60,917 nt of DNA, taken from Eubacterium sp. Its GTDB lineage: Bacteria; Bacillota; Clostridia; Lachnospirales; Lachnospiraceae. Where the stretch lies: assembly GCA_022794015.1 (NCBI GenBank), contig JAAWDZ010000015.1, positions 1 to 60,917 of the forward strand, given 5' to 3'. The notes below the pieces were generated by a model. That model had not been told where the DNA came from. It made no database searches and saw nothing but the letters and a program-made list of their open reading frames with translations. The translations under genes were made by a program, and so were the position numbers. Below, one piece after another: positions 1 to 60,917 of the stretch (positions are counted from its first letter, which is position 1; each line of letters starts with the position of its first letter).

Positions 1-9
1 AAATAGTAA

Positions 10-134
10 AAGTCCTTTAGGACTTAGTACAGAATGATGTTGCGGCTGGCGAACCCTTCGATGAGTCTTTAGACTCCAGAGCCGGCAATGAGCCCTTATA
101 GGGCGTGAGCAAACCACCGGCTAAGCCGGTGGTT
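10..134. repeat. Array of four short hairpins at the left edge (possible IS200/IS605-type end)
   Basis: Four perfect inverted repeats lie within 125 bases: AAGTCC/GGACTT (10-25), GAGTC/GACTC (63-76), GCCC/GGGC (92-104) and a 10-bp stem AACCACCGGC/GCCGGTGGTT with a TAA loop (112-134). Three of the loops are TTTA, TTTA and TTATA. Closely spaced small hairpins of this kind are typical of ends recognised by IS200/IS605 (HUH) transposases, but no transposase is visible because the window begins here. The last and strongest hairpin is also placed to act as a terminator for the minus-strand trkA-trkH pair, although the following T-run on that strand is weak. Confidence 0.5.
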
Positions 135-163
135 CTGATTGTCTGCCAGGACAAAACTGGCGC

Positions 164-1630
164 TTATCTTTTCTTTCGTCGTTTGGCGAGTAAATCTGTC
201 CATGCCGCAGGGTGGAACAGGATTAAAAGAGGGAATAGCTCTAATCTCCCTGCCAACATGTCAAAGATCAGGACATATTTTGAAAAAGCAGAAAAATGTC
301 CGAAGTTTTGTGTCGGCCCTGCCAGTTCAAGTCCGGGACCGATATTGTTAATAGTTGCCGCTACGGCAGTAAAGTTTGTAATCAGATCTTTGCCTTCAAA
401 GGAAACAGCCAATACCGACGCAGAAAATATGACCATAAAGGTAATAAAATATACGTTGGTAGAGCGCACGATGTCATGCTCTACCGGCTTACCTTCCATT
501 TTAATTTTCTTTACGCTTTTCGGGTGGATGTAAGAATTTAATTCTTTTATAATTGTCTTTATCAACAGGATAAAACGTGAAACCTTAATGCCACCCCCAG
601 TGCTGCCGGCACATGCGCCGATAAACATCAAAAGCACCAGTACAGATTTGCTGGCCTGCGGCCAGAGATTAAAGTCCATGGAGGAGTAACCGGTTGTTGT
701 AATAATAGAGCCTACCTGGAAAGCCGCGTGGGTTAATGCCTCGAATGTAGTAGCGCAGGCGTCTAAAATGTTGAGAAAGATCAGTCCGATTGCGGAGAGG
801 ATAACGAGAAAATAAACCCGGACTTCTTCCAGGGAGAGTGCATTTTTTATTTTTCCGAATAGCAGCAGGTAGTATGCGTTGAAGTTTACGCCAAACAGGA
901 TCATAAATATGGTAACAATCCACTGCAAGTGCGGCGCATAGCTCACAAAGCTGTCATTTTTAATACCAAAGCCACCCGTTCCGGCAGTGCCGAAGCTTGT
1001 TGTAACAGCGTCAAACAGCGGCATTCCGCCAATTAACAGAAGTACGATTTCCAACACGGTCATAGCAAAATAAATAATATATAAGATCCGCGCCGTATAA
1101 CGGATTTTAGGCACCAGTTTCCCTACGGAAGGGCCGGGGCTTTCTGCACGCATCAGATTAATATGGGATCCGCCGCTTAGAGGTATGATAGCAAGCAGAA
1201 ACACCAGGACGCCCATACCGCCAATCCAATGTGTAAAGCTTCGCCAGAACAGTGCACAGTAGGAAAGCGCTTCTACATTGTCAAGAATACTGGCTCCTGT
1301 CGTCGTAAACCCGGAAACGGTTTCAAACAGTGCATCCGTAAGGGAAGGGATCTCTCCGCTTAAATAAAAAGGGAGAGCGCCGAAAAAGCTTAAGAGAATC
1401 CAGCTTAGAGCAGTGGCAATACAGCCTTCCTTTAAATAAAACACCTGATTCTGTGGAGGCTTTCTGGTCATTAAGAAGCCAAGCAAAAGGCAGAAAATAG
1501 CGACTGTAACGTAATAAAGGCCTTCGTTTTCGTGATAAAAGCCAGATATAAAGGCAGGTAAAAACAAAAGCATTCCCTCTATCCGCAATACATGACCCAA
1601 AATAAACCGAATAATTGAACTGTTCATCAC
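164..1630 (-). CDS. trkH: Potassium uptake protein, TrkH/KtrB family
   Basis: Integral membrane translocation subunit of a Trk/Ktr potassium uptake system; 488 residues, usual length for the family. The four pore-loop repeats are recognisable through their glycine selectivity residues: TTTGAS near residue 120, GTAGTGGFG near 215, TTTGYSS near 310 and GSTGGGIK near 345. Hydrophobic segments cover most of the chain. It follows the TrkA gene with a 9-base gap, so the regulatory and pore subunits are probably co-transcribed. The start ATG, followed by a second ATG, is preceded by an AGGAGG site. Function as a K+ (possibly Na+-coupled) transporter follows from the family. Confidence 0.93.
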   Translation of the reverse strand: MMNSSIIRFILGHVLRIEGMLLFLPAFISGFYHENEGLYYVTVAIFCLLLGFLMTRKPPQNQVFYLKEGCIATALSWILLSFFGALPFYLSGEIPSLTDALFETVSGFTTTGASILDNVEALSYCALFWRSFTHWIGGMGVLVFLLAIIPLSGGSHINLMRAESPGPSVGKLVPKIRYTARILYIIYFAMTVLEIVLLLIGGMPLFDAVTTSFGTAGTGGFGIKNDSFVSYAPHLQWIVTIFMILFGVNFNAYYLLLFGKIKNALSLEEVRVYFLVILSAIGLIFLNILDACATTFEALTHAAFQVGSIITTTGYSSMDFNLWPQASKSVLVLLMFIGACAGSTGGGIKVSRFILLIKTIIKELNSYIHPKSVKKIKMEGKPVEHDIVRSTNVYFITFMVIFSASVLAVSFEGKDLITNFTAVAATINNIGPGLELAGPTQNFGHFSAFSKYVLIFDMLAGRLELFPLLILFHPAAWTDLLAKRRKKR

Positions 1631-1639
1631 ATCCTCCTG

Positions 1640-3028
1640 TTATTTTAGAATGTCACGGATATCTTTGAATCCTGTGTGGGTAGTTACAACCATAACCGTA
1701 TCGCCGACCTGAATAGAATCCTGTCCGCTTGGAATTAAGATTTTTCCGTTGCGGTTAATAAAAGAAATCAGAAGATCCTTTTTTAGCGGCAGATTCATCA
1801 GGGGTACGTTTGTCACCTTGGAGGATTCATAAACACGGAATTCAATCGCCTCTACACGGTGATCAAACATGTGGTAAAGTGTTTCGATGTTGCTGCCCAT
1901 GGAATTTTTCTTGGCGCGTACATAGGCAATAATAGCTTCAGATGTAATATAGCGCGGATAGACCACACTGCCCAAATCCAGAGTGTTGATCACGCTTTTA
2001 AAGGTAAAACGGTTTATCTTGGTAATTACCTTCGCGTTAGATACTTGCCTGGCATAGAGGGTAAGCAAAATATTTTCTTCGTCCATGCCGGTTAATGCAA
2101 CAAAAGATTCTACAAATTCAATTCCTTCTTCTTTTAAAAGATCCTGATCTGTTCCATCTCCATGGATAATTATCGCCCTGGGAAGAAGAATACTCAGTTC
2201 TTCGCAGCGATTTTTATCAATTTCAATAATTTTGACGGAAATCCCCATTTGCAGAAGCTGCTTGGCAAGGTAGTATGCGGCTCTGCCGCCGCCTATAATC
2301 ATAGTATTTTTTACCTGATGGGTTTTAAAACCAATTTTTTCCAGAAAATTCTTGGCAATTTTGCGGGGAGCGACAAAGGAAATAATATCTCCGGCGCTCA
2401 TTCTGAAATCTCCGGAAGGAATGTACACCTCCCCATTGCGCTCAATTGCGCAGATCAGGATATCAGGCGTAATGTTTTTTCCCAAAAAAGCAATTGTGGT
2501 ATTGTCCAGTACGTTGTTCTGGGGAACTTTAAACTTGATAAGTTCTGCCTGGCCGTGAGCAAAAGTATTGACCTCCAGCGCCGTAGGCAGGTATAAAATG
2601 CGGGCTGCCTCCTTAGACGCCTCCAGCTCCGGATTGATGATCAGGGCGAGGCCCAGCTTCTCGCGGAGATAGGTGGATTCGCTACTGTAATCCGGGGTAC
2701 GGACGCGGGCAATCCCGGCACAGTTGCCGACCTGTGTAGCTACCGTACAGCATAGCAGGTTCAATTCATCGGAATTGGTGACAGCAATGATCAGATCCGC
2801 CTGTTCAATGCCGGCCTCTATCTGTACATTATAGCTGGCGCCGTTGCCGGCATAACCCATAATGTCATAGGTACTGGCAATTTCCTGTACTTTCATGGCA
2901 TTTTTATCAATAATAGTAATGTCATGCCCTTCTTTGCTCAGCTGCTCAATCAGTGTAATCCCTACTTTGCCGCAGCCTACAATAATAATGTTCAATCCCG
3001 GATGTATGGGATTTTTGGCTTTAAACAT
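1640..3028 (-). CDS. trkA: Trk system potassium uptake protein TrkA
   Basis: Cytoplasmic regulatory subunit that binds nucleotides and gates TrkH. The 462-residue protein has two tandem RCK units: a first Rossmann core with IIIVGCGKVG near residue 14, followed by a TrkA-C domain, and a second core with MIIGGGRAAYYLA near residue 243, followed by a second TrkA-C domain at the end. This duplicated architecture is the standard full-length TrkA. It is the upstream gene of the trkA-trkH pair. A GGAGG site precedes the start, and a TATAAT-like promoter lies about 90 bases upstream. Confidence 0.94.
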   Translation of the reverse strand: MFKAKNPIHPGLNIIIVGCGKVGITLIEQLSKEGHDITIIDKNAMKVQEIASTYDIMGYAGNGASYNVQIEAGIEQADLIIAVTNSDELNLLCCTVATQVGNCAGIARVRTPDYSSESTYLREKLGLALIINPELEASKEAARILYLPTALEVNTFAHGQAELIKFKVPQNNVLDNTTIAFLGKNITPDILICAIERNGEVYIPSGDFRMSAGDIISFVAPRKIAKNFLEKIGFKTHQVKNTMIIGGGRAAYYLAKQLLQMGISVKIIEIDKNRCEELSILLPRAIIIHGDGTDQDLLKEEGIEFVESFVALTGMDEENILLTLYARQVSNAKVITKINRFTFKSVINTLDLGSVVYPRYITSEAIIAYVRAKKNSMGSNIETLYHMFDHRVEAIEFRVYESSKVTNVPLMNLPLKKDLLISFINRNGKILIPSGQDSIQVGDTVMVVTTHTGFKDIRDILK

Positions 3029-3116
3029 AGTAATGCATCCTCCTGAATATGCTATCAGTATATGTTTATAAATGAAACGGGAGCATTATAAAAAACGCCC
3101 CTTATAAATACTTTCT

Positions 3117-3122
3117 ATTATA
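3117..3122 (-). promoter_or_regulatory. Probable -10 element for trkA-trkH
   Basis: On the minus strand this is a perfect TATAAT, followed by a leader of about 80 bases before trkA. The matching -35 about 17 bases upstream is poor (CTTCAT/TTCATT), so the call rests on the -10 and its position. Confidence 0.45.
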
Positions 3123-3201
3123 GCACGCTATGTCGAAAAATGAAGGGTTGGCTGTAAAAAAAGACAAAGGAGTGTAACAGCCCGGACAAAAGGTCCTGTT
3201 T

Positions 3202-3993
3202 CTATATTTTTCGGTCGCCAAGTTCAACCGTGTCGGCCCAGAAACGTTTGGGGATGTTCTGGATTTGTAATTTGAGGTTTTTGCGTTCTTCGATGGCAAT
3301 CGTATCAAAAAAGGCGCACCAGAGCTTGCGAAAGTGCTTTTCGTCGGCAGAGTATGCCTTTGTCAAATCCAGATTCAGAGAGGCGGCGTCTGCGATCAGA
3401 TAGGATTTGGAGGCCTTGTGTACGGCGGCGGTCCGGTGCGTGGCATCGTAAAGGAGAAAGTTCTCAAGAGGAAGCCTGTCGGTAAAGTGTGCGGCCAGAA
3501 TGGGGAGCACATCGTTTTTAGGATGGATTTGTGAAAAAAGGATGCCGTTTTCGAGCTCCGAAAAGCGTAAGAATTCCAGCAGATGATGCGCTTCGTTGGA
3601 GGTCTGGCGGCATAGTTCAAAAATACAGGCAATACAAGGCTCACCCAGATATTCAAGCACTCTTGCGCCGTCCGGCAGGGCAAGTGCAAGGACGATGGTC
3701 TGATAGACCGCATTGGCTTTATCCATAGACAGTTTGCGGCAGGCGCCGTCCGCCATGGCGCTGCGGCAGATGGTTTCGTAGAAATGTACGCCCAGGCGGT
3801 CGATCAGAGTGCGGGAAACCTTACGGCTTTTTTCGAAATCAGCAGTTACTGTAATATATTCACAGAAAAGCGAAAGGTCCTCATCGACAGCGCAGGAAAT
3901 GCAGATATTTTTGTGTCCCAGGCGGCTGGCCCAGGCGTCGTAGACAGCGGTAAAAATACCATCAATGCTGTCCTCACATTGGAATACATACAT
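3202..3993 (-). CDS. DUF4130 / TIGR03915-type DNA metabolism protein
   Basis: Partner protein of the radical SAM enzyme encoded just upstream; 263 residues from an ATG with a good GGAGGT site (spacing 7). I recognise the family from the N-terminal MYVFQCEDSIDGIF region, the C-terminal KLWCAFFDTIAIEERKN stretch and the invariant pairing with the radical SAM gene. Members are annotated as probable DNA metabolism or repair proteins, but the reaction is not established to my knowledge. The coding region overlaps the end of the radical SAM gene by 20 bases, which implies translational coupling. A longer reading extending to 4113 lacks a ribosome binding site and would overlap the neighbour more deeply. 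Confidence 0.85.
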   Translation of the reverse strand: MYVFQCEDSIDGIFTAVYDAWASRLGHKNICISCAVDEDLSLFCEYITVTADFEKSRKVSRTLIDRLGVHFYETICRSAMADGACRKLSMDKANAVYQTIVLALALPDGARVLEYLGEPCIACIFELCRQTSNEAHHLLEFLRFSELENGILFSQIHPKNDVLPILAAHFTDRLPLENFLLYDATHRTAAVHKASKSYLIADAASLNLDLTKAYSADEKHFRKLWCAFFDTIAIEERKNLKLQIQNIPKRFWADTVELGDRKI

Positions 3994-5332
3994 GTGATCC
4001 ACCTCCAAAAGATACGTCGTCAAAAAGGGAAAGCTGCCTATAGCCCGAATTGCGCAGCTCCCGCGGAAGCTGAGTCCGATCGGCAAGCAGATTACGGCAA
4101 ATATAGTCTTCATCCAGTTTGGTCGGGTACATCATACGGCCGGAGCAGGTGATGAAGTAGAGGGCGCGCTTTAATACTACGCCGATTTTTTTTAAATCGT
4201 TAAAATCCAGCTTGCTGGCGCGGCGTGCTTGTACAATACGTTTCGCTGATTTGGCGCCAATGCCGGGGACACGCAGCAGGGTCTTATAATCTGCGGTGTG
4301 GATTTCCACCGGAAAATATTCCAGGTGGCGCAATGCCCAGTCGCATTTGGGATCCAGATAAATATTGAAGTTGGGACTCTCTTCGGAAAGCAGCTCGCTA
4401 ACTGTAAAATGATAGTAGCGCAACAGCCAGTCTGCCTGGTAAAGCCTGTGCTCACGCAGCAATGGCGGTCCTTCGGGCAATGCGGGGAGGCTCGTATCGT
4501 GGTTGACGTTGACAAAGGCGGAATAGAATACCCGTTTCAGATCGAACTTCCCGTACAGGCTTTCGGCAACGCTCATAATCTGGAAATCATTCTCCGGAGT
4601 GGCGCCAATGATCATCTGCGTGCTCTGCCCGGCCGGGACGAAGCGCGGCGCATGGCGGTAGAGCATGAGCTCGTTTTTGTTCTGTGTGATGCCATTCTGA
4701 ATCTGGCGCATGGGCTTTAGGATGGTCGTGCGGGACTTGCAGGGGGCGAGCCTGCGCAGGGCATCGCTGGTGGGGAGCTCTAAATTCACGCTCATACGGT
4801 CGGCATAAAAGCCGGCCTTTTCTATTAAGATCGGATCTGCGCCGGGGATAGCTTTGATGTGGATATAGCCCTGGAAATGATATACAGTCCGCAGGCGCAT
4901 GACGGCCTGGTAAATCAGATCCATCGTGTAATTGGGACTTACAATGATGCCGGAGCTTAAGAACAGACCTTCAATGTAATTGCGGCGGTAAAACTCAATG
5001 GTGAGAGTGCAGATTTCGTCCGGAGTGAAGGTGGCGCGGGGGACGTCGTTATTGCAGTTGTTCTGGCAGTAGGCGCAGTTGAAAATACATTCGTTTGTGA
5101 AAAGAATTTTGAGCAGGGAAACACAGCGGCCGTCTGCGGCGAAGCTGTGGCAGATGCCGCAGGAAAGCGTATTTCCAATGCCTGTGCCGTCGCCTCTGCG
5201 GTCTATACCGCTGGAGGTGCAGGCGACATCGTATTTGGCGGCAGCGGTCAGGAGGGAGAGCTTGTCTAAAATGGTAGGGGACAGATGGGTAGCCGGGGAA
5301 TAAGGGGGTGTCGTAGGATGTGGTGTGTTCAT
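3974..5332 (-). CDS. Putative DNA modification/repair radical SAM protein (TIGR03916 type)
   Basis: A 452-residue radical SAM protein. The [4Fe-4S] cluster motif CxxxCxxC is at C82, C86 and C89 (CIFNCAYC), with further cysteines just before it (C58, C61, C70). A helix-hairpin-helix segment, LLRVPGIGAKSAKRIV at 352-367, is a typical non-specific DNA-binding element. Near the C-terminus, Q433-F437 reads QLSLF, the consensus bacterial sliding-clamp binding pentapeptide. Together these support action on DNA, possibly repair or modification at replication sites; the substrate is unknown. The start ATG has AAGGAG upstream; the longer open frame to 5575 has no such support. It is translationally coupled to the downstream DUF4130 gene. 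Confidence 0.88.
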   Translation of the reverse strand: MNTPHPTTPPYSPATHLSPTILDKLSLLTAAAKYDVACTSSGIDRRGDGTGIGNTLSCGICHSFAADGRCVSLLKILFTNECIFNCAYCQNNCNNDVPRATFTPDEICTLTIEFYRRNYIEGLFLSSGIIVSPNYTMDLIYQAVMRLRTVYHFQGYIHIKAIPGADPILIEKAGFYADRMSVNLELPTSDALRRLAPCKSRTTILKPMRQIQNGITQNKNELMLYRHAPRFVPAGQSTQMIIGATPENDFQIMSVAESLYGKFDLKRVFYSAFVNVNHDTSLPALPEGPPLLREHRLYQADWLLRYYHFTVSELLSEESPNFNIYLDPKCDWALRHLEYFPVEIHTADYKTLLRVPGIGAKSAKRIVQARRASKLDFNDLKKIGVVLKRALYFITCSGRMMYPTKLDEDYICRNLLADRTQLPRELRNSGYRQLSLFDDVSFGGGSHVCIPM

Positions 5333-5904
5333 AGCAGACTCCTTTTCAAACAAATGTTCTTTTCTGATTTTATCATAGATAACCGAGAAATGCAAGAGAA
5401 AAAACGAATGCTTGTTTGGGTAAAATGGCGATGATGTAAAGGTTTTATCGTGGCAGATTTTAATCTTCAAAACCCAAAAGTAAAGTTGCAGTTTACAAGC
5501 CACTGTTCCGCACATTTTGTGCGGAAATTCCGGGTTTTTCGGTGCGAAATCGCATCTTTTGCAATTTCTGTGCATCGCGAAGCGTGTTACTGGTCATGGA
5601 ATGAACAGTAACAAGTTGTACGATTAGAAAAGAGCTGTTGAATTTATCTTTACATTGTTCTAAAATAATATTTATAAAATTGTTTTTTTCCTTTAAATAC
5701 TAATTGTAGCCGTTGGTTTGAGGATAGTCTGTAATTATATACGCTGCGTGGTGTAAAAAATAGCGGCAACGGTTCAGAGAAACTGCGGAATTGACGGATT
5801 TTGAAAGATTATATTAACGGAAGTGCAGGATAGGCAAAGTACGAGAATGTAAGTGGGAAAAATGGAAAGAAAGTGATAGCTTGGGGCATGTAAATAAAAC
5901 CAAT
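5333..5904. other. Intergenic region between divergent genes, with one strong inverted repeat
   Basis: About 570 bases separate the minus-strand radical SAM gene from the plus-strand RNA methyltransferase. Apart from the inverted repeat at 5585-5613 the stretch is AT-rich and must contain promoters for both directions, but I cannot assign a convincing -35/-10 pair. No credible gene is seen in it. Confidence 0.5.
5585..5613. repeat. Inverted repeat TGTTACTG...CAGTAACA
   Basis: Two 8-base arms (5585-5592 and 5606-5613) are perfect complements. After one G/A mismatch the pairing continues with TCAT/ATGA around a GGA loop, giving 12 paired positions in 29 bases. There is no T-run, so it is not a simple terminator. 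It could be an operator, a small dispersed repeat, or the hairpin of a leader RNA. Confidence 0.5.
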
Positions 5905-6741
5905 ATGCCATATATTATAGAAATTACAGATTTTAACGTACCAGAACTGGATGTCTATGCCCGGCTTACGGAGCCGCAGCTTCTGCATATTTTCGAGCCT
6001 GGACGGGGAATTTTTATTGCAGAAAGTCCCAGGGTGATTGAACGTGCCTTAAATGCGGGATATGAGCCCTTGTCGATGCTGGTGGAAAAAAAGCATATTG
6101 CAGGGGAAGCACGGCAGATTATTGCGCGCTGCAAAGAAACGCCGGTATTTACGGCGGATTTTGATGTTTTAACGAGGCTGACGGGCTATCAGCTGACCAG
6201 GGGTGTGCTCTGCGCTATGCGGCGTAAGGCTCTGGCAGATGCAGAGGAGATATGCAGGGATACTAAAAGGATTGCGGTACTGGAAAATATTGTGAATCCA
6301 ACGAATATTGGCGCGATTTTCCGATCAGCGGCGGCGCTTGGCATGGATGCAGTTCTGCTTACGCCGGCATGCAGCGATCCTTTGTACCGGCGTGCGATTC
6401 GTGTAAGCATGGGGACGGTTTTTCAGATTCCATGGACATATCTGAAGGGAGAAGATGAGGCATGGCCCGGTCGGGGAGTGGATTTGCTGCATGAGCTGGG
6501 ATTTTTGACAGTGGCTATGGCATTGGAAGAAAATGCGCTGGATATTACAGATTCTCGCCTTGCAGAAGCGGACAGGCTTGCAGTTGTATTGGGGACAGAG
6601 GGAGACGGGCTGGCGGCGGGCACGATAGCGGCCTGTGACGATACAGTTTGTATTCCGATGTCTCATGGGGTGGATTCATTGAATGTGGCTGCAGCCAGTG
6701 CAGTCGCGTTTTGGCAGCTTGGGAATAAAAACATACATTGA
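5905..6741 (+). CDS. SpoU/TrmH family RNA 2'-O-methyltransferase
   Basis: Probable SAM-dependent RNA methyltransferase with the trefoil-knot SPOUT fold; about 278 residues. An N-terminal substrate-binding region (1-100) is followed by the SpoU domain with its three motifs: VNPTNIGAIFRSA (motif 1), VLGTEGDGL (motif 2) and IPMSHGVDSLNVAAASAV (motif 3, here with HGVDSLNV). The exact rRNA or tRNA target cannot be told. I chose the ATG because the protein then begins MPYIIEITDF, close to the expected family N-terminus. A TTG 24 bases upstream with a weak GGAAAG site is an alternative start. ksgA follows after about 155 bases. Confidence 0.87.
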   Translation: MPYIIEITDFNVPELDVYARLTEPQLLHIFEPGRGIFIAESPRVIERALNAGYEPLSMLVEKKHIAGEARQIIARCKETPVFTADFDVLTRLTGYQLTRGVLCAMRRKALADAEEICRDTKRIAVLENIVNPTNIGAIFRSAAALGMDAVLLTPACSDPLYRRAIRVSMGTVFQIPWTYLKGEDEAWPGRGVDLLHELGFLTVAMALEENALDITDSRLAEADRLAVVLGTEGDGLAAGTIAACDDTVCIPMSHGVDSLNVAAASAVAFWQLGNKNIH

Positions 6742-6896
6742 CGCACAGGGATCCGTACATTATAATGTAGAAAGTGGTTTTATGCTGTCTGGAGAACCTG
6801 GGAATAACCACATGGAAAATGCCTGAGTACGATCGGGTAAAGCGAATGATGACTGGCTTATGAAGAAAGCAACAGCCCAAAGCCGGAAAGGACGAT

Positions 6897-7769
6897 ATGG
6901 CGTATTTAATTAATCCACAAAACACAATAGCAGTATTGCAGAAATTTAATTTCCATTTCCAGAAAAAGTACGGGCAGAATTTTTTAATAGACTTGCATGT
7001 CCTGGATAAAATTATTCGTGCAGCAGATATTGGCCCAGACGACTGTGTTTTGGAAATCGGGCCGGGAATTGGTACGATGACGCAGTATCTCTGTGAACAT
7101 GCGGGCCGGGTGGCAGCTGTGGAAATTGATAAGAACCTGATTCCTGTGCTGCAGGAAACACTGGCGGAATATCACAATATAGAAATTATAAACGAGGACA
7201 TTTTAAAACTGGATATTACGGCGCTTGTACAGCGCGAAAATGGCGGCAGGCCGGTGAAAGTCGTGGCGAATCTTCCCTATTATATTACAACTCCAATTAT
7301 TATGGGTCTTTTTGAAAGCCATGTTCCGATAGACAGTATCACGGTTATGGTGCAGAAGGAAGTGGCAGACCGGATGCAGGCGGCGCCGGGCGGCAAGGAT
7401 TACGGGGCGTTATCTTTGGCGGTGCAGTATTATGCAAAGCCCCAAATTGTAGCGAATGTGCCGCCGAACTGCTTTATGCCAAGACCCACAGTAGCGAGTT
7501 CAGTGATTCGTCTGGAGCGTTATGAACAGCCGCCGGTTGCGGTGGAAGATGAAAAGCTGCTGTTTGCGATTATCCGGGCATCATTTAATCAAAGAAGGAA
7601 AACGCTGGCGAATGGGCTGACTAATGCAGCGGATTTGCATTATACCAAAGAGCAGGTGCAGGGCGCTATTGGGGAGTTGGGCGTTTCGGCGGATATACGG
7701 GGAGAGAAGCTCTCGCTTTTGCAGTTTGCACAGTTAAGTGATATCTTGAAGGGGAGGGTGTCTGAATAA
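6897..7769 (+). CDS. rsmA: 16S rRNA dimethyladenosine transferase (KsgA/RsmA)
   Basis: Dimethylates the two adjacent adenosines in the 3'-terminal hairpin of 16S rRNA during 30S assembly. The 290-residue sequence has the family hallmarks: QKKYGQNFLID near residue 27, the SAM site LEIGPGIGTMT near 55, the catalytic motif NLPYYITTP near 127 (NLPY) and the C-terminal FNQRRKTLANGL near 233. A GGAAAGGA site precedes the ATG. spoIID follows after about 50 bases. Confidence 0.97.
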   Translation: MAYLINPQNTIAVLQKFNFHFQKKYGQNFLIDLHVLDKIIRAADIGPDDCVLEIGPGIGTMTQYLCEHAGRVAAVEIDKNLIPVLQETLAEYHNIEIINEDILKLDITALVQRENGGRPVKVVANLPYYITTPIIMGLFESHVPIDSITVMVQKEVADRMQAAPGGKDYGALSLAVQYYAKPQIVANVPPNCFMPRPTVASSVIRLERYEQPPVAVEDEKLLFAIIRASFNQRRKTLANGLTNAADLHYTKEQVQGAIGELGVSADIRGEKLSLLQFAQLSDILKGRVSE

Positions 7770-7823
7770 AACATACCTCTGTTCTGAGTCATAAATTTCT
7801 ACTTTGCTTCATATATTAATTAT

Positions 7824-8753
7824 ATGAAGCATTTTTTATACCGAATATTGTGTGCAGCTGCATTTTTTATACTGATTCCGGTTGCGTTTACTTTTCTGTT
7901 TCAGAGGAACGGCGACAATCCATTGCAAAAGGCGGAATTTTTAGAGCAGGATCAAACGACGGAGGCACTTTTCGATGAGGATATCCTGCCGGGGATTATT
8001 GCGAATGAAATTTCAATGGATACGGAACTGGAAGCGATGAAGGCTCAGGCAGTCATTGCGCGGACGAACTGTTTGAGGGCGGTAGAACAGGGGGAAGAAT
8101 TACCGGAAGGGTTGACCAGGGGAGAAATGATACGTCTGTGGGGACAGGAGAATTTTACGGAATATTACAATCGGTTAGAGGAGAGTATTTCGTCTACAAA
8201 AGGCGTAACCATGGTTTATCAGGGAGATTACATCCGCGCTGATTTTCACAAAAGCAGTGCAGGATACACCAGAGATGCCGCGGAACTTTATGGGAATGAG
8301 GATTTTCCTTATTTAAAAAGTGTGGACAGCCGCAGGGATCTTTCATCAGTGGATTTTTTGAAGGTCGTTTTTTACACGCCAAAGCAGTTTGTTGAGAAAG
8401 GAAAGGAGCTTTTTAGTGAAGAAACCAAAAATGCTGTGGAGGAAATAACGGCAGAACAGCTGCTTTCACAGATTGTTGTGACAAAACGGGATACAGCGGG
8501 ATATGTTGCCGAGGTTACGATTGATGGAACAGTACGTTCCGGCGAAGAGCTGCGTCTGATATATGACTGGAATTCTTCTGCATTTTCGCTAAAAGAGGTA
8601 GAGGGAGAAATCCGGGTAGTGACAAAGGGCTTTGGCCATGGGCTGGGGGTAAGCCTTTACGGAGCGGATCAGTTGGCAGCGGGAGGATATGCATATAAGG
8701 ATATTTTAAAATATTTTTATAACGGAATTGAATTTGTTACGCAGTATGATTGA
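7824..8753 (+). CDS. spoIID: Stage II sporulation protein D (SpoIID)
   Basis: Lytic transglycosylase of the engulfment machinery, anchored in the mother-cell membrane. The 309-residue protein has one N-terminal membrane segment (about residues 8-26) and the SpoIID domain, with LEAMKAQAVIARTN near 70 including the conserved glutamate region, the HKSSAGYT segment near 137 and the terminal GFGHGLGVSLYGADQLA near 270. The ribosome binding site is poor, which leaves the start slightly uncertain, but the membrane segment supports it. It precedes a SpoIIQ-like gene, matching a common clostridial arrangement. Confidence 0.93.
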   Translation: MKHFLYRILCAAAFFILIPVAFTFLFQRNGDNPLQKAEFLEQDQTTEALFDEDILPGIIANEISMDTELEAMKAQAVIARTNCLRAVEQGEELPEGLTRGEMIRLWGQENFTEYYNRLEESISSTKGVTMVYQGDYIRADFHKSSAGYTRDAAELYGNEDFPYLKSVDSRRDLSSVDFLKVVFYTPKQFVEKGKELFSEETKNAVEEITAEQLLSQIVVTKRDTAGYVAEVTIDGTVRSGEELRLIYDWNSSAFSLKEVEGEIRVVTKGFGHGLGVSLYGADQLAAGGYAYKDILKYFYNGIEFVTQYD

Positions 8754-8820
8754 ATAAAACTTTGAAATACGCACAGACTATAGTCAGCAAACAGCAAATA
8801 TGACTATGGATGGTGATGAT

Positions 8821-9633
8821 ATGAGAAGAGGAAGTGCTTTTTTTCGGAGGAACCAGTATAAAATTGCTGCAGTGTGCGTAGTGGCTGCGGTGTTGGGGCT
8901 TGCAGGTGTGTATATGTACACCGGACAGGAAAGTGAAGAACAGCCGCAGGTACAGCAGGAGGCTGCAGTAGAGGAGACCGAAGAAACAGGCAAAAAAGTT
9001 GTTGCGAAAAAAGAAACAGAAGAGGATACGCAAAAAAAATCAGTAAGCGCTTCTACGGTAATTAAACCGAAGAAGAAACAGGAAAAAACCAGGACAGAAA
9101 TAAAAACGGATACAGCGCAGGCAGACAGTGAAGCTGCTGTGGAACCGGAAAGCAAAGCAGAACCGACGGCGCCTGTTAATGCAGAGCCTGCCAGCGCTCC
9201 GGCAGCAGTAGAACTGCATTTTGATACGGAGGCCGGGCTGCTCTGGCCGGTAGAGGGCTCTGTCGTGCTGGGATACAGCATGGATCAGACGGTGTATTTT
9301 ACGACATTAGATCAGTATAAATACAATCCGGCAGTTATTATTTCCGGAAATGTCAATGATAAGGTAAAGTCTGCGGCAAACGGCAGAATTATTGATATTA
9401 CCACCAATGAAGAAACCGGATGTACGGTGACCATGGATATGGGGGACGGGTATACGGCAGTATATGGACAGCTGAAAGAAGTTCCCTATGAGGTTGGCGC
9501 TTATATAGAAGCCGGTAATACGATAGGATTTGTCAGTGAGCCGACCAAGTATTATGCCCTGGAAGGCAGTAATGTCTATTTTGCATTGCAAAAAGACGGG
9601 AATCCAGTGGATCCGGCGGGGTTTTTTCAGTAG
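8821..9633 (+). CDS. spoIIQ: SpoIIQ-like protein with degenerate M23 peptidase domain
   Basis: About 270 residues: a single N-terminal membrane segment (AAVCVVAAVLGLAGVYMY), a long Lys/Glu/Ala-rich low-complexity linker (about 40-140) and a C-terminal LytM/M23-type domain starting at GLLWPVEGSVVLGYS. The zinc and catalytic histidines of active M23 enzymes are missing: the usual HLS-type segment reads YGQL and the HLHF-type segment reads NVYFAL. It is therefore probably a structural forespore-side component of the SpoIIQ-SpoIIIAH channel rather than an endopeptidase. The ATG at 8821 has a GGTGAT stretch upstream; an in-frame ATG at 8800 is possible. Position behind spoIID supports the sporulation role. 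Confidence 0.8.
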   Translation: MRRGSAFFRRNQYKIAAVCVVAAVLGLAGVYMYTGQESEEQPQVQQEAAVEETEETGKKVVAKKETEEDTQKKSVSASTVIKPKKKQEKTRTEIKTDTAQADSEAAVEPESKAEPTAPVNAEPASAPAAVELHFDTEAGLLWPVEGSVVLGYSMDQTVYFTTLDQYKYNPAVIISGNVNDKVKSAANGRIIDITTNEETGCTVTMDMGDGYTAVYGQLKEVPYEVGAYIEAGNTIGFVSEPTKYYALEGSNVYFALQKDGNPVDPAGFFQ

Positions 9634-9642
9634 AAATTTCTC

Positions 9643-9672
9643 TTGACTTTTATTTGTGAAGAAAATTATAAT
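9643..9672 (+). promoter_or_regulatory. Probable sigma-A promoter upstream of GIY-YIG and helicase genes
   Basis: TTGACT (9643-9648), an 18-base spacer and TATAAT (9667-9672) form a near-consensus housekeeping promoter in the gap after spoIIQ. It leaves a leader of about 120 bases before the GIY-YIG gene and can also serve the helicase gene behind it. Confidence 0.75.
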
Positions 9673-9801
9673 AAAGGACAGCGTATTTTTAATTTTGCAG
9701 AGAGAGCGTTCCGCAGGATAATGCGGGACGCCTGTTCTGTTTTGTGATAAATTCTGCCGTTGCGATGAGAGGAAAGCGGCAGGCAGCAGGACGGTGCGCC
9801 C

Positions 9802-10083
9802 ATGGGAAAACAGGCAGATATCAGTTATACATACATCGTACAGTGCAGTGACGGTACCTATTATACCGGTTGGACGAATGATATAGAAAAGCGGATTTTG
9901 ACCCATAATGCGAGGAAAGGTGCAAAATATACGCGTTCCCGCACACCTGTTAAGCTGGTGTATTTAGAAGAATCAGATACGAAACGGCAGGCGATGCAGC
10001 GGGAAGCACAAATCAAACGGCTGAACAGGTATGAAAAAGAACAGTTAATTAAAAGCAGGGCAAACGGTATCACAACGGAGTGA
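9802..10083 (+). CDS. Small GIY-YIG domain protein (UPF0213-like)
   Basis: A 93-residue single-domain GIY-YIG protein. The signature is seen as YIVQC (residue 11 on) and YYTGWT (near 20), followed by the HNARKGAKYTRSR segment and a glutamate near residue 66 (QREAQIKRL) that matches the conserved E of the nuclease fold. Members such as YhbQ/YazA are small stand-alone putative nucleases without a settled function. It is followed after 21 bases by the DEAD-box helicase gene and is probably co-transcribed with it. Confidence 0.85.
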   Translation: MGKQADISYTYIVQCSDGTYYTGWTNDIEKRILTHNARKGAKYTRSRTPVKLVYLEESDTKRQAMQREAQIKRLNRYEKEQLIKSRANGITTE

Positions 10084-10104
10084 ACCGTCACAGAAAGGAT
10101 ATGT

Positions 10105-11694
10105 ATGGAAACAGTAAGATTTGATGAAATGGGGATAATTCCGCAGATTCTACGCGGAGTAGAGGAAATGGGATTCGAGGAGATGACGCCAATTCAGGCA
10201 CAGGCTATACCAGCGGTCATGGCAGGCGGCGATATTATCGGGCAGGCGCAGACAGGGACAGGTAAGACGGCGGCGTTTGGAATTCCGATTTTACAGAAAA
10301 TAAACACTGCGGAAAAGACGACACAGGTGCTGGTATTGTCTCCTACGAGAGAGCTGGCGATTCAGGTGGCAGAAGAACTGCGTAATCTGGGCAAATATAT
10401 GCATGGCGTTAAAATTCTGCCGGTATATGGAGGGCAGGATATTACAAAGCAGATTCGTTCATTAAAAGGCGGGATTCAGATTATTGTAGGGACACCCGGC
10501 CGTGTAATGGATCATCTGCGCAGAAAGACAATACGATGTGATGCAGTGCATACCATTGTATTGGATGAGGCAGACGAGATGTTAAACATGGGCTTCCGTG
10601 AAGATATCGAAACAGTTTTGGAGTATCTTCCCCAAGAGCGTCAGACTGTGCTTTTCTCTGCTACCATGCCGAAGCCCATTCTGGAAATTACCAGAAAGTA
10701 TCAGCATGATGCCACGATGATTAAGGTGACAAAGAAGGAGCTTACGGTTTCGAATATTGAGCAGTATTATTATGATGTGAAGCGTAAGGATAAGGTAGAT
10801 GTGCTTTCAAGGCTTTTGGATTATTACAATCCCAAGGGATCGATTGTATTCTGCAATACGAAGAGAATGGTAGACGAGCTGTCTAGGGAGCTTACGATGC
10901 GGGGATATTTTGCTGAAGGACTGCACGGAGATATGAAGCAGGCGCAGCGGGATCGTGTTATGGCGAATTTCCGCAAAGGCAATACGGATATTCTGATTGC
11001 AACGGATGTTGCCGCACGGGGACTGGATATTGATGATGTGGAAGCGGTATTTAATTACGATATTCCGCAGGATGACGAGTATTATGTACACCGTATTGGC
11101 CGGACGGGCCGCGCAGGGAGGACAGGTAAAGCCTTCAGTTTTATAAAAGGCAAAGAAGTGTATAAGTTAAAGGATATCATGCGCTACTGCAAGACCAAGA
11201 TTTATGCGCAGCCGATACCGTCTTCCGAAGATGTGGCACAGATCAAAGCGGAGAAAATCATGGACCGTATTGCCACAATTATAGAAGAAAATGATCTGAG
11301 GGATATGATTAACTTTATTGAAAAACAGGTCAATGAATCAGATTTTACAGCGATGGACATTGCGGCGGCATTTTTGAAGCAGGAGATCGGCGGGGCAGCT
11401 ACGGCGCCGATGGCTTACGGCGGAAGTAATTTTGGTGATACCGGGGCGGAAACCGGAATGGTGAGGCTGTTTATCAATATCGGTAAGAAGCAGAAGGTGA
11501 AGCCGGGAGATATTTTGGGAGCGGTAGCCGGAGAAAGCGGGATACCGGGAGATGTTGTCGGGACGATCGATATGTATGATAAATTCACATTTGTAGAGGT
11601 GCCAATTGAGTACGGGAATAAGGTGCTGGCGGCTATGAAGCATGTGAAGATTAAAGGGAAGGATATTAATATTGAGCCTGCGAACAGCAGGTAG
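10105..11694 (+). CDS. DEAD-box ATP-dependent RNA helicase (CshA/DeaD/DbpA type)
   Basis: Unwinds structured RNA, probably in ribosome assembly or mRNA turnover. All helicase motifs are seen in the 529 residues: Q motif TPIQAQAIP, Walker A AQTGTGKT near residue 50, DEAD at 154-157, SATMP near 193, and HRIGRTGRAGRTG near 332. The C-terminal portion (about 450-522) resembles the DbpA RNA-binding domain (MVRLFINIGKKQKVKPGDIL ... GDVVGTIDMYDKFTFVEVP), seen in DeaD/DbpA-type helicases. AAAGGA lies before the start. Confidence 0.95.
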   Translation: METVRFDEMGIIPQILRGVEEMGFEEMTPIQAQAIPAVMAGGDIIGQAQTGTGKTAAFGIPILQKINTAEKTTQVLVLSPTRELAIQVAEELRNLGKYMHGVKILPVYGGQDITKQIRSLKGGIQIIVGTPGRVMDHLRRKTIRCDAVHTIVLDEADEMLNMGFREDIETVLEYLPQERQTVLFSATMPKPILEITRKYQHDATMIKVTKKELTVSNIEQYYYDVKRKDKVDVLSRLLDYYNPKGSIVFCNTKRMVDELSRELTMRGYFAEGLHGDMKQAQRDRVMANFRKGNTDILIATDVAARGLDIDDVEAVFNYDIPQDDEYYVHRIGRTGRAGRTGKAFSFIKGKEVYKLKDIMRYCKTKIYAQPIPSSEDVAQIKAEKIMDRIATIIEENDLRDMINFIEKQVNESDFTAMDIAAAFLKQEIGGAATAPMAYGGSNFGDTGAETGMVRLFINIGKKQKVKPGDILGAVAGESGIPGDVVGTIDMYDKFTFVEVPIEYGNKVLAAMKHVKIKGKDINIEPANSR

Positions 11695-11732
11695 GAGGAC
11701 AAACAGGATGGAGGCGGAGGATTTTCTGCCTC

Positions 11733-11761
11733 TTGACAAGGGAAGGGATGCATGTTAATCT
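11733..11761 (+). promoter_or_regulatory. Probable promoter of the metG T-box leader
   Basis: Consensus TTGACA (11733-11738), a 17-base spacer, and TAATCT (11756-11761) preceded by the TG of an extended -10. The position, just ahead of the T-box leader and after the helicase gene, fits a dedicated metG promoter. Confidence 0.65.
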
Positions 11762-11764
11762 TAG

Positions 11765-12063
11765 AAAAAATGCGAAGAAAAAGAGAGTACACAAATGGAA
11801 AGCCTGCAGAGAAATTCCCACTGTACGGTAGTATCCTATCGGCAGGGCTGCGAGGGGATGGCGGAAGCTTTGTGGAAGATGGCTTTGGAGCAGACGGGAT
11901 GAACCGGCAGCAGTGGTTTTCGGATAGTCCCGTACAGGTCCGCCTGTTACAGCGGGAGCGTATGAATTCGTACGCGATGAGGTTCATACTGTGAGGTATG
12001 AATGAACAGAAGTGGTAACACGGGAGCAATCTCGTCTTCTTGAATGGGAGACGAGATTTTTTT
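11765..12063 (+). promoter_or_regulatory. T-box riboswitch leader of metG
   Basis: Leader RNA sensing uncharged tRNA-Met. The conserved T-box is GAAGTGGTAACACGGG at 12009-12024. It is followed by an intrinsic terminator: ATCTCGTCT (12029-12037), AGACGAGAT (12049-12057) and seven Ts. Near the 5' end AGAGAGTA (about 11781-11788) matches the stem I AGUA element. ATG triplets at 11879-11881 and 11899-11901 are candidate methionine specifier codons; I could not fold stem I to choose. An 80-codon open frame within the leader is not credible as a gene. Confidence 0.88.
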
Positions 12064-12098
12064 ATGCCGTAAAAACGTTTCATAAAAGGAGGAGAAAT

Positions 12099-14054
12099 AT
12101 GAGCAGCAAAGGGAAATTTTATATGACAACTGCGATTGCCTACACGTCCGGCAAACCGCACATTGGGAATACCTATGAGATTATTTTGGCAGACGCTATC
12201 GCGCGTTATCGGCGCAAACAGGGATACGACGTATATTTTCAGACAGGAACCGACGAGCATGGCCAGAAAATACAGGAGAAGGCAGAGGCTGCAGGTATTA
12301 CGCCCAGGGAACATGTAGACAAAGTCGCAGACGAGGTAAAGCGTATCTGGGATTTGATGGACACGTCCTATGACAGTTTTGTCCGCACCACCGATACAGA
12401 TCACGAGAAACAGGTACAGAAGATTTTTAAAAAATTATATGACAAAGGCGATATTTACAAAGGCGCATACGAAGGGCTCTACTGTACGCCATGCGAGTCC
12501 TTCTGGACGGAATCCCAGCTGGCAGACGGCAAATGTCCGGATTGCGGCCGTGAGGTAAAGCCAGCCAGAGAAGAGGCTTATTTCTTTAAAATGAGCAAAT
12601 ATGCTGACCGCCTGATTGAGCATATCAATACGCATCCGGAATTTATTCAGCCGGTTTCCAGAAAAAATGAGATGATGAATAATTTCCTGCTGCCGGGCCT
12701 GCAGGATTTGTGTGTGTCGAGGACGTCTTTTAGCTGGGGTATCCCGGTAGATTTTGATCCGAAGCATGTCGTATATGTATGGCTGGATGCCTTAACCAAC
12801 TACATTACCAAAATTGGATACGATGCAGAAGGCGGTTCCAGCGAGCTTTTCAACAAAAACTGGCCTGCAGAGCTGCATCTGATAGGAAAAGACATCATTC
12901 GTTTCCATACGATTTACTGGCCGATTTTTCTTATGGCGCTTGATTTGCCGCTGCCCAGACAGGTATTCGGGCATCCGTGGCTTTTACAGGGCAATGGTAA
13001 GATGAGCAAGTCAAAAGGAAACGTGCTGTATGCAGACGAGCTGGCGGAGTTTTTCGGCGTAGATGCCGTGCGTTATTTTGTACTGCATGAGATGCCGTTT
13101 GACAACGACGGGGTAATTACCTGGGAACTGATGGTAGAACGCATCAATTCTGATCTGGCCAATACATTGGGCAATCTGGTGAACCGCACGATTTCCATGA
13201 GTAACAAATATTTCGGCGGAGTCGTTACAAACAGCGAAGTAACCGGTGATGCAGATGATGATCTTACGGCGGTTGTAACAGGAACTGCAGCCAAAGTAGA
13301 TGAAAAGATGGAGAATCTTCGCGTGGCGGATGCAATTACAGAAGTATTTAATCTGTTCAAACGATGCAACAAATACATTGATGAAACAATGCCATGGATT
13401 CTGGCAAAAGACGAAGCAACGCGTCCGCGCCTGGAAACCGTGCTCTATAATCTGGTGGAAAGTATCAGCATTGGTGCAACTCTTTTAAAAAGCTTTATGC
13501 CCAAAACAGCAGATAAAATTCTGGCACAGTTAAACGCCAGAGAGGTTTCTTATGATGCCCTTGGTACATTCGGCAGTTATGTAAGTGGAACGAAGGTAAC
13601 AAATCAGCCGGAAATTTTGTTTGCAAGACTGGATTTGGAAGAAGTTTTGAAAAAAGTGGAAGAACGTTACGAAACAGAGGCAGAGGAGGCAAAAGAAGAA
13701 ACGCCTGTTATGGATATTGAAGCAAAAGCAGAGATTACATTTGATGATTTTATGAAAATGCAGTTTCAGGTAGGAGAAATTATCGAATGCAGGGCGGTAG
13801 AAAAATCCAAAAAGCTGCTTTGTTCCCAGGTAAAAATTGGAAGCCAGGTAAAACAAATTGTATCCGGCATCCGAAAATATTATACACCGGAAGAAATGGT
13901 GGGCAAAAAAGTAATGGTACTGGTAAATTTAAAGCCGGCTAAGCTGGCAGGCGCGCTTTCAGAAGGAATGCTGCTCTGCGCAGAGGATGCAGACGGTAAT
14001 CTGGCATTGATGCAGCCGGATAAAGATATGATGTCAGGATCGGAAATCTGCTGA
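12099..14054 (+). CDS. metG: Methionyl-tRNA synthetase
   Basis: Charges tRNA-Met (and initiator tRNA) with methionine. The 651-residue class I synthetase has HIGN at 21-24, a CTPC...CPDC zinc knuckle near 130-150, KMSKS at 301-305 and a C-terminal tRNA-binding (EMAP/Trbp111-like) domain from about 545 (DDFMKMQFQVGEIIECRAVEK). This is the usual bacterial dimeric form. The ATG is preceded by AAAGGAGGAG; a longer frame begins inside the T-box terminator and is not used. Expression is probably controlled by the upstream T-box. Confidence 0.98.
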   Translation: MSSKGKFYMTTAIAYTSGKPHIGNTYEIILADAIARYRRKQGYDVYFQTGTDEHGQKIQEKAEAAGITPREHVDKVADEVKRIWDLMDTSYDSFVRTTDTDHEKQVQKIFKKLYDKGDIYKGAYEGLYCTPCESFWTESQLADGKCPDCGREVKPAREEAYFFKMSKYADRLIEHINTHPEFIQPVSRKNEMMNNFLLPGLQDLCVSRTSFSWGIPVDFDPKHVVYVWLDALTNYITKIGYDAEGGSSELFNKNWPAELHLIGKDIIRFHTIYWPIFLMALDLPLPRQVFGHPWLLQGNGKMSKSKGNVLYADELAEFFGVDAVRYFVLHEMPFDNDGVITWELMVERINSDLANTLGNLVNRTISMSNKYFGGVVTNSEVTGDADDDLTAVVTGTAAKVDEKMENLRVADAITEVFNLFKRCNKYIDETMPWILAKDEATRPRLETVLYNLVESISIGATLLKSFMPKTADKILAQLNAREVSYDALGTFGSYVSGTKVTNQPEILFARLDLEEVLKKVEERYETEAEEAKEETPVMDIEAKAEITFDDFMKMQFQVGEIIECRAVEKSKKLLCSQVKIGSQVKQIVSGIRKYYTPEEMVGKKVMVLVNLKPAKLAGALSEGMLLCAEDADGNLALMQPDKDMMSGSEIC

Positions 14055-14189
14055 ACAGGGTGTGCAGAAAAGTGCTAAAAAATATACTGTTTTTACTAAA
14101 ATTTTATCTAGCCTGCACTATGTAAATTGGCTATCATTAAAGTATATCATTTTTATTTTATGTTCGGACATATGGCAACGGGCGTATGA

Positions 14190-17183
<2,994 letters not shown>

Positions 17184-17197
17184 TATCATCAAACAAT

Positions 17198-17243
17198 AAA
17201 AAAGGACTGCCGGAAAATACAATATTTTCCGACAGTCTTTTTT
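17198..17243 (+). terminator. Intrinsic terminator after the GH63-like gene
   Basis: AAAAAAGGACTGCCGGAAAAT pairs almost perfectly with ATTTTCCGACAGTCTTTTTT around a short loop, with a terminal T-run. Arms are symmetrical in A and T, so it may also work on the other strand. Confidence 0.93.
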
Positions 17244-17289
17244 ATCGGAACAGATTCTGTTAGAATATATATGAAAAAAGGAGGAAGTT

Positions 17290-18060
17290 ATGATATTTGA
17301 ATCGCACGCACATTATGATGATGAGCAATTTAATGAGGACAGGGACAGCCTGTTAAAAGAACTTTTGAACGGTAATATCTGCAACATTATCAACATTGGC
17401 GCTTCCATAGAAAGTACCAAATCGTCTATTGCCCTTGCAGAACAATATCCGCAGATATACGCCGCTGTGGGTGTGCATCCCAGTGATGCCGGTGAACTGA
17501 ACGAACAGAGCTTCGCCTGGCTGAGAGAGCAGACAACGCATCCAAAAGTTGTTAGTGTCGGGGAAATCGGACTGGATTATTATTGGGAAAAAGAGCCCGA
17601 TGTGCAGAAAACACAGCGATACTGGTTTGCGCGTCAGATGGAGCTTGCAAAGGAAGCCAGGCTTCCGGTGGTAATTCATTCCAGAGAAGCGGCTGAGGAT
17701 ACTGTGCGGGTTATGAAAAGCGTTCATGCAGAAGAGATTCCGGGGGTTGTACACTGTTATTCTTATTCACCGGAGCTGGCGCAGGAATTTTTGAAAATGG
17801 GATATTATATTGGCGTGGGAGGCGTCGTTACATTTAAAAATGCCAGAAAACTGAAGGAAACCGTTGAGCAGGTTCCTCTGGAGAAGATTCTGCTTGAAAC
17901 AGACGCGCCATACCTGGCGCCGGAACCGTATCGTGGAAAACGCAATTGTTCCCGGTATTTAGGATATGTGGCGGAAGAGATTGCCCGGCTTAAGCAGGTT
18001 TCAGCAGAAGAAGTAGAAGATGTTACACGAAAGAACGCGCAGAAATTATTTCAAATATAG
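17290..18060 (+). CDS. tatD: TatD family metal-dependent hydrolase (DNase)
   Basis: 256-residue TIM-barrel metallo-hydrolase. Metal ligands are visible as HAH at residues 6-8, the EIGLDYYW segment near 93-100 (Glu), VVIHSREA near 128 and VHCYS near 152, and ETDAPYLAPEPYRGK (Asp) near 205. Family members are 3'-5' exonucleases or tRNA/D-amino-acyl hydrolases; the physiological substrate here is not known. AAAGGAGGAAG gives a strong ribosome binding site. In many Firmicutes tatD stands next to metG and ksgA; here all three are close but separated. Confidence 0.93.
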   Translation: MIFESHAHYDDEQFNEDRDSLLKELLNGNICNIINIGASIESTKSSIALAEQYPQIYAAVGVHPSDAGELNEQSFAWLREQTTHPKVVSVGEIGLDYYWEKEPDVQKTQRYWFARQMELAKEARLPVVIHSREAAEDTVRVMKSVHAEEIPGVVHCYSYSPELAQEFLKMGYYIGVGGVVTFKNARKLKETVEQVPLEKILLETDAPYLAPEPYRGKRNCSRYLGYVAEEIARLKQVSAEEVEDVTRKNAQKLFQI

Positions 18061-18061
18061 G

Positions 18062-18090
18062 TTGACATATTGCGTTTTGAGTAGTAGTAT
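18062..18090 (+). promoter_or_regulatory. Sigma-A promoter for the hemolysin III family gene
   Basis: Consensus TTGACA (18062-18067), 17-base spacer, and TAGTAT (18085-18090, five of six positions of the -10 consensus). It starts directly after the tatD stop codon. Confidence 0.8.
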
Positions 18091-18154
18091 TGAATAAAAT
18101 TATACATAGTAATTAATACTACATAATAAAGGGTTAATAACAGGAGGATGGATT

Positions 18155-18805
18155 ATGCAGATTACAATTCGGGAACCAGGCAGCGCTATTACACATTATA
18201 TCGGAATGATGCTATCTCTGCTGGCAGCAGTACCGCTGCTGATGAAGGCGGAAGTCAGCAGCCTTCCGTCTGCAATTACAGCTATGGGAGTATTTATACT
18301 TGCAATGATATTATTATATGCAGCTTCTACCCTGTATCATTCCCTGAACGTAAAAAATGGGATATTGAAAATATTCCGTAAACTGGATCACATGATGATT
18401 TTCGTTTTGATTGCAGGAACCTATACCCCTATCTGCGTTCTGGTATTAGGCGGAAGGACAGGGATGCTGCTGCTGTGTGCAGTCTGGGGGATTGCTGTTG
18501 TTGGAATTTTGTTAAAAGCATTCTGGATCAACTGTCCGAAATGGCTTTCTTCTGTGATCTATATTGCAATGGGATGGGTATGCCTGTTTGTATTTCCAAC
18601 ATTGCTAAAATTACTCCCGGCGCCTGCATTTGTATGGTTGCTTATGGGCGGCATTTTATACACCGTCGGAGGCATTGTATATGCTTTAAAATTAAAAGGT
18701 TTTAACAACCTTCACAAATACTTCGGCAGCCATGAGATTTTTCATTTATTCGTTATGGCAGGCAGCTTCTGCCATTTCATCGTGATGTACAGCTATGTTT
18801 TATAA
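18155..18805 (+). CDS. Hemolysin III / PAQR family membrane protein
   Basis: 216-residue seven-helix membrane protein of the HlyIII (YqfA/YplQ) family. Conserved elements are the early EPGSAITHYIGM, the STLYHSL motif after the second helix, LDHMMIFVLIAGTYTP near 77-92 and the C-terminal HEIFHLFVMAGSFCHF with paired histidines, which in the related PAQR receptors bind zinc. Physiological function in bacteria is unsettled. CAGGAGGAT precedes the ATG. The gene stands alone between its own promoter and the next intergenic region. Confidence 0.92.
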   Translation: MQITIREPGSAITHYIGMMLSLLAAVPLLMKAEVSSLPSAITAMGVFILAMILLYAASTLYHSLNVKNGILKIFRKLDHMMIFVLIAGTYTPICVLVLGGRTGMLLLCAVWGIAVVGILLKAFWINCPKWLSSVIYIAMGWVCLFVFPTLLKLLPAPAFVWLLMGGILYTVGGIVYALKLKGFNNLHKYFGSHEIFHLFVMAGSFCHFIVMYSYVL

Positions 18806-18882
18806 TTTATAAAACACAAATCGCTTTGACGGGGTACATTTATTCTCGCTTTATCTCTTTCGGTTTTTTATCACAATGTGAG

Positions 18883-18960
18883 CCTGGAAAACGCAGCCGG
18901 GGAAGCGGCTGTGGCAGTTAAGCCACAAGCCTCCTGTCCGCTGCTGCGGTTATTTCCGGG
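18883..18960 (+). ncRNA. Candidate structured RNA element upstream of the ter operon
   Basis: In the 285-base gap before the ter operon, 78 bases fold into one elongated structure. The outer stem is CCTGGAAA (18883-18890) with TTTCCGGG (18953-18960, one G-U). After an asymmetric internal loop, CGCAGC (18892-18897) pairs with GCTGCG (18943-18948). The apical hairpin is GGCTGTGGC (18907-18915) with GCCAC-A-AGCC (18922-18931) around AGTTAA. I do not recognise a known riboswitch class and see no T-run. It could be a leader element, a small RNA or a repeat; strand is assumed from the downstream operon. Confidence 0.45.
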
Positions 18961-19090
18961 AGACTTTCCTTATTTCAAATATTCCCATATATTATAATAA
19001 AATTAACTTTTCTATGAAATAGTAGCTAAAAAAAGATGAATGTGGTAAAATTGAGAAAATTAAGCATCTTTTGAGGGAGTGATATTTCAT

Positions 19091-20665
19091 ATGGAAAATA
19101 TCATGCGTTTCAGACATAACGCCATGCAGGTAAATTCACTGTCTGCTTTCATGGGAATGAAAGGAGGCGTACGTCAAAACTGCAAGGATGTATATTTTGT
19201 CCGGCTCATCGGTACAAATGCAACATTGATGTCTGATATCAGACAGATGGATTATCGTATGACGGAGCGTATGGAACAAAGGCAGGATCTTATTTACCGG
19301 CGTATCAATTGTCTGCCTGCGCCTGGCAGCACAGCGGACGCCGCATATTATGAACGCTGTTATCAGGCGTTTCTGGACGCACACAAGCAAACGGCATCAT
19401 CCAAAACACTGAAAGGCGACGCATCATATGCACGTCTGTTGGCAAGCGGCCTTCAAACAGCGCTTAAGCTTTATAAAACAGAGCGGCCTCAGATGAGTGC
19501 GTCGATGGAGAAAAATTTCGTGGTTAAAATGCTGTTCTGGCAAGATGCACTGCTTAGTGATATAATGACTTGCTGGCACGAACAGCTTTCGGTAAAACTG
19601 GTACTGTCCAATATAACGAAACAGCAGGAATATTTTTTTGCTTATCTGCTTACACTTTTGGGATGCGACGTTTTACTTTTACAGAGTGGAACGGATATTT
19701 CGCCAAAAGAAGACGCGCTTAATTTATCGCAGAAGGTAAAGAACGGGTCATTTCAGCAGATTGTGATTCCCGAATATAATAAAGCGGAGATTTTAACCGA
19801 GATCAGACAGTCTTCCTGTCCGTCAGGGAATGCATTGCATTCGGGCGCCCAGGCTGTTTCGCAAAATGTACGGTTTTCGGCGGCGGGCACATCGACAGAT
19901 ACATCCGGCCCAATTGTGCTTAAAATTCCGCCCCGCCCAGGCTCGTCAAAGGCGGCTGGTTCTTCAGCTTCTTCCATTTCACCGGGCCGTCCGGTAAGCG
20001 CGGTGAAGCCGTCGTTTACTGCGGCACCCTGTCCGGCAGCGACAGCGAAGCCATCAGCGTCCCATGACCGTGCGGTTTCTGGCAGCTATCCTGTGGAGAA
20101 GAACTTTGAAGAGCTGGCGCAGCTTGCCTCATCCGTAGTTTTGATTGCGATCCATAACCAAAACGGCGATGTGATCGGAACCGGATCCGGCATAATGATT
20201 GGCAGGGACGGCTACATATTAACGAATAACCATGTGGCGAGCGGCGGAAAGTATTATTCGGTACGGATAGAGGATGACGAAACAACATATTCTACAGATG
20301 AACTGATTAAATATCATTCGACTCTGGATCTGGCCATCATCCGAATTAACCGTATGCTGCGTCCGCTTCCCGTTTACAAGGGAGCGAAGTCATTGGTACG
20401 CGGCCAGAAAGTAGTCGCAATCGGCAGCCCATTAGGATTGTTTAATTCTGTATCCGACGGCATTATATCGGGCTTCCGCAAAATTGACGGAGTGGACATG
20501 ATTCAGTTTACGGCGCCGATTTCCCGCGGCAGCTCCGGCGGCGCGGTTTTAAATATGTACGGCGAAGTGATTGGAATGAGCACAGCGGGCATTGACTCCG
20601 GCCAGAATATTAATCTGGCGATGGGATATGAGTGCATCAACCGTTTTATCAGTGGTTTTGTGTAG
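19091..20665 (+). CDS. YceG-like N-terminal domain fused to HtrA-type serine protease
   Basis: 524 residues, first gene of the ter operon. The C-terminal 200 residues are a trypsin-fold HtrA/DegP-like protease with a complete triad: H381 (LTNNHVA), D413 (LDLAIIRIN) and S482 (RGSSGGAV). No PDZ domain follows. No signal peptide or membrane segment is evident, so it probably acts in the cytoplasm. The N-terminal half aligns with the N-terminal region of YceG, the next gene: KNFVVKMLFW against KNAYIKFMCW, and GCDVLLLQ (191 on) against GCDVVLLQ. A Ser/Pro/Ala-rich linker (about 245-330) joins the halves. The ATG has GAGGGAG 11 bases upstream; a GTG at 19079 overlaps that site and is less likely. 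Confidence 0.82.
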   Translation: MENIMRFRHNAMQVNSLSAFMGMKGGVRQNCKDVYFVRLIGTNATLMSDIRQMDYRMTERMEQRQDLIYRRINCLPAPGSTADAAYYERCYQAFLDAHKQTASSKTLKGDASYARLLASGLQTALKLYKTERPQMSASMEKNFVVKMLFWQDALLSDIMTCWHEQLSVKLVLSNITKQQEYFFAYLLTLLGCDVLLLQSGTDISPKEDALNLSQKVKNGSFQQIVIPEYNKAEILTEIRQSSCPSGNALHSGAQAVSQNVRFSAAGTSTDTSGPIVLKIPPRPGSSKAAGSSASSISPGRPVSAVKPSFTAAPCPAATAKPSASHDRAVSGSYPVEKNFEELAQLASSVVLIAIHNQNGDVIGTGSGIMIGRDGYILTNNHVASGGKYYSVRIEDDETTYSTDELIKYHSTLDLAIIRINRMLRPLPVYKGAKSLVRGQKVVAIGSPLGLFNSVSDGIISGFRKIDGVDMIQFTAPISRGSSGGAVLNMYGEVIGMSTAGIDSGQNINLAMGYECINRFISGFV

Positions 20666-20709
20666 AAACTGAGCAGCAGTTCGCAACAGGAATTGGAAGT
20701 GAAAAGGCG

Positions 20710-23034
20710 ATGTTTGATCATAAGAAAATTCAGGATCCGGAAGATTTTTTTATACCGCTTTCCAAAAGAAGGGAAAAAGGTGTCTATTTTTACCGGATCA
20801 GCAGCTATAATGGGATAATTGGTGATTTTTTAAACAAATATTATGAGACAGCCAGACGTGTTGGCGTTATTATAGAGGGCAGGATTCCAAATCCGGATGA
20901 AAAGAACCTGTCTTACTTTGAGGAAGTGATGGGGCTTGGCTTTCAGATGAGTGAAGCCTTCTTCACAGAAAGCCTGAAGCTCTGGCTTCCCAGGATGAAT
21001 GAATTTCAGCGCAGAAACATAGCGTCGTCCATCTTTAGGACACTGGATTTGCTGCGTAAAAAAGGCAAGAATGAGAACATGCTGAAAAATGCCTACATCA
21101 AGTTTATGTGTTGGCTTTACTATAAATTTGAACGGATAGTAAATCATCTTGGAGAAGAGAACCTTCCTAAGATTTTGTATGAAGGGGAGGTTGGCAAATA
21201 TGAGCTTTTGATGCTTTCTGTCCTGTCAGACGCCGGATGCGACGTGGTTTTGCTGCAGTACAATGGGGATGATAATTACCGTAAAACAGACCCGCAGTCG
21301 CAGTATTCAGAGGCGCTGCCTGTTCCTGACGGCGGTAAATTTCCGGCGGATTTTAATTTAAAGTGGATGGAAGCGCAGATGCGCAGGAAAGTAGATCGTC
21401 AGCGTCTGTACGGCGTCAGCCCGCAGCTGCTGAACTGTACAAACGCCTGGATAGAAGGCAGAGGGCTTTCGGATATGTTAAAAAGCCCTGAAACAAGGGT
21501 AAGAGATCCGAATCTGTTTTATAACTGTTTTTTGCGGATAAACGGCGTAGAGGATAAACTGACTTATGTAAATGAACTGTACCAGTTTCAGTCAGAGTTA
21601 AAGCGCGCCGGACGCAAAACAGTAATTGTGGACAGTGGACTTATCCCTCCGACACCAGAAGAGATTCGCCAGATTCGCCGGAAAAGTTATACTTTAACCG
21701 AAACGGCAAATGATGTGCCGCATGGAAAGTCTTCCGGGTATACAAGGCCGGATCAGATGATAATGGATCTTTCAGCAAATATCCGCTATACAGGAAATCC
21801 AGAGCTGCAGCGGCTGATGCATAAAGCATTTGTGGATATTCTTCTGGAAGAGAGCGAAGCGTCCGGTTTGAGTTTAAATAAACTGACAAACAAAGCCGTT
21901 TTTCTGTTATGCTTTTTAAAACGATACCAGTCAGCGCTGTTTTCGGGCTGGAAGGCTCCGCAGATTGGCTGTTTTATCCTGCTTGGGGGCTGTAAGAATG
22001 AGAACGAGGTGATGTTTGTCCGCTTTTTGTCACGGCTTCCGGTGGATGTGCTGATTCTGGTCCCGGATTTGGGGCATAAATGTACACTGCAGGATAAAAT
22101 GCTGTACGAAATCAATTACGCGGATGCCATGACGCTTGAAAAGTATCCGACGCAGGAAGGGGAAGTACAGATTGGCACGGCGGCGTATCATGCGGAGCGC
22201 GAACTGGATACGATTATGTATCAGGATTCCGGCATGTACCGCAATCAGCAGTACAGCAAGGCCAATGCCGTGATTCTGCAGACGACGTATGAGGAAATTG
22301 CGCTTTTGTGGGATCAGGAATTAAAATACCGGCCGAATTTTGGTACAGTTGATTCTGTGGTAAACGTTCCGGTTTTATTTGCAAAAGTTTCCGGCGTAAA
22401 AGATGGACTGGTTCCGCAGTACTGGGCGGGGATTAAAGCCCTTGTGACACAGGATACGATGGTGATCAAAAATATCCCTTATATCCGTCCGACCGATCCG
22501 AATCCAATGAAAGCCCATACAGCGGAATTTTATAAAAACGGCAGGTTACAGAGGGCTAAAATCAAGTCGCACCCGGCTTACCCGTATGGTTTTCTGCGGG
22601 AAGAAATTCAGGAGCATATTTTAGATAAGCTGCAGCTTATGCTGACGCAAAAGCCCATCAGAGGCATGTTTGAAAATGGTACGGAGTATACGGTAATCGC
22701 TTCCGTCCTCAATTTGAACAAGGATATTGTGAGGATGATACAGAGGTTTGATTTTACAAAGAAGAATCCTAAGATCATTTTTATTTTAAATAATGAAAAC
22801 GTACTGTCGGCAGAGGACACCATTCTGGCAGCGTTTTTAAACCTGGCAGGATTTGATATTTTGTTCTTTGTACCGACCGGGTATCAGAGCGTAGAAAAAT
22901 ATTTTAATTATAGAAGCATGGAAGAACATCAGATCGGGGATTATATGTATGATCTGCATGTACCCGATTTTAAAAAGGCAGCTTCTGGGACGAAACCGTC
23001 CTGGCGTGATATAATTTTTAAGAGAGGCAGGTAA
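20710..23034 (+). CDS. yceG: YceG family protein of the Ter stress system
   Basis: 774-residue cytoplasmic protein of the YceG family (Pfam YceG_bac, proposed as a component of the Ter-linked biosynthetic module). I see three copies of one short alpha/beta unit, each a hydrophobic strand, a helix and a second strand: around GCDVVLLQ (176), PVDVLILVPD (444) and GFDILFFVPTG (714). This suggests triplicated domains, one of which is shared with the protease gene upstream. The biochemical activity is unknown. The start chosen (MFDHKKIQD) lies after the stop of the previous gene; telA begins 2 bases after the stop, so it is tightly coupled. Confidence 0.85.
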   Translation: MFDHKKIQDPEDFFIPLSKRREKGVYFYRISSYNGIIGDFLNKYYETARRVGVIIEGRIPNPDEKNLSYFEEVMGLGFQMSEAFFTESLKLWLPRMNEFQRRNIASSIFRTLDLLRKKGKNENMLKNAYIKFMCWLYYKFERIVNHLGEENLPKILYEGEVGKYELLMLSVLSDAGCDVVLLQYNGDDNYRKTDPQSQYSEALPVPDGGKFPADFNLKWMEAQMRRKVDRQRLYGVSPQLLNCTNAWIEGRGLSDMLKSPETRVRDPNLFYNCFLRINGVEDKLTYVNELYQFQSELKRAGRKTVIVDSGLIPPTPEEIRQIRRKSYTLTETANDVPHGKSSGYTRPDQMIMDLSANIRYTGNPELQRLMHKAFVDILLEESEASGLSLNKLTNKAVFLLCFLKRYQSALFSGWKAPQIGCFILLGGCKNENEVMFVRFLSRLPVDVLILVPDLGHKCTLQDKMLYEINYADAMTLEKYPTQEGEVQIGTAAYHAERELDTIMYQDSGMYRNQQYSKANAVILQTTYEEIALLWDQELKYRPNFGTVDSVVNVPVLFAKVSGVKDGLVPQYWAGIKALVTQDTMVIKNIPYIRPTDPNPMKAHTAEFYKNGRLQRAKIKSHPAYPYGFLREEIQEHILDKLQLMLTQKPIRGMFENGTEYTVIASVLNLNKDIVRMIQRFDFTKKNPKIIFILNNENVLSAEDTILAAFLNLAGFDILFFVPTGYQSVEKYFNYRSMEEHQIGDYMYDLHVPDFKKAASGTKPSWRDIIFKRGR

Positions 23035-23036
23035 AT

Positions 23037-24173
23037 ATGGGGCTTAATTTTAGTAAAACAGCAGCGGCGCAGCAGCCTGCAGCCGTTGATGTAAAAAATG
23101 AAATTGTAGAAAGCTATGATATTGTAGAAGACAGAAAACAGATGAATGAGGCGTTAGTCAATTCCAAAGAGGTGGACGCACTTACCAGTACGATTGAGCT
23201 GGACAATCTGGAGACGATTGTGTCCTTTGGCGCACAGGCGGCGGAAGAGATTTCCAAAGCTTCGGATGTTGTATTAAACAGTATGAATATGTCTCAGATA
23301 GATGATTCAAGCGAGATGTTAAATACACTTGGTAAGATTATGTCCAAGTTTGATATCGAAGAGCTTCAGGAAAATCCGGGGCTTTTTAATAAGCTCTTTG
23401 GCAATATGCGTAAGCAGCTGGATAAAATTCTGGCCAAATATCATACTATGGGCGAAGAGGTGGACAAAATCTATGTACAGCTCAAACAGTACGAATCCGA
23501 AATTAAACAGTCTAACCGCAAGCTGGAGCAGATGTTTCAGGCAAATGTCAATTATTATCATGAACTGGTCAAATACATACTGGCCGGAGAGCAGGGATGT
23601 CGGGAAATTGAGGAATATATTGCAAAGCGGCAGTCCGATATGGAAGCGACTGGCGACATGTCTATTCAGTTTGAACTGCAGAGCCTAAATCAGGCGCTGC
23701 AGATGTTGGAGCAGCGGACACAGGATCTGCGCACAGCGGAAAGCGTGGCGATGCAGTCCGTACCGATGATCAAGACGATGGAATTTTCCAATATGAATCT
23801 GGTACGTAAAATCAATTCCGCATTTATTGTAACGCTTCCGGTATTTAAACAGGCGCTTGCACAGGCGATTATGCTCAAACGCCAGCGGATTCAGGCAGAG
23901 GCTATGTCCGCCCTGGATCAGAAGACGAATGAAATGTTGATTAAAAATGCACAGAATACGGTAGAACAGTCGAAGATGACCGCCCGTATGGCGTCCGGCA
24001 GCTCTATCAAGATTGAAACCTTAGAAACAACCTGGAAGACAATTGTGGACGGTATTAACGAGACAAAACAGATTCAGGATGACGCGAGAAAGAAGCGTGT
24101 GGAGGATCAGGCAAGGCTCGAAAATATTAAAGCAGAGTTTAACAGGATGTATCATATGCCAAACAATAAATAA
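23037..24173 (+). CDS. telA: Toxic anion resistance protein TelA (YceH)
   Basis: 378 residues, helical throughout, with long coiled-coil stretches and the TelA core ([21 protein letters not shown] near 265, then [12 protein letters not shown] and [13 protein letters not shown]-like segments). TelA family members associate with TerD proteins and are linked to tellurite, antibiotic and envelope stress tolerance; the mechanism is unknown. It is translated directly after YceG and before three terD genes, the order also found in yce-type operons of Bacillus. Confidence 0.92.
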
Positions 24174-24189
24174 TGGAGGAGGTAATTCT

Positions 24190-24771
24190 ATGCCAATCAG
24201 TTTATCAAAAGGACAGAAAGTAGATTTGACAAAAGGAAATCCGGGGTTAAAAAGCATTATGGTAGGTCTTGGATGGGATGTAAATACATTCGATTCCGGA
24301 GCGGATTTTGACCTGGATGCAGCAGCATTTATGTTAGGGGCAAATGGAAAATGCCCGACAGAAAAAGAGTTCATTTTTTACGGCAACCTGGAGCATGCCA
24401 GTGAATCTGTCAAACATATGGGAGACAACCTGACAGGAGAAGGAGAAGGGGATGATGAGGAAATCCATGTGGATCTGTCCAAAATTCCGGCTAATGTAGA
24501 GAGAGTGGCATTTACCGTTACCATCTACGAGGCGGAGAGCAGACGCCAGAATTTCGGTCAGGTATCCAATTCGTATATCCGAATTGTAGATCAAACCACC
24601 GGGACGGAGTTAATCCGTTACGATTTGGGGGAGGATTTTTCTATTGAAACAGCAATTGTCGTAGGAGAACTGTACCGTCATAATGGAGAATGGAAATTCA
24701 ACGCTATTGGCAGTGGTTTTCAGGGAGGCCTTGCAGCATTGTGCGGCCACTATGGCATACAGGTTGCATAG
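24190..24771 (+). CDS. terD: TerD family protein, copy 1
   Basis: 193-residue TerD/TerE/CABP1-like calcium-binding beta-sandwich. Conserved elements: [22 protein letters not shown] near residue 22-43 split by acidic ligands, [14 protein letters not shown] near 80, and the C-terminal [14 protein letters not shown]. Aspartates of these segments are expected to bind Ca2+. It is preceded by TGGAGGAGG and lies in tandem with two paralogues, copy 2 being the more similar. Confidence 0.95.
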
Positions 24772-24818
24772 GCGGTTGCCTGAATTGTTACATGGAAACA
24801 GAGTGAAAGGAGAATAAT

Positions 24819-25400
24819 ATGCCAGTCAGTTTGAAAAAAGGACAGAAAGTAAGCCTGACGAAAGATAATCCGGGCCTGACAAAAGTAGTCGTAGGTCTTG
24901 GATGGGATGTCAATGCATTTGATACCGGAGGAGATTTTGATTTGGATGCAGCGGCATTTTTATTGGCCGATACCGGCAAGATTACGAAGTCTGAGGATTT
25001 TGTATTTTATGGTAATTTAACGCATCCGTCGGGAAGTGTGCAGCATCAGGGAGACAACCGTACCGGCGTTGGTGATGGGGATGACGAGCAGATTAAAATT
25101 GATTTGAAATCCGTTCCGGACAACATTACTAAGATAGCGTTTACCGTTACTATTTATGAAGCAGAGCAGCGGAACCAGAACTTCGGGCAGGTCAGCAATG
25201 CGTTTATCCATATTTATAATGAAGAAACGGGAGAAGAAATGCTGCGCTACGATCTGGGGGAGGACTTCTCTATCGAAACGGCAGCTGTATTTGGCGAGCT
25301 TTATAAAAACAATGGTGAGTGGAAATTCAATGCAATTGGCAGCGGCTATCAGGGCGGTCTGGCTGCGCTTTGCACTAACTTTGGGGTAGAACTGGAATAG
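24819..25400 (+). CDS. terD: TerD family protein, copy 2
   Basis: 193 residues and nearly collinear with copy 1: [34 protein letters not shown] and [21 protein letters not shown]. All acidic putative calcium ligands are kept. AAAGGAG stands before the start. A recent tandem duplication explains copies 1 and 2. Confidence 0.95.
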
Positions 25401-25412
25401 GAGGAAAAGCAT

Positions 25413-26003
25413 ATGTCAGTAAGTTTACAAAAAGGACAAAAAGTCAGTCTGTCAAAAGACAACGCAGGGCTTTCCAAGGTGATGATTGGATTGGGATGGG
25501 ACGAAGCGAAACGCTCCAAAGGAGGATTTTTCGCACCCAAGCCGCAGCCGATTGACTGTGATGCATCCGCACTTTTGCTGCAGGGCGGCAGGCTGCTCGA
25601 TAAATCGGATATAATCTATTTTGGCAATCTGTCGCACAAGAGCGGCACCGTGCAGCATATGGGCGATAATTTAACCGGCGCAGGGGAAGGCGACGACGAG
25701 CAGATTCTTGTGGATTTGGCCAGAGTTCCGGCAGAGTACGACAGGATTGTACTGGTAGTCAATATCTATCAGGCGGTAAAGCGTAACCAGCATTTCGGCA
25801 TGATACAAAATGCATTTATCCGACTGGTAGACGGCAGGAATAACAATGAAATGTGCAAATACAACCTGAGCGAGGATTATTCCGGCATGACAGCGCTCAT
25901 TTTCGGTGAGGTTTACCGCCACAACGGTGAGTGGAAGTTTAATGCAATCGGCCAGGGAACGAACGATCCGGGACTCGGAGAGCTTGCAAACCGGTATATC
26001 TAA
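25413..26003 (+). CDS. TerD family protein, copy 3 (divergent, with basic insertion)
   Basis: 196 residues. The core is TerD ([36 protein letters not shown]), but the first metal site is interrupted by a lysine/proline-rich insert (RSKGGFFAPKPQPIDCDASA), and the ending GTNDPGLGELANRYI differs from copies 1 and 2. Similar inserts occur in other TerD-like subfamilies. AGGAGGAAAAG precedes the ATG. It probably assembles with the other TerD proteins but may differ in calcium binding. Confidence 0.92.
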   Translation: MSVSLQKGQKVSLSKDNAGLSKVMIGLGWDEAKRSKGGFFAPKPQPIDCDASALLLQGGRLLDKSDIIYFGNLSHKSGTVQHMGDNLTGAGEGDDEQILVDLARVPAEYDRIVLVVNIYQAVKRNQHFGMIQNAFIRLVDGRNNNEMCKYNLSEDYSGMTALIFGEVYRHNGEWKFNAIGQGTNDPGLGELANRYI

Positions 26004-26041
26004 TACTATCCGCCAAGGATAAGGTAAAAAGGAGATAAGAC

Positions 26042-28747
26042 ATGAAATTTCAAGGACTTAACGATCAGGAAGTTTCCGATTCGAGACAAAAATTTGGATC
26101 AAATGAAATCCCTGATTCGGAACCGACAACATTCTGGGAGGAGTTTAAGGAAACATTTGGAGATCCCATGATTAAGATCCTGCTCGCAATTGCGGCGCTT
26201 ATGATTGTGATGTTTTTCTTTGGCTATGCGGAGATTTACGAACCGCTCGGTACGATTGTAGCTGTTTTGATTGTGGCGTTCGTATCGGCTAAAACAGGTG
26301 TTGCCAGCGATACCAAGTACCGCGAATTAAAAGACAGTACCAAAAAAGATCAGTGTAAGGTGCATCGGAATGGCATTGTTACTGTAATTGATGTAGATGA
26401 CGTTGTAGTAGGCGATAAAGTGCTCTTACAGTCCGGCGACAAAATCCCGGCGGACGGTATTTTAGTATCCGGCGCGCTTGCCGTAGACAACTCTGCATTA
26501 AACGGTGAAGCCGAGGAATGCAAAAAAACGGCGGCGGATGAAAGCGTACAGCTTGCTGATGATATTACCGGAGACACGTTTGTGGATAAACATTCCCTGT
26601 TCCGCGGGGCAGTCGTATTTGACGGCGAGGGTATTTTGGACGTGCGCAAGGTTGGTCTGAAGACCATGATGGGCAAGATGGCAGAGGAGATGCAGGAAGA
26701 CGAACCGGATTCTCCGCTTAAGGTGAAGCTTGCCAGGCTGGCAAATCAGATTTCTACATTTGGTTATATCGGAGCTATTGTCATTGCCGTACTTTATTTT
26801 GCATATTTTGTGACATCTCACGGCGGTGTATCCGCATACTTTGCACTGGGCTTTGAACAGATAGTCAAAGATGTTATAAATGCAGTATCTTTAGCGGTTG
26901 TTATTATTGTCTGCGCGGTGCCGGAAGGTCTGCCGTTAATGATTTCCCTGGTGCTGATGCAGAATACGAGCAAAATGTTAGATCACAACGTGCTTGTCCG
27001 CAAAGCAGAAGGTATAGAAACCGCAGGCTCATTAAACATCCTGTTCAGCGACAAAACCGGAACCATTACCAAAGGAATGTTGGAAGTCGTAGACTTCTTT
27101 ACGGCAGACGGCAGTTCCATTGAAATTTCTGAACTTAATAAGCACAGCGCTATAAAAAGCCTGTTAGACCTTGCCATCGGCAAAAATACACAGTCTATGT
27201 ATGATGGGGAGCACAGGGTAATCGGCGGCAACGCAACAGATCAGGCGCTGATGAAATTTTTGGGCGAGCCCACTTTCCGTACGCTGGAAGCCGACAAAAA
27301 TTGTGTAATCACCCGGTCACAGGGCTTTAATTCTACGAATAAATTCAGCCAGGCCAGAATTGACAGCGCAGGCAAAACCTTTTACAAAGGCGCGCCTGAA
27401 CGTCTGCTTGCACAGGCCAAAACCTGTCTGGATGCAAACGGCCAGGTAAAGCCCATCGACAAAGCTGCCCTGGATAAAAAAATTGACGCGCTGGCAGAAA
27501 AGGCAATGCGTGTGCTTGCCTTCGGTTATTCCGAAAAAGATCTGACAGAAAATAAAATCAATGATGATATTGTCATCATCGGCTTAGTCGGCATTCGCGA
27601 CGACGTACGTCCGGAAGCAAGAGAAGCCATTTGGGAAGTACAAAATGCCGGAATCCAGGTAGTTATGATCACAGGAGACCGTTTAGAGACAGCCGTTGCC
27701 ATTGCCAGAGATGCAGGTCTTTTAAAAAGCGCAGAAGACAAGGCACTTTCTTCCGCACAGCTAAACGAAATGTCAGATGACCAGCTCAAGCAGCTAATCC
27801 CTCATATCCGCGTAATCGCAAGGGCGCTGCCGACCGATAAATCCAGAATGGTGCGCCTCTGCCAGGAAATGAACTTAGTCGTAGGTATGACCGGCGACGG
27901 CGTCAACGACTCCCCGGCATTAAAACGTGCGGACGTCGGGTTTGCCATGGGAAGCGGTACGGAAGCCGCTAAGGAAGCCGGCAAAATTGTTATTTTAGAT
28001 GATAATTTTAAATCCATCAAGGACGCCATCTGGTACGGCAGGACGATTTACCACAACATCTTAAAGTTCTGTAAATTCCAGCTGGTCATCAACGTAGCAG
28101 CCGTTGTAGTCAGCGCCATTGCTCCATTCTTTGGAGTTGAGGAGCCGTTAAAGGTCACGCATCTGCTGTTTGTCAATCTCGTTATGGACGGCCTTGGCGC
28201 CATCATGCTCGGCAACGAGCCTGCGCTTAAGAAATACATGGACGAAAAACCGCGGCGCAGAGATGAAAGTATTGTCAGCAAAAAGATGATGGCGCAGATT
28301 GTTACAATGGGCGCATGGCTTACCATAATCAGCTTTGTATTTTTAAAACTGCCGTTTTTTGCAGACCTGTTTGGCGGATGGGCAGCAGATGAAGCTGGGA
28401 ATGTTTTGACCGGAGTGCCAAATGCAGAGCATTTAACCGGCTACTTTGTACTGTTTATCGTAAGCGCCCTGTTTAACGGTTTTAACGTTCGTGACGAAGG
28501 CTTTGCGATATTTAAAGGCTTAAACGAAAACACCGGTTTCCTGAAAGTGTTCTTTACAATTATACTTGTACAGGCATTGATCGTAAATGCAGGCCTGATC
28601 CCGTTTGCGGTGTTTACTTGGATTGGAAATATGTTCAGCTGCGTGCCGTTTGGAATTCAGGGATGGATTGCAGTTTTTCTGCTTGCTGTAACAATGATAC
28701 CAGTAGATCTGATTCGCAAAGTAGTCGTGGGAGATGCAAAACACTGA
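26042..28747 (+). CDS. Calcium-type cation-transporting P-type ATPase
   Basis: 901-residue P2-type ATPase. Visible motifs: the actuator loop altered from TGES to NGEA (ALNGEAEECKK), PEGL in the fourth helix (VPEGLPLMISLVL), the phosphorylated aspartate D337 in SDKTGTITKG, KGAPERLL in the nucleotide domain and TGDGVNDSPALKRADVG in the hinge. About ten membrane helices are arranged as in PMCA/SERCA pumps. Family knowledge suggests Ca2+ efflux; Mn2+ is possible. The position between terD genes and the HAD gene ties it to the Ter stress operon and to calcium-binding TerD proteins. Confidence 0.93.
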   Translation: MKFQGLNDQEVSDSRQKFGSNEIPDSEPTTFWEEFKETFGDPMIKILLAIAALMIVMFFFGYAEIYEPLGTIVAVLIVAFVSAKTGVASDTKYRELKDSTKKDQCKVHRNGIVTVIDVDDVVVGDKVLLQSGDKIPADGILVSGALAVDNSALNGEAEECKKTAADESVQLADDITGDTFVDKHSLFRGAVVFDGEGILDVRKVGLKTMMGKMAEEMQEDEPDSPLKVKLARLANQISTFGYIGAIVIAVLYFAYFVTSHGGVSAYFALGFEQIVKDVINAVSLAVVIIVCAVPEGLPLMISLVLMQNTSKMLDHNVLVRKAEGIETAGSLNILFSDKTGTITKGMLEVVDFFTADGSSIEISELNKHSAIKSLLDLAIGKNTQSMYDGEHRVIGGNATDQALMKFLGEPTFRTLEADKNCVITRSQGFNSTNKFSQARIDSAGKTFYKGAPERLLAQAKTCLDANGQVKPIDKAALDKKIDALAEKAMRVLAFGYSEKDLTENKINDDIVIIGLVGIRDDVRPEAREAIWEVQNAGIQVVMITGDRLETAVAIARDAGLLKSAEDKALSSAQLNEMSDDQLKQLIPHIRVIARALPTDKSRMVRLCQEMNLVVGMTGDGVNDSPALKRADVGFAMGSGTEAAKEAGKIVILDDNFKSIKDAIWYGRTIYHNILKFCKFQLVINVAAVVVSAIAPFFGVEEPLKVTHLLFVNLVMDGLGAIMLGNEPALKKYMDEKPRRRDESIVSKKMMAQIVTMGAWLTIISFVFLKLPFFADLFGGWAADEAGNVLTGVPNAEHLTGYFVLFIVSALFNGFNVRDEGFAIFKGLNENTGFLKVFFTIILVQALIVNAGLIPFAVFTWIGNMFSCVPFGIQGWIAVFLLAVTMIPVDLIRKVVVGDAKH

Positions 28748-29562
28748 TGCATATCTTTTTTTCGGATTTAGATAATACGTTGATTTACTCCTATAAACAC
28801 GATATTGGTCCTGCCAAACGATGTGCAGAAATTTACCAGGGCAGAGAAATCTCATTTATGACAGAAAAAACAGGCCAGCTATTAACACAGCTCAAAGATC
28901 TGGCCCTTATCGTCCCGGTTACAACCAGAACCATAGAGCAATACGCCAGGATCGACATGGGAATTGCAGAACTGCCCTATGCCCTGACCTGTAATGGAGG
29001 CATCCTGCTTGCAGACGGCAAGCAGGATGCCTCCTGGTTCCACGAATCACAAAAGCTGGTATCACCCTGTAAGTCTCAGTTGGCACACGGAGAAATACTC
29101 ATGCTCCGCGATAAAAACCGCTGCATGGAAGTAAGAAACATCCAAGGCCTTTTTCTCTTCACCAAAAGCCAAAAACCCCTGGAATCAATACAATATCTGA
29201 AAGCCGCTTTAAATTCGAACCTTGTAAACGTATTTTCCAACGGCATAAAAATTTACATAGTACCCAGGCCGCTAAACAAGGGCACGGCTATACAACGGTT
29301 TAACAAACGGTTTCATCCAGACTACACCATAGCGGCAGGGGACAGCGAATTCGATATTCCAATGCTTGCAGCTGCAGATCTCGCTTTTGCACCAGAGCAA
29401 TTAAAACCCAGGGCCGGATTCCAAACAGACATAAAATATATAAGCAACAGCGAACTATTTTCAGATGCAATGCTTATGTATATAAAATCCACATTACTGG
29501 CAAAACACGCCGCCAGAGAGCAGACGGGAAATACAACAGAGACTGCGTCGTTCCCGGATTAA
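28747..29562 (+). CDS. HAD superfamily hydrolase of the ter operon
   Basis: 271-residue HAD phosphatase of the Cof/type IIB kind. Motif I is DLDNT at residues 7-11 (nucleophile Asp), a lysine-containing region GTAIQRF follows, and motif IV is GDSEFDIPML near 199. The ATG overlaps the TGA of the ATPase gene by one base, so it is translationally coupled and is the last gene of the operon. HAD phosphatases are known members of Ter-associated biosynthetic modules; the substrate is unknown. Confidence 0.85.
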   Translation: MHIFFSDLDNTLIYSYKHDIGPAKRCAEIYQGREISFMTEKTGQLLTQLKDLALIVPVTTRTIEQYARIDMGIAELPYALTCNGGILLADGKQDASWFHESQKLVSPCKSQLAHGEILMLRDKNRCMEVRNIQGLFLFTKSQKPLESIQYLKAALNSNLVNVFSNGIKIYIVPRPLNKGTAIQRFNKRFHPDYTIAAGDSEFDIPMLAAADLAFAPEQLKPRAGFQTDIKYISNSELFSDAMLMYIKSTLLAKHAAREQTGNTTETASFPD

Positions 29563-29608
29563 GAGTTCCTAAGACGTCCCATTTCATATTTTCAATGTAG
29601 ACGCAACC

Positions 29609-29642
29609 GCCGAAGCTTTGCCATGGAGGGCGAAGCTTCGGC
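29609..29642. repeat. Hairpin after the ter operon
   Basis: Perfect 10-base arms GCCGAAGCTT (29609-29618) and AAGCTTCGGC (29633-29642), with an additional inner GCC/GGC pairing. It lacks a T-run. It marks the boundary between the ter operon and the flagellar locus and may be a factor-assisted terminator or a processing hairpin. Confidence 0.5.
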
Positions 29643-29724
29643 TTGCCCTGCCTCATCCTCTCCCTGGCGGAACCTTCTCATCAAAATTCCCCACCCTCTC
29701 AAACCGAAAAATATCAATCCAACC

Positions 29725-29751
29725 TAATGATTTTTGCAAACCATCCGATAA
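29725..29751 (+). promoter_or_regulatory. Sigma-28 (FliA/SigD) promoter of the flgM operon
   Basis: TAAT (29725-29728), 15-base spacer, TCCGATAA (29744-29751). This matches TAAA-N15-GCCGATAA in all but two positions. It lies 67 bases before flgM, so the anti-sigma-28 gene and the hook-junction genes behind it are probably under sigma-28 control. Confidence 0.85.
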
Positions 29752-29818
29752 ATAGTGTAAGAGCGAAAATTAAAGTTCGGTTTTAACGATAATTTCAAGG
29801 AAGAAAGGAGATGCTGTC

Positions 29819-30100
29819 ATGCGTATAGAGGCTTATAATCAGGTGGCCCAGGTTTATCAGGGCAGTAAGTCGGGAAAGACAACAAAATCATACGGCGCTT
29901 CCGTAGGACGGGACGATGTGACCATCTCACGGGCAGGTCATGATTACCAGTTTGCAAAGCAGGCGGTAGCAGAAGCTTCAGATATCAGGGAAGATAAAGT
30001 CGCTCAACTGAAAACAAGAGTGGAGTCAGGAAATTATCAGGTCGACTCTGGAGATTTTGCCAGCAAACTGTTAGAGAGGTATAATGCTCTGCAGAAATAA
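29819..30100 (+). CDS. flgM: Anti-sigma-28 factor FlgM
   Basis: 93 residues; holds sigma-28 inactive until the hook is complete and is then exported. The C-terminal segment DIREDKVAQLKTRVESGNYQ followed by ASKLLERY is the conserved sigma-binding region. The N-terminal half is polar and probably disordered, as expected for an export substrate. It is the first gene behind a sigma-28 promoter, giving negative feedback. AAAGGAG precedes the ATG. Confidence 0.93.
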   Translation: MRIEAYNQVAQVYQGSKSGKTTKSYGASVGRDDVTISRAGHDYQFAKQAVAEASDIREDKVAQLKTRVESGNYQVDSGDFASKLLERYNALQK

Positions 30101-30124
30101 GTGCATAAGAAATGAGGAATACCA

Positions 30125-30637
30125 GTGGCTAGTTTAATGGATACTCTCGTAGAGGTTTTAGAAGAAGAAAATAACCAGTACGAAAAGCTTGTAGAACTGT
30201 CAAAGGAGAAGAAGCAGGCGATTATCAAAGCAGATATTGCCGTTTTGGAGAATATTACCGGGCAGGAACAGGATATATCGAGCATACTTCGGAATTTAGA
30301 CATCCGAAGGGATGAAGTGCTCAAAGATATGGCGGATGTTCTTGGAAAGGATGCCTCCGAGATGACCGTTACAAAGCTGATTGGATATTTGGGACAGCAG
30401 AAAAAGGAGCAGGAGCGCCTTTCCAGAATACGTGCAAAACTATTGTCTACGGGCAATGAGATGCATGAGTGGAATGTGCGCAACCAGGCTCTTTTGAAGC
30501 AGGCACTTGAAATGGTAGAATTCGATCTCACCTTGTTTAAAAGTATGAGGCAGGCACCTGAAACTGCGAATTACGACAAAAATGCCTATAACACGGGTGA
30601 TCTGCTGGGTAACAGCGGATTTGATGCAAAGCAATAG
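30125..30637 (+). CDS. flgN: Flagellar export chaperone FlgN
   Basis: 170-residue helical protein, predicted coiled coils at about 1-60 and 80-120 with a tail ending near GFDAKQ. FlgN binds the C-termini of FlgK and FlgL and escorts them to the export gate. Position between flgM and flgK is the canonical one. It likely begins with GTG, eight bases after GAGGA; an ATG four codons later is an alternative. Confidence 0.88.
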   Translation: MASLMDTLVEVLEEENNQYEKLVELSKEKKQAIIKADIAVLENITGQEQDISSILRNLDIRRDEVLKDMADVLGKDASEMTVTKLIGYLGQQKKEQERLSRIRAKLLSTGNEMHEWNVRNQALLKQALEMVEFDLTLFKSMRQAPETANYDKNAYNTGDLLGNSGFDAKQ

Positions 30638-30661
30638 GTCATTGGACAAGGAGGAAGAATT

Positions 30662-32407
30662 ATGGCCAATTCAATGGGAAGTTTATTCATTGGAGTATCC
30701 GGGCTGCAGACCAGCCAGAATGCTTTGAATGCGACTGCCAATAACCTTTCAAACGTAGATACCAAAGGGTATGTGCGTGAACGGGTATTGCAGGAAGATC
30801 GCAACTATCTTACCGTCAATACGACAACGTCTATCGGTCCTCAGCAGACAGGGCTTGGCGTGTCGATTGGCGATGTAATACATGCCAGAGACATTTTTCT
30901 CGATAAAATGTACCGAACGCAGAATGGGCGTCACGGTTTTTATTCTACTACATTTGAAGCGATATCCGAAGTCCAGACGCTGTTTCAGGAATTAGAGGGA
31001 ACAGCGTTTCAGGAGGTCTTAACAGGCGACGATGGTTTGTGGGTCGCTTTTCAGGAGTTTGCAAAGGATCCGTCAGACAGCTCCGTACAGAATCTGGTTA
31101 TTGAGAAGGCCGGTTTGTTTGCAAGCCGCGCTAAGGCGGTGTACAACGGACTCCGCACTTACCAGTCAAATCTGAACCTTCAAATTGCTGAGGCGATCGA
31201 AGATGTAAACGATCTGGGCAATACAATTCGGGATTTAAATCTCCAGATTATGAAAATTGAAGCAGGCGGGATAGAAACCGCAATGAATTTAAGAGATATT
31301 CGGGATACTGCTTTGGATAAACTGTCGACTTATGGGAATATTACCTATAAGGAACTGGGAAATGGAACGGTAAAGGTTAATTTTGAGGGAACTTCGTTTG
31401 TAGATGAAACGCACGTCTATGAGATAGGCGTAAAGACAGAAAAGGAAACTGGATATATTACGCCATACTGGCCGCACTTGTCGGATACCAGCAAGGACAA
31501 ATATTATAAGGTTTACGATATGTCGGAAGAGATTTCCACAGCCAGGAAGAATGATATCGGTTCGTTAAAAGCGCTTCTCTTTGCCAGAGGAGACAAAACG
31601 GCAAATTATCTGGATTTAGAGGGTGTTTCCATGAGTGAATATGACGATACCCTGGGCAATTCAGTTATGATGAATATTGAGGCGGAGCTGGATACACTGG
31701 TACATACGATCGTTACGAAAATCAACGATTTGTTTGCGCCAAATGTTCGTTCCGCTGATGCAATTACAGGCACAGATGAAAACGGCAACGCCGTATCTTT
31801 TGAGCCGGGAACATTGATTTTGGATACGGAGAACTGTTGTGTTGGGGAGGACGGACAGCTTCCGCCGCAGGAGCTGTTTGTGCGGACGGGGTGCTCGCGT
31901 TATACCAAGGTAGAAGGTGACGACGGCAAGACTTATTATGTATATAATAAAGAAGACCCAAATGATACCGCGTTGCAGTACACGACAGGGAGCATCAGCG
32001 TAAATCAGAAGCTGTTGGAGAGCGAATCCTTGATTCCGTTCTATGAGCAGAACGGGAAAGACGAAGAGCGTTCGGTTGCATACAAACTGGGTGAGGCCCT
32101 GGCAGCAGTGTGGGAGGAAGATACCATGTTCTTAAGCCCGCATGATACGACGCCGTGTAATTTCAGCGAGTTTTATACAAAGATGGTCGGAGAACTTGGA
32201 ACACTTGGAAATGTATTTGATTCGACGGCTACCGGATTAGAAGGAACGGCTCTTACGACAGACAATGCAAGGCAGCAGGTCATAGGGGTATCTTCTGACG
32301 AAGAGCTGACGAATATGATTAAGTTCCAGAACGCATACAATGCATCCAGCCGATTTATTAATGTAATTGACGAAATGATAGAAACCATCATCTACCGACT
32401 GGGTTAA
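30662..32407 (+). CDS. flgK: Flagellar hook-associated protein FlgK, copy 1
   Basis: 581 residues. The N-terminus has the rod/hook motif NALNATANNLSNVDTKGY (about 20-37), and the C-terminus the matching heptad helix (MIKFQNAYNASSRFINVIDEM), which assemble into the hook-filament junction. The central domain is variable. A second FlgK-like gene follows after 27 bases. AAGGAGGAA precedes the ATG. Confidence 0.9.
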   Translation: MANSMGSLFIGVSGLQTSQNALNATANNLSNVDTKGYVRERVLQEDRNYLTVNTTTSIGPQQTGLGVSIGDVIHARDIFLDKMYRTQNGRHGFYSTTFEAISEVQTLFQELEGTAFQEVLTGDDGLWVAFQEFAKDPSDSSVQNLVIEKAGLFASRAKAVYNGLRTYQSNLNLQIAEAIEDVNDLGNTIRDLNLQIMKIEAGGIETAMNLRDIRDTALDKLSTYGNITYKELGNGTVKVNFEGTSFVDETHVYEIGVKTEKETGYITPYWPHLSDTSKDKYYKVYDMSEEISTARKNDIGSLKALLFARGDKTANYLDLEGVSMSEYDDTLGNSVMMNIEAELDTLVHTIVTKINDLFAPNVRSADAITGTDENGNAVSFEPGTLILDTENCCVGEDGQLPPQELFVRTGCSRYTKVEGDDGKTYYVYNKEDPNDTALQYTTGSISVNQKLLESESLIPFYEQNGKDEERSVAYKLGEALAAVWEEDTMFLSPHDTTPCNFSEFYTKMVGELGTLGNVFDSTATGLEGTALTTDNARQQVIGVSSDEELTNMIKFQNAYNASSRFINVIDEMIETIIYRLG

Positions 32408-32434
32408 GGGCAATCAGAAAGAGGGGATTAGAAC

Positions 32435-34291
32435 ATGCCATCTACATTTTTTGGATTAAATATAGCGGCTTCCGCCATCAACGCGTTTCAGGTGGCAATT
32501 AATACAACCGCAAACAATGTATCAAATGTACAGACGAAGGGTTACAGCAAACAGGTGGCAAACAGGGAAGCTTCCGAGGCCATCCGCGTTTATCAGAAAT
32601 ACGGAACAGTCGGGAGCGGCGTTACCACAACTTCTATTACTGCTATCCGCAGTACCTATTATGATACTAAGTACTGGAACAACCAGTCATCCGTAGGTCG
32701 TTATGATACCAAGCTGACCTACTTAAACCAGATAGAGAATTATTTTATAGATGAAGGGGAAGCAGAACCAGGCTTTTCCACGATATTTGCCAGTATGTTC
32801 AACCAGATGAATGCATTGACCAGCGATGCAGGAGATGAGAACAAGCGCAAAAACTTTATTGGCCAGGCACAGGTGTTTACGTCATATTTTCATGATGTGG
32901 CAAATGGGTTAAACGATCTTCAGAAGGACTGCAATGAACAGGTGAAAGCATTGGTACAGACGATTAACGCCAGTGCATCCAAGATTGCCGCATTGACCAA
33001 GCAGATCAATATCATTGAGCTGGAGGGCGGTACAGCGAACGAGCTTCGTGACCAGAGGGCGCTTGTGTTGGATGAATTGTCAGAAATTGTGCCGGTTACC
33101 GTAGAGGAAACGCCGGTTGCCAACAGCAACTATCCGGATATGTATCTGGGGGGCACCAATTTTGTGGTAAAAATAGACGGCCAGACGCTGGTAAATACAT
33201 TCGAATACAAGTCGCTTTCCTGTGTGCCGCGCGAGTATAAGGTAAATCAGACTGATGCAGACGGACTGTACGATATTGTATGGTCTGATACAGGAACCAG
33301 ATTTAATATGAATTCTTACTCGATGGACGGTTCCTTAAAAGCAATTATGGAAGTGCGCGACGGCAACAATGCTGAAAATTTACAGGGGCAGGTTACCGCT
33401 GCTTCTGCATACAGCATTTCAATTAAGCCGTCTACGATGACAACGGTAGAATCTATGACTATGCCGCCGGAAGGTATTCTTACCGTCAAGAATAAAGAGT
33501 ATCACTACACCGGTTTTGAAGCGGAGCTGGATGAAAATGGAAAAGTGGTTTCTTATAAATTCCAGCTTGAAGACAATATGGATGCGACAGAAATTGGCGG
33601 CATCACAGGGATGCAGGCTAAGATTGGAGCAACAATAGACTGTATGGGAATTCCTTATTATCTGAATCAGATGAGTGAATTTATCCGCAATTTTGCTGAG
33701 CGTTTCAATGCATACCAGCTGGAAGGCGTTGATTTGAACGGCGATCCGATGGGAGCATTCTTTGTCGCAACCAATTACGACGGCAGAGAATTTGATTTTT
33801 CGGATCAGACGGTCAATAAGGACGGTGTAACGGACAGTTCGTCCGTGATCAATGGGACATCCAGCTCGTATTATCAGCTTACTGCATTTAACTTTAACGT
33901 AGCGGATGCAAGTGTACGGGATTCCTCCAGATTTTCCACGGCGAGGGATGTAACCGGAGAAGATGTGGATATTGACGCTCACGATCTGCTTGACGAAATG
34001 TTAAAACTGCAAAACGGTGTAAAAATGTTTCGGGGAAACAGCGCCGAGGGCTTTTTAAGCTGTATTTATACAGATATTACAGTAGATACCAACGAAGTAG
34101 AGATGTTTTCCAAAAACTTTAACGATATAGCAAGTGTTATTACAAACCAGAGGTTGTCCCTGTCTGGCGTCGACGAGGACGAAGAGGGATTGGATATGCT
34201 CAAATTCAGGAATGCATATAACCTTGCAGCGCGTATGATGCAGTGCATGACGCAGATGTACGATAAACTGATCAACGAAACCGGAGTATAA
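32435..34291 (+). CDS. flgK: Flagellar hook-associated protein FlgK, copy 2
   Basis: 618 residues with the same end motifs as copy 1 (NTTANNVSNVQTKGYSKQVANRE near residue 24-46 and MLKFRNAYNLAARMMQCMTQMYD at the end) but a distinct central region. The similarity between the copies is mainly confined to the terminal helices, so the duplication is old or the copies differ in role. Either could be the true HAP1; the second could form a longer junction. It is in the same operon, before flgL. Confidence 0.88.
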   Translation: MPSTFFGLNIAASAINAFQVAINTTANNVSNVQTKGYSKQVANREASEAIRVYQKYGTVGSGVTTTSITAIRSTYYDTKYWNNQSSVGRYDTKLTYLNQIENYFIDEGEAEPGFSTIFASMFNQMNALTSDAGDENKRKNFIGQAQVFTSYFHDVANGLNDLQKDCNEQVKALVQTINASASKIAALTKQINIIELEGGTANELRDQRALVLDELSEIVPVTVEETPVANSNYPDMYLGGTNFVVKIDGQTLVNTFEYKSLSCVPREYKVNQTDADGLYDIVWSDTGTRFNMNSYSMDGSLKAIMEVRDGNNAENLQGQVTAASAYSISIKPSTMTTVESMTMPPEGILTVKNKEYHYTGFEAELDENGKVVSYKFQLEDNMDATEIGGITGMQAKIGATIDCMGIPYYLNQMSEFIRNFAERFNAYQLEGVDLNGDPMGAFFVATNYDGREFDFSDQTVNKDGVTDSSSVINGTSSSYYQLTAFNFNVADASVRDSSRFSTARDVTGEDVDIDAHDLLDEMLKLQNGVKMFRGNSAEGFLSCIYTDITVDTNEVEMFSKNFNDIASVITNQRLSLSGVDEDEEGLDMLKFRNAYNLAARMMQCMTQMYDKLINETGV

Positions 34292-34317
34292 AGCAGAGGT
34301 TTGACAGGAGGAATATT

Positions 34318-35874
34318 ATGCGAATAACCAATAATATGATGCTTCACAATACATCAATGAATATCAATGGGAATAAGGGCAATGTCCTCAATTTAAATTC
34401 CCAGATGACATCTCAGAAAAAAATTCAGCGGCCGTCCGATAATCCGGTCATTGCGATCCGCTCTCTGCGTCTTCGGACGTCTTTGAGTAAAATCAACCAG
34501 TACTATGATAAGAACATTCCAGACGTAGAAACCTGGCTTGAGACATCTGAGACGGCGCTCAAAAATATGAATAAGATTTTGACTGATGTTAAGACTCAGT
34601 GTAACACGGGAACAAATGATTATCTGACAGAAGATGACAGGAATACTATATTAAAGAGTCTGACCGCATTAAAGCAGCAGCTATACTCAGAAGGAAATGC
34701 AGATAATGCTGGAAGAACCGTTTTTACTGGGTATAAAACCAGTTCTCAATTGACGTTTATGAATGATGAAACAGACACGTCTTATCAGATTACGCAGAAC
34801 TTTACATACAAGGATGTAGAGGAATTTACGTATTACAGCGGAAAAGTCGATATGCCTAATACGGCAGACGAAATGCTTCTGACGGAAAATATACCGGAAA
34901 TTGACAAAGAGGCTTTTGACCGGATCCGCCTTGCATACGACGGGATAGATGGAATAGAAACCCTAAGCTACAGTTACGGCGGCAATACCGTTACGTTTGA
35001 TACCGGCGTGCCGGAAGCAGACGGCAGCGTTGTTTATACTTCAGGAGGAGTTACGCTGACCGTTTATGAAACTGAGGACGACTGGGCGGCGGCTAATGAC
35101 GGAATAAAGACGGTAGAGCCAGGAGACATGGTGCTAATCAAAAGCACGGGCGATCTCGTCATGGGAAAAGAACTCAGTTCCGAACTAAAATCGAATAAAG
35201 CAGATTTTCAGATAGATTATCAAAAGACCGGATTTGAAAAAGGCGTGCTGCGTCCGGAATATTACTACAACTGTACAGATGTAAGCGACCCGGCAAATCC
35301 GATTGAACATACCAAGTTTGATGCGGACGGCAATAAAATATATGAAGATATCAATTACACCGTTGCTCTGAACCAGACATTAAAGGTAAATCTGCAGGCG
35401 GATGAAATATTTGACATGAGCATTTATCAGGATGTGGAAGAGCTTACGGAAACCGTACAGGCGGCAATTAACGCCCATGACAAAGTAAAGCGTTTGGAGG
35501 AAATGCAGAATCAGGCGCAGTTTGCAGATTGTCAGGAAGAACTTAAGCAGTGGCTGGAAGCTGCCAAAAAGGAAGCGGATTATGCAGATAAGCGTCTGAC
35601 AGAGCATTACAGCGCGGGAATCGGCAAATTCAACAGATATATAGAAAAACTTAACATTGCATATACTGAGGTTGGCGCAAGAGGCGATCAGTTGGAAATG
35701 ACGCAGGCCAGGATGAGCAATCAGCAGCTGACCATTGAGGAGTTAAAATCCAGCAACGAAGATAAGGAGCTGTCTGATATTATTATTGAATATACAGCAG
35801 CTTATAATGCATACACTGCGTCCCTGATGTCAGCCGGCAAAATCAACCAGCAGACATTGTTGGATTACATTTAA
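34318..35874 (+). CDS. flgL: Flagellar hook-associated protein FlgL
   Basis: 518 residues, longer than the roughly 300 of enterobacterial FlgL because of a large middle insertion. The N-terminal region (MRITNNMMLHNTSMNINGN, then SQKKIQRPSDNPVIAIRSLR) is the flagellin-like D0/D1 helix of HAP3 and the C-terminus (YTAAYNAYTASLMSAGKINQ) completes it. It forms the junction between FlgK and flagellin. AGGAGGAA precedes the ATG. Confidence 0.92.
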   Translation: MRITNNMMLHNTSMNINGNKGNVLNLNSQMTSQKKIQRPSDNPVIAIRSLRLRTSLSKINQYYDKNIPDVETWLETSETALKNMNKILTDVKTQCNTGTNDYLTEDDRNTILKSLTALKQQLYSEGNADNAGRTVFTGYKTSSQLTFMNDETDTSYQITQNFTYKDVEEFTYYSGKVDMPNTADEMLLTENIPEIDKEAFDRIRLAYDGIDGIETLSYSYGGNTVTFDTGVPEADGSVVYTSGGVTLTVYETEDDWAAANDGIKTVEPGDMVLIKSTGDLVMGKELSSELKSNKADFQIDYQKTGFEKGVLRPEYYYNCTDVSDPANPIEHTKFDADGNKIYEDINYTVALNQTLKVNLQADEIFDMSIYQDVEELTETVQAAINAHDKVKRLEEMQNQAQFADCQEELKQWLEAAKKEADYADKRLTEHYSAGIGKFNRYIEKLNIAYTEVGARGDQLEMTQARMSNQQLTIEELKSSNEDKELSDIIIEYTAAYNAYTASLMSAGKINQQTLLDYI

Positions 35875-35888
35875 AGTGAGGACAGGAC

Positions 35889-36350
35889 ATGAAAGCAGAC
35901 ACAAGGTTATTTGGACCGATCGAAATAGAAGATGAGAAAATTATTGAAATCAGTCAGGGGATTATCGGCTTTCCCGACTTAAAGCATTTTACATTAATCT
36001 ATGACTCCGAGCGCGAAACACAGTCCGCCATCCGCTGGCTGCAGTCCATGGACGACGGAGACATCGCCATGCCGGTCATCGCGCCGGGAGAGCTGCTCCC
36101 GGACTACCGGCCGACAGTAAATAACGAGTTGCTCGCGGATCTGGGCGAGCTGACCTCGGAAAACACCTATCTCCTTGTAACCGTTCGGGTTCCGGAAAAC
36201 ATTGAGGAGCTTTCTGTTAATTTAAAGGCGCCGATTGTCATCAACACTGACACTAACAAAGGAAGCCAGGTCATTGTAGAGGACGATTTTGAAGTCCGCC
36301 ACAAAATCTATGACCTGATCCGTGACGGGCAGCAGAAAGCAGGTGAGTAA
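35889..36350 (+). CDS. fliW: Flagellar assembly factor FliW
   Basis: 153-residue FliW. The motif GIIGFPDLKHFTLIYD near residue 23-38 is diagnostic. In Bacillus, FliW binds either flagellin or CsrA, so that free FliW removes CsrA repression of flagellin translation. It is immediately upstream of csrA (2-base gap), as expected for the partner switch. Confidence 0.96.
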   Translation: MKADTRLFGPIEIEDEKIIEISQGIIGFPDLKHFTLIYDSERETQSAIRWLQSMDDGDIAMPVIAPGELLPDYRPTVNNELLADLGELTSENTYLLVTVRVPENIEELSVNLKAPIVINTDTNKGSQVIVEDDFEVRHKIYDLIRDGQQKAGE

Positions 36351-36352
36351 AA

Positions 36353-36592
36353 ATGCTGGCATTAACCAGGAAAAAAGGGGAGGCTCTGGTTTTAAACAAC
36401 AATATCGAAGTTACCATATTGGAAATTCGCGGCGACCAGGTTAAAATTGGCATTTCCGCCCCCAAAGATGTACCGATTTACCGCAAAGAGGTTTATCTGC
36501 AGATAGAAGATGAAAATAAAGCGGCGCTTCATGCAGACGGTATGGAAGCATTTAAGAAATTAGCTGCCGCCCGTCCCGTGGCGAAGCGGTAA
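36353..36592 (+). CDS. csrA: Carbon storage regulator CsrA
   Basis: 79-residue RNA-binding dimer: MLALTRKKGEALVLNNNIEV at the N-terminus, EIRGDQVKIGISAPKDVPI in the middle. It binds GGA-containing hairpins in mRNA leaders, especially flagellin. The C-terminal tail is extended, as in FliW-responsive CsrA. The adjacent flagellin and flaG leaders carry matching sites. Confidence 0.96.
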   Translation: MLALTRKKGEALVLNNNIEVTILEIRGDQVKIGISAPKDVPIYRKEVYLQIEDENKAALHADGMEAFKKLAAARPVAKR

Positions 36593-36604
36593 CGGAAAAT
36601 ATTC

Positions 36605-36632
36605 TAAGTTTTTTAAGGGCACGCGCCGATAT
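36605..36632 (+). promoter_or_regulatory. Sigma-28 promoter of flaG-fliD-fliS-fliT
   Basis: GCCGATAT (36625-36632) is a consensus sigma-28 -10; TAAG (36605-36608) lies 16 bases before it. It is placed just after csrA and 76 bases before flaG. Confidence 0.85.
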
Positions 36633-36658
36633 AAAGGATAGAATAATGAGGAAGCGGA

Positions 36659-36702
36659 CACCTCCGGCCTGGGGGCGTCCCCAGTAAAATCACACGGAGG
36701 TG
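36659..36702 (+). promoter_or_regulatory. flaG leader hairpin masking the ribosome binding site
   Basis: CACCTCCG (36659-36666) is the exact reverse complement of CGGAGGTG (36695-36702), which contains the flaG Shine-Dalgarno sequence. A second perfect hairpin, CTGGGG/CCCCAG (36669-36674 and 36679-36684), is nested inside. If folded, translation of flaG would be blocked. The sequestered arm contains GGA, the core of CsrA sites. Confidence 0.65.
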
Positions 36703-36708
36703 GTTACA

Positions 36709-37176
36709 ATGGCAATTGAGGCGATGGAAACAATTGCGGGTTCCAGGGAGGCATATCAGGGAAGTGTGCCGAAAGCGGACAGTAAGGTTTCAGATAAAAG
36801 TTCAAGGGAACAGAAAAAATCTTTTGGGGCGGTAGCAAAAGCGCAGGAAGCATCGGCACTAACAAAGCCGGAAAAATATATGCCAGTTGCCACCGGAAAG
36901 AAACCGGCAGAAAAAAATGAAACAAAAGACCCGGCAGAAGGAGCCGAACGGCCTGCAGGGAATGAGGCAATGAGAAAAGCTGTGGATGAGATCAACCGTC
37001 ATATTACAAATTCGGAGGTTGTGTTCGGTATTCACGATAAAACAAACCGCGTTACCATTAAGATTGTAGACAAAGATTCCAAAAAAGTGCTCAAAGAATA
37101 TCCGCCCGAACAGACGCTGGACACAATTGCAAAGATTTGGGAGCTTGCAGGGATCATGGTGGATGAGAAAGGATAG
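36709..37176 (+). CDS. flaG: FlaG family protein
   Basis: 155 residues: a long charged N-terminal part (about 1-85) and the FlaG core (RKAVDEINRHITNSEVVFGI ... VTIKIVDKDSKKVLKEYPPE) at the end. FlaG influences filament length in several bacteria; the mechanism is unclear. The ATG follows GGAGG, which is predicted to be hidden in a leader hairpin. fliD follows after 11 bases. Confidence 0.9.
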   Translation: MAIEAMETIAGSREAYQGSVPKADSKVSDKSSREQKKSFGAVAKAQEASALTKPEKYMPVATGKKPAEKNETKDPAEGAERPAGNEAMRKAVDEINRHITNSEVVFGIHDKTNRVTIKIVDKDSKKVLKEYPPEQTLDTIAKIWELAGIMVDEKG

Positions 37177-37187
37177 GAGGTATCATT

Positions 37188-39506
37188 ATGCCAATTAGGA
37201 TAACAGGAATGAATTCAGGTCTGGATACGGAAGCGATTATTTCCGAGCTCGTGTCCGCGCAGAGGACGAAGACGCAGAAATATGTAAAGGCGCAGAAGAA
37301 GCTGTCCTGGAAGCAGGAGATCTGGAAGGGATTAAATACGAAAATTACGAATTTTTACAGCAGTCTTACCAGCCTGAAATATTCTTCGGCGTATAATATG
37401 AAGACGGCGAATGTGTCGAATACGACGAAAGCATCGGTGACGGCTTCGTCTTCGGCGGTAAATGGGAGTTATACGTTAAAGATTTTGAAAACGGCGAAGA
37501 CAGGATATTTAACAGGGGCGCAGTTTGACAGTTCCATTACAGCGGACAGTACGCTGGCAAGCCTTGGCTATACTGGAGGAGACGGCAAGATCTCTGTTAC
37601 CAGTAATGGTAAGTCAGTGGACGTAGATATAAGCAGCGGAATGTCCATTAAGGATTTTGTGGCGGCATTAAATGAGAGTGGTGTAAAAGCGAATTTTGAC
37701 GCGACAAATCACAGAATATTTATAGCGGCAAGCGATACCGGTGTGCAGAAGGACTTCTCCTTAACAGGAAGCGATTCCAATGGCTGGGATGCGTTGACGG
37801 CTCTGGGCCTGAACGTAGGAAGATCTGCTGCAGATACGGAAAGATATAAGAGTCTGGCGAAATATGCATTAAATACAAACGGAACAGCTTATATTACGGG
37901 CTATAACGCGGACGGGACACCGATTACAGACGGTACATATGACGCTGCCAAGACAAAAGACAGTATTACGGCGATTTTGTCGCAGCTGACAGATGCTTCT
38001 ACGACCGTTACCAATAATGGGGCTCAAATCGCTTATGCAAATGCATATAAAACATTAGAAGAAGTAAATGCAAAATTTGTAAATCCTCAGAATATAGCGA
38101 CGATGCAGGCTTTACTGAAAGAAAAAGATACATCAAGTGTTTATGTGGATGCTCAGGGCAGGTTATATGATGCATTGTCAGACGGCACATATACGCGTAG
38201 GGATGATAAACAGAATTTTGATTCGTCTGCTCTGGCGGCTAACGGATTGGATTTACAGCCAGGATCACAGAAACTTTTGGATTTTCAAGTAGAAGTGGGC
38301 CTTGCTGTAAAAGAAACAGCGGCTGACGGCTCTATATCTTATACGGTCAATGAGGCGGCGGTTTCCGCTTATAAAAACGCTGTAGGAACGGTGGCTACAT
38401 ATGAACAGAATGCAGAAAATGCGCAGGCGGTAACAGAGGTTCAGAATGCGTATGCTGCTGGTACATTAGATACTTTAACTGCGGATCTTCAGAACGATAT
38501 CAATACGGCGAAGAGTTATATTGCACAATACAGTATTTTTGATAACCCATCCTATACGGCCGATGCTGTAACAGATTGGATCACAAATGCTGCACAGTCC
38601 TTAGATGGCTCCCTTGTTACACCACCTCCAAGCGTAGGTGCAAATGGTGAAAAGGCAATCCGCGTAGACGGGGAAGATGCTACAATTGTTTTGAATGGCG
38701 CAACCTATACCTCTACAAGTAATACTTTTACAGTCAATGGTCTTACCATTAATGCATTGTCAGCAACCGGCGATCGACCGGAAGATGAGATTACAATTAC
38801 AGTAGCGAATAATGTACAGGGGCTGTATGATAAAATCAAGAGCTTTTTGAAAGAATATAATTCGTTAATTAATGAAATGACATCCTTGTTCAATGCAGAT
38901 ATGGCAAAAGGCATGGATCCTCTGACAAATGAGGAAAAAGATGCATTGAGTGATACAGAAGTCAAAGAATGGGAAGATAAGATTAAGAAATCACTGCTTC
39001 GCAGGGATGACAGCCTGGACAGCGTAATGAGCCTTATGAAAAGCGCTATGTCACAATCATTTACAATTAATGGTAAAAAGTACAGTCTGTCCAGCTTTGG
39101 AATTAAAACGCTTGGCGTGCTCAATGCGAAAGATAATGAAGAGAACGCTTATCACATAGACGGGGATCAGGAGGACTCTTCTGTTTCGGGAAACCAGGAT
39201 CTGTTGATGGCAGCATTAAGCAACGATCCAGATACAGTAATTGAATTCATGAAAAAGCTGACAACAAGTCTGTCTGACAATATTTACAGCAAACTGAAGT
39301 CAAGCTCAATGAGCAGCTTTAATGTTGTATATAATGATAAGCAGATGGCAAAGGAATACAGTGATTATACTACCACCATTAAGAAGTGGGAAGATAAATT
39401 GGCTGCTATGGAGGATTCTTATTATAAGAAATTTGCTGCAATGGAGAAGGCTTTGGCGAGTTTGCAGAGTCAGCAGTCTTCCCTCGCAGGGCTGCTTGGC
39501 TCGTAA
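37188..39506 (+). CDS. fliD: Flagellar filament cap protein FliD
   Basis: 772 residues, at the upper end for FliD. N-terminal MPIRITGMNSGLDTEAIISE and the downstream helix RTKTQKYVKAQKKLSWKQEI are HAP2 hallmarks, and the C-terminal part (KKWEDKLAAMEDSYYKKFAAME) forms the second leg helix. The middle carries a long insertion of domain D2/D3 type (about 90-560) rich in Thr/Ser/Ala. FliD forms the cap that folds flagellin at the growing tip. Confidence 0.95.
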   Translation: MPIRITGMNSGLDTEAIISELVSAQRTKTQKYVKAQKKLSWKQEIWKGLNTKITNFYSSLTSLKYSSAYNMKTANVSNTTKASVTASSSAVNGSYTLKILKTAKTGYLTGAQFDSSITADSTLASLGYTGGDGKISVTSNGKSVDVDISSGMSIKDFVAALNESGVKANFDATNHRIFIAASDTGVQKDFSLTGSDSNGWDALTALGLNVGRSAADTERYKSLAKYALNTNGTAYITGYNADGTPITDGTYDAAKTKDSITAILSQLTDASTTVTNNGAQIAYANAYKTLEEVNAKFVNPQNIATMQALLKEKDTSSVYVDAQGRLYDALSDGTYTRRDDKQNFDSSALAANGLDLQPGSQKLLDFQVEVGLAVKETAADGSISYTVNEAAVSAYKNAVGTVATYEQNAENAQAVTEVQNAYAAGTLDTLTADLQNDINTAKSYIAQYSIFDNPSYTADAVTDWITNAAQSLDGSLVTPPPSVGANGEKAIRVDGEDATIVLNGATYTSTSNTFTVNGLTINALSATGDRPEDEITITVANNVQGLYDKIKSFLKEYNSLINEMTSLFNADMAKGMDPLTNEEKDALSDTEVKEWEDKIKKSLLRRDDSLDSVMSLMKSAMSQSFTINGKKYSLSSFGIKTLGVLNAKDNEENAYHIDGDQEDSSVSGNQDLLMAALSNDPDTVIEFMKKLTTSLSDNIYSKLKSSSMSSFNVVYNDKQMAKEYSDYTTTIKKWEDKLAAMEDSYYKKFAAMEKALASLQSQQSSLAGLLGS

Positions 39507-39557
39507 TAAGAAAAGATTTGAAAAGATACATTGTCATATTAACAGGGAGGTTATCAC

Positions 39558-39953
39558 ATGACAAATAACAACAGATATGCAGCATATGAGAAGAGCAGGA
39601 TCATGACGGCATCACCAGCAGAGCTGACATTGATGCTTTATGAAGGTGCAGTGAAATTCTGCAATATAGCAATTGTGGCTGTTGAAAAAAATGAAATAGA
39701 AAAGTCCCATATTAATATTCGTAAGGTAGAAGATATTATCACGGAATTTCAAGCGACGTTGGATCACAAATATCCGGTTGCAAGTGAATTTGACAAAGTA
39801 TATGCATATCTGCAGCAGCGGTTGGTAGAGGCTAATGTAAAAAAAGACAAAAGCATTTTAGAAGAGGTTCTGGTGCATCTGCGCACCATGCGCGACACTT
39901 GGAAAGAAATTATGCAGAAAGCGGGCGGCAGTTCCAAAATGCATACGTCATAA
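39558..39953 (+). CDS. fliS: Flagellin export chaperone FliS
   Basis: 131 residues. MTASPAELTLMLYEGAVKF near residue 16-34 is the diagnostic FliS segment; four helices follow. FliS binds the flagellin C-terminus before export. It is in the usual fliD-fliS-fliT order. Confidence 0.95.
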   Translation: MTNNNRYAAYEKSRIMTASPAELTLMLYEGAVKFCNIAIVAVEKNEIEKSHINIRKVEDIITEFQATLDHKYPVASEFDKVYAYLQQRLVEANVKKDKSILEEVLVHLRTMRDTWKEIMQKAGGSSKMHTS

Positions 39954-39977
39954 AGCAAAAATGGAGGGCGAATAGGG

Positions 39978-40454
39978 ATGGACAGCAGTTATATTGATAT
40001 TATGATTCAAAGTCTGGAGAAAAAAGCGGCGATATTAGATCAGTTGATCGAATTAAACAAGCAGCAGAAGCTGTATCTTCAGGATCCAAACCTATCCCCC
40101 GATGATTTTGAGAAAAATATGGACAGGAAAGCAGCTCTGATTGAAGGGCTGGTTCAACTGGACAATGGTTTTGAGGAACTCTTTGGGCGTGTCCGGGATG
40201 CGCTGCATGCGAATCGGGACGCATATGCGTCTCAAATAAAAAGGATGCAGGATTTGATTCGGGAGATTACTGAGAAGAGCAACACAGTCCAGACACAGGA
40301 AGCACGGAACAAAGAGCAGGTGCAGCATAAGTTTGCAGATATCCGTAAACAGGTGAAGGGTGTCCGCAACAGTCAGAAAGTCGTACGGCAGTATTATCAG
40401 AATATGGTAAAACAAGGCGGTACAGAACCCAGGTTCCTGGATAATAAAAAATAA
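39978..40454 (+). CDS. fliT: FliT/FlgN-like flagellar chaperone
   Basis: 158 residues, almost all helix with heptad patterning (LEKKAAILDQLIELNKQQKL; EITEKSNTVQTQEARNKEQV). It lies directly after fliS, where fliT, the FliD chaperone, is normally encoded. The sequence itself is poorly conserved in this family, so the call relies on location, size and helical content. It is the last gene before the flagellin promoter. Confidence 0.75.
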   Translation: MDSSYIDIMIQSLEKKAAILDQLIELNKQQKLYLQDPNLSPDDFEKNMDRKAALIEGLVQLDNGFEELFGRVRDALHANRDAYASQIKRMQDLIREITEKSNTVQTQEARNKEQVQHKFADIRKQVKGVRNSQKVVRQYYQNMVKQGGTEPRFLDNKK

Positions 40455-40475
40455 AAGATTTTTTGTTTTTGGCTA

Positions 40476-40502
40476 TAAAGTATCAAACGTATTGGCCGAT
40501 AT
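40476..40502 (+). promoter_or_regulatory. Sigma-28 promoter of flagellin
   Basis: TAAA (40476-40479), exact 15-base spacer, GCCGATAT (40495-40502): a consensus sigma-28 promoter. Transcription would begin near 40509, giving a leader of about 145 bases. Confidence 0.93.
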
Positions 40503-40508
40503 AAATTA

Positions 40509-40643
40509 CAAGTAAACAAGATAACAATTGTTACTTGCGGATGTGAATCCGAATGGAGCGTACGGCCAGACGGAAGATCATTATACAACTACATAATTAA
40601 AAACAAGATTTGCAGCATGGATGCTGCAGTAAATTCAAGGAGG
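40509..40643 (+). promoter_or_regulatory. Structured flagellin 5' leader with a CsrA-type hairpin
   Basis: At the presumed mRNA start, CAAGTAA-A-CAA (40509-40519) pairs with TTGTTACTTG (40528-40537), forming a 5' protective hairpin. CGGAT/ATCCG (40538-40551) forms a second one. TGCAGC (40611-40616) and GCTGCA (40623-40628) enclose the loop ATGGAT, presenting GGA in the manner of a CsrA site. A second GGA lies in the Shine-Dalgarno AAGGAGGA 20 bases downstream, a spacing suited to one CsrA dimer. Confidence 0.65.
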
Positions 40644-40652
40644 AAAACAATT

Positions 40653-41471
40653 ATGGCAATGATAGTACAGCACAATCTTCAGGCAATGAACTCAAACCGT
40701 CAGTTAGGAGTTGTTACGAACGCACAGGCTAAATCTACAGAAAAATTATCATCTGGTTACAGAGTTAATCGTGCAGCAGATGATGCAGCAGGCCTTGCTA
40801 TTTCCGAGAAAATGAGAGCTACAGTTCGTGGTTTGAACCGTGCATCAACAAATGCTCAGGATGGTATTTCTGTAGTTCAGATTGCAGAAGGTGCATTGGG
40901 TGAAGTTCACTCTATCTTACAGCGTATGAACGAACTGGCTACTCAGGCAGCTAACGATGCTAATACTACAATCGACAGGACTGCTATTCAGGATGAAATC
41001 AATCAGCTGACAAGCGAGATTGACCGTATTCGTTCTACAACTCAGTTCAATACAATGAATCTGTTAGACGGTACATTTAGCGGAAAGAATCTGCAGGTTG
41101 GTTCCTTGTCTGGTCAGAAGATTGATATTGCAATTAGTAACATGCAGGCTAGTGCAATTGGTTTGACAGGCTTGTCAATGTCTAGTTTCGGAGCAGCAGG
41201 TTCTTCTATGGATAGGATCCAGAGCGCTATTAACTCTGTATCTACACAGCGTTCTTATCTTGGTGCTTTACAGAACAGATTAGAGCATACCATTGCTAAC
41301 CTTGATACCACAGCTGAGAATACTCAGGCAGCTGAATCTCGTATTCGCGATACAGATATTGCTTCTGAAATGGTTGAATACAGCAAGAACAACATTCTTG
41401 CTCAGGCAGGTCAGTCAATGCTTGCTCAGGCTAATCAGTCAACTCAGGGTGTATTGTCCTTATTACAGTAA
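40653..41471 (+). CDS. Flagellin
   Basis: 272-residue filament subunit with conserved D0/D1 ends: MIVQHNLQAMNSNRQLG and SSGYRVNRAADDAAGLAISE at the N-terminus, and TAENTQAAESRIRDTDIASE followed by QAGQSMLAQANQSTQGVLSLLQ-like helix at the C-terminus. The variable D2/D3 part is almost absent, so surface glycosylation would be on the D1 Ser/Thr-rich region. Its codon use and strong GGAGG site fit high expression. It is followed by a strong terminator and by the glycosylation genes. Symbol hag or fliC would both be in use. Confidence 0.97.
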   Translation: MAMIVQHNLQAMNSNRQLGVVTNAQAKSTEKLSSGYRVNRAADDAAGLAISEKMRATVRGLNRASTNAQDGISVVQIAEGALGEVHSILQRMNELATQAANDANTTIDRTAIQDEINQLTSEIDRIRSTTQFNTMNLLDGTFSGKNLQVGSLSGQKIDIAISNMQASAIGLTGLSMSSFGAAGSSMDRIQSAINSVSTQRSYLGALQNRLEHTIANLDTTAENTQAAESRIRDTDIASEMVEYSKNNILAQAGQSMLAQANQSTQGVLSLLQ

Positions 41472-41486
41472 GGTATTATTTTATGA

Positions 41487-41539
41487 AAAGGAGTTGCTAC
41501 CTTTTAGCTATATGGCTAAGGAGTTGCAACTCCTTTTTC
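41487..41539 (+). terminator. Intrinsic terminator of flagellin
   Basis: AAAAGGAGTTGC (41487-41498) pairs with GCAACTCCTTTTT (41527-41539); the loop contains a smaller hairpin TAGC/GCTA. The final T-run completes a strong terminator. Confidence 0.92.
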
Positions 41540-41704
41540 TCTGTTAAAAAGGAATGATCTGGATAAGTTTTTTTATTTTCTTATTTCCCCAGAGTGTTTA
41601 AAATATAATAATTGTCCATTATAGGTTTGATCGTAAAGATTGGATGATAATTTGGATTTAAAATGTGTATAAACACGCAGATTGATTAAAATAGGAGAAA
41701 CAGT

Positions 41705-42991
41705 TTGATAGAGAAAATATGTGAAGATAGTTTGATATCTATTATTATGCCGGCTTATAATGCAGAAGATTTTTTGGATGAAACAATACAAAGCGTATTG
41801 AAACAAACGTATCAGAAGTGGGAATTAGTGGTGGTGAATGATGCATCACAAGATTCTACGTTGCAAATTCTTGAGAGATACATGGCGTTGGATTCCAGAA
41901 TTAAAGTATATAGTTTAACAAAGAATTCTGGAGCATGTGTAGCTTTAAATGAGGCGCTTAAAAGGACAAGCGGGGAATATATATGCTGGCTAAGCGCCGA
42001 TGATAAGTATAAAAAAGAAATGTTGGAATCAAGCTTGCATTTTTTGCACAAGCATAAAAATTTTCAGGCGGTATTTAGCAGGCATGAATTTATTGATGAG
42101 GATTCTGAACTGATAGAGGAATGGAAACCGATCCCAGAGTTTTATAAAATAGGAATGGCGGGATGCATGGAACCTTACCGAACATTGGTGTTTTGTGGAA
42201 ATGCATTTAATGCATGTACTGTATTAGCGACAAGCGAAACTATTGAAAAAGCAGGATTTTTCGATGAAAATCATAGATATGCAGGGGATTATCATTATAT
42301 GATGCGTGTTGCTGCATATGCAGATTTAGGTTTTTTGGATAAAGTGAATGTCCAGTCACGCATTCACTCAAAACAAGTTACCAATGAAGGTAAAAATAGT
42401 GTAGACGCAGTTAATGCATATGCAGATATTGTTTATCTAGATGATGTGAGAAAAAGATTATATGTAAAAGCGGGAATTAAAGATACACGGGAAGAGATTT
42501 TATCAACATTTGAGAATCGGCAATACCTGTATGGGGTTGCAGGGTGTGAACAGGAACGGACAACTGTAGAGAAAAGAAAAGAAGAATTTCTGAAAACGTA
42601 TCCGTCTATAATAGAAGCAGATTTTTACTGTAGACAGATTAGCGAATTGATTAATTCTAATAAGTGGGATCGTGCAGAAGAAATGATTCAGACCATGGAG
42701 GAAGATAAAAAGGCATTTATTAACAAGGAAAAATGGGGGATTCTTGTTGCATGCATTTTAGAATACAGGGGCGATTATGCTGGAGAGAGGGACATTATAC
42801 AAAATATTTTAGAATTTAATCACTCAAATTATGAGGCGCACTATATGTTAGGAAATGTTTGTGAAAAAACGGATGATATTTTAGGGGCGTTAGAGAGTTA
42901 CACAAACTCCGTGTTATATAGTAAAGAAGAGAAAGAGGATTTTAAACTTCTAAAGGATAATTTAAAACGATTTATAAACGAAAAGGTTTAA
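41705..42991 (+). CDS. Family 2 glycosyltransferase with TPR-like C-terminus
   Basis: 428 residues. The N-terminal 230 residues are a GT-A fold GT2 enzyme: SIIMPAYNAEDFLDETIQSV, VVVNDASQDST and the CWLSADDKY metal-binding segment. Residues 330-425 look like tetratricopeptide helices (YEAHYMLGNVCEKTDDILGA), often used to hold a protein acceptor. The position just behind flagellin makes it a candidate flagellin glycosyltransferase. The start is TTG, eight bases after AGGAGA; no in-frame ATG fits better. Base composition is visibly more AT-rich from here on. Confidence 0.85.
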   Translation: MIEKICEDSLISIIMPAYNAEDFLDETIQSVLKQTYQKWELVVVNDASQDSTLQILERYMALDSRIKVYSLTKNSGACVALNEALKRTSGEYICWLSADDKYKKEMLESSLHFLHKHKNFQAVFSRHEFIDEDSELIEEWKPIPEFYKIGMAGCMEPYRTLVFCGNAFNACTVLATSETIEKAGFFDENHRYAGDYHYMMRVAAYADLGFLDKVNVQSRIHSKQVTNEGKNSVDAVNAYADIVYLDDVRKRLYVKAGIKDTREEILSTFENRQYLYGVAGCEQERTTVEKRKEEFLKTYPSIIEADFYCRQISELINSNKWDRAEEMIQTMEEDKKAFINKEKWGILVACILEYRGDYAGERDIIQNILEFNHSNYEAHYMLGNVCEKTDDILGALESYTNSVLYSKEEKEDFKLLKDNLKRFINEKV

Positions 42992-43015
42992 TCAATAGAA
43001 AGGAATTTAATAAAT

Positions 43016-43912
43016 ATGAAAAAGGCATTGGTGATTGGCGCTGCCGGCAACATAGGAAAACCATTAGTTAAATATCTAAAAGAGAAGGATTATGAGGTAC
43101 GTGAATTAGATATCAAACCTGGATGGCGGGAGGGTTATTATGTAGCAGATATTACAAAACCCGCTGATTTGCTTGAGCCGTTTGCGTTTGAGCCAGATTA
43201 TGTATTTCATTTGGCTGCGATGGTCAGCAGAGTGACGTGCGAACAATCTGGAAGTATGTGTATAGATACCAATCTCTATGGTACGCAAAATGTGATTGAA
43301 TTTACAAAAAGATATCATGCAAAGTTGATTAATTTTTCTACTTCTGAAGTATATGGACCAGATGTGGAGATTATGGACGAAAACGAAAAGGTATGTCCGA
43401 ATAATCGATATGGGTTGTCTAAGCTATTAGCAGAAGAACTTGTTGAATATGAAGTGAAACAGCATAATCTGAATGCGGTAACGTTGCGTCCATTTATGAT
43501 GTACGATGAAAACGAAGATTTGGGGGATCACCGTTCCGCGATGATCCGCTTTGCTTACAATTTATATCATGGTATTCCAATAGAAGTTCATCGAGGAAGT
43601 GCAAGAGGCTGGTTGCATGTTTCAGATGCAGTGCGGGCAATTGAAGCGGCGACAAGGGTAGAGTCTTATGAGATCATAAATATTGGGAATCCAGACGTAC
43701 ATTCTATTGAGGAATTAGCCTTTATGGTTTGTAAGGAGCTGGGGGCAGACGAAAAATTGATTCAATATTTGGATTTGCCATCAAGGATGACGCTGGTGAA
43801 ACGCCCTACATTAAAGAAACAGAAAGAATTGTTACATATAGACACGGCTGTCCCATTAGAGGAAGGGGTAAGAAGGGTCTGTCAAATGATTCGGAAAAGG
43901 AATCAGAAGTAG
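43016..43912 (+). CDS. NAD-dependent epimerase/dehydratase
   Basis: 298-residue extended short-chain dehydrogenase. The nucleotide site is VIGAAGNIGKPL at the N-terminus, STSEVYGPD near 107 supplies the catalytic Ser/Thr, and YGLSK near 133 is the YxxxK motif. Such enzymes epimerise or dehydrate UDP/GDP/dTDP-sugars. Which sugar is made here is not evident; it is the second gene of the glycan cluster and precedes the wbp-like genes. Confidence 0.88.
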   Translation: MKKALVIGAAGNIGKPLVKYLKEKDYEVRELDIKPGWREGYYVADITKPADLLEPFAFEPDYVFHLAAMVSRVTCEQSGSMCIDTNLYGTQNVIEFTKRYHAKLINFSTSEVYGPDVEIMDENEKVCPNNRYGLSKLLAEELVEYEVKQHNLNAVTLRPFMMYDENEDLGDHRSAMIRFAYNLYHGIPIEVHRGSARGWLHVSDAVRAIEAATRVESYEIINIGNPDVHSIEELAFMVCKELGADEKLIQYLDLPSRMTLVKRPTLKKQKELLHIDTAVPLEEGVRRVCQMIRKRNQK

Positions 43913-43928
43913 AGAGGATAAGAATAAT

Positions 43929-45242
43929 ATGAAAGAGATCCTATTAAAAAAAATACAGAATAAAGAAATTAAGGCGGGAGTTATAGGACTGGGATATGTA
44001 GGACTGCCGCTGGCAGTCGAAATTGCAAAAGCTGGTTTTGAAACGATAGGTTTTGATATTGTAAGTGAGAAAGTGAATAAAATCAATGAAGGAGTAAACT
44101 ATATCAGCGACGTATCAGATGAAGATTTGAAGATTCTGGTGGATATGGGTAAATTGTCAGCTACAAATCAATTTGAATTTATAAAAAATATGGATTTTAT
44201 TGCCGTATGTGTCCCGACTCCCTTGGACCCTCACCAACAACCGGATATCACATATATTAAAAATTCGGTGGAAAATATTGGTCGTTATTTGAAAAAGGAA
44301 ACAATGGTTGTGTTAGAATCGACTACTTATCCAGGGACAACAACGGACATTGTAAAGCCAATACTGGAAGAAATGTCAAGCTTACAATGCGGTGAGGATT
44401 TTTACCTTGCATTTTCGCCGGAACGGATAGATCCTGGAAATACGGTATATACTACGAAAAATACGCCCAAAGTAGTCGGGGGAATTGGAGAAGAAGCATC
44501 TCAAACAATTGGTTGTATGTATCGGACTGTACTGGAAGGAGAGGTTTTAGAGGTGTCGTCTCCAGAAGTTGCCGAAATGGGAAAGATTCTTGAAAATACA
44601 TACAGGAATATCAATGTCGGACTTATCAATGAACTTGCTATGTTATGTGATAGAATGAAAATAAATATATGGGAAGTAATAGAGGTGGCGAAGACGAAAC
44701 CGTATGGATTTCAGGCATTTTATCCCGGACCGGGCTTAGGGGGGCATTGTATTCCTATCGATCCCTATTATTTGACATGGAAAGCGCGTGAATATGGGTT
44801 TCATACTTCAATGATTGAAAGTGCAATGATGATCAATGACAGGATGCCGGAGTATTGTGTTCAGAGGGCGGAGCATGTTTTAAATGAAGATAAGATAGCA
44901 ATCCGCGGTTCCCATATTTTGGTGCTTGGCATTGCATATAAGTCTGACATCAATGATTACAGGGAAAGTCCTGCTTTGGTGGTAATTCAGAAATTAAAAC
45001 AATTAGGAGCAGACGTAGATTATTACGATCCCTATATATACCAATATACAAAGAACGGAAATACATTTATTGGACTGCCTTCTATTGACAAGGAAAGTGT
45101 TGCGCTTTATGATTTGGTGATGATTACAACTGCACATACCATTATAGATTATGAAATGATTCAAAAAAATGCAAGAAAAATATTCGATGTACGTAATGCC
45201 ATGAAGGATATAGCAATAAGGGATAATATTGAACTGTTATAA
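43929..45242 (+). CDS. wbpA: UDP-N-acetylglucosamine 6-dehydrogenase (WbpA/WecC-like)
   Basis: 437-residue nucleotide-sugar dehydrogenase: NAD site GVIGLGYVGLPLAVE, catalytic cysteine in PGLGGHCIPIDPYYL near 265-280, and a C-terminal UDP-binding Rossmann domain (ILVLGIAYKSDINDYRESPA). It oxidises C6 of UDP-HexNAc to the uronic acid. In this cluster WbpD, WbpB and WbpI homologues follow directly, so UDP-GlcNAc is the likely substrate, giving UDP-GlcNAcA as first step to a diacetamido uronic acid. Confidence 0.85.
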   Translation: MKEILLKKIQNKEIKAGVIGLGYVGLPLAVEIAKAGFETIGFDIVSEKVNKINEGVNYISDVSDEDLKILVDMGKLSATNQFEFIKNMDFIAVCVPTPLDPHQQPDITYIKNSVENIGRYLKKETMVVLESTTYPGTTTDIVKPILEEMSSLQCGEDFYLAFSPERIDPGNTVYTTKNTPKVVGGIGEEASQTIGCMYRTVLEGEVLEVSSPEVAEMGKILENTYRNINVGLINELAMLCDRMKINIWEVIEVAKTKPYGFQAFYPGPGLGGHCIPIDPYYLTWKAREYGFHTSMIESAMMINDRMPEYCVQRAEHVLNEDKIAIRGSHILVLGIAYKSDINDYRESPALVVIQKLKQLGADVDYYDPYIYQYTKNGNTFIGLPSIDKESVALYDLVMITTAHTIIDYEMIQKNARKIFDVRNAMKDIAIRDNIELL

Positions 45243-45259
45243 AATAGGAGTGTGGGTGA

Positions 45260-45811
45260 ATGGACAAGTATTATGTACATGAAAGTTGTTATATCGATGA
45301 AGACGTTTTGATCGGAGAGGAAACCAAAATCTGGCACTTTTCTCATATACAATCCGGAGCGAGAATAGGCAGAAAATGTTCTTTAGGGCAAAATGTAAAT
45401 GTAGGAAACAATGTAGTGATTGGTGATTCTGTCAGAATACAAAATAACGTTTCTTTGTATGAGGGAGTTGCGTTGGAGGATGGCGTGTTTTGTGGACCGT
45501 CATGCGTCTTTACCAATGATTTGACGCCAAGGGCGCAGTATCCAAAGGGAAGGGAACATTATAAAAAGACACTTGTGAAACGAGGAGCTTCAATCGGAGC
45601 AAATGCAACTATTGTATGCGGTATAACGATTGGGGCAAATGCAATGATCGGAGCAGGAGCAGTTGTTACAAAAAATGTTCCGGATCATGCCTTGATTGTT
45701 GGTATTCCCGGACAAATTGCAGGATGGGTCTGTGAATGTGGGGCAATATTAAATGAAAAAGGCATATGTGGGGATTGTGGCAGAACATATTCTGTTTGTG
45801 CAAACAAATAA
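45260..45811 (+). CDS. wbpD: UDP-amino-sugar N-acetyltransferase (WbpD/WlbB-like)
   Basis: 183 residues, a left-handed beta-helix hexapeptide acyltransferase (repeats such as IGRKCSLGQNVNVGNNVVIG and VVTKNVPDHALIVGIPG). Its position after the dehydrogenase and before the WbpB homologue matches the enzyme that acetylates the 3-amino group of UDP-GlcNAc(3NH2)A. The C-terminus carries a four-cysteine zinc-ribbon-like tail (CECG ... CGDCG) that is a little unusual. Confidence 0.85.
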   Translation: MDKYYVHESCYIDEDVLIGEETKIWHFSHIQSGARIGRKCSLGQNVNVGNNVVIGDSVRIQNNVSLYEGVALEDGVFCGPSCVFTNDLTPRAQYPKGREHYKKTLVKRGASIGANATIVCGITIGANAMIGAGAVVTKNVPDHALIVGIPGQIAGWVCECGAILNEKGICGDCGRTYSVCANK

Positions 45812-45841
45812 GCAGAAAAAGAAACAGGTGAGGTGGTTAAA

Positions 45842-46927
45842 ATGAAGTATGCACTCATTGGTTGCGGGAGGATTGCGTCAAATCATATTGCAGCTGCAAA
45901 AATGAACCAATTAGAAATTGTTGCGATATGTGATATAGATAAGGAAAAAGCACAGGCATTAAAAGATAAGTTTTCACTGTCGGATCAAGTGATGATTTAT
46001 ACGGATTATGAACAAATGCTGCAGTGCATAAAGCCGGAGTTAGTGGCAATTGCAACAGAAAGCGGAAAACATGCTCAAATAGCCTTGACATGTATCAATC
46101 ATAATTGTAATCTGATCATAGAGAAACCTATTGCATTGTCTTTGGAAGATGCTGATGAAATCATACGGCTTTCAAATATAAAAAATGTAAAAGTCTGTGC
46201 CTGTCATCAAAACAGATTCAATAAATCGATCCAGAAAATCAGGGAAGTTCTGGAGCAGGGCAAGTTTGGAAGGCTGTATCATGGCGTTGCAAATATTCGA
46301 TGGAACAGAGAACAGGAGTATTACAAACAAGCTCCCTGGAGAGGAACGTGGGATCAGGATGGTGGTGCATTGATGAATCAGTGTATACACAATATTGATT
46401 TACTGCGTTGGATGATGGGGGATGAGGTAGAAACTGTTATTGGCGTTACAGATCAGCTGAAGCATGATTATTTGGAGGCAGAAGATATCGGGATCGCCAT
46501 TGTTCAGTTTAAAAATGGGAGTTATGGGATCATTGAAGGTACAACAAACATATACCAAAAAAATTTTGAGGAAACACTATATTTGTTTGGGGAAAAAGGC
46601 GTTGTAAAGGCCGGCGGAAAATCGGTAAACCGGATAGAAGAATGGATTTTCTCGGAAGATGAAAATGCGGTGGAATCTATAAAAAGCAATTATTCAGAAG
46701 ATCCACCGAATATCTATGGGTTCGGACATAACCCTTTGTATACAGATATGATAGGAGCGGTTCGGGATGACAGAGAACCCTACGTCAATGCAGAAGCGGG
46801 CAGAAGGGCATTGGAGCTTGTATTAGCGATTTATCAATCATCTAAGACAGGGAAAAGTGTCCATTTGCCAATGGAACGTTGTTCTACAGCGGAATTCAAA
46901 GGATTATTTGATAAAAAAGAGGGATAG
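45842..46927 (+). CDS. wbpB: Gfo/Idh/MocA oxidoreductase (WbpB/WlbA-like)
   Basis: 361 residues. MKYALIGCGRIASNHI forms the NAD-binding N-terminus, EKPIALSLEDADEIIRL contains the conserved EKP, and CIHNIDLLRWMMGDEV holds the catalytic His. In the Wbp/Wlb pathway this enzyme oxidises C3 of UDP-GlcNAcA to the 3-keto form that the aminotransferase then uses. Context (wbpA, wbpD, wbpI-like genes) supports that substrate. A GAGGTGG precedes the ATG. Confidence 0.85.
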   Translation: MKYALIGCGRIASNHIAAAKMNQLEIVAICDIDKEKAQALKDKFSLSDQVMIYTDYEQMLQCIKPELVAIATESGKHAQIALTCINHNCNLIIEKPIALSLEDADEIIRLSNIKNVKVCACHQNRFNKSIQKIREVLEQGKFGRLYHGVANIRWNREQEYYKQAPWRGTWDQDGGALMNQCIHNIDLLRWMMGDEVETVIGVTDQLKHDYLEAEDIGIAIVQFKNGSYGIIEGTTNIYQKNFEETLYLFGEKGVVKAGGKSVNRIEEWIFSEDENAVESIKSNYSEDPPNIYGFGHNPLYTDMIGAVRDDREPYVNAEAGRRALELVLAIYQSSKTGKSVHLPMERCSTAEFKGLFDKKEG

Positions 46928-46928
46928 T

Positions 46929-48026
46929 ATGATAATGCATATTGTAGGGAATCGACCGCAATTTATAAAATTAGCTCCGGTTTCCAAGGAAATTAGAAAA
47001 AGGGGATATCGTCAGGTTATTATACACACCGGACAGCATTATGATGCAAATATGTCCGATGTGTTTTTTGAGGAATTAGGGATTGCAAAACCGGATCAAA
47101 ATCTTGCGATAGGAAGCGGAACGCATGCAGAGATGACGGGAAAAGCTATGATAGCGATTGAAAAAGTGTTAATGGAATATTGGCCCAAATGCGTTATTTT
47201 ATATGGTGATACGGATTCTACCTTGGCGGGTGCTATTGCAACAGTTAAAATGGAGATTCCAATTGTTCATATTGAAGCGGGTATCAGGACAAACAGTCTA
47301 AAGAATCCAGAAGAGACAAACAGGATAGTAACGGATCATTTGTCTCAAATCCTGTTCTGTTCCGATCAGGATAGTGTTAAGAATCTGAAAATGGAGGGTA
47401 TTACTAAAGGTGTATATCATGTTGGGGACGTAATGTATGATACATTTTTACAGTATAAAAGCTTAGGCAATGGAACGGCACAAACCAGATCTGGGTTAGA
47501 GAAAAAAGAATATATTCTTATGACGTGGCATCGTAAGGAAAATACACAGGATAAGAATAGAATGCTTCAAATCATACGCTTTTTAGAAAAAGTGAAGTAT
47601 CAAATTGTATATCCTATGCATCCAAGGACCAAAGCAAAGTTGATAGAATATAATTTGTTAGGTGAGTTAGAACAGATACCCCATATTCATATATTACCTC
47701 CTATTGGTTATACAGAAATGATGGATTTGATGGTGAATGCCCACATGGTTCTGACAGATTCTGGTGGGGTGTCTAAAGAATCTTTTTTTGCAGGAGTTAA
47801 GTGTGTTTTGATGGTAGATTTAGATCTGTGGCCAGATTTAATAAAAAAACATTGGATCATAAAACTGGATGTTGACAGTGAAAAAAGTATCGCTCAGGTA
47901 ATGGATTTTATGTCAACAAAAACAGATCATATTCCGCATAGTTTGGAAGGCATATATGGAAATGGAATAGCATCTGTTAAAATAGCAGATATTTTGGAAG
48001 AGCAATACAAATTAAAAAAGGAATAG
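46929..48026 (+). CDS. wbpI: Non-hydrolysing UDP-GlcNAc 2-epimerase family protein (WbpI-like)
   Basis: 365 residues. Family features: GNRPQFIKLAPV near the start, IHTGQHYDANMSD, HIEAGIRT (with NPEETNRIVTDHLS) and LTDSGGVSKES near 280. The RTNSLKNPEETNR wording is closer to WbpI than to plain WecB. The likely reaction is C2 epimerisation of UDP-GlcNAc(3NAc)A to UDP-ManNAc(3NAc)A, completing the pathway with the neighbouring genes. Ordinary UDP-GlcNAc epimerisation cannot be excluded. Confidence 0.82.
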   Translation: MIMHIVGNRPQFIKLAPVSKEIRKRGYRQVIIHTGQHYDANMSDVFFEELGIAKPDQNLAIGSGTHAEMTGKAMIAIEKVLMEYWPKCVILYGDTDSTLAGAIATVKMEIPIVHIEAGIRTNSLKNPEETNRIVTDHLSQILFCSDQDSVKNLKMEGITKGVYHVGDVMYDTFLQYKSLGNGTAQTRSGLEKKEYILMTWHRKENTQDKNRMLQIIRFLEKVKYQIVYPMHPRTKAKLIEYNLLGELEQIPHIHILPPIGYTEMMDLMVNAHMVLTDSGGVSKESFFAGVKCVLMVDLDLWPDLIKKHWIIKLDVDSEKSIAQVMDFMSTKTDHIPHSLEGIYGNGIASVKIADILEEQYKLKKE

Positions 48027-48041
48027 AAGTGAATATAGCGC

Positions 48042-49421
48042 ATGTTTGAAACAGAAAATATAGTTTTATCGGTTTTTGAAGGAATGTACAGTGAAGAAAT
48101 GCTGCTGTTATGTCTGAAAAAGTATACAGTGGTTGGTATTCTGACAAATTCTGTGGAGAGATTCTTAGAAGATCATATTTACCAGCAAATGAATTGCCAT
48201 ATTCACAAAGATTGCTACATATATGATTATAATGAAGTTTACCGGATTAGAGACAAAATAGTAGTACTTGATTTGGACTGGACAGATGATCTGCGGCTTC
48301 GGTTTGGTAATATTTTCATGCAATTTCAGAGGAAGATTGCCGTTAATTTTATATATGAAAGTATGCAGAATGGAAAAGTGGATACCAATATTGTGTTCGA
48401 ATTAATGAACAGAGATATAGATGGGTTTAAAAGATGTATTCAATTGATTGCGGATGGCCGGAAGATGTGTATTATATATGGAAATTGTCAGAGTCATACA
48501 ATTAGTTCTATGTTATGTACAAACAGAGAATTTAGAAGTAGGTTTTTTACCTGTGTGATGCCCCAATTCTGGTTGCAGGGAACTGCGGAACGAACCAGAA
48601 TGGAGACGCTGGTACAGTCTCAAATATTTAATTTAGCATCATATTTAATTACACAAGAAGTATCAGAGAATAACCGTTTTGGAGTGGAATTTTCTACTGA
48701 TTACATCAAATCGTTTATTCCAGCAGAGTGCAAAGTGATTACTATATCTAATTTGTTTTTTATGGGTTATTTTCCTCAATATAAGAAAATGAAATATGGG
48801 ACGGGCATTAATTTCTTTCATGGAAAATTGCTGGATGCCACAGAATATATGGATATCAATATTTTGAAAATGATTATAGACGATAAAACGGATGGGGATA
48901 TTTTGAACGAAGTCACCTCACAATCATTTTATAACAGAGGAGAGCTTATTGCTTCCATTCAAAAAGAGTTGGATGATTTCAAATTGCGTGAAGCAACAAT
49001 TGATATTAAAATGGGGGATTATGTTGCAGATAATTATAATAAATATCTACTGTTTGCAACTTCAAATCATCCGACAAGACTGGTATTAATGGAACTGTCC
49101 AGAAGAATATTAGCGGCCTTAGATTTCAAGGACTGTGAAATTTTATGTTCACAGGATGAGATACAAGAGCCGATGCCGAAAAACTGGAGATATTTAGTAT
49201 ATCCAAGTGTTTTGCATTGTTTGGGAATGGAAAGAGATTTGGAGTATAATTTTAAAGCAGTTCTGAATCTCAAAGAGATTGCGCTTATACCAGATGATAT
49301 CAGAATAACAGAAGCTCGGCAGTTGGCAGATAATACATTTCATATAACGGTTAGCGGAGATTTTCTGACATATATGAGGATTTATGTAAGGTGTGTCAGG
49401 GCTGCGTTGATGTTGTTGTAA
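48042..49421 (+). CDS. WcbI-like polysaccharide biosynthesis protein
   Basis: 459 residues of uncertain function. The segment MCIIYGNCQSHTISSML near residue 143-159 carries the YGNCQ signature of the WcbI domain, an SGNH-hydrolase-related fold proposed to bind CoA in capsule synthesis. The N-terminal ~130 residues do not resemble a domain I know, and the C-terminal ~100 residues (KNWRYLVYPSVLHCLGM ...) also remain unassigned. It might O-acylate the glycan. It lies between wbpI and a GT-D gene. Confidence 0.65.
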   Translation: MFETENIVLSVFEGMYSEEMLLLCLKKYTVVGILTNSVERFLEDHIYQQMNCHIHKDCYIYDYNEVYRIRDKIVVLDLDWTDDLRLRFGNIFMQFQRKIAVNFIYESMQNGKVDTNIVFELMNRDIDGFKRCIQLIADGRKMCIIYGNCQSHTISSMLCTNREFRSRFFTCVMPQFWLQGTAERTRMETLVQSQIFNLASYLITQEVSENNRFGVEFSTDYIKSFIPAECKVITISNLFFMGYFPQYKKMKYGTGINFFHGKLLDATEYMDINILKMIIDDKTDGDILNEVTSQSFYNRGELIASIQKELDDFKLREATIDIKMGDYVADNYNKYLLFATSNHPTRLVLMELSRRILAALDFKDCEILCSQDEIQEPMPKNWRYLVYPSVLHCLGMERDLEYNFKAVLNLKEIALIPDDIRITEARQLADNTFHITVSGDFLTYMRIYVRCVRAALMLL

Positions 49422-49453
49422 TTAGTAAGGAATATGAAAGGATTGGTTGTATA

Positions 49454-50518
49454 ATGGATGAAATAAAGAAGCTGCAGGAAGAAAATGAGATAATGAAATA
49501 TAAAATACAGCAAATGGAAGGGGCATTGCAGGAGTATCAGAGCGTATATCATAATTTGATAGAGCAGGTAAAGGAAGTTTGTAATGTAATTTTTGATCAT
49601 TATAAAGCGAACCAAAGAGATCATTTAACGTTGTATTCTCTGGTATATAATATGCCGTTTGAAATAGGAGACCTAAGGGGTGGGGGAGCGGAGTTTTTTT
49701 ATCCTAAAATAATTGATTCTCAAACGGCTGTTCAGGAAATAATAGATCAGAAAAAATCAATTGCACGGTTTGGAGATGGCGAGTTTGCAATAATTTGCGG
49801 ACATGTGCGTTCTCAATTTCAACGAGTAGATGAGGATTTGGGAAAGCGCTTAAAACAAGTGTTGCAATCAGATATTGATAATCTCATGATAGGTATTGCA
49901 GATAATTACGGTAATTTAGACAAATACACTGACTTTGCAGCAAATGGAATTCGTCTTTATATGCAAAATGATATTAGAAGAGAGCATATGGAATTATTGT
50001 CGAGCGATCGGATATATTATGATGCATATCTTTCAAGGCCATATGTTATGTATCGAGATCATTTTACAGATGCACCCAAGAAGCGTTTTGAGCATTTAAA
50101 ACAAATCTGGGATGGTCGGGATGTTATTATGGTTGAAGGGGCACAGACAAGGCTTGGCGTGGGGAATGATTTATTTGATAACTGTAAAACAATACGAAGG
50201 ATATTAGCACCTGCTACAGATTCCTATGATCGTTACGATGATATTTTACAGTCTGCGATTAGGAATGGAAAAGAAGGTGATTTATTTATTATTGCTACAG
50301 GTCCGTCAGCAGGAGTATTTGCGTACGATTTGACATTGAAAGGATTTCAGGCTGTAGATGTTGGACATGTAGATATTGAATATGAGTGGTATTTAAATGG
50401 CACTGGGGAAAGAACGGCGGTAGCACATAAATATACGCATGAGGTTTCAGGGAAGGAAGAGGCGGAAGAAATTCATGATCCGGTATATGAATCGCAAATT
50501 GTAGATGCTTTTTATTAG
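49454..50518 (+). CDS. GT-D fold glycosyltransferase (DUF1792 type)
   Basis: 354 residues. After an N-terminal coiled coil (EIKKLQEENEIMKYKIQQME) the segment SIARFGDGEFAIICG near residue 101-115 carries the DGE metal-binding motif of GT-D enzymes (DUF1792), known from serine-rich-repeat protein glycosylation in streptococci. GPSAGVFAYDLTLKGFQAVDVGHVD near the C-terminus is also typical. It would add a sugar to the growing flagellin glycan; donor unknown. Confidence 0.82.
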   Translation: MDEIKKLQEENEIMKYKIQQMEGALQEYQSVYHNLIEQVKEVCNVIFDHYKANQRDHLTLYSLVYNMPFEIGDLRGGGAEFFYPKIIDSQTAVQEIIDQKKSIARFGDGEFAIICGHVRSQFQRVDEDLGKRLKQVLQSDIDNLMIGIADNYGNLDKYTDFAANGIRLYMQNDIRREHMELLSSDRIYYDAYLSRPYVMYRDHFTDAPKKRFEHLKQIWDGRDVIMVEGAQTRLGVGNDLFDNCKTIRRILAPATDSYDRYDDILQSAIRNGKEGDLFIIATGPSAGVFAYDLTLKGFQAVDVGHVDIEYEWYLNGTGERTAVAHKYTHEVSGKEEAEEIHDPVYESQIVDAFY

Positions 50519-50538
50519 AAGTGGTAAGGGGGGCTATT

Positions 50539-53136
50539 GTGATAAGGTTTTGTGATAGGGATGTATATTGCACCGCAGTAAGTAAATGTAATCTGAGTGA
50601 TATTATATGTTTTATGAATCATAATAAAGAAGAAATTGTTTGCTTTTTAGACGATAGCGAAAGATTTTTTGGATATGTTTCGTATAATGGGTTTACAAAT
50701 GAGCTTCTAAAACAAACAGAGTATTCCGAAGAAGAAATTTCCTATGCAATTCTGGAACAGTGTTTGCTTCAATCGATCAGGCGTGAATATGTCGTATTTG
50801 ATAGGAATATCTGGAAAGAGGCACGAAAATATTTTAAGGATAGTTTCCGGAATTTGAGCAGTATGCCATTGCTCCCTGTTGTGGATAAGAATGGACAATT
50901 GATGTGTTTTGCGTGGGATGATGAAGAGGCAAATCAAGAAATTCGGATGTTGGATGAACTAATGGAGCGGGAAGACAGTGTGCTTGGCTTTCGAGATGTG
51001 TTTCCAGAATATGACGGTGTGACTGTATATGGTTTTAATGAATTGGTTTACTATTTTATTATGTATTTAAAACAACAGGGAATTTTATTCAACGCAAAAG
51101 ATGAAATGTGGGTACAGTGCGGTGAATGGAAAAGGCTTGATACGTCAAAAGAATCTTTTTTAGAACATAAAAATTTTATTATTTATGGTGAGGGAAACGT
51201 TCATAAAAAAGAAAAAAAGATAGAGAAACGTGACAGTGTTTCAGCAGAGTTTGAGTGTATTAATCAGATTTATGAATTGAATTTCTGTAAGGGAAAGATA
51301 AATGATACAGAAGAAAAATTCCATTCATTTTTAAATAGAATGGCTCATAGGCAGATAGGAATCATTGGGACAGATCTTTGCGCATTTAATGCATATGATT
51401 TATTGTTAAAATATGGAATGGATATTGCATGTTTTATTTCAGAAGCAGATCAGGAAAAGACAGAGTTTTTGTTCGGGAAAAAAGTAATAAGTATGGCAGA
51501 AGCCATGGAGAGAATAGGTGAAATGGAATTTATTGAACCTTGTTCTCAATACAGCGCTTTGGGTAATAGGGAGGTAAATTGTTATCACTATTATTTTGGC
51601 CTTAGGCGAAATCAAAAAATATTTTTTTTAAAGGATTATATTGACATACCTGATAGTGGCTTGTTGAATGTTCTGAACAATATCATTTTAAATTCAAAAT
51701 GTAAATTGGTGCTGTTTGGTGATTTTTCGTTTTGTTTACAGTTGAAACGGATAATTCAAGTGAAGAATCAGGAAATTGATGAAAGGATAGTATATTGTGA
51801 CATCTTGCAGGAGCATACAGTTGAAATACAACGGATAAAGAAAATAGAAGCAAACACGATTAAAGAAACAGATATTTGCCTGATTTTAATGCCCGAGCAT
51901 TATCATTTTTCTCCATATCAGATTTATCATTGGGAAAAAAATATCCTTGAAAAAATACATACGCGGTTAAAGGAACTTTGCTTGAATAATTTCATAGATT
52001 ATCCAACGCATAATACTGCTATGTTGGAATATACGAATGACCAAGAACGACCAGTATGTCCGGATTTAAAAGCTGGGAAAATAATTATTGGCTGTATTGA
52101 GCCGTATAGCGGAAATATTTTTTTTAGAGGTCTGTTGGATAATCATCCCGATGTATTAATTTTGGATTATAGCTCTTTAAATAGTAATTTATATACGGTT
52201 TGTACGAGATTGAGTGAGGAAAAAGCGGCAGATATATTGGCTTTGTTTTGGCAGCTATTTGAAGTAGATTACATACAGGATCCCGAAAATATCTGGAATA
52301 GTGAAAAGCGAAGAATATTTCACGAAAAGATGCAGGAAATGCTGTCAGTGAAGGAAAAGTTTACATCACAGGAATTGTTTGTTATGATCCATATTGCGCA
52401 TGCAAAAATGTGGGGAAAGGATGTAAATGATATTTCTGAGATGACCATTTATTGGGAACCTCATTGCGTACCCATTAATCAATGTGAAGAATATTCCATT
52501 TGGTTGGATAAAGCAGCTGCATCCGGATGTATATTAAATCTGGTGCGTGATTCACGTATTCGATCCGGTTCTGTCCTTGGAACAGCCAAAAAAGAGAAGC
52601 GGCCATTTGGAGTTTGGGTATTTCCGACTGTTTTACATAGTCCGGATGAACAGAAAAATGAGAGTCTAAGCTGGAAACGGATCACTGTAAAGTTTGAAGA
52701 TTTAAAATGTAATCCACAAAAGCATCTGCATTCGCTTTGTGGTCAGTTAGGAATTGCCTGGTCAGATACGTTGCTTCAGACGACATTACATGGAGAGCAG
52801 GAGTTTTATGGCAGTGTCACCGGATTTGATTTGGCGCCGGTTTATCGCATCCACGAAGAATTTTTTTCGACATTTGACAGGTTTCGGATTGACTTAATAA
52901 CGGGGCCATGGCAAAAAAAATACGGTTATCCATATATTGAAAGTCTGGAGTTTGGCAGAAGAGAATTACAGGATATGTTTCAAAAGGAATTTCGGTTTGA
53001 ATCTATGATACAATGGCAAAGCGATGAGGAAAAAAACGCTGTGCATAAATGGGTTTGGAAACTGATTTCCAGTTTATTATGGAAAGCCCGCAGAGTAGAA
53101 ATAATGGAACGGAAAGAGAAAATGTTTGAGGCATAA
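50539..53136 (+). CDS. Large protein with sulfotransferase-like C-terminal domain; candidate phosphoramidate transferase
   Basis: 865 residues, GTG start behind a GGGGGG stretch. The N-terminal 500 residues are mostly unrecognised; a Rossmann-like unit (IGIIGTDLCAFNAYDLLLKYG) occurs near 275-295. The C-terminal third resembles sulfotransferases: EPYSGNIFFRGLLDNHPDVL at 521-540 mirrors the PAPS 5'-phosphate loop and first helix, and VKFEDLKCNPQKHLHSLCGQ near 717-736 mirrors the conserved YEDL-type segment. There are no genes for PAPS synthesis nearby, but an APS-kinase-like gene of the phosphoramidate pathway is, so the donor may be 3'-phospho-CDP-phosphoramidate. This is an inference. Confidence 0.6.
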   Translation: MIRFCDRDVYCTAVSKCNLSDIICFMNHNKEEIVCFLDDSERFFGYVSYNGFTNELLKQTEYSEEEISYAILEQCLLQSIRREYVVFDRNIWKEARKYFKDSFRNLSSMPLLPVVDKNGQLMCFAWDDEEANQEIRMLDELMEREDSVLGFRDVFPEYDGVTVYGFNELVYYFIMYLKQQGILFNAKDEMWVQCGEWKRLDTSKESFLEHKNFIIYGEGNVHKKEKKIEKRDSVSAEFECINQIYELNFCKGKINDTEEKFHSFLNRMAHRQIGIIGTDLCAFNAYDLLLKYGMDIACFISEADQEKTEFLFGKKVISMAEAMERIGEMEFIEPCSQYSALGNREVNCYHYYFGLRRNQKIFFLKDYIDIPDSGLLNVLNNIILNSKCKLVLFGDFSFCLQLKRIIQVKNQEIDERIVYCDILQEHTVEIQRIKKIEANTIKETDICLILMPEHYHFSPYQIYHWEKNILEKIHTRLKELCLNNFIDYPTHNTAMLEYTNDQERPVCPDLKAGKIIIGCIEPYSGNIFFRGLLDNHPDVLILDYSSLNSNLYTVCTRLSEEKAADILALFWQLFEVDYIQDPENIWNSEKRRIFHEKMQEMLSVKEKFTSQELFVMIHIAHAKMWGKDVNDISEMTIYWEPHCVPINQCEEYSIWLDKAAASGCILNLVRDSRIRSGSVLGTAKKEKRPFGVWVFPTVLHSPDEQKNESLSWKRITVKFEDLKCNPQKHLHSLCGQLGIAWSDTLLQTTLHGEQEFYGSVTGFDLAPVYRIHEEFFSTFDRFRIDLITGPWQKKYGYPYIESLEFGRRELQDMFQKEFRFESMIQWQSDEEKNAVHKWVWKLISSLLWKARRVEIMERKEKMFEA

Positions 53137-53148
53137 AGGAATAAAGTT

Positions 53149-55479
53149 ATGGAACAGTTGGGGACAAAAGCGGAAACGCTAAACAGGTTGTACGGGCAGT
53201 TGCAAAATGCCAAAGTATTACCGCAGCTTTGTTTTACCGTAAAAGAATGGGAAAATAAAAAGGCAAAAATTGTAGAGACTTTTCATGGGCTGGAATGGAA
53301 TACTTCGGTTGTAGTCAGGAGCAGTGCCTTAAGCGAAGACACTGCGTCAGAATCAGGGGCAGGGAAATATGAATCGGTGCTGGATGTATCCGGAGAGAGA
53401 GAATTTGAAGCTGCCGTAACGCAGGTAATCGCTTCATACGAAGACTTAAATGAGAATAATCAGATATTAGTCCAGCCGATGTTAAAGAAGGTAATGCTTT
53501 GCGGTGTGGCATTTACAATAGATCCGAATACGCTGGGTCATTACTATGTGATCAATTATGATAAAACCGGATCGACATCTGCTGTTACGTCTGGAAGAGG
53601 GACAGAGAACTTCTTATATTACCAGTTTAAAAGTGAGGAGTGCTGGAACGGTCCGGCTGATATGCAAAGGATTTGTAAGGCATTAAAAGAGCTGGAGACA
53701 TTTTTTTGCCAGGAGAATCTGGACGTTGAATTTGCGGTAACAGAAGAAGGCATCATTTATATTATGCAGGTCAGGTCGCTTTGTTTAAAAAGAGAGACTG
53801 TGGACTATGGCAAACAGAAGAATGATTTAATACAGATTACAGAAAAGATTAAAACAGCTCAGGCCCCCAAACCTTTTTTGTGCGGAAGAAAAGCCATTTA
53901 CAGCGTTATGACAGACTGGAATCCTGCCGAAATGATAGGGATTCGTCCCAAACCGCTGGCGATGTCTTTGTACCGGGAGATTATTACAGACAGCGTATGG
54001 GCATACCAGAGGGATAATTATGGATACCGCAATTTAAGGAGCTTCCCATTAATGGTGGATTTCTGTGGAATGCCATACATTGATATCCGTGTAAGCTTCA
54101 ATTCGTTTATTCCGGCCGAGCTGGAGGAAGAACTCAGTGAGAAGCTGGTAAATTATTATATTGACCGTCTGACGGAACATCCCCAGAAGCATGATAAGGC
54201 AGAGTTTGAGATTGTATTTTCGTGTTATACATTGGATTTGCCGGAGCGCATACAGATCTTGAAGGATTATGGTTTTTCAGAAGTTGAGATACAGAAGCTG
54301 TTAGATGCGTTAAGGAATGTGACCAACCGGATCATAGATCATGAAAATGGCTTATGGCGCAAAGATTATGGCAAGATAGAGATATTAAATAAACGGTATG
54401 AAGAAATTATGTCCAGCAGCCTAAGCGATATGGAAAAGGTATACTGGCTTTTGGAAGATTGTAAGCGTTATGGAACGCTCCCATTTGCCGGATTAGCAAG
54501 AGGGGCTTTTATTGCAGTTCAGATATTGCAGTCTTTGGTCAAATGCGGGATTCTTTCAAAGCAGGATTATGAGTGTTTTATGAACGGTGTCAATACGGTG
54601 AGTTCTACAATGAATGCGGACTTTACAGGTTTGTCAAAAGACGCGTTCCTGAAAAAATATGGTCATCTGCGGCCGGGGACATATGATATTAATTCTTTAC
54701 GTTATGATGAAGCGCCGGAGCTTTATTTTCAGTGGGGTGGAGTAAAAAATGGGCAGGATAAGAATGAAAACGAGGAGTTCCGCCTTTCACTGCACCAATT
54801 AAATGAATTAAGAAATGCCCTCTCGAAGAACGGCCTTACGAATGATATATTGGACTTAATGGATTTTATTAAAACCGTAATCGAAGGCAGAGAATATGGT
54901 AAATTTGCATTTACCAGAAATTTAAGCAAGGCAATCCAGTTGATTGGAGAAATCGGGCTAAGGGAAGGAATATCAAAGGATGATAGCGCTTTCATCAACA
55001 TACATGCCATATATGAGTTGTTTTCTTCTGCTAAGGACATTCGGGAGAGTCTGTTGTATTCTATACAAAAGGGGAAATGCGATTACAAAAAAGCACAGTC
55101 TGTCACCCTCCCACCTGTAATTTTGCATCCGGCGGATGCCATGCGGTTTTATTACCCGGACTCGGAACCTAATTATATTACGTCGGGGGCTGTAAGAGGT
55201 GAAACATGCGTATTAGGAGAACGAATGTGTAAAGAGGATATGGAAGGTAGGGTAATTCTGATTCCAAGCGCAGATCCGGGATACGATTGGATTTTTTCAC
55301 ACCGGATTGGAGGATTTATTACAATGTATGGCGGAGCGAATTCACATATGGCGATCCGGGCAGGCGAGCTTTTGATTCCAGCCGTTATCGGCGTGGGGGC
55401 AAAAGATTTTGACAGATATTCCAAAGCACAGATATTAGAAATCGATGCAGCAAGTAAATTAGTAAGAATTTTAAAGTGA
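53149..55479 (+). CDS. PEP-synthase-like kinase, probable L-glutamine kinase (Cj1418-like)
   Basis: 776 residues with the two ends of PEP synthase/PPDK but not the PEP-binding barrel. The N-terminal ATP-grasp domain has VVVRSSALSEDT near 62 and ends at IIYIMQVRSL near 208. The C-terminal swivelling domain has the phospho-histidine motif GGANSHMAIRAG, with H733. The middle (about 230-650) is different from PEP synthase and probably binds another substrate. Cj1418 of C. jejuni has this architecture and phosphorylates the side-chain amide of glutamine. The four neighbours match the rest of that pathway, so I prefer glutamine kinase to PEP synthase. Confidence 0.82.
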   Translation: MEQLGTKAETLNRLYGQLQNAKVLPQLCFTVKEWENKKAKIVETFHGLEWNTSVVVRSSALSEDTASESGAGKYESVLDVSGEREFEAAVTQVIASYEDLNENNQILVQPMLKKVMLCGVAFTIDPNTLGHYYVINYDKTGSTSAVTSGRGTENFLYYQFKSEECWNGPADMQRICKALKELETFFCQENLDVEFAVTEEGIIYIMQVRSLCLKRETVDYGKQKNDLIQITEKIKTAQAPKPFLCGRKAIYSVMTDWNPAEMIGIRPKPLAMSLYREIITDSVWAYQRDNYGYRNLRSFPLMVDFCGMPYIDIRVSFNSFIPAELEEELSEKLVNYYIDRLTEHPQKHDKAEFEIVFSCYTLDLPERIQILKDYGFSEVEIQKLLDALRNVTNRIIDHENGLWRKDYGKIEILNKRYEEIMSSSLSDMEKVYWLLEDCKRYGTLPFAGLARGAFIAVQILQSLVKCGILSKQDYECFMNGVNTVSSTMNADFTGLSKDAFLKKYGHLRPGTYDINSLRYDEAPELYFQWGGVKNGQDKNENEEFRLSLHQLNELRNALSKNGLTNDILDLMDFIKTVIEGREYGKFAFTRNLSKAIQLIGEIGLREGISKDDSAFINIHAIYELFSSAKDIRESLLYSIQKGKCDYKKAQSVTLPPVILHPADAMRFYYPDSEPNYITSGAVRGETCVLGERMCKEDMEGRVILIPSADPGYDWIFSHRIGGFITMYGGANSHMAIRAGELLIPAVIGVGAKDFDRYSKAQILEIDAASKLVRILK

Positions 55480-55491
55480 AGGAGAATGGAA

Positions 55492-56259
55492 ATGCAATAT
55501 GGAGATTTTACAGAATTAGCTAAGTTTTATGGTAATCGCCCAGGTTATTCAAAAGCAGTGTTAGAATGCTTAAAAAATCATGTTTTCCATCAGGTGAAAG
55601 AAGGAAAAGTGGCAGATATCGGGGCTGGTACGGGAAAATTAACGGAGAATTTGCAAAGTTTGGGATTGAGTGGGTATGCAGTGGAACCAAACGAGGCAAT
55701 GCGGGCTGAGGCGAAAAAAAATATTGGAGCGAATCAATTCGTTTGGTCGACAGGTTCGGCGGAAGCCTCTGGCCTTAAAGATAATTGCGTCCAGTGGGTT
55801 TTGATGGGCTCATCTTTTCATTGGACAGACAGTGCTCAGGCCGTGAAGGAGTTTCATCGGATATTGGTGCCAGGCGGATTTTTTACGGCTATTTGGAATC
55901 CGAGAAATATTGAAAGCAGTGATTTGCATAAAAGGATTGAAGAGGCTGTTTATTCAGAAGTACCTGACTTAAAACGTGTTTCTTCTGGGAAATCTGTTTC
56001 TACGCAGGAAATGGAGGAAAAGCTGCTTTACGGTGGATATTTTAAAGAAATTTTATTTATGGAAGCGCCACATGTAGAGGTTATGACAAAAGACAGGTAT
56101 ATGAATACATGGAGATCTGTCAATGATATTCAGGTTCAGGCTGGGGAAGAAGGTTTTAGAAGGATATTAGAAAAAATTGAACAGATTATTCGCGAGTATG
56201 ATGAAATTGAGGTGCCATATCTGTCCAGATCATGGACTGTTCAAAGTTGTAAAAAATAA
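55492..56259 (+). CDS. SAM-dependent methyltransferase (class I)
   Basis: 255 residues. SAM-binding motif I VADIGAGTGKLTENL near residue 40, the GYAVEPNEAMR acidic strand, and FHRILVPGGFFTAIWNPRN follow the class I order; SSFHWTDS is typical of Methyltransf_11 proteins. It is embedded among phosphoramidate genes, where C. jejuni has two methyltransferase genes (cj1419, cj1420), so O-methylation of the phosphoramidate is a natural guess. I chose the second ATG because AAGGAG is only one base before the first. Confidence 0.82.
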   Translation: MQYGDFTELAKFYGNRPGYSKAVLECLKNHVFHQVKEGKVADIGAGTGKLTENLQSLGLSGYAVEPNEAMRAEAKKNIGANQFVWSTGSAEASGLKDNCVQWVLMGSSFHWTDSAQAVKEFHRILVPGGFFTAIWNPRNIESSDLHKRIEEAVYSEVPDLKRVSSGKSVSTQEMEEKLLYGGYFKEILFMEAPHVEVMTKDRYMNTWRSVNDIQVQAGEEGFRRILEKIEQIIREYDEIEVPYLSRSWTVQSCKK

Positions 56260-56295
56260 CTGGAGGAAACAGTTTGGATTAAGAGGGTGGAACGG

Positions 56296-56904
56296 ATGAA
56301 GATTGTATTATATACACAACGGGTTGAGATCGTAAAAAATTATGGGGAAAGGCGGGATTGCGCCGATCAGTCTATCCCTCGGTTTATAGAAGCATGTGGC
56401 TATCTGCCTGTTCCGATGCCAAATATCTGGAGTGTCGCAGAGCATATGTTAACGTGTCTGAACCCTTCAGGAATTGTCTTTACAGGAGGAAACAGCCTGG
56501 AAAAGTATGGAGGAGACGCTCCGGAAAGAGATGAACTGGAGTATAAGGTATTGGATTTTGCATTGTTTCATGGACTTCCTGTATATGGTTTTTGCAGGGG
56601 CATGCAGGTAATTGCAGATTATTTTGGTTGTATGTTAGAGCAGGTGCAGGGACATGTTGCCGTACGGCATGAGGTTCTTGGAGAATTGGGGACATTATAT
56701 GTGAATAGCTACCATAATCAGGCGTGTTTTATGGTCAAGCCGCCATTAGAAGTTTTGGCGAGGGCAAAAGATGGTGTGATTGAGGCTGTCTGTTGTAGGG
56801 ATAAACATATTTTGGGTACAATGTGGCATCCGGAACGGGAACAATGGTTTTGCGAATCGGATATGGCACGGCTCCAAAAGTTATTTCGGAAAGAGGGAAT
56901 TTAG
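56296..56904 (+). CDS. Class I glutamine amidotransferase-like hydrolase, probable gamma-glutamyl-CDP-amidate hydrolase (Cj1417-like)
   Basis: 202 residues. The nucleophile elbow YGFCRGMQVI contains the catalytic cysteine (near residue 95) and MWHPERE near 177 supplies the His-Glu pair; the PuuD/gamma-glutamyl hydrolase subfamily is indicated by IVFTGGNSLEKYGGDAPERD. Cj1417 of C. jejuni hydrolyses CDP-L-glutamine to cytidine diphosphoramidate and glutamate. No synthetase subunit is present to receive ammonia. GAGGG stands eight bases before the ATG; an upstream GTG is less likely. Confidence 0.82.
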   Translation: MKIVLYTQRVEIVKNYGERRDCADQSIPRFIEACGYLPVPMPNIWSVAEHMLTCLNPSGIVFTGGNSLEKYGGDAPERDELEYKVLDFALFHGLPVYGFCRGMQVIADYFGCMLEQVQGHVAVRHEVLGELGTLYVNSYHNQACFMVKPPLEVLARAKDGVIEAVCCRDKHILGTMWHPEREQWFCESDMARLQKLFRKEGI

Positions 56905-56907
56905 ACG

Positions 56908-57687
56908 ATGAAAGTAATTATTTTAGCTGCCGGGCAGGGGACAAGGTTAAAACCACTGACAGACGACAGGCCCAAATGTATGGTGGAGGTGAAAGGACGT
57001 AGCATTATAGATCGTCAGTTAGATACTATGCATGCCTGTGGGATTGCATATGAGGATATTACCATGGTGGCGGGATACAAAAGCGATGCGCTGGTTGAAA
57101 AATACAAAGATACAGCAATCCGTATTATAATTAATACAGACTATGAAACTACGAATATGGTTTGCTCCTTAATGTGCGCAAAAGAATTGATGGAGCATCA
57201 GGAGGATATTCTGATTTCATATGGCGACATTATATATGATGAGTCGGTTTTACAGAAAATACTGGATTCTAAGGAGGATAGTTCGGTTGTTGTGGATGAC
57301 GGATGGTTTGGTTATTGGGCTGAGCGTTGCGAAAATCCTCTGGATGATGCAGAAACTCTAACGTATGATAATATGGATTATTTAACGGAGATTGGACAGA
57401 AGACAACGGATTTAAATAAAGTGCAGTCCCAGTATATCGGGCTAATGCGGTTTCAGGGGGATGGTTTAAAGGCAATGCTTGCCCTTGCGAAAGAAGCGGA
57501 GGGCAGATCTAACAGGGGGGAAGCTTTATGGCGTACAACACGTATTTATCAAAAGATGTATATGACGGATTTACTGCAAGGATTAATTGACGAGGGCAGC
57601 AAGCTTAAGGCAATACATATCAACCGAGGATGGTTTGAAGTGGATAATTGCGATGATTTGAATGTGGTGGAGAGCCAGATTTTATAA
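56908..57687 (+). CDS. Nucleotidyltransferase, probable CTP:phosphoglutamine cytidylyltransferase (Cj1416-like)
   Basis: 259 residues. The sugar-nucleotidyltransferase signature is MKVIILAAGQGTRLKPLTDD with PKCMVEVKG; SYGDIIYD near 110 holds the metal-binding Asp, and GWFEVDNCDDLNVVE is near the end. Enzymes of this kind (including choline-phosphate and Cj1416 cytidylyltransferases) activate small phosphorylated molecules. It begins four bases after the hydrolase gene and precedes the APS-kinase-like gene, the same set as in C. jejuni. A choline-phosphate or sugar-phosphate substrate remains possible. Confidence 0.82.
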   Translation: MKVIILAAGQGTRLKPLTDDRPKCMVEVKGRSIIDRQLDTMHACGIAYEDITMVAGYKSDALVEKYKDTAIRIIINTDYETTNMVCSLMCAKELMEHQEDILISYGDIIYDESVLQKILDSKEDSSVVVDDGWFGYWAERCENPLDDAETLTYDNMDYLTEIGQKTTDLNKVQSQYIGLMRFQGDGLKAMLALAKEAEGRSNRGEALWRTTRIYQKMYMTDLLQGLIDEGSKLKAIHINRGWFEVDNCDDLNVVESQIL

Positions 57688-57723
57688 AAAGACGCGTTCT
57701 TAAGCGGTTAGCGGGAGATGAAT

Positions 57724-58254
57724 ATGCAAGGAAAGCTATTTTGGATGACAGGGTTATCCGGTGCGGGAAAAACCACGCTGGGGAATATGTTGTACGATTA
57801 TCTGAAAAAACAGTATCCCAATACGGTATTATTTGACGGGGACGCATTGCGGCAGGCATTTGGGAATGATTTGGGTTATTCTAAGGAGGAGCGCTTTCAA
57901 TGTGCAATGCGTTATGCCAGACTTTGTAAGCTATTGGTGGATCAGGGAATGTATGTGGTTTGCTGTACGATATCTATGTTTGAGCAAGTGAGGGAATGGA
58001 ACCGCAGTAATATCCGGGGTTATGTGGAAGTGTATATTGAAGTACCCGCTGCGGTGTTAGAGGAAAGGAACCAGAAGAATCTTTATCAGGGGTTAAAAAC
58101 AGGTGCAGCAAAGAATGTCGTGGGGATGGATTTGGAGCTGGAACTGCCGAAAGAGCCGGATATCCGGCTTCTGAATGACGGAAGGAAAACGGCGGAAGAG
58201 ATGTTTTGTATGCTAATAGAAAATATAGATTCGATTGATTTAGGAGGAATGTAA
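57724..58254 (+). CDS. APS-kinase-like protein, probable cytidine diphosphoramidate kinase (Cj1415-like)
   Basis: 176 residues. P-loop GLSGAGKTTLGN near residue 11, FDGDALRQAFGNDLGYSKEE (APS kinase DGD motif) and KNVVGMDLELELPKEPDI near the C-terminus. True APS kinases serve sulfate assimilation, of which no gene is seen here. Cj1415 phosphorylates the 3'-OH of cytidine diphosphoramidate, giving a PAPS-like donor. The second ATG is favoured because GGGAG is six bases before it. Confidence 0.82.
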   Translation: MQGKLFWMTGLSGAGKTTLGNMLYDYLKKQYPNTVLFDGDALRQAFGNDLGYSKEERFQCAMRYARLCKLLVDQGMYVVCCTISMFEQVREWNRSNIRGYVEVYIEVPAAVLEERNQKNLYQGLKTGAAKNVVGMDLELELPKEPDIRLLNDGRKTAEEMFCMLIENIDSIDLGGM

Positions 58255-58255
58255 T

Positions 58256-59470
58256 ATGCAGCTGAGAAAGAAAATACCGTTCTTTGATTTAAACCGCCAG
58301 TATGAGATGATAAAAGACAAAGTGAATGTCGCCGTATATGATGTGCTTTGTTCCGGGCAGTTTATAGAGGGACCTGCGGTAAAAGAACTGGAGAAGAAGT
58401 TAGGGGAATATTTGGGAGTGAAACATGTCATAACCTGTGGGAATGGGACAGATGCACTGCGCATTGCGCTAATGGCGAATGGAGTAGGAGAGGGTGACGA
58501 AGTGATCGTTACGGCATTTTCCTTCTTTGCAACAGCAGAAGCGATTGCACAGGTGGGGGCAATTCCGGTATTTGTAGATATATCGCCAGATGATTTCAAT
58601 ATGTGTGTCAGTGCTCTCAGGGAAAAAATATCCGATAAGACAAAAGCGATACTGCCTGTCCATATTTTTGGGATGCCTGCTGATATGGATGGAATCAACA
58701 AGATTGCAGTGGAGTATGGTATTCCGGTGCTTGAAGATGCCTGTCAGGCTATAGGCGCTGTTTATAAAGGGAAAAAGGCCGGGGCATTGGGAACAATAGG
58801 ATGTTTTTCCTTCTATCCTACAAAAAATTTGGGAGCATTTGGAGACGGGGGCATGATGGCGACAAATGACGATAAACTTGCCAATACATGCCGCGCTATT
58901 AAATCTCATGCATCAGGAAAAACCGGGTGGAGGACATATGTGGATTTGTATGATCCGGCGGCAGGAGAATTGGAGCAGTGGAATGGGGAATCAGGTTCGG
59001 ACAATCTGTATGATCCATTCAAATATTATAATTATTTTATCGGGTGCAATTCCAGACTGGACAGTATACAGGCAGCAGTTTTACTTGTAAAATTGAACTA
59101 TTTGGATAAGCTGAATGAAAAAAGGAATAAAATAGCGGATGCCTATGCAAAAGGGCTTGCCGGCTTGCCGCTTCAGATTCCGCAAAGCGCTCCACAAAAC
59201 AATTATTCCTGCTGGCATCAATATGCCATTTTGTGTGATAAAAAGCAAGAGCTTATACAGTATTTAGCGGATCATGGTATTGGGGCTGGTAATTTTTACC
59301 CTGTTCCTTTGCATTTGCAGAAGGCTTTTCAGTATTTAGGCTATTCAGAGGGAAGTTTGCCGGTTGCAGAGGAAATTTGCAGGAAGTCGGTTTGTCTTCC
59401 TATATTTCCAGAGTTGACAGATGACGAGGTGGAATATATCATAGATACTTTAAAGAGCTATTTTAGATAG
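58256..59470 (+). CDS. wbpE: DegT/DnrJ/EryC1 aminotransferase (WbpE-like)
   Basis: 404-residue PLP-dependent sugar aminotransferase. IPFFDLNRQY at the N-terminus, GNGTDALRIAL near 62, EDACQAIGA near 160 and the PLP lysine in FYPTKNLGAFGDGG near 188 are seen. It resembles WbpE/WlbC, which aminates the 3-keto group made by WbpB; it is the only component of that pathway not adjacent to the others, lying about 11 kb downstream behind the phosphoramidate genes. Confidence 0.8.
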   Translation: MQLRKKIPFFDLNRQYEMIKDKVNVAVYDVLCSGQFIEGPAVKELEKKLGEYLGVKHVITCGNGTDALRIALMANGVGEGDEVIVTAFSFFATAEAIAQVGAIPVFVDISPDDFNMCVSALREKISDKTKAILPVHIFGMPADMDGINKIAVEYGIPVLEDACQAIGAVYKGKKAGALGTIGCFSFYPTKNLGAFGDGGMMATNDDKLANTCRAIKSHASGKTGWRTYVDLYDPAAGELEQWNGESGSDNLYDPFKYYNYFIGCNSRLDSIQAAVLLVKLNYLDKLNEKRNKIADAYAKGLAGLPLQIPQSAPQNNYSCWHQYAILCDKKQELIQYLADHGIGAGNFYPVPLHLQKAFQYLGYSEGSLPVAEEICRKSVCLPIFPELTDDEVEYIIDTLKSYFR

Positions 59471-59572
59471 AAGGAAACGTTGGGCTATATACGCATAGAA
59501 CGGCAGAAGTGCCTCGTATAGCTGCCAATATATAATGTGCAAAAAGAGTGGGTTAAAGGAGTAAAGCAGATA

Positions 59573-60781
59573 ATGGATAAAGTACCAATTATGAAGCCTT
59601 ATATTGGACAGGAAGAAATGGATGCTGTAACACAAGTTTTGCAGAGCGGCTGGCTTGTTCAGGGAGCAAAGGTAAAAGAATTTGAGGAACGGGTTGCAGA
59701 ACGGGAAGGAGTGGAGTTTTGCTGTGCTACAACGTCGTGTACAACAGCGTTGCAGTTGGCAATGATGGCAGAGGGAATGAATGATGGTATGGATGTCATA
59801 GTGCCCTCTTTTACATTCGTGGCAACAGCAAATGCTGTGGTTTCCACAGGCGCTACACCGATTTTCTTAGATGTTTGCAGGGATACCTATAATTTGGATG
59901 CTGATATAACAGAACATTATATCGAACAAAATTATTTTTTGAGGTTCGGTAAATGGATCAGCCGTAAAAGTGGAAATCAATTATGGGGGATCGTTCCAGT
60001 ACATCAGTTTGGCCTGTTCGCCAATATGCCGAAGTTGAATCAAATAGCCAGAAATTATGGGTTAAAAATTGTGGAAGATGCGGCATGTGCATTGGGAGCA
60101 AAAATTGAAGAAATTCGTTTAGGTGGGTTTGGAAATCCGGCTTGCATCAGTTTTCATCCCAGAAAATCAATTACAACAGGAGAGGGAGGAATGATTTTGA
60201 CCAACGATGAAGAATTGTACTGCAAGGTTGTTGAATTGCGGAATCATGGAAGCGCTGTTGGTTCAGATGTCAGAGACAAAGGAGAAGGGTATCTGCTTCC
60301 GGAGGTCAGAACTGCCGGGTTTAATTACAGAATGACAGATTTACAAGGGGCTATCGGTTGTGAGCAGATAAAAAAGCTGGATTACATTTTAAAGGAACGC
60401 AAGCAGATAGCGCAAAATTATGATGAATTGTTGGAACAAAAAGCATTGATTCAGGCGCCGTTCGTGCCAAAGGGTTATTACCATGCCTTTCAATCTTATG
60501 TTTGTATGTTGGATTTATCCGGCAGCATTGAGCAAGTCAGAGAAAAAAGGCGGCAGATAATGTATGAGTTGGAACGGGATGGAATTGTGACAAGGCAGGG
60601 AACGCATGCCGTGCATAAACTGGATTATTATAAGAAGCGTTATGGGTTTGAGGATAGTGATTTGCCTGTTGCAGCTCGCTGTGATTCGTTGAGCATTTCG
60701 TTGCCGTCATTTGTAGGTCTTTCTTATGAGACACAGGTTAAAATTGTGGAGAAGTTGAGGAAACTGATAGAAAAAAGGTAG
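59573..60781 (+). CDS. Second DegT/DnrJ/EryC1 sugar aminotransferase
   Basis: 402 residues, distinct from the preceding aminotransferase. CCATTSCTTALQLAM near 55, EDAACALGA near 166 and FHPRKSITTGEGG near 190-200 with the PLP lysine (K in PRKS). The PRKSITTGEGG wording is typical of PseC/ArnB/PerA-type enzymes acting on 4-keto sugars. The start ATG has AAAGGAG upstream (spacing 11); a GTG 36 bases before it is possible. It may provide a second amino sugar, perhaps from the epimerase/dehydratase product. The cluster probably continues beyond the window. Confidence 0.87.
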   Translation: MDKVPIMKPYIGQEEMDAVTQVLQSGWLVQGAKVKEFEERVAEREGVEFCCATTSCTTALQLAMMAEGMNDGMDVIVPSFTFVATANAVVSTGATPIFLDVCRDTYNLDADITEHYIEQNYFLRFGKWISRKSGNQLWGIVPVHQFGLFANMPKLNQIARNYGLKIVEDAACALGAKIEEIRLGGFGNPACISFHPRKSITTGEGGMILTNDEELYCKVVELRNHGSAVGSDVRDKGEGYLLPEVRTAGFNYRMTDLQGAIGCEQIKKLDYILKERKQIAQNYDELLEQKALIQAPFVPKGYYHAFQSYVCMLDLSGSIEQVREKRRQIMYELERDGIVTRQGTHAVHKLDYYKKRYGFEDSDLPVAARCDSLSISLPSFVGLSYETQVKIVEKLRKLIEKR

Positions 60782-60917
60782 TGTCAAGTAATCTATGAAA
60801 AAACGAGCTGAAAAAAATAGGCTCAAATGAACCTTGAAAACTGCAGATATTGATTCCGAAAAGCTCTCCGAGGGCTTAGGGCGTTGCCCTAAGAACCCAC
60901 AAGGAACCAGTCCCTTG
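60782..60917. other. Intergenic end of window with a palindrome
   Basis: No gene is visible. CTTAGGGC (60875-60882) and GCCCTAAG (60886-60893) form a perfect 8-base hairpin with a GTT loop; no T-run follows. It may be part of a repeat or of the leader of the next gene. Confidence 0.4.

Follow-up and report, generated by a model that had tools for sequence, protein, structure and literature searches.

The window analysed here, a stretch of 60,917 nucleotides from a gut bacterium with a Lachnospiraceae-like genome, appears to carry a complete phosphoramidate-type gene set within a flagellin glycosylation island. In Campylobacter jejuni, Cj1418 encodes the glutamine kinase, Cj1417 the hydrolase, Cj1416 the cytidylyltransferase and Cj1415 the 3'-kinase. 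Together, Cj1415–Cj1418 form the donor pathway of the O-methyl phosphoramidate (PMC11800397). The same four adjoining enzyme types, with a methyltransferase, were found here, the likeness being one of enzyme family and not of direct sequence comparison; the C. jejuni set belongs to a capsule locus, whereas the window set does not. In the available parts of two reviews, the glutamine kinase was called specific to C. jejuni (2022, PMC9561416), and the modified sugars were said to have been identified so far only in Campylobacter (2019, PMC6429109).

An earlier note on this DNA described five consecutive genes in a flagellar glycosylation island. All five open reading frames were present on the plus strand, separated by 6, 27, 3 and 30 bases (Table 1), and profile matches agreed with the island: the late flagellar genes, from FlgK-like through flagellin (30662–41471), run on into sugar genes at 41705–60781. 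Two FlgK-like proteins, an FlgL-like protein, FliW, FlaG, FliD, FliS and FlgN are encoded upstream of the flagellin gene. The gene set reaches further upstream than had been described, to a sulfotransferase-fold protein beginning at 50521. As the contig ends at 60917, the island is possibly cut off.

Table 1. Flagellin gene and adjoining glycosylation and cassette genes of the window
Feature	Coordinates	Strand	Matches and remarks
Flagellin	40617..41471	+	PF00669 145.6 bits, PF00700 96.7 bits; true start probably a few codons later than listed
Family 2 glycosyltransferase, adjoins flagellin on its 3' side	41705..42991	+	PF00535
NAD-dependent sugar epimerase/dehydratase	43016..43912	+	PF01370
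Nucleotide-sugar 6-dehydrogenase	43929..45242	+	TIGR03026 426.8 bits, cut-off 189.8
Hexapeptide N-acetyltransferase	45260..45811	+	PF00132; presumably WbpD-like role
Gfo/Idh/MocA 3-dehydrogenase	45833..46927	+	PF01408; presumably WbpB-like role
Non-hydrolysing UDP-HexNAc 2-epimerase	46857..48026	+	TIGR00236 251.3 bits, cut-off 210.2; listed start overlaps the preceding gene, true start probably later
WcbI-like polysaccharide biosynthesis protein	48042..49421	+	PF18588 98.6 bits
GT-D fold glycosyltransferase	49391..50518	+	PF08759 273 bits
Candidate phosphoramidate transferase, 871 aa	50521..53136	+	C-terminal sulfotransferase-fold domain
Glutamine-kinase-like dikinase, 776 aa	53149..55479	+	ATP-grasp, helical middle domain, phospho-His domain; His733
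Class I SAM methyltransferase, 257 aa	55486..56259	+	PF08241
Class I amidotransferase-like hydrolase, 205 aa	56287..56904	+	NF045546 best family; Cys103, His181, Glu183
Nucleotidyltransferase, 259 aa	56908..57687	+	PF12804/PF00483
APS-kinase-like protein, 178 aa	57718..58254	+	PF01583 117.7 bits
DegT-type sugar aminotransferase	58256..59470	+	PF01041 408 bits; presumably WbpE-like role
Second DegT-type sugar aminotransferase	59537..60781	+	PF01041 328 bits

The glycosyltransferase next to flagellin is, from its place, a candidate flagellin glycosyltransferase. The 6-dehydrogenase, for which the next best matches were UDP-ManNAc dehydrogenase models, each under its own cut-off, would oxidise a UDP-HexNAc to the uronic acid, and the best NCBIfam model of the 3-dehydrogenase was UDP-GlcNAc 3-dehydrogenase (137.8 bits, under the cut-off of 450). 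The sugar genes look able to make a 2,3-diacetamido-uronic acid, probably the acceptor sugar. A di-N-acetylhexuronic acid has been described on Clostridium botulinum flagellin (PMC2674064), and the dehydrogenase, 3-dehydrogenase, aminotransferases, acetyltransferase and 2-epimerase of the window fit such a sugar; phosphoramidate is not mentioned with it in the available part of that report.

The kinase had been read as PEP-synthase-like without the PEP barrel. Its only Pfam domains were PF01326 and PF00391, with no PEP-barrel Pfam domain at E 0.01, and it scored 952 bits against NF004508, a model that we take to cover Cj1418, versus at most 52 bits against any PEP-synthase model (cut-offs of at least 598). 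Better alignment with true PEP synthase, named earlier as the outcome that would speak against this reading, was not observed, and on these scores and the domain content a PEP synthase was ruled out. The phospho-His motif GGANSHMAIRAG was found in the kinase, and His733 was kept in 83 of 84 aligned kinases, the remaining row being a gap. The predicted model followed a rifampin phosphotransferase-like layout over 593 residues, whereas PEP synthase 2ols aligned in 205. The three-domain layout is common to rifampin phosphotransferase 5fbt, but the middle (substrate) domain and the sequence family differ (19% identity over aligned residues, rmsd 10.6). Relatives on plasmids are publicly annotated as "PEP-utilizing enzyme" and "gamma-glutamyl-gamma-aminobutyrate hydrolase".

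For the other four proteins, profile searches bore out the proposed calls at the family level. The methyltransferase is a candidate enzyme for O-methylating either the tag or the glycan. The top family of the hydrolase was NF045546, gamma-glutamyl-CDP-amidate hydrolase, which matched 76 of 76 hydrolases; the window protein scored 105.4 bits, far under the NCBI cut-off of 250 for the characterised enzyme. Residues C103, H181 and E183, presumably the Cys-His-Glu triad of class I amidotransferases, were invariant across the 76 aligned proteins, and the sequence suggests a candidate gamma-glutamyl-CDP-amidate hydrolase. The nucleotidyltransferase is a candidate CTP:phosphoglutamine cytidylyltransferase, although its family matches do not fix the substrate, and neither does its best PDB match, CTP:phosphocholine cytidylyltransferase 1jyk, a fold-level neighbour. 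Closer likeness to choline-phosphate enzymes had been named in the earlier note among the outcomes that would speak against its reading.

The APS-kinase-like protein, a candidate CDP-amidate 3'-kinase, fell under the cut-off of TIGR00455 (123.5 vs 138.7 bits) and passed that of NF004041 (177.5 vs 127 bits), a broad subfamily model named adenylyl-sulfate kinase. Elsewhere in the genome, CysD (486 bits) and an adjoining CysNC-like protein with an APS-kinase domain (231 bits) are encoded, the latter likely being the true APS kinase of this organism. In the alignment, the window protein has TISMFEQVREWNR where the CysNC-like protein has FISPYRSDR. The ISPYRSDR stretch is thus missing; we take ISP[YF]R to be the signature of the APS kinase family.

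In the 50521 protein, the sulfotransferase-fold domain occupies residues about 505–871 (nt 52033–53133), and the N-terminal part has no assigned role. Recognition came only via its family and the predicted model, not from the sequence alone: against Pfam Sulfotransfer_3 the protein scored 14 bits (E 0.06), short of the cut-off of 27. Structural alignment of the model placed the domain closest to the CurM sulfotransferase 4gbm and the tyrosylprotein sulfotransferases 3ap1/5wri (14–19% identity in the best alignments). It has in common with these PAPS enzymes the fold and an R-x7-S pair, Arg676/Ser684, which we take to be the 3'-phosphate site. Unlike them, it is encoded in the putative CDP-amidate cassette, and its relatives also occur in genomes where no ATP sulfurylase was detected. 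The protein is likely a phosphoramidate transferase, although its donor cannot be read from the fold.

The cassette was then compared across genomes, with 80 of 567 loci kept from genome contigs. Of the 52 well-flanked relatives, 48 had the hydrolase, nucleotidyltransferase and APS-kinase-like genes no more than 9 kb from the kinase, so the clustering is far from chance; with any flank length, the set of four was complete in 66 of the 80 named loci. A hydrolase was found near 75 of the 80 kinases, and a methyltransferase scoring at least 90 bits near 57. Kinase and hydrolase are fused in L027 and L028, and the APS-kinase domain is fused to the kinase in L089, L091, L096, L108, L109 and L110. 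The transferase family occurred near 36 of the 80 kinases; in the other 44 cassettes no member was found within 9 kb as clustered, and a profile search added two (L070 and L090). All 25 of the 52 well-flanked loci with the transferase family have the APS-kinase-like gene, a co-occurrence that is weak alone because only three of the 52 lack that gene. Campylobacter records were absent from the 80 of 567 kept loci and from the viral-contig, plasmid and phage matches. The aligned kinases bear labels of nine phyla; the kinase family and its cassette thus reach beyond Campylobacter and a single Firmicute, and the earlier reading was too narrow in this respect.

We consider it probable that the cassette makes 3'-phospho-CDP-amidate and that the neighbouring sulfotransferase-fold enzyme moves the phosphoramidate onto a sugar of the flagellin glycan. 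By analogy with the Campylobacter work, the nucleotidyltransferase would join N-phosphoglutamine to the CMP part of CTP; the hydrolase would remove glutamate, leaving CDP-amidate (CDP-NH2); and the APS-kinase-like enzyme would phosphorylate its 3'-OH. The product would resemble PAPS, cytidine taking the place of adenosine and phosphoramidate that of sulfate. The C-terminal domain of the transferase candidate, which adjoins the set, may grip the 3'-phosphate via Arg676/Ser684 and pass the phosphoramidate to the diacetamido sugar, and the methyltransferase may methylate the tag. Of the earlier pathway reading, the non-PEP-synthase kinase, the conserved and partly fused four-enzyme cassette and the flagellar island stood, while the hydrolase stayed under the cut-off of the characterised enzyme.

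Flagellin as the target is suggested by gene position. The donor could instead be made as proposed and decorate another surface polymer, such as capsule or wall polysaccharide, with the flagellar site serving as a gathering place for sugar genes. The acceptor in C. jejuni is the capsule (PMC11800397, PMC3907429, in the parts available), and in 28 of 46 genomes no flagellin-family gene lay within 30 kb of the kinase among the matches listed, contig ends contributing to this number. However, such a gene was found within 30 kb in at least 18 of the 46, against an expectation of at most 3.6, and nearby in only 1 of 40 in the rmlA control. In the Pseudomonas locus L064 the kinase lies directly 3' of FlgK and an FlgL-like gene, L102 has flagellin on both sides of the cassette, and in the window the island begins behind flagellin with the family 2 glycosyltransferase. 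Another polymer as acceptor thus appears unlikely.

It is very improbable that the locus is a sulfation island, in which PAPS would be made by the APS-kinase-like protein and used by the sulfotransferase-fold protein, the remaining three genes having unrelated roles. With CysD and its adjoining APS-kinase domain, the genome probably makes PAPS, so the sulfotransferase-fold protein could be a sulfotransferase, and NF004041 accepts the APS-kinase-like protein. However, the likely true APS kinase is encoded elsewhere, the window protein lacks ISPYRSDR and the TIGR00455 score, and the APS-kinase domain is fused to glutamine-kinase-like proteins in six loci. A CysD or ATP sulfurylase match was lacking (E 0.001) in 18 genomes; the APS-kinase-like gene is present in 16 of these, ten of which also have the sulfotransferase-fold gene, which argues against PAPS use. 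CDP-activated phosphoglutamine transferred whole, with the hydrolase otherwise employed, seems improbable. The type A flagellin glycan of Clostridioides difficile (CD0241–CD0244) likewise bears phosphorus, as phosphodiester-linked N-methylthreonine from a proposed CTP-derived CDP-threonine donor, and CDP-glycerol phosphotransferase-like genes lie near several cassettes; but that system uses a TagF-like transferase, and its proposed route, in the available part of the report, has no glutamine kinase, hydrolase or 3'-kinase (PMC10714395). No PF04464 (TagF-like) match was found among 16 island proteins scanned, the hydrolase accompanies and in two loci is fused to the kinase, and a 3'-kinase has no use in a CDP-amino-acid route. 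Hardly any credence is given to housekeeping enzymes (PEP synthase, glutamine amidotransferase, sugar nucleotidyltransferase, APS kinase) adjacent by accident: the annotations of the plasmid relatives would suit them, but the kinase score gap, the fusions and the cassette in 48 of 52 loci speak against it.

If the proposed flagellin-directed pathway is correct, phosphoramidate synthesis would serve flagella as well as capsule and would occur in many phyla, gut commensals among them, and for the transfer step there would be a class of candidate enzymes to test. Flagellin glycans are points of contact for phages and innate immunity, and C. jejuni phage F336 reportedly recognises the capsular phosphoramidate. 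Outside Campylobacter, a phosphoramide occurs on Xanthomonas campestris lipooligosaccharide (PMC8042644) and O-methyl phosphoramidate proteins are predicted in Borg elements (PMC12660748); in the available parts of these reports, neither is flagellar or linked to flagellin.

We give an even chance to a broader proposal, a second, PAPS-like group-transfer system in bacteria. In it, 3'-phospho-CDP-amidate would replace PAPS, APS-kinase-family 3'-kinases would arm it, sulfotransferase-fold enzymes would consume it, and the leftover 3'-phospho-CMP may be removed by phosphatases of the inositol-monophosphatase family. The system would span many phyla (nine labelled for the kinases) and would repeatedly serve to place phosphoramidate on flagellin glycans. 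Some lineages without the 3'-kinase (Treponema, some Oscillospiraceae) may instead have a CDP-glycerol-phosphotransferase-like enzyme that acts directly on CDP-amidate. The inositol-monophosphatase superfamily includes PAP phosphatases, and genes of this family were found within the cassettes of L073 and L076.

The five genes that the earlier note had described as consecutive were confirmed as a tightly packed cassette with intact open reading frames (coordinates of this and other features are collected in the table). The flagellar glycosylation island that it had proposed around them was also recovered, with flagellin and late flagellar genes upstream of the cassette and sugar genes between. 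Upstream of the flagellin gene, two FlgK-like genes, an FlgL-like gene, and FliW, FlaG, FliD, FliS and FlgN were observed. The 16 island genes shared one common direction, and the island may extend past the contig, because the contig ends at 60,917 bases. One island member encodes a WcbI-like protein (PF18588), whose family is named for polysaccharide biosynthesis.

Coordinates of features in the window and at three related loci
Feature	Sequence	Position	Strand
Flagellin	window	40617-41471	
Island (16 genes)	window	41705-60781	
WcbI-like protein	window	48042-49421	
Transferase candidate	window	50521-53136	
N-terminal part of candidate	window	50521-52032	
Sulfotransferase-fold domain of candidate	window	52033-53133	
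Five-gene cassette	window	53149-58254	+
Kinase	window	53149-55479	+
Methyltransferase	window	55486-56259	+
Hydrolase	window	56287-56904	+
Nucleotidyltransferase	window	56908-57687	+
APS-kinase-like protein	window	57718-58254	+
Two sulfotransferase-family genes	L102	6252-8680	
Inositol-monophosphatase-family gene	L073	12899-13711	
Inositol-monophosphatase-family gene	L076	7876-8658	

The product of the cassette is very probably a CDP-amidate donor. The donor chemistry itself is already known from C. jejuni, and we infer that of the four steps (glutamine kinase, CTP nucleotidyltransferase, glutamate-removing hydrolase, 3'-kinase) from the Campylobacter enzymes; gene content, family scores, cassette conservation, fusions, folds and neighbourhood statistics were obtained by computation. 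The top NCBIfam model for the window hydrolase was gamma-glutamyl-CDP-amidate hydrolase, at 105.4 bits, well under its cut-off of 250, with the runner-up at 51.7. This family matched all 76 aligned hydrolases, among which Cys103, His181 and Glu183 were invariant. The nucleotidyltransferase was of the MobA/NTP-transferase type, and its closest solved structure was CTP:phosphocholine cytidylyltransferase, which does not fix the substrate.

Relatives were collected by scanning species-representative genomes with the kinase alignment, and the best 80 of at least 567 were used. Within 9 kb of the kinase in these best 80, the counts were 75 for the hydrolase, 76 for the nucleotidyltransferase, 68 for the APS-kinase-like gene (fused in six) and 57 for a methyltransferase; the four core enzymes occurred together at 66 loci. 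In the 52 of these loci where the kinase had 5 kb or more of sequence to either side, the core set was complete in 48, the exceptions being L063, L066 and L084 (no APS-kinase-like gene) and L079 (no hydrolase). The six APS-kinase-kinase fusions were at loci titled Acidobacteria, Acidobacteriaceae, Bryobacteraceae or Gammaproteobacteria. Fusions of kinase and hydrolase, about 1,010 aa long, were found at L027 (genome G017) and L028 (G094), both in the window's own family; at L027 a HAD-type phosphatase directly follows the fusion.

The cassette is widely spread yet rare. A tree of 84 kinases, restricted to those above 700 aa, covered nine labelled phyla, and in it the window's kinase grouped with rows labelled Lachnospiraceae or Eubacterium. 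The rarity follows from the surveys: the kinase exceeded the cut-off in one of 398 genomes of a broad phylum sample, namely the window's own, and in 7 of 150 genomes of its family, own genome counted. Five of these seven kinases were divergent (33-35% identity for the four that were aligned), and around the five no separate hydrolase, nucleotidyltransferase or APS-kinase-like gene was detected, the hydrolase being fused in two. At L029, L030 and L031 (G070, G129 and G040), where the divergent kinase matched the kinase model NF004508, none of these three genes was detected nearby; at L030 its neighbourhood is a housekeeping one and includes RsgA, ribulose-phosphate epimerase, PASTA kinase, PP2C, bactofilin and undecaprenyl diphosphate synthase. 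These three are perhaps lone amide kinases with another role.

Full-length kinase relatives were also observed on plasmids of Vibrio alfacsensis, Azospirillum and marine alphaproteobacteria (eight records, H1-H8), and in five of the eight the match extended over a gene whose annotation is that of a hydrolase from the expected family. Judged from these records, the cassette can apparently be plasmid-borne.

No Campylobacter title occurred among the best 80 of at least 567 kinase relatives, and Campylobacter may sit among the remainder. Searches of viral contigs, plasmids and phages likewise returned no Campylobacter record, and none of the relatives found in PDB carried a name from Cj1415-Cj1418. 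In print, the glutamine kinase is termed C. jejuni-specific in one review (PMC9561416), and the tagged sugars are described in another as known from Campylobacter only (PMC6429109); the tag was reportedly detected by NMR in 9 of 13 gene-bearing Campylobacter strains tested (PMC3907429). Phosphoramide is reported for Xanthomonas lipooligosaccharide (PMC8042644), and predicted proteins of the phosphoramidate kind for Borg elements (PMC12660748). No earlier report of flagellin phosphoramidate was found in a literature search that worked mostly through titles and abstract starts and covered subscription papers poorly, which is weak evidence of absence; the same search, with the same poor coverage, returned no paper combining MeOPN with a sulfotransferase. 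Points that seem new are the wide spread of the cassette, its flagellar context and a candidate of sulfotransferase fold for the transfer step.

Sulfation, an alternative rejected here along with readings as PEP synthase and APS kinase, would give the APS-kinase-like and sulfotransferase-fold genes a PAPS-based role. The window's APS-kinase-like protein scored 117.7 bits against PF01583 and is one of two in its genome. The second domain (231 bits) belongs to a 642-residue CysNC-like frame adjoining CysD on another contig, C43, which reads FISPYRSDR versus TISMFEQVREWNR at the same stretch of the window protein. The expected lack of ATP sulfurylase in this genome was rejected, CysD being present, and the genome probably makes PAPS; the argument from a missing ATP sulfurylase therefore has to be drawn from other genomes, of which many are drafts. 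Across 47 genomes, 4 had ATP sulfurylase (PF01747) above the cut-off and 16 had CysD above it (27 with any CysD match at E 0.001), and neither gave a match at E 0.001 in 18, where absence from a draft may be a gap. An APS-kinase-like gene near the kinase was present in 16 of these 18, together with a sulfotransferase-fold gene in 10. One of these 10 is L054, Anaerotruncus colihominis DSM 17241, whose complete chromosome carries both genes and gave no CysD or ATP sulfurylase match, a setting in which it is difficult to envisage a PAPS-based role.

At L057, L059, L065, L066 and L084, where no APS-kinase-like gene was detected, the kinase has a gene resembling PF04464 (CDP-glycerol-phosphotransferase-like/TagF-like) no more than 2 kb away, and a sulfotransferase-fold gene is lacking. 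This pattern, in numbers too small, suggests direct use of CDP-amidate. A tie between the PF04464-like transferase and a missing 3'-kinase was not upheld among well-flanked loci (2/3 versus 14/49, Fisher p 0.22) and is kept as a lead only. The cassettes of L073 and L076 contain an inositol-monophosphatase-family gene, which would suit clearing of the by-product 3'-phospho-CMP.

The CDP-amidate-derived tag is probably received by the flagellin glycan. Proximity was evaluated in 46 genomes hand-picked from the best 80 of at least 567 loci, mainly on longer contigs and with one per near-copy group (34 loci excluded); the sample leans to the window's kind because the 80 loci are the best of that set. 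A flagellin-family match was present in 43 of the 46. Among the matches listed, one lay within 30 kb of the kinase in 18 genomes, against a generous chance estimate of 3.6, and none in 28, partly owing to contig ends. The control gene rmlA, measured against the same listed matches, was present in 40 of the 46 genomes and within 30 kb in one (scored by eye). The difference gave a Fisher p of 2.1e-5, or 1.2e-4 when four Pseudomonas-like genomes were merged to one; in these four, all among the 18, the nearest match was FlgL-like and the next flagellin 10-14 kb off. At L064 the kinase is directly behind FlgK and an FlgL-like protein, and at L102 the cassette is behind a flagellin, with a flagellin on either side by whole-genome coordinates. 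The distance to flagellin was 9.7 kb at L073 (Chitinibacter tainanensis DSM 15459) and 22.6 kb at L054 (Anaerotruncus colihominis DSM 17241).

The sugar genes of the island (a nucleotide-sugar 6-dehydrogenase, a 3-dehydrogenase-like gene, two aminotransferases, an acetyltransferase and a 2-epimerase) would fit a UDP-2,3-diacetamido-uronic acid route (the Wbp pathway). Taken together with the di-N-acetylhexuronic acid reported for the flagellin of certain Clostridium botulinum strains (PMC2674064), they lead to a predicted phosphoramidate on a sugar of this type in the flagellin glycan.

The donor used by the 871-aa transferase candidate, the acceptor and the methylation are all inferred here. 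Alignments comprised 40 of 46 clustered proteins for the candidate's family (A3; five short pieces and one near-copy excluded), 35 of 37 domains for the transferase domain (A4; two near-copies excluded), and 40 of 75 and 32 of 63 proteins (A5 and A6). The N-terminal part of the candidate, about 500 residues, had no clear family, and a few relatives showed weak PglD_N or Methyltransf_14 matches. At L102, two more genes of the sulfotransferase family separate a flagellin from the kinase, next to the APS-kinase-like gene; one of the two carries TPR repeats.
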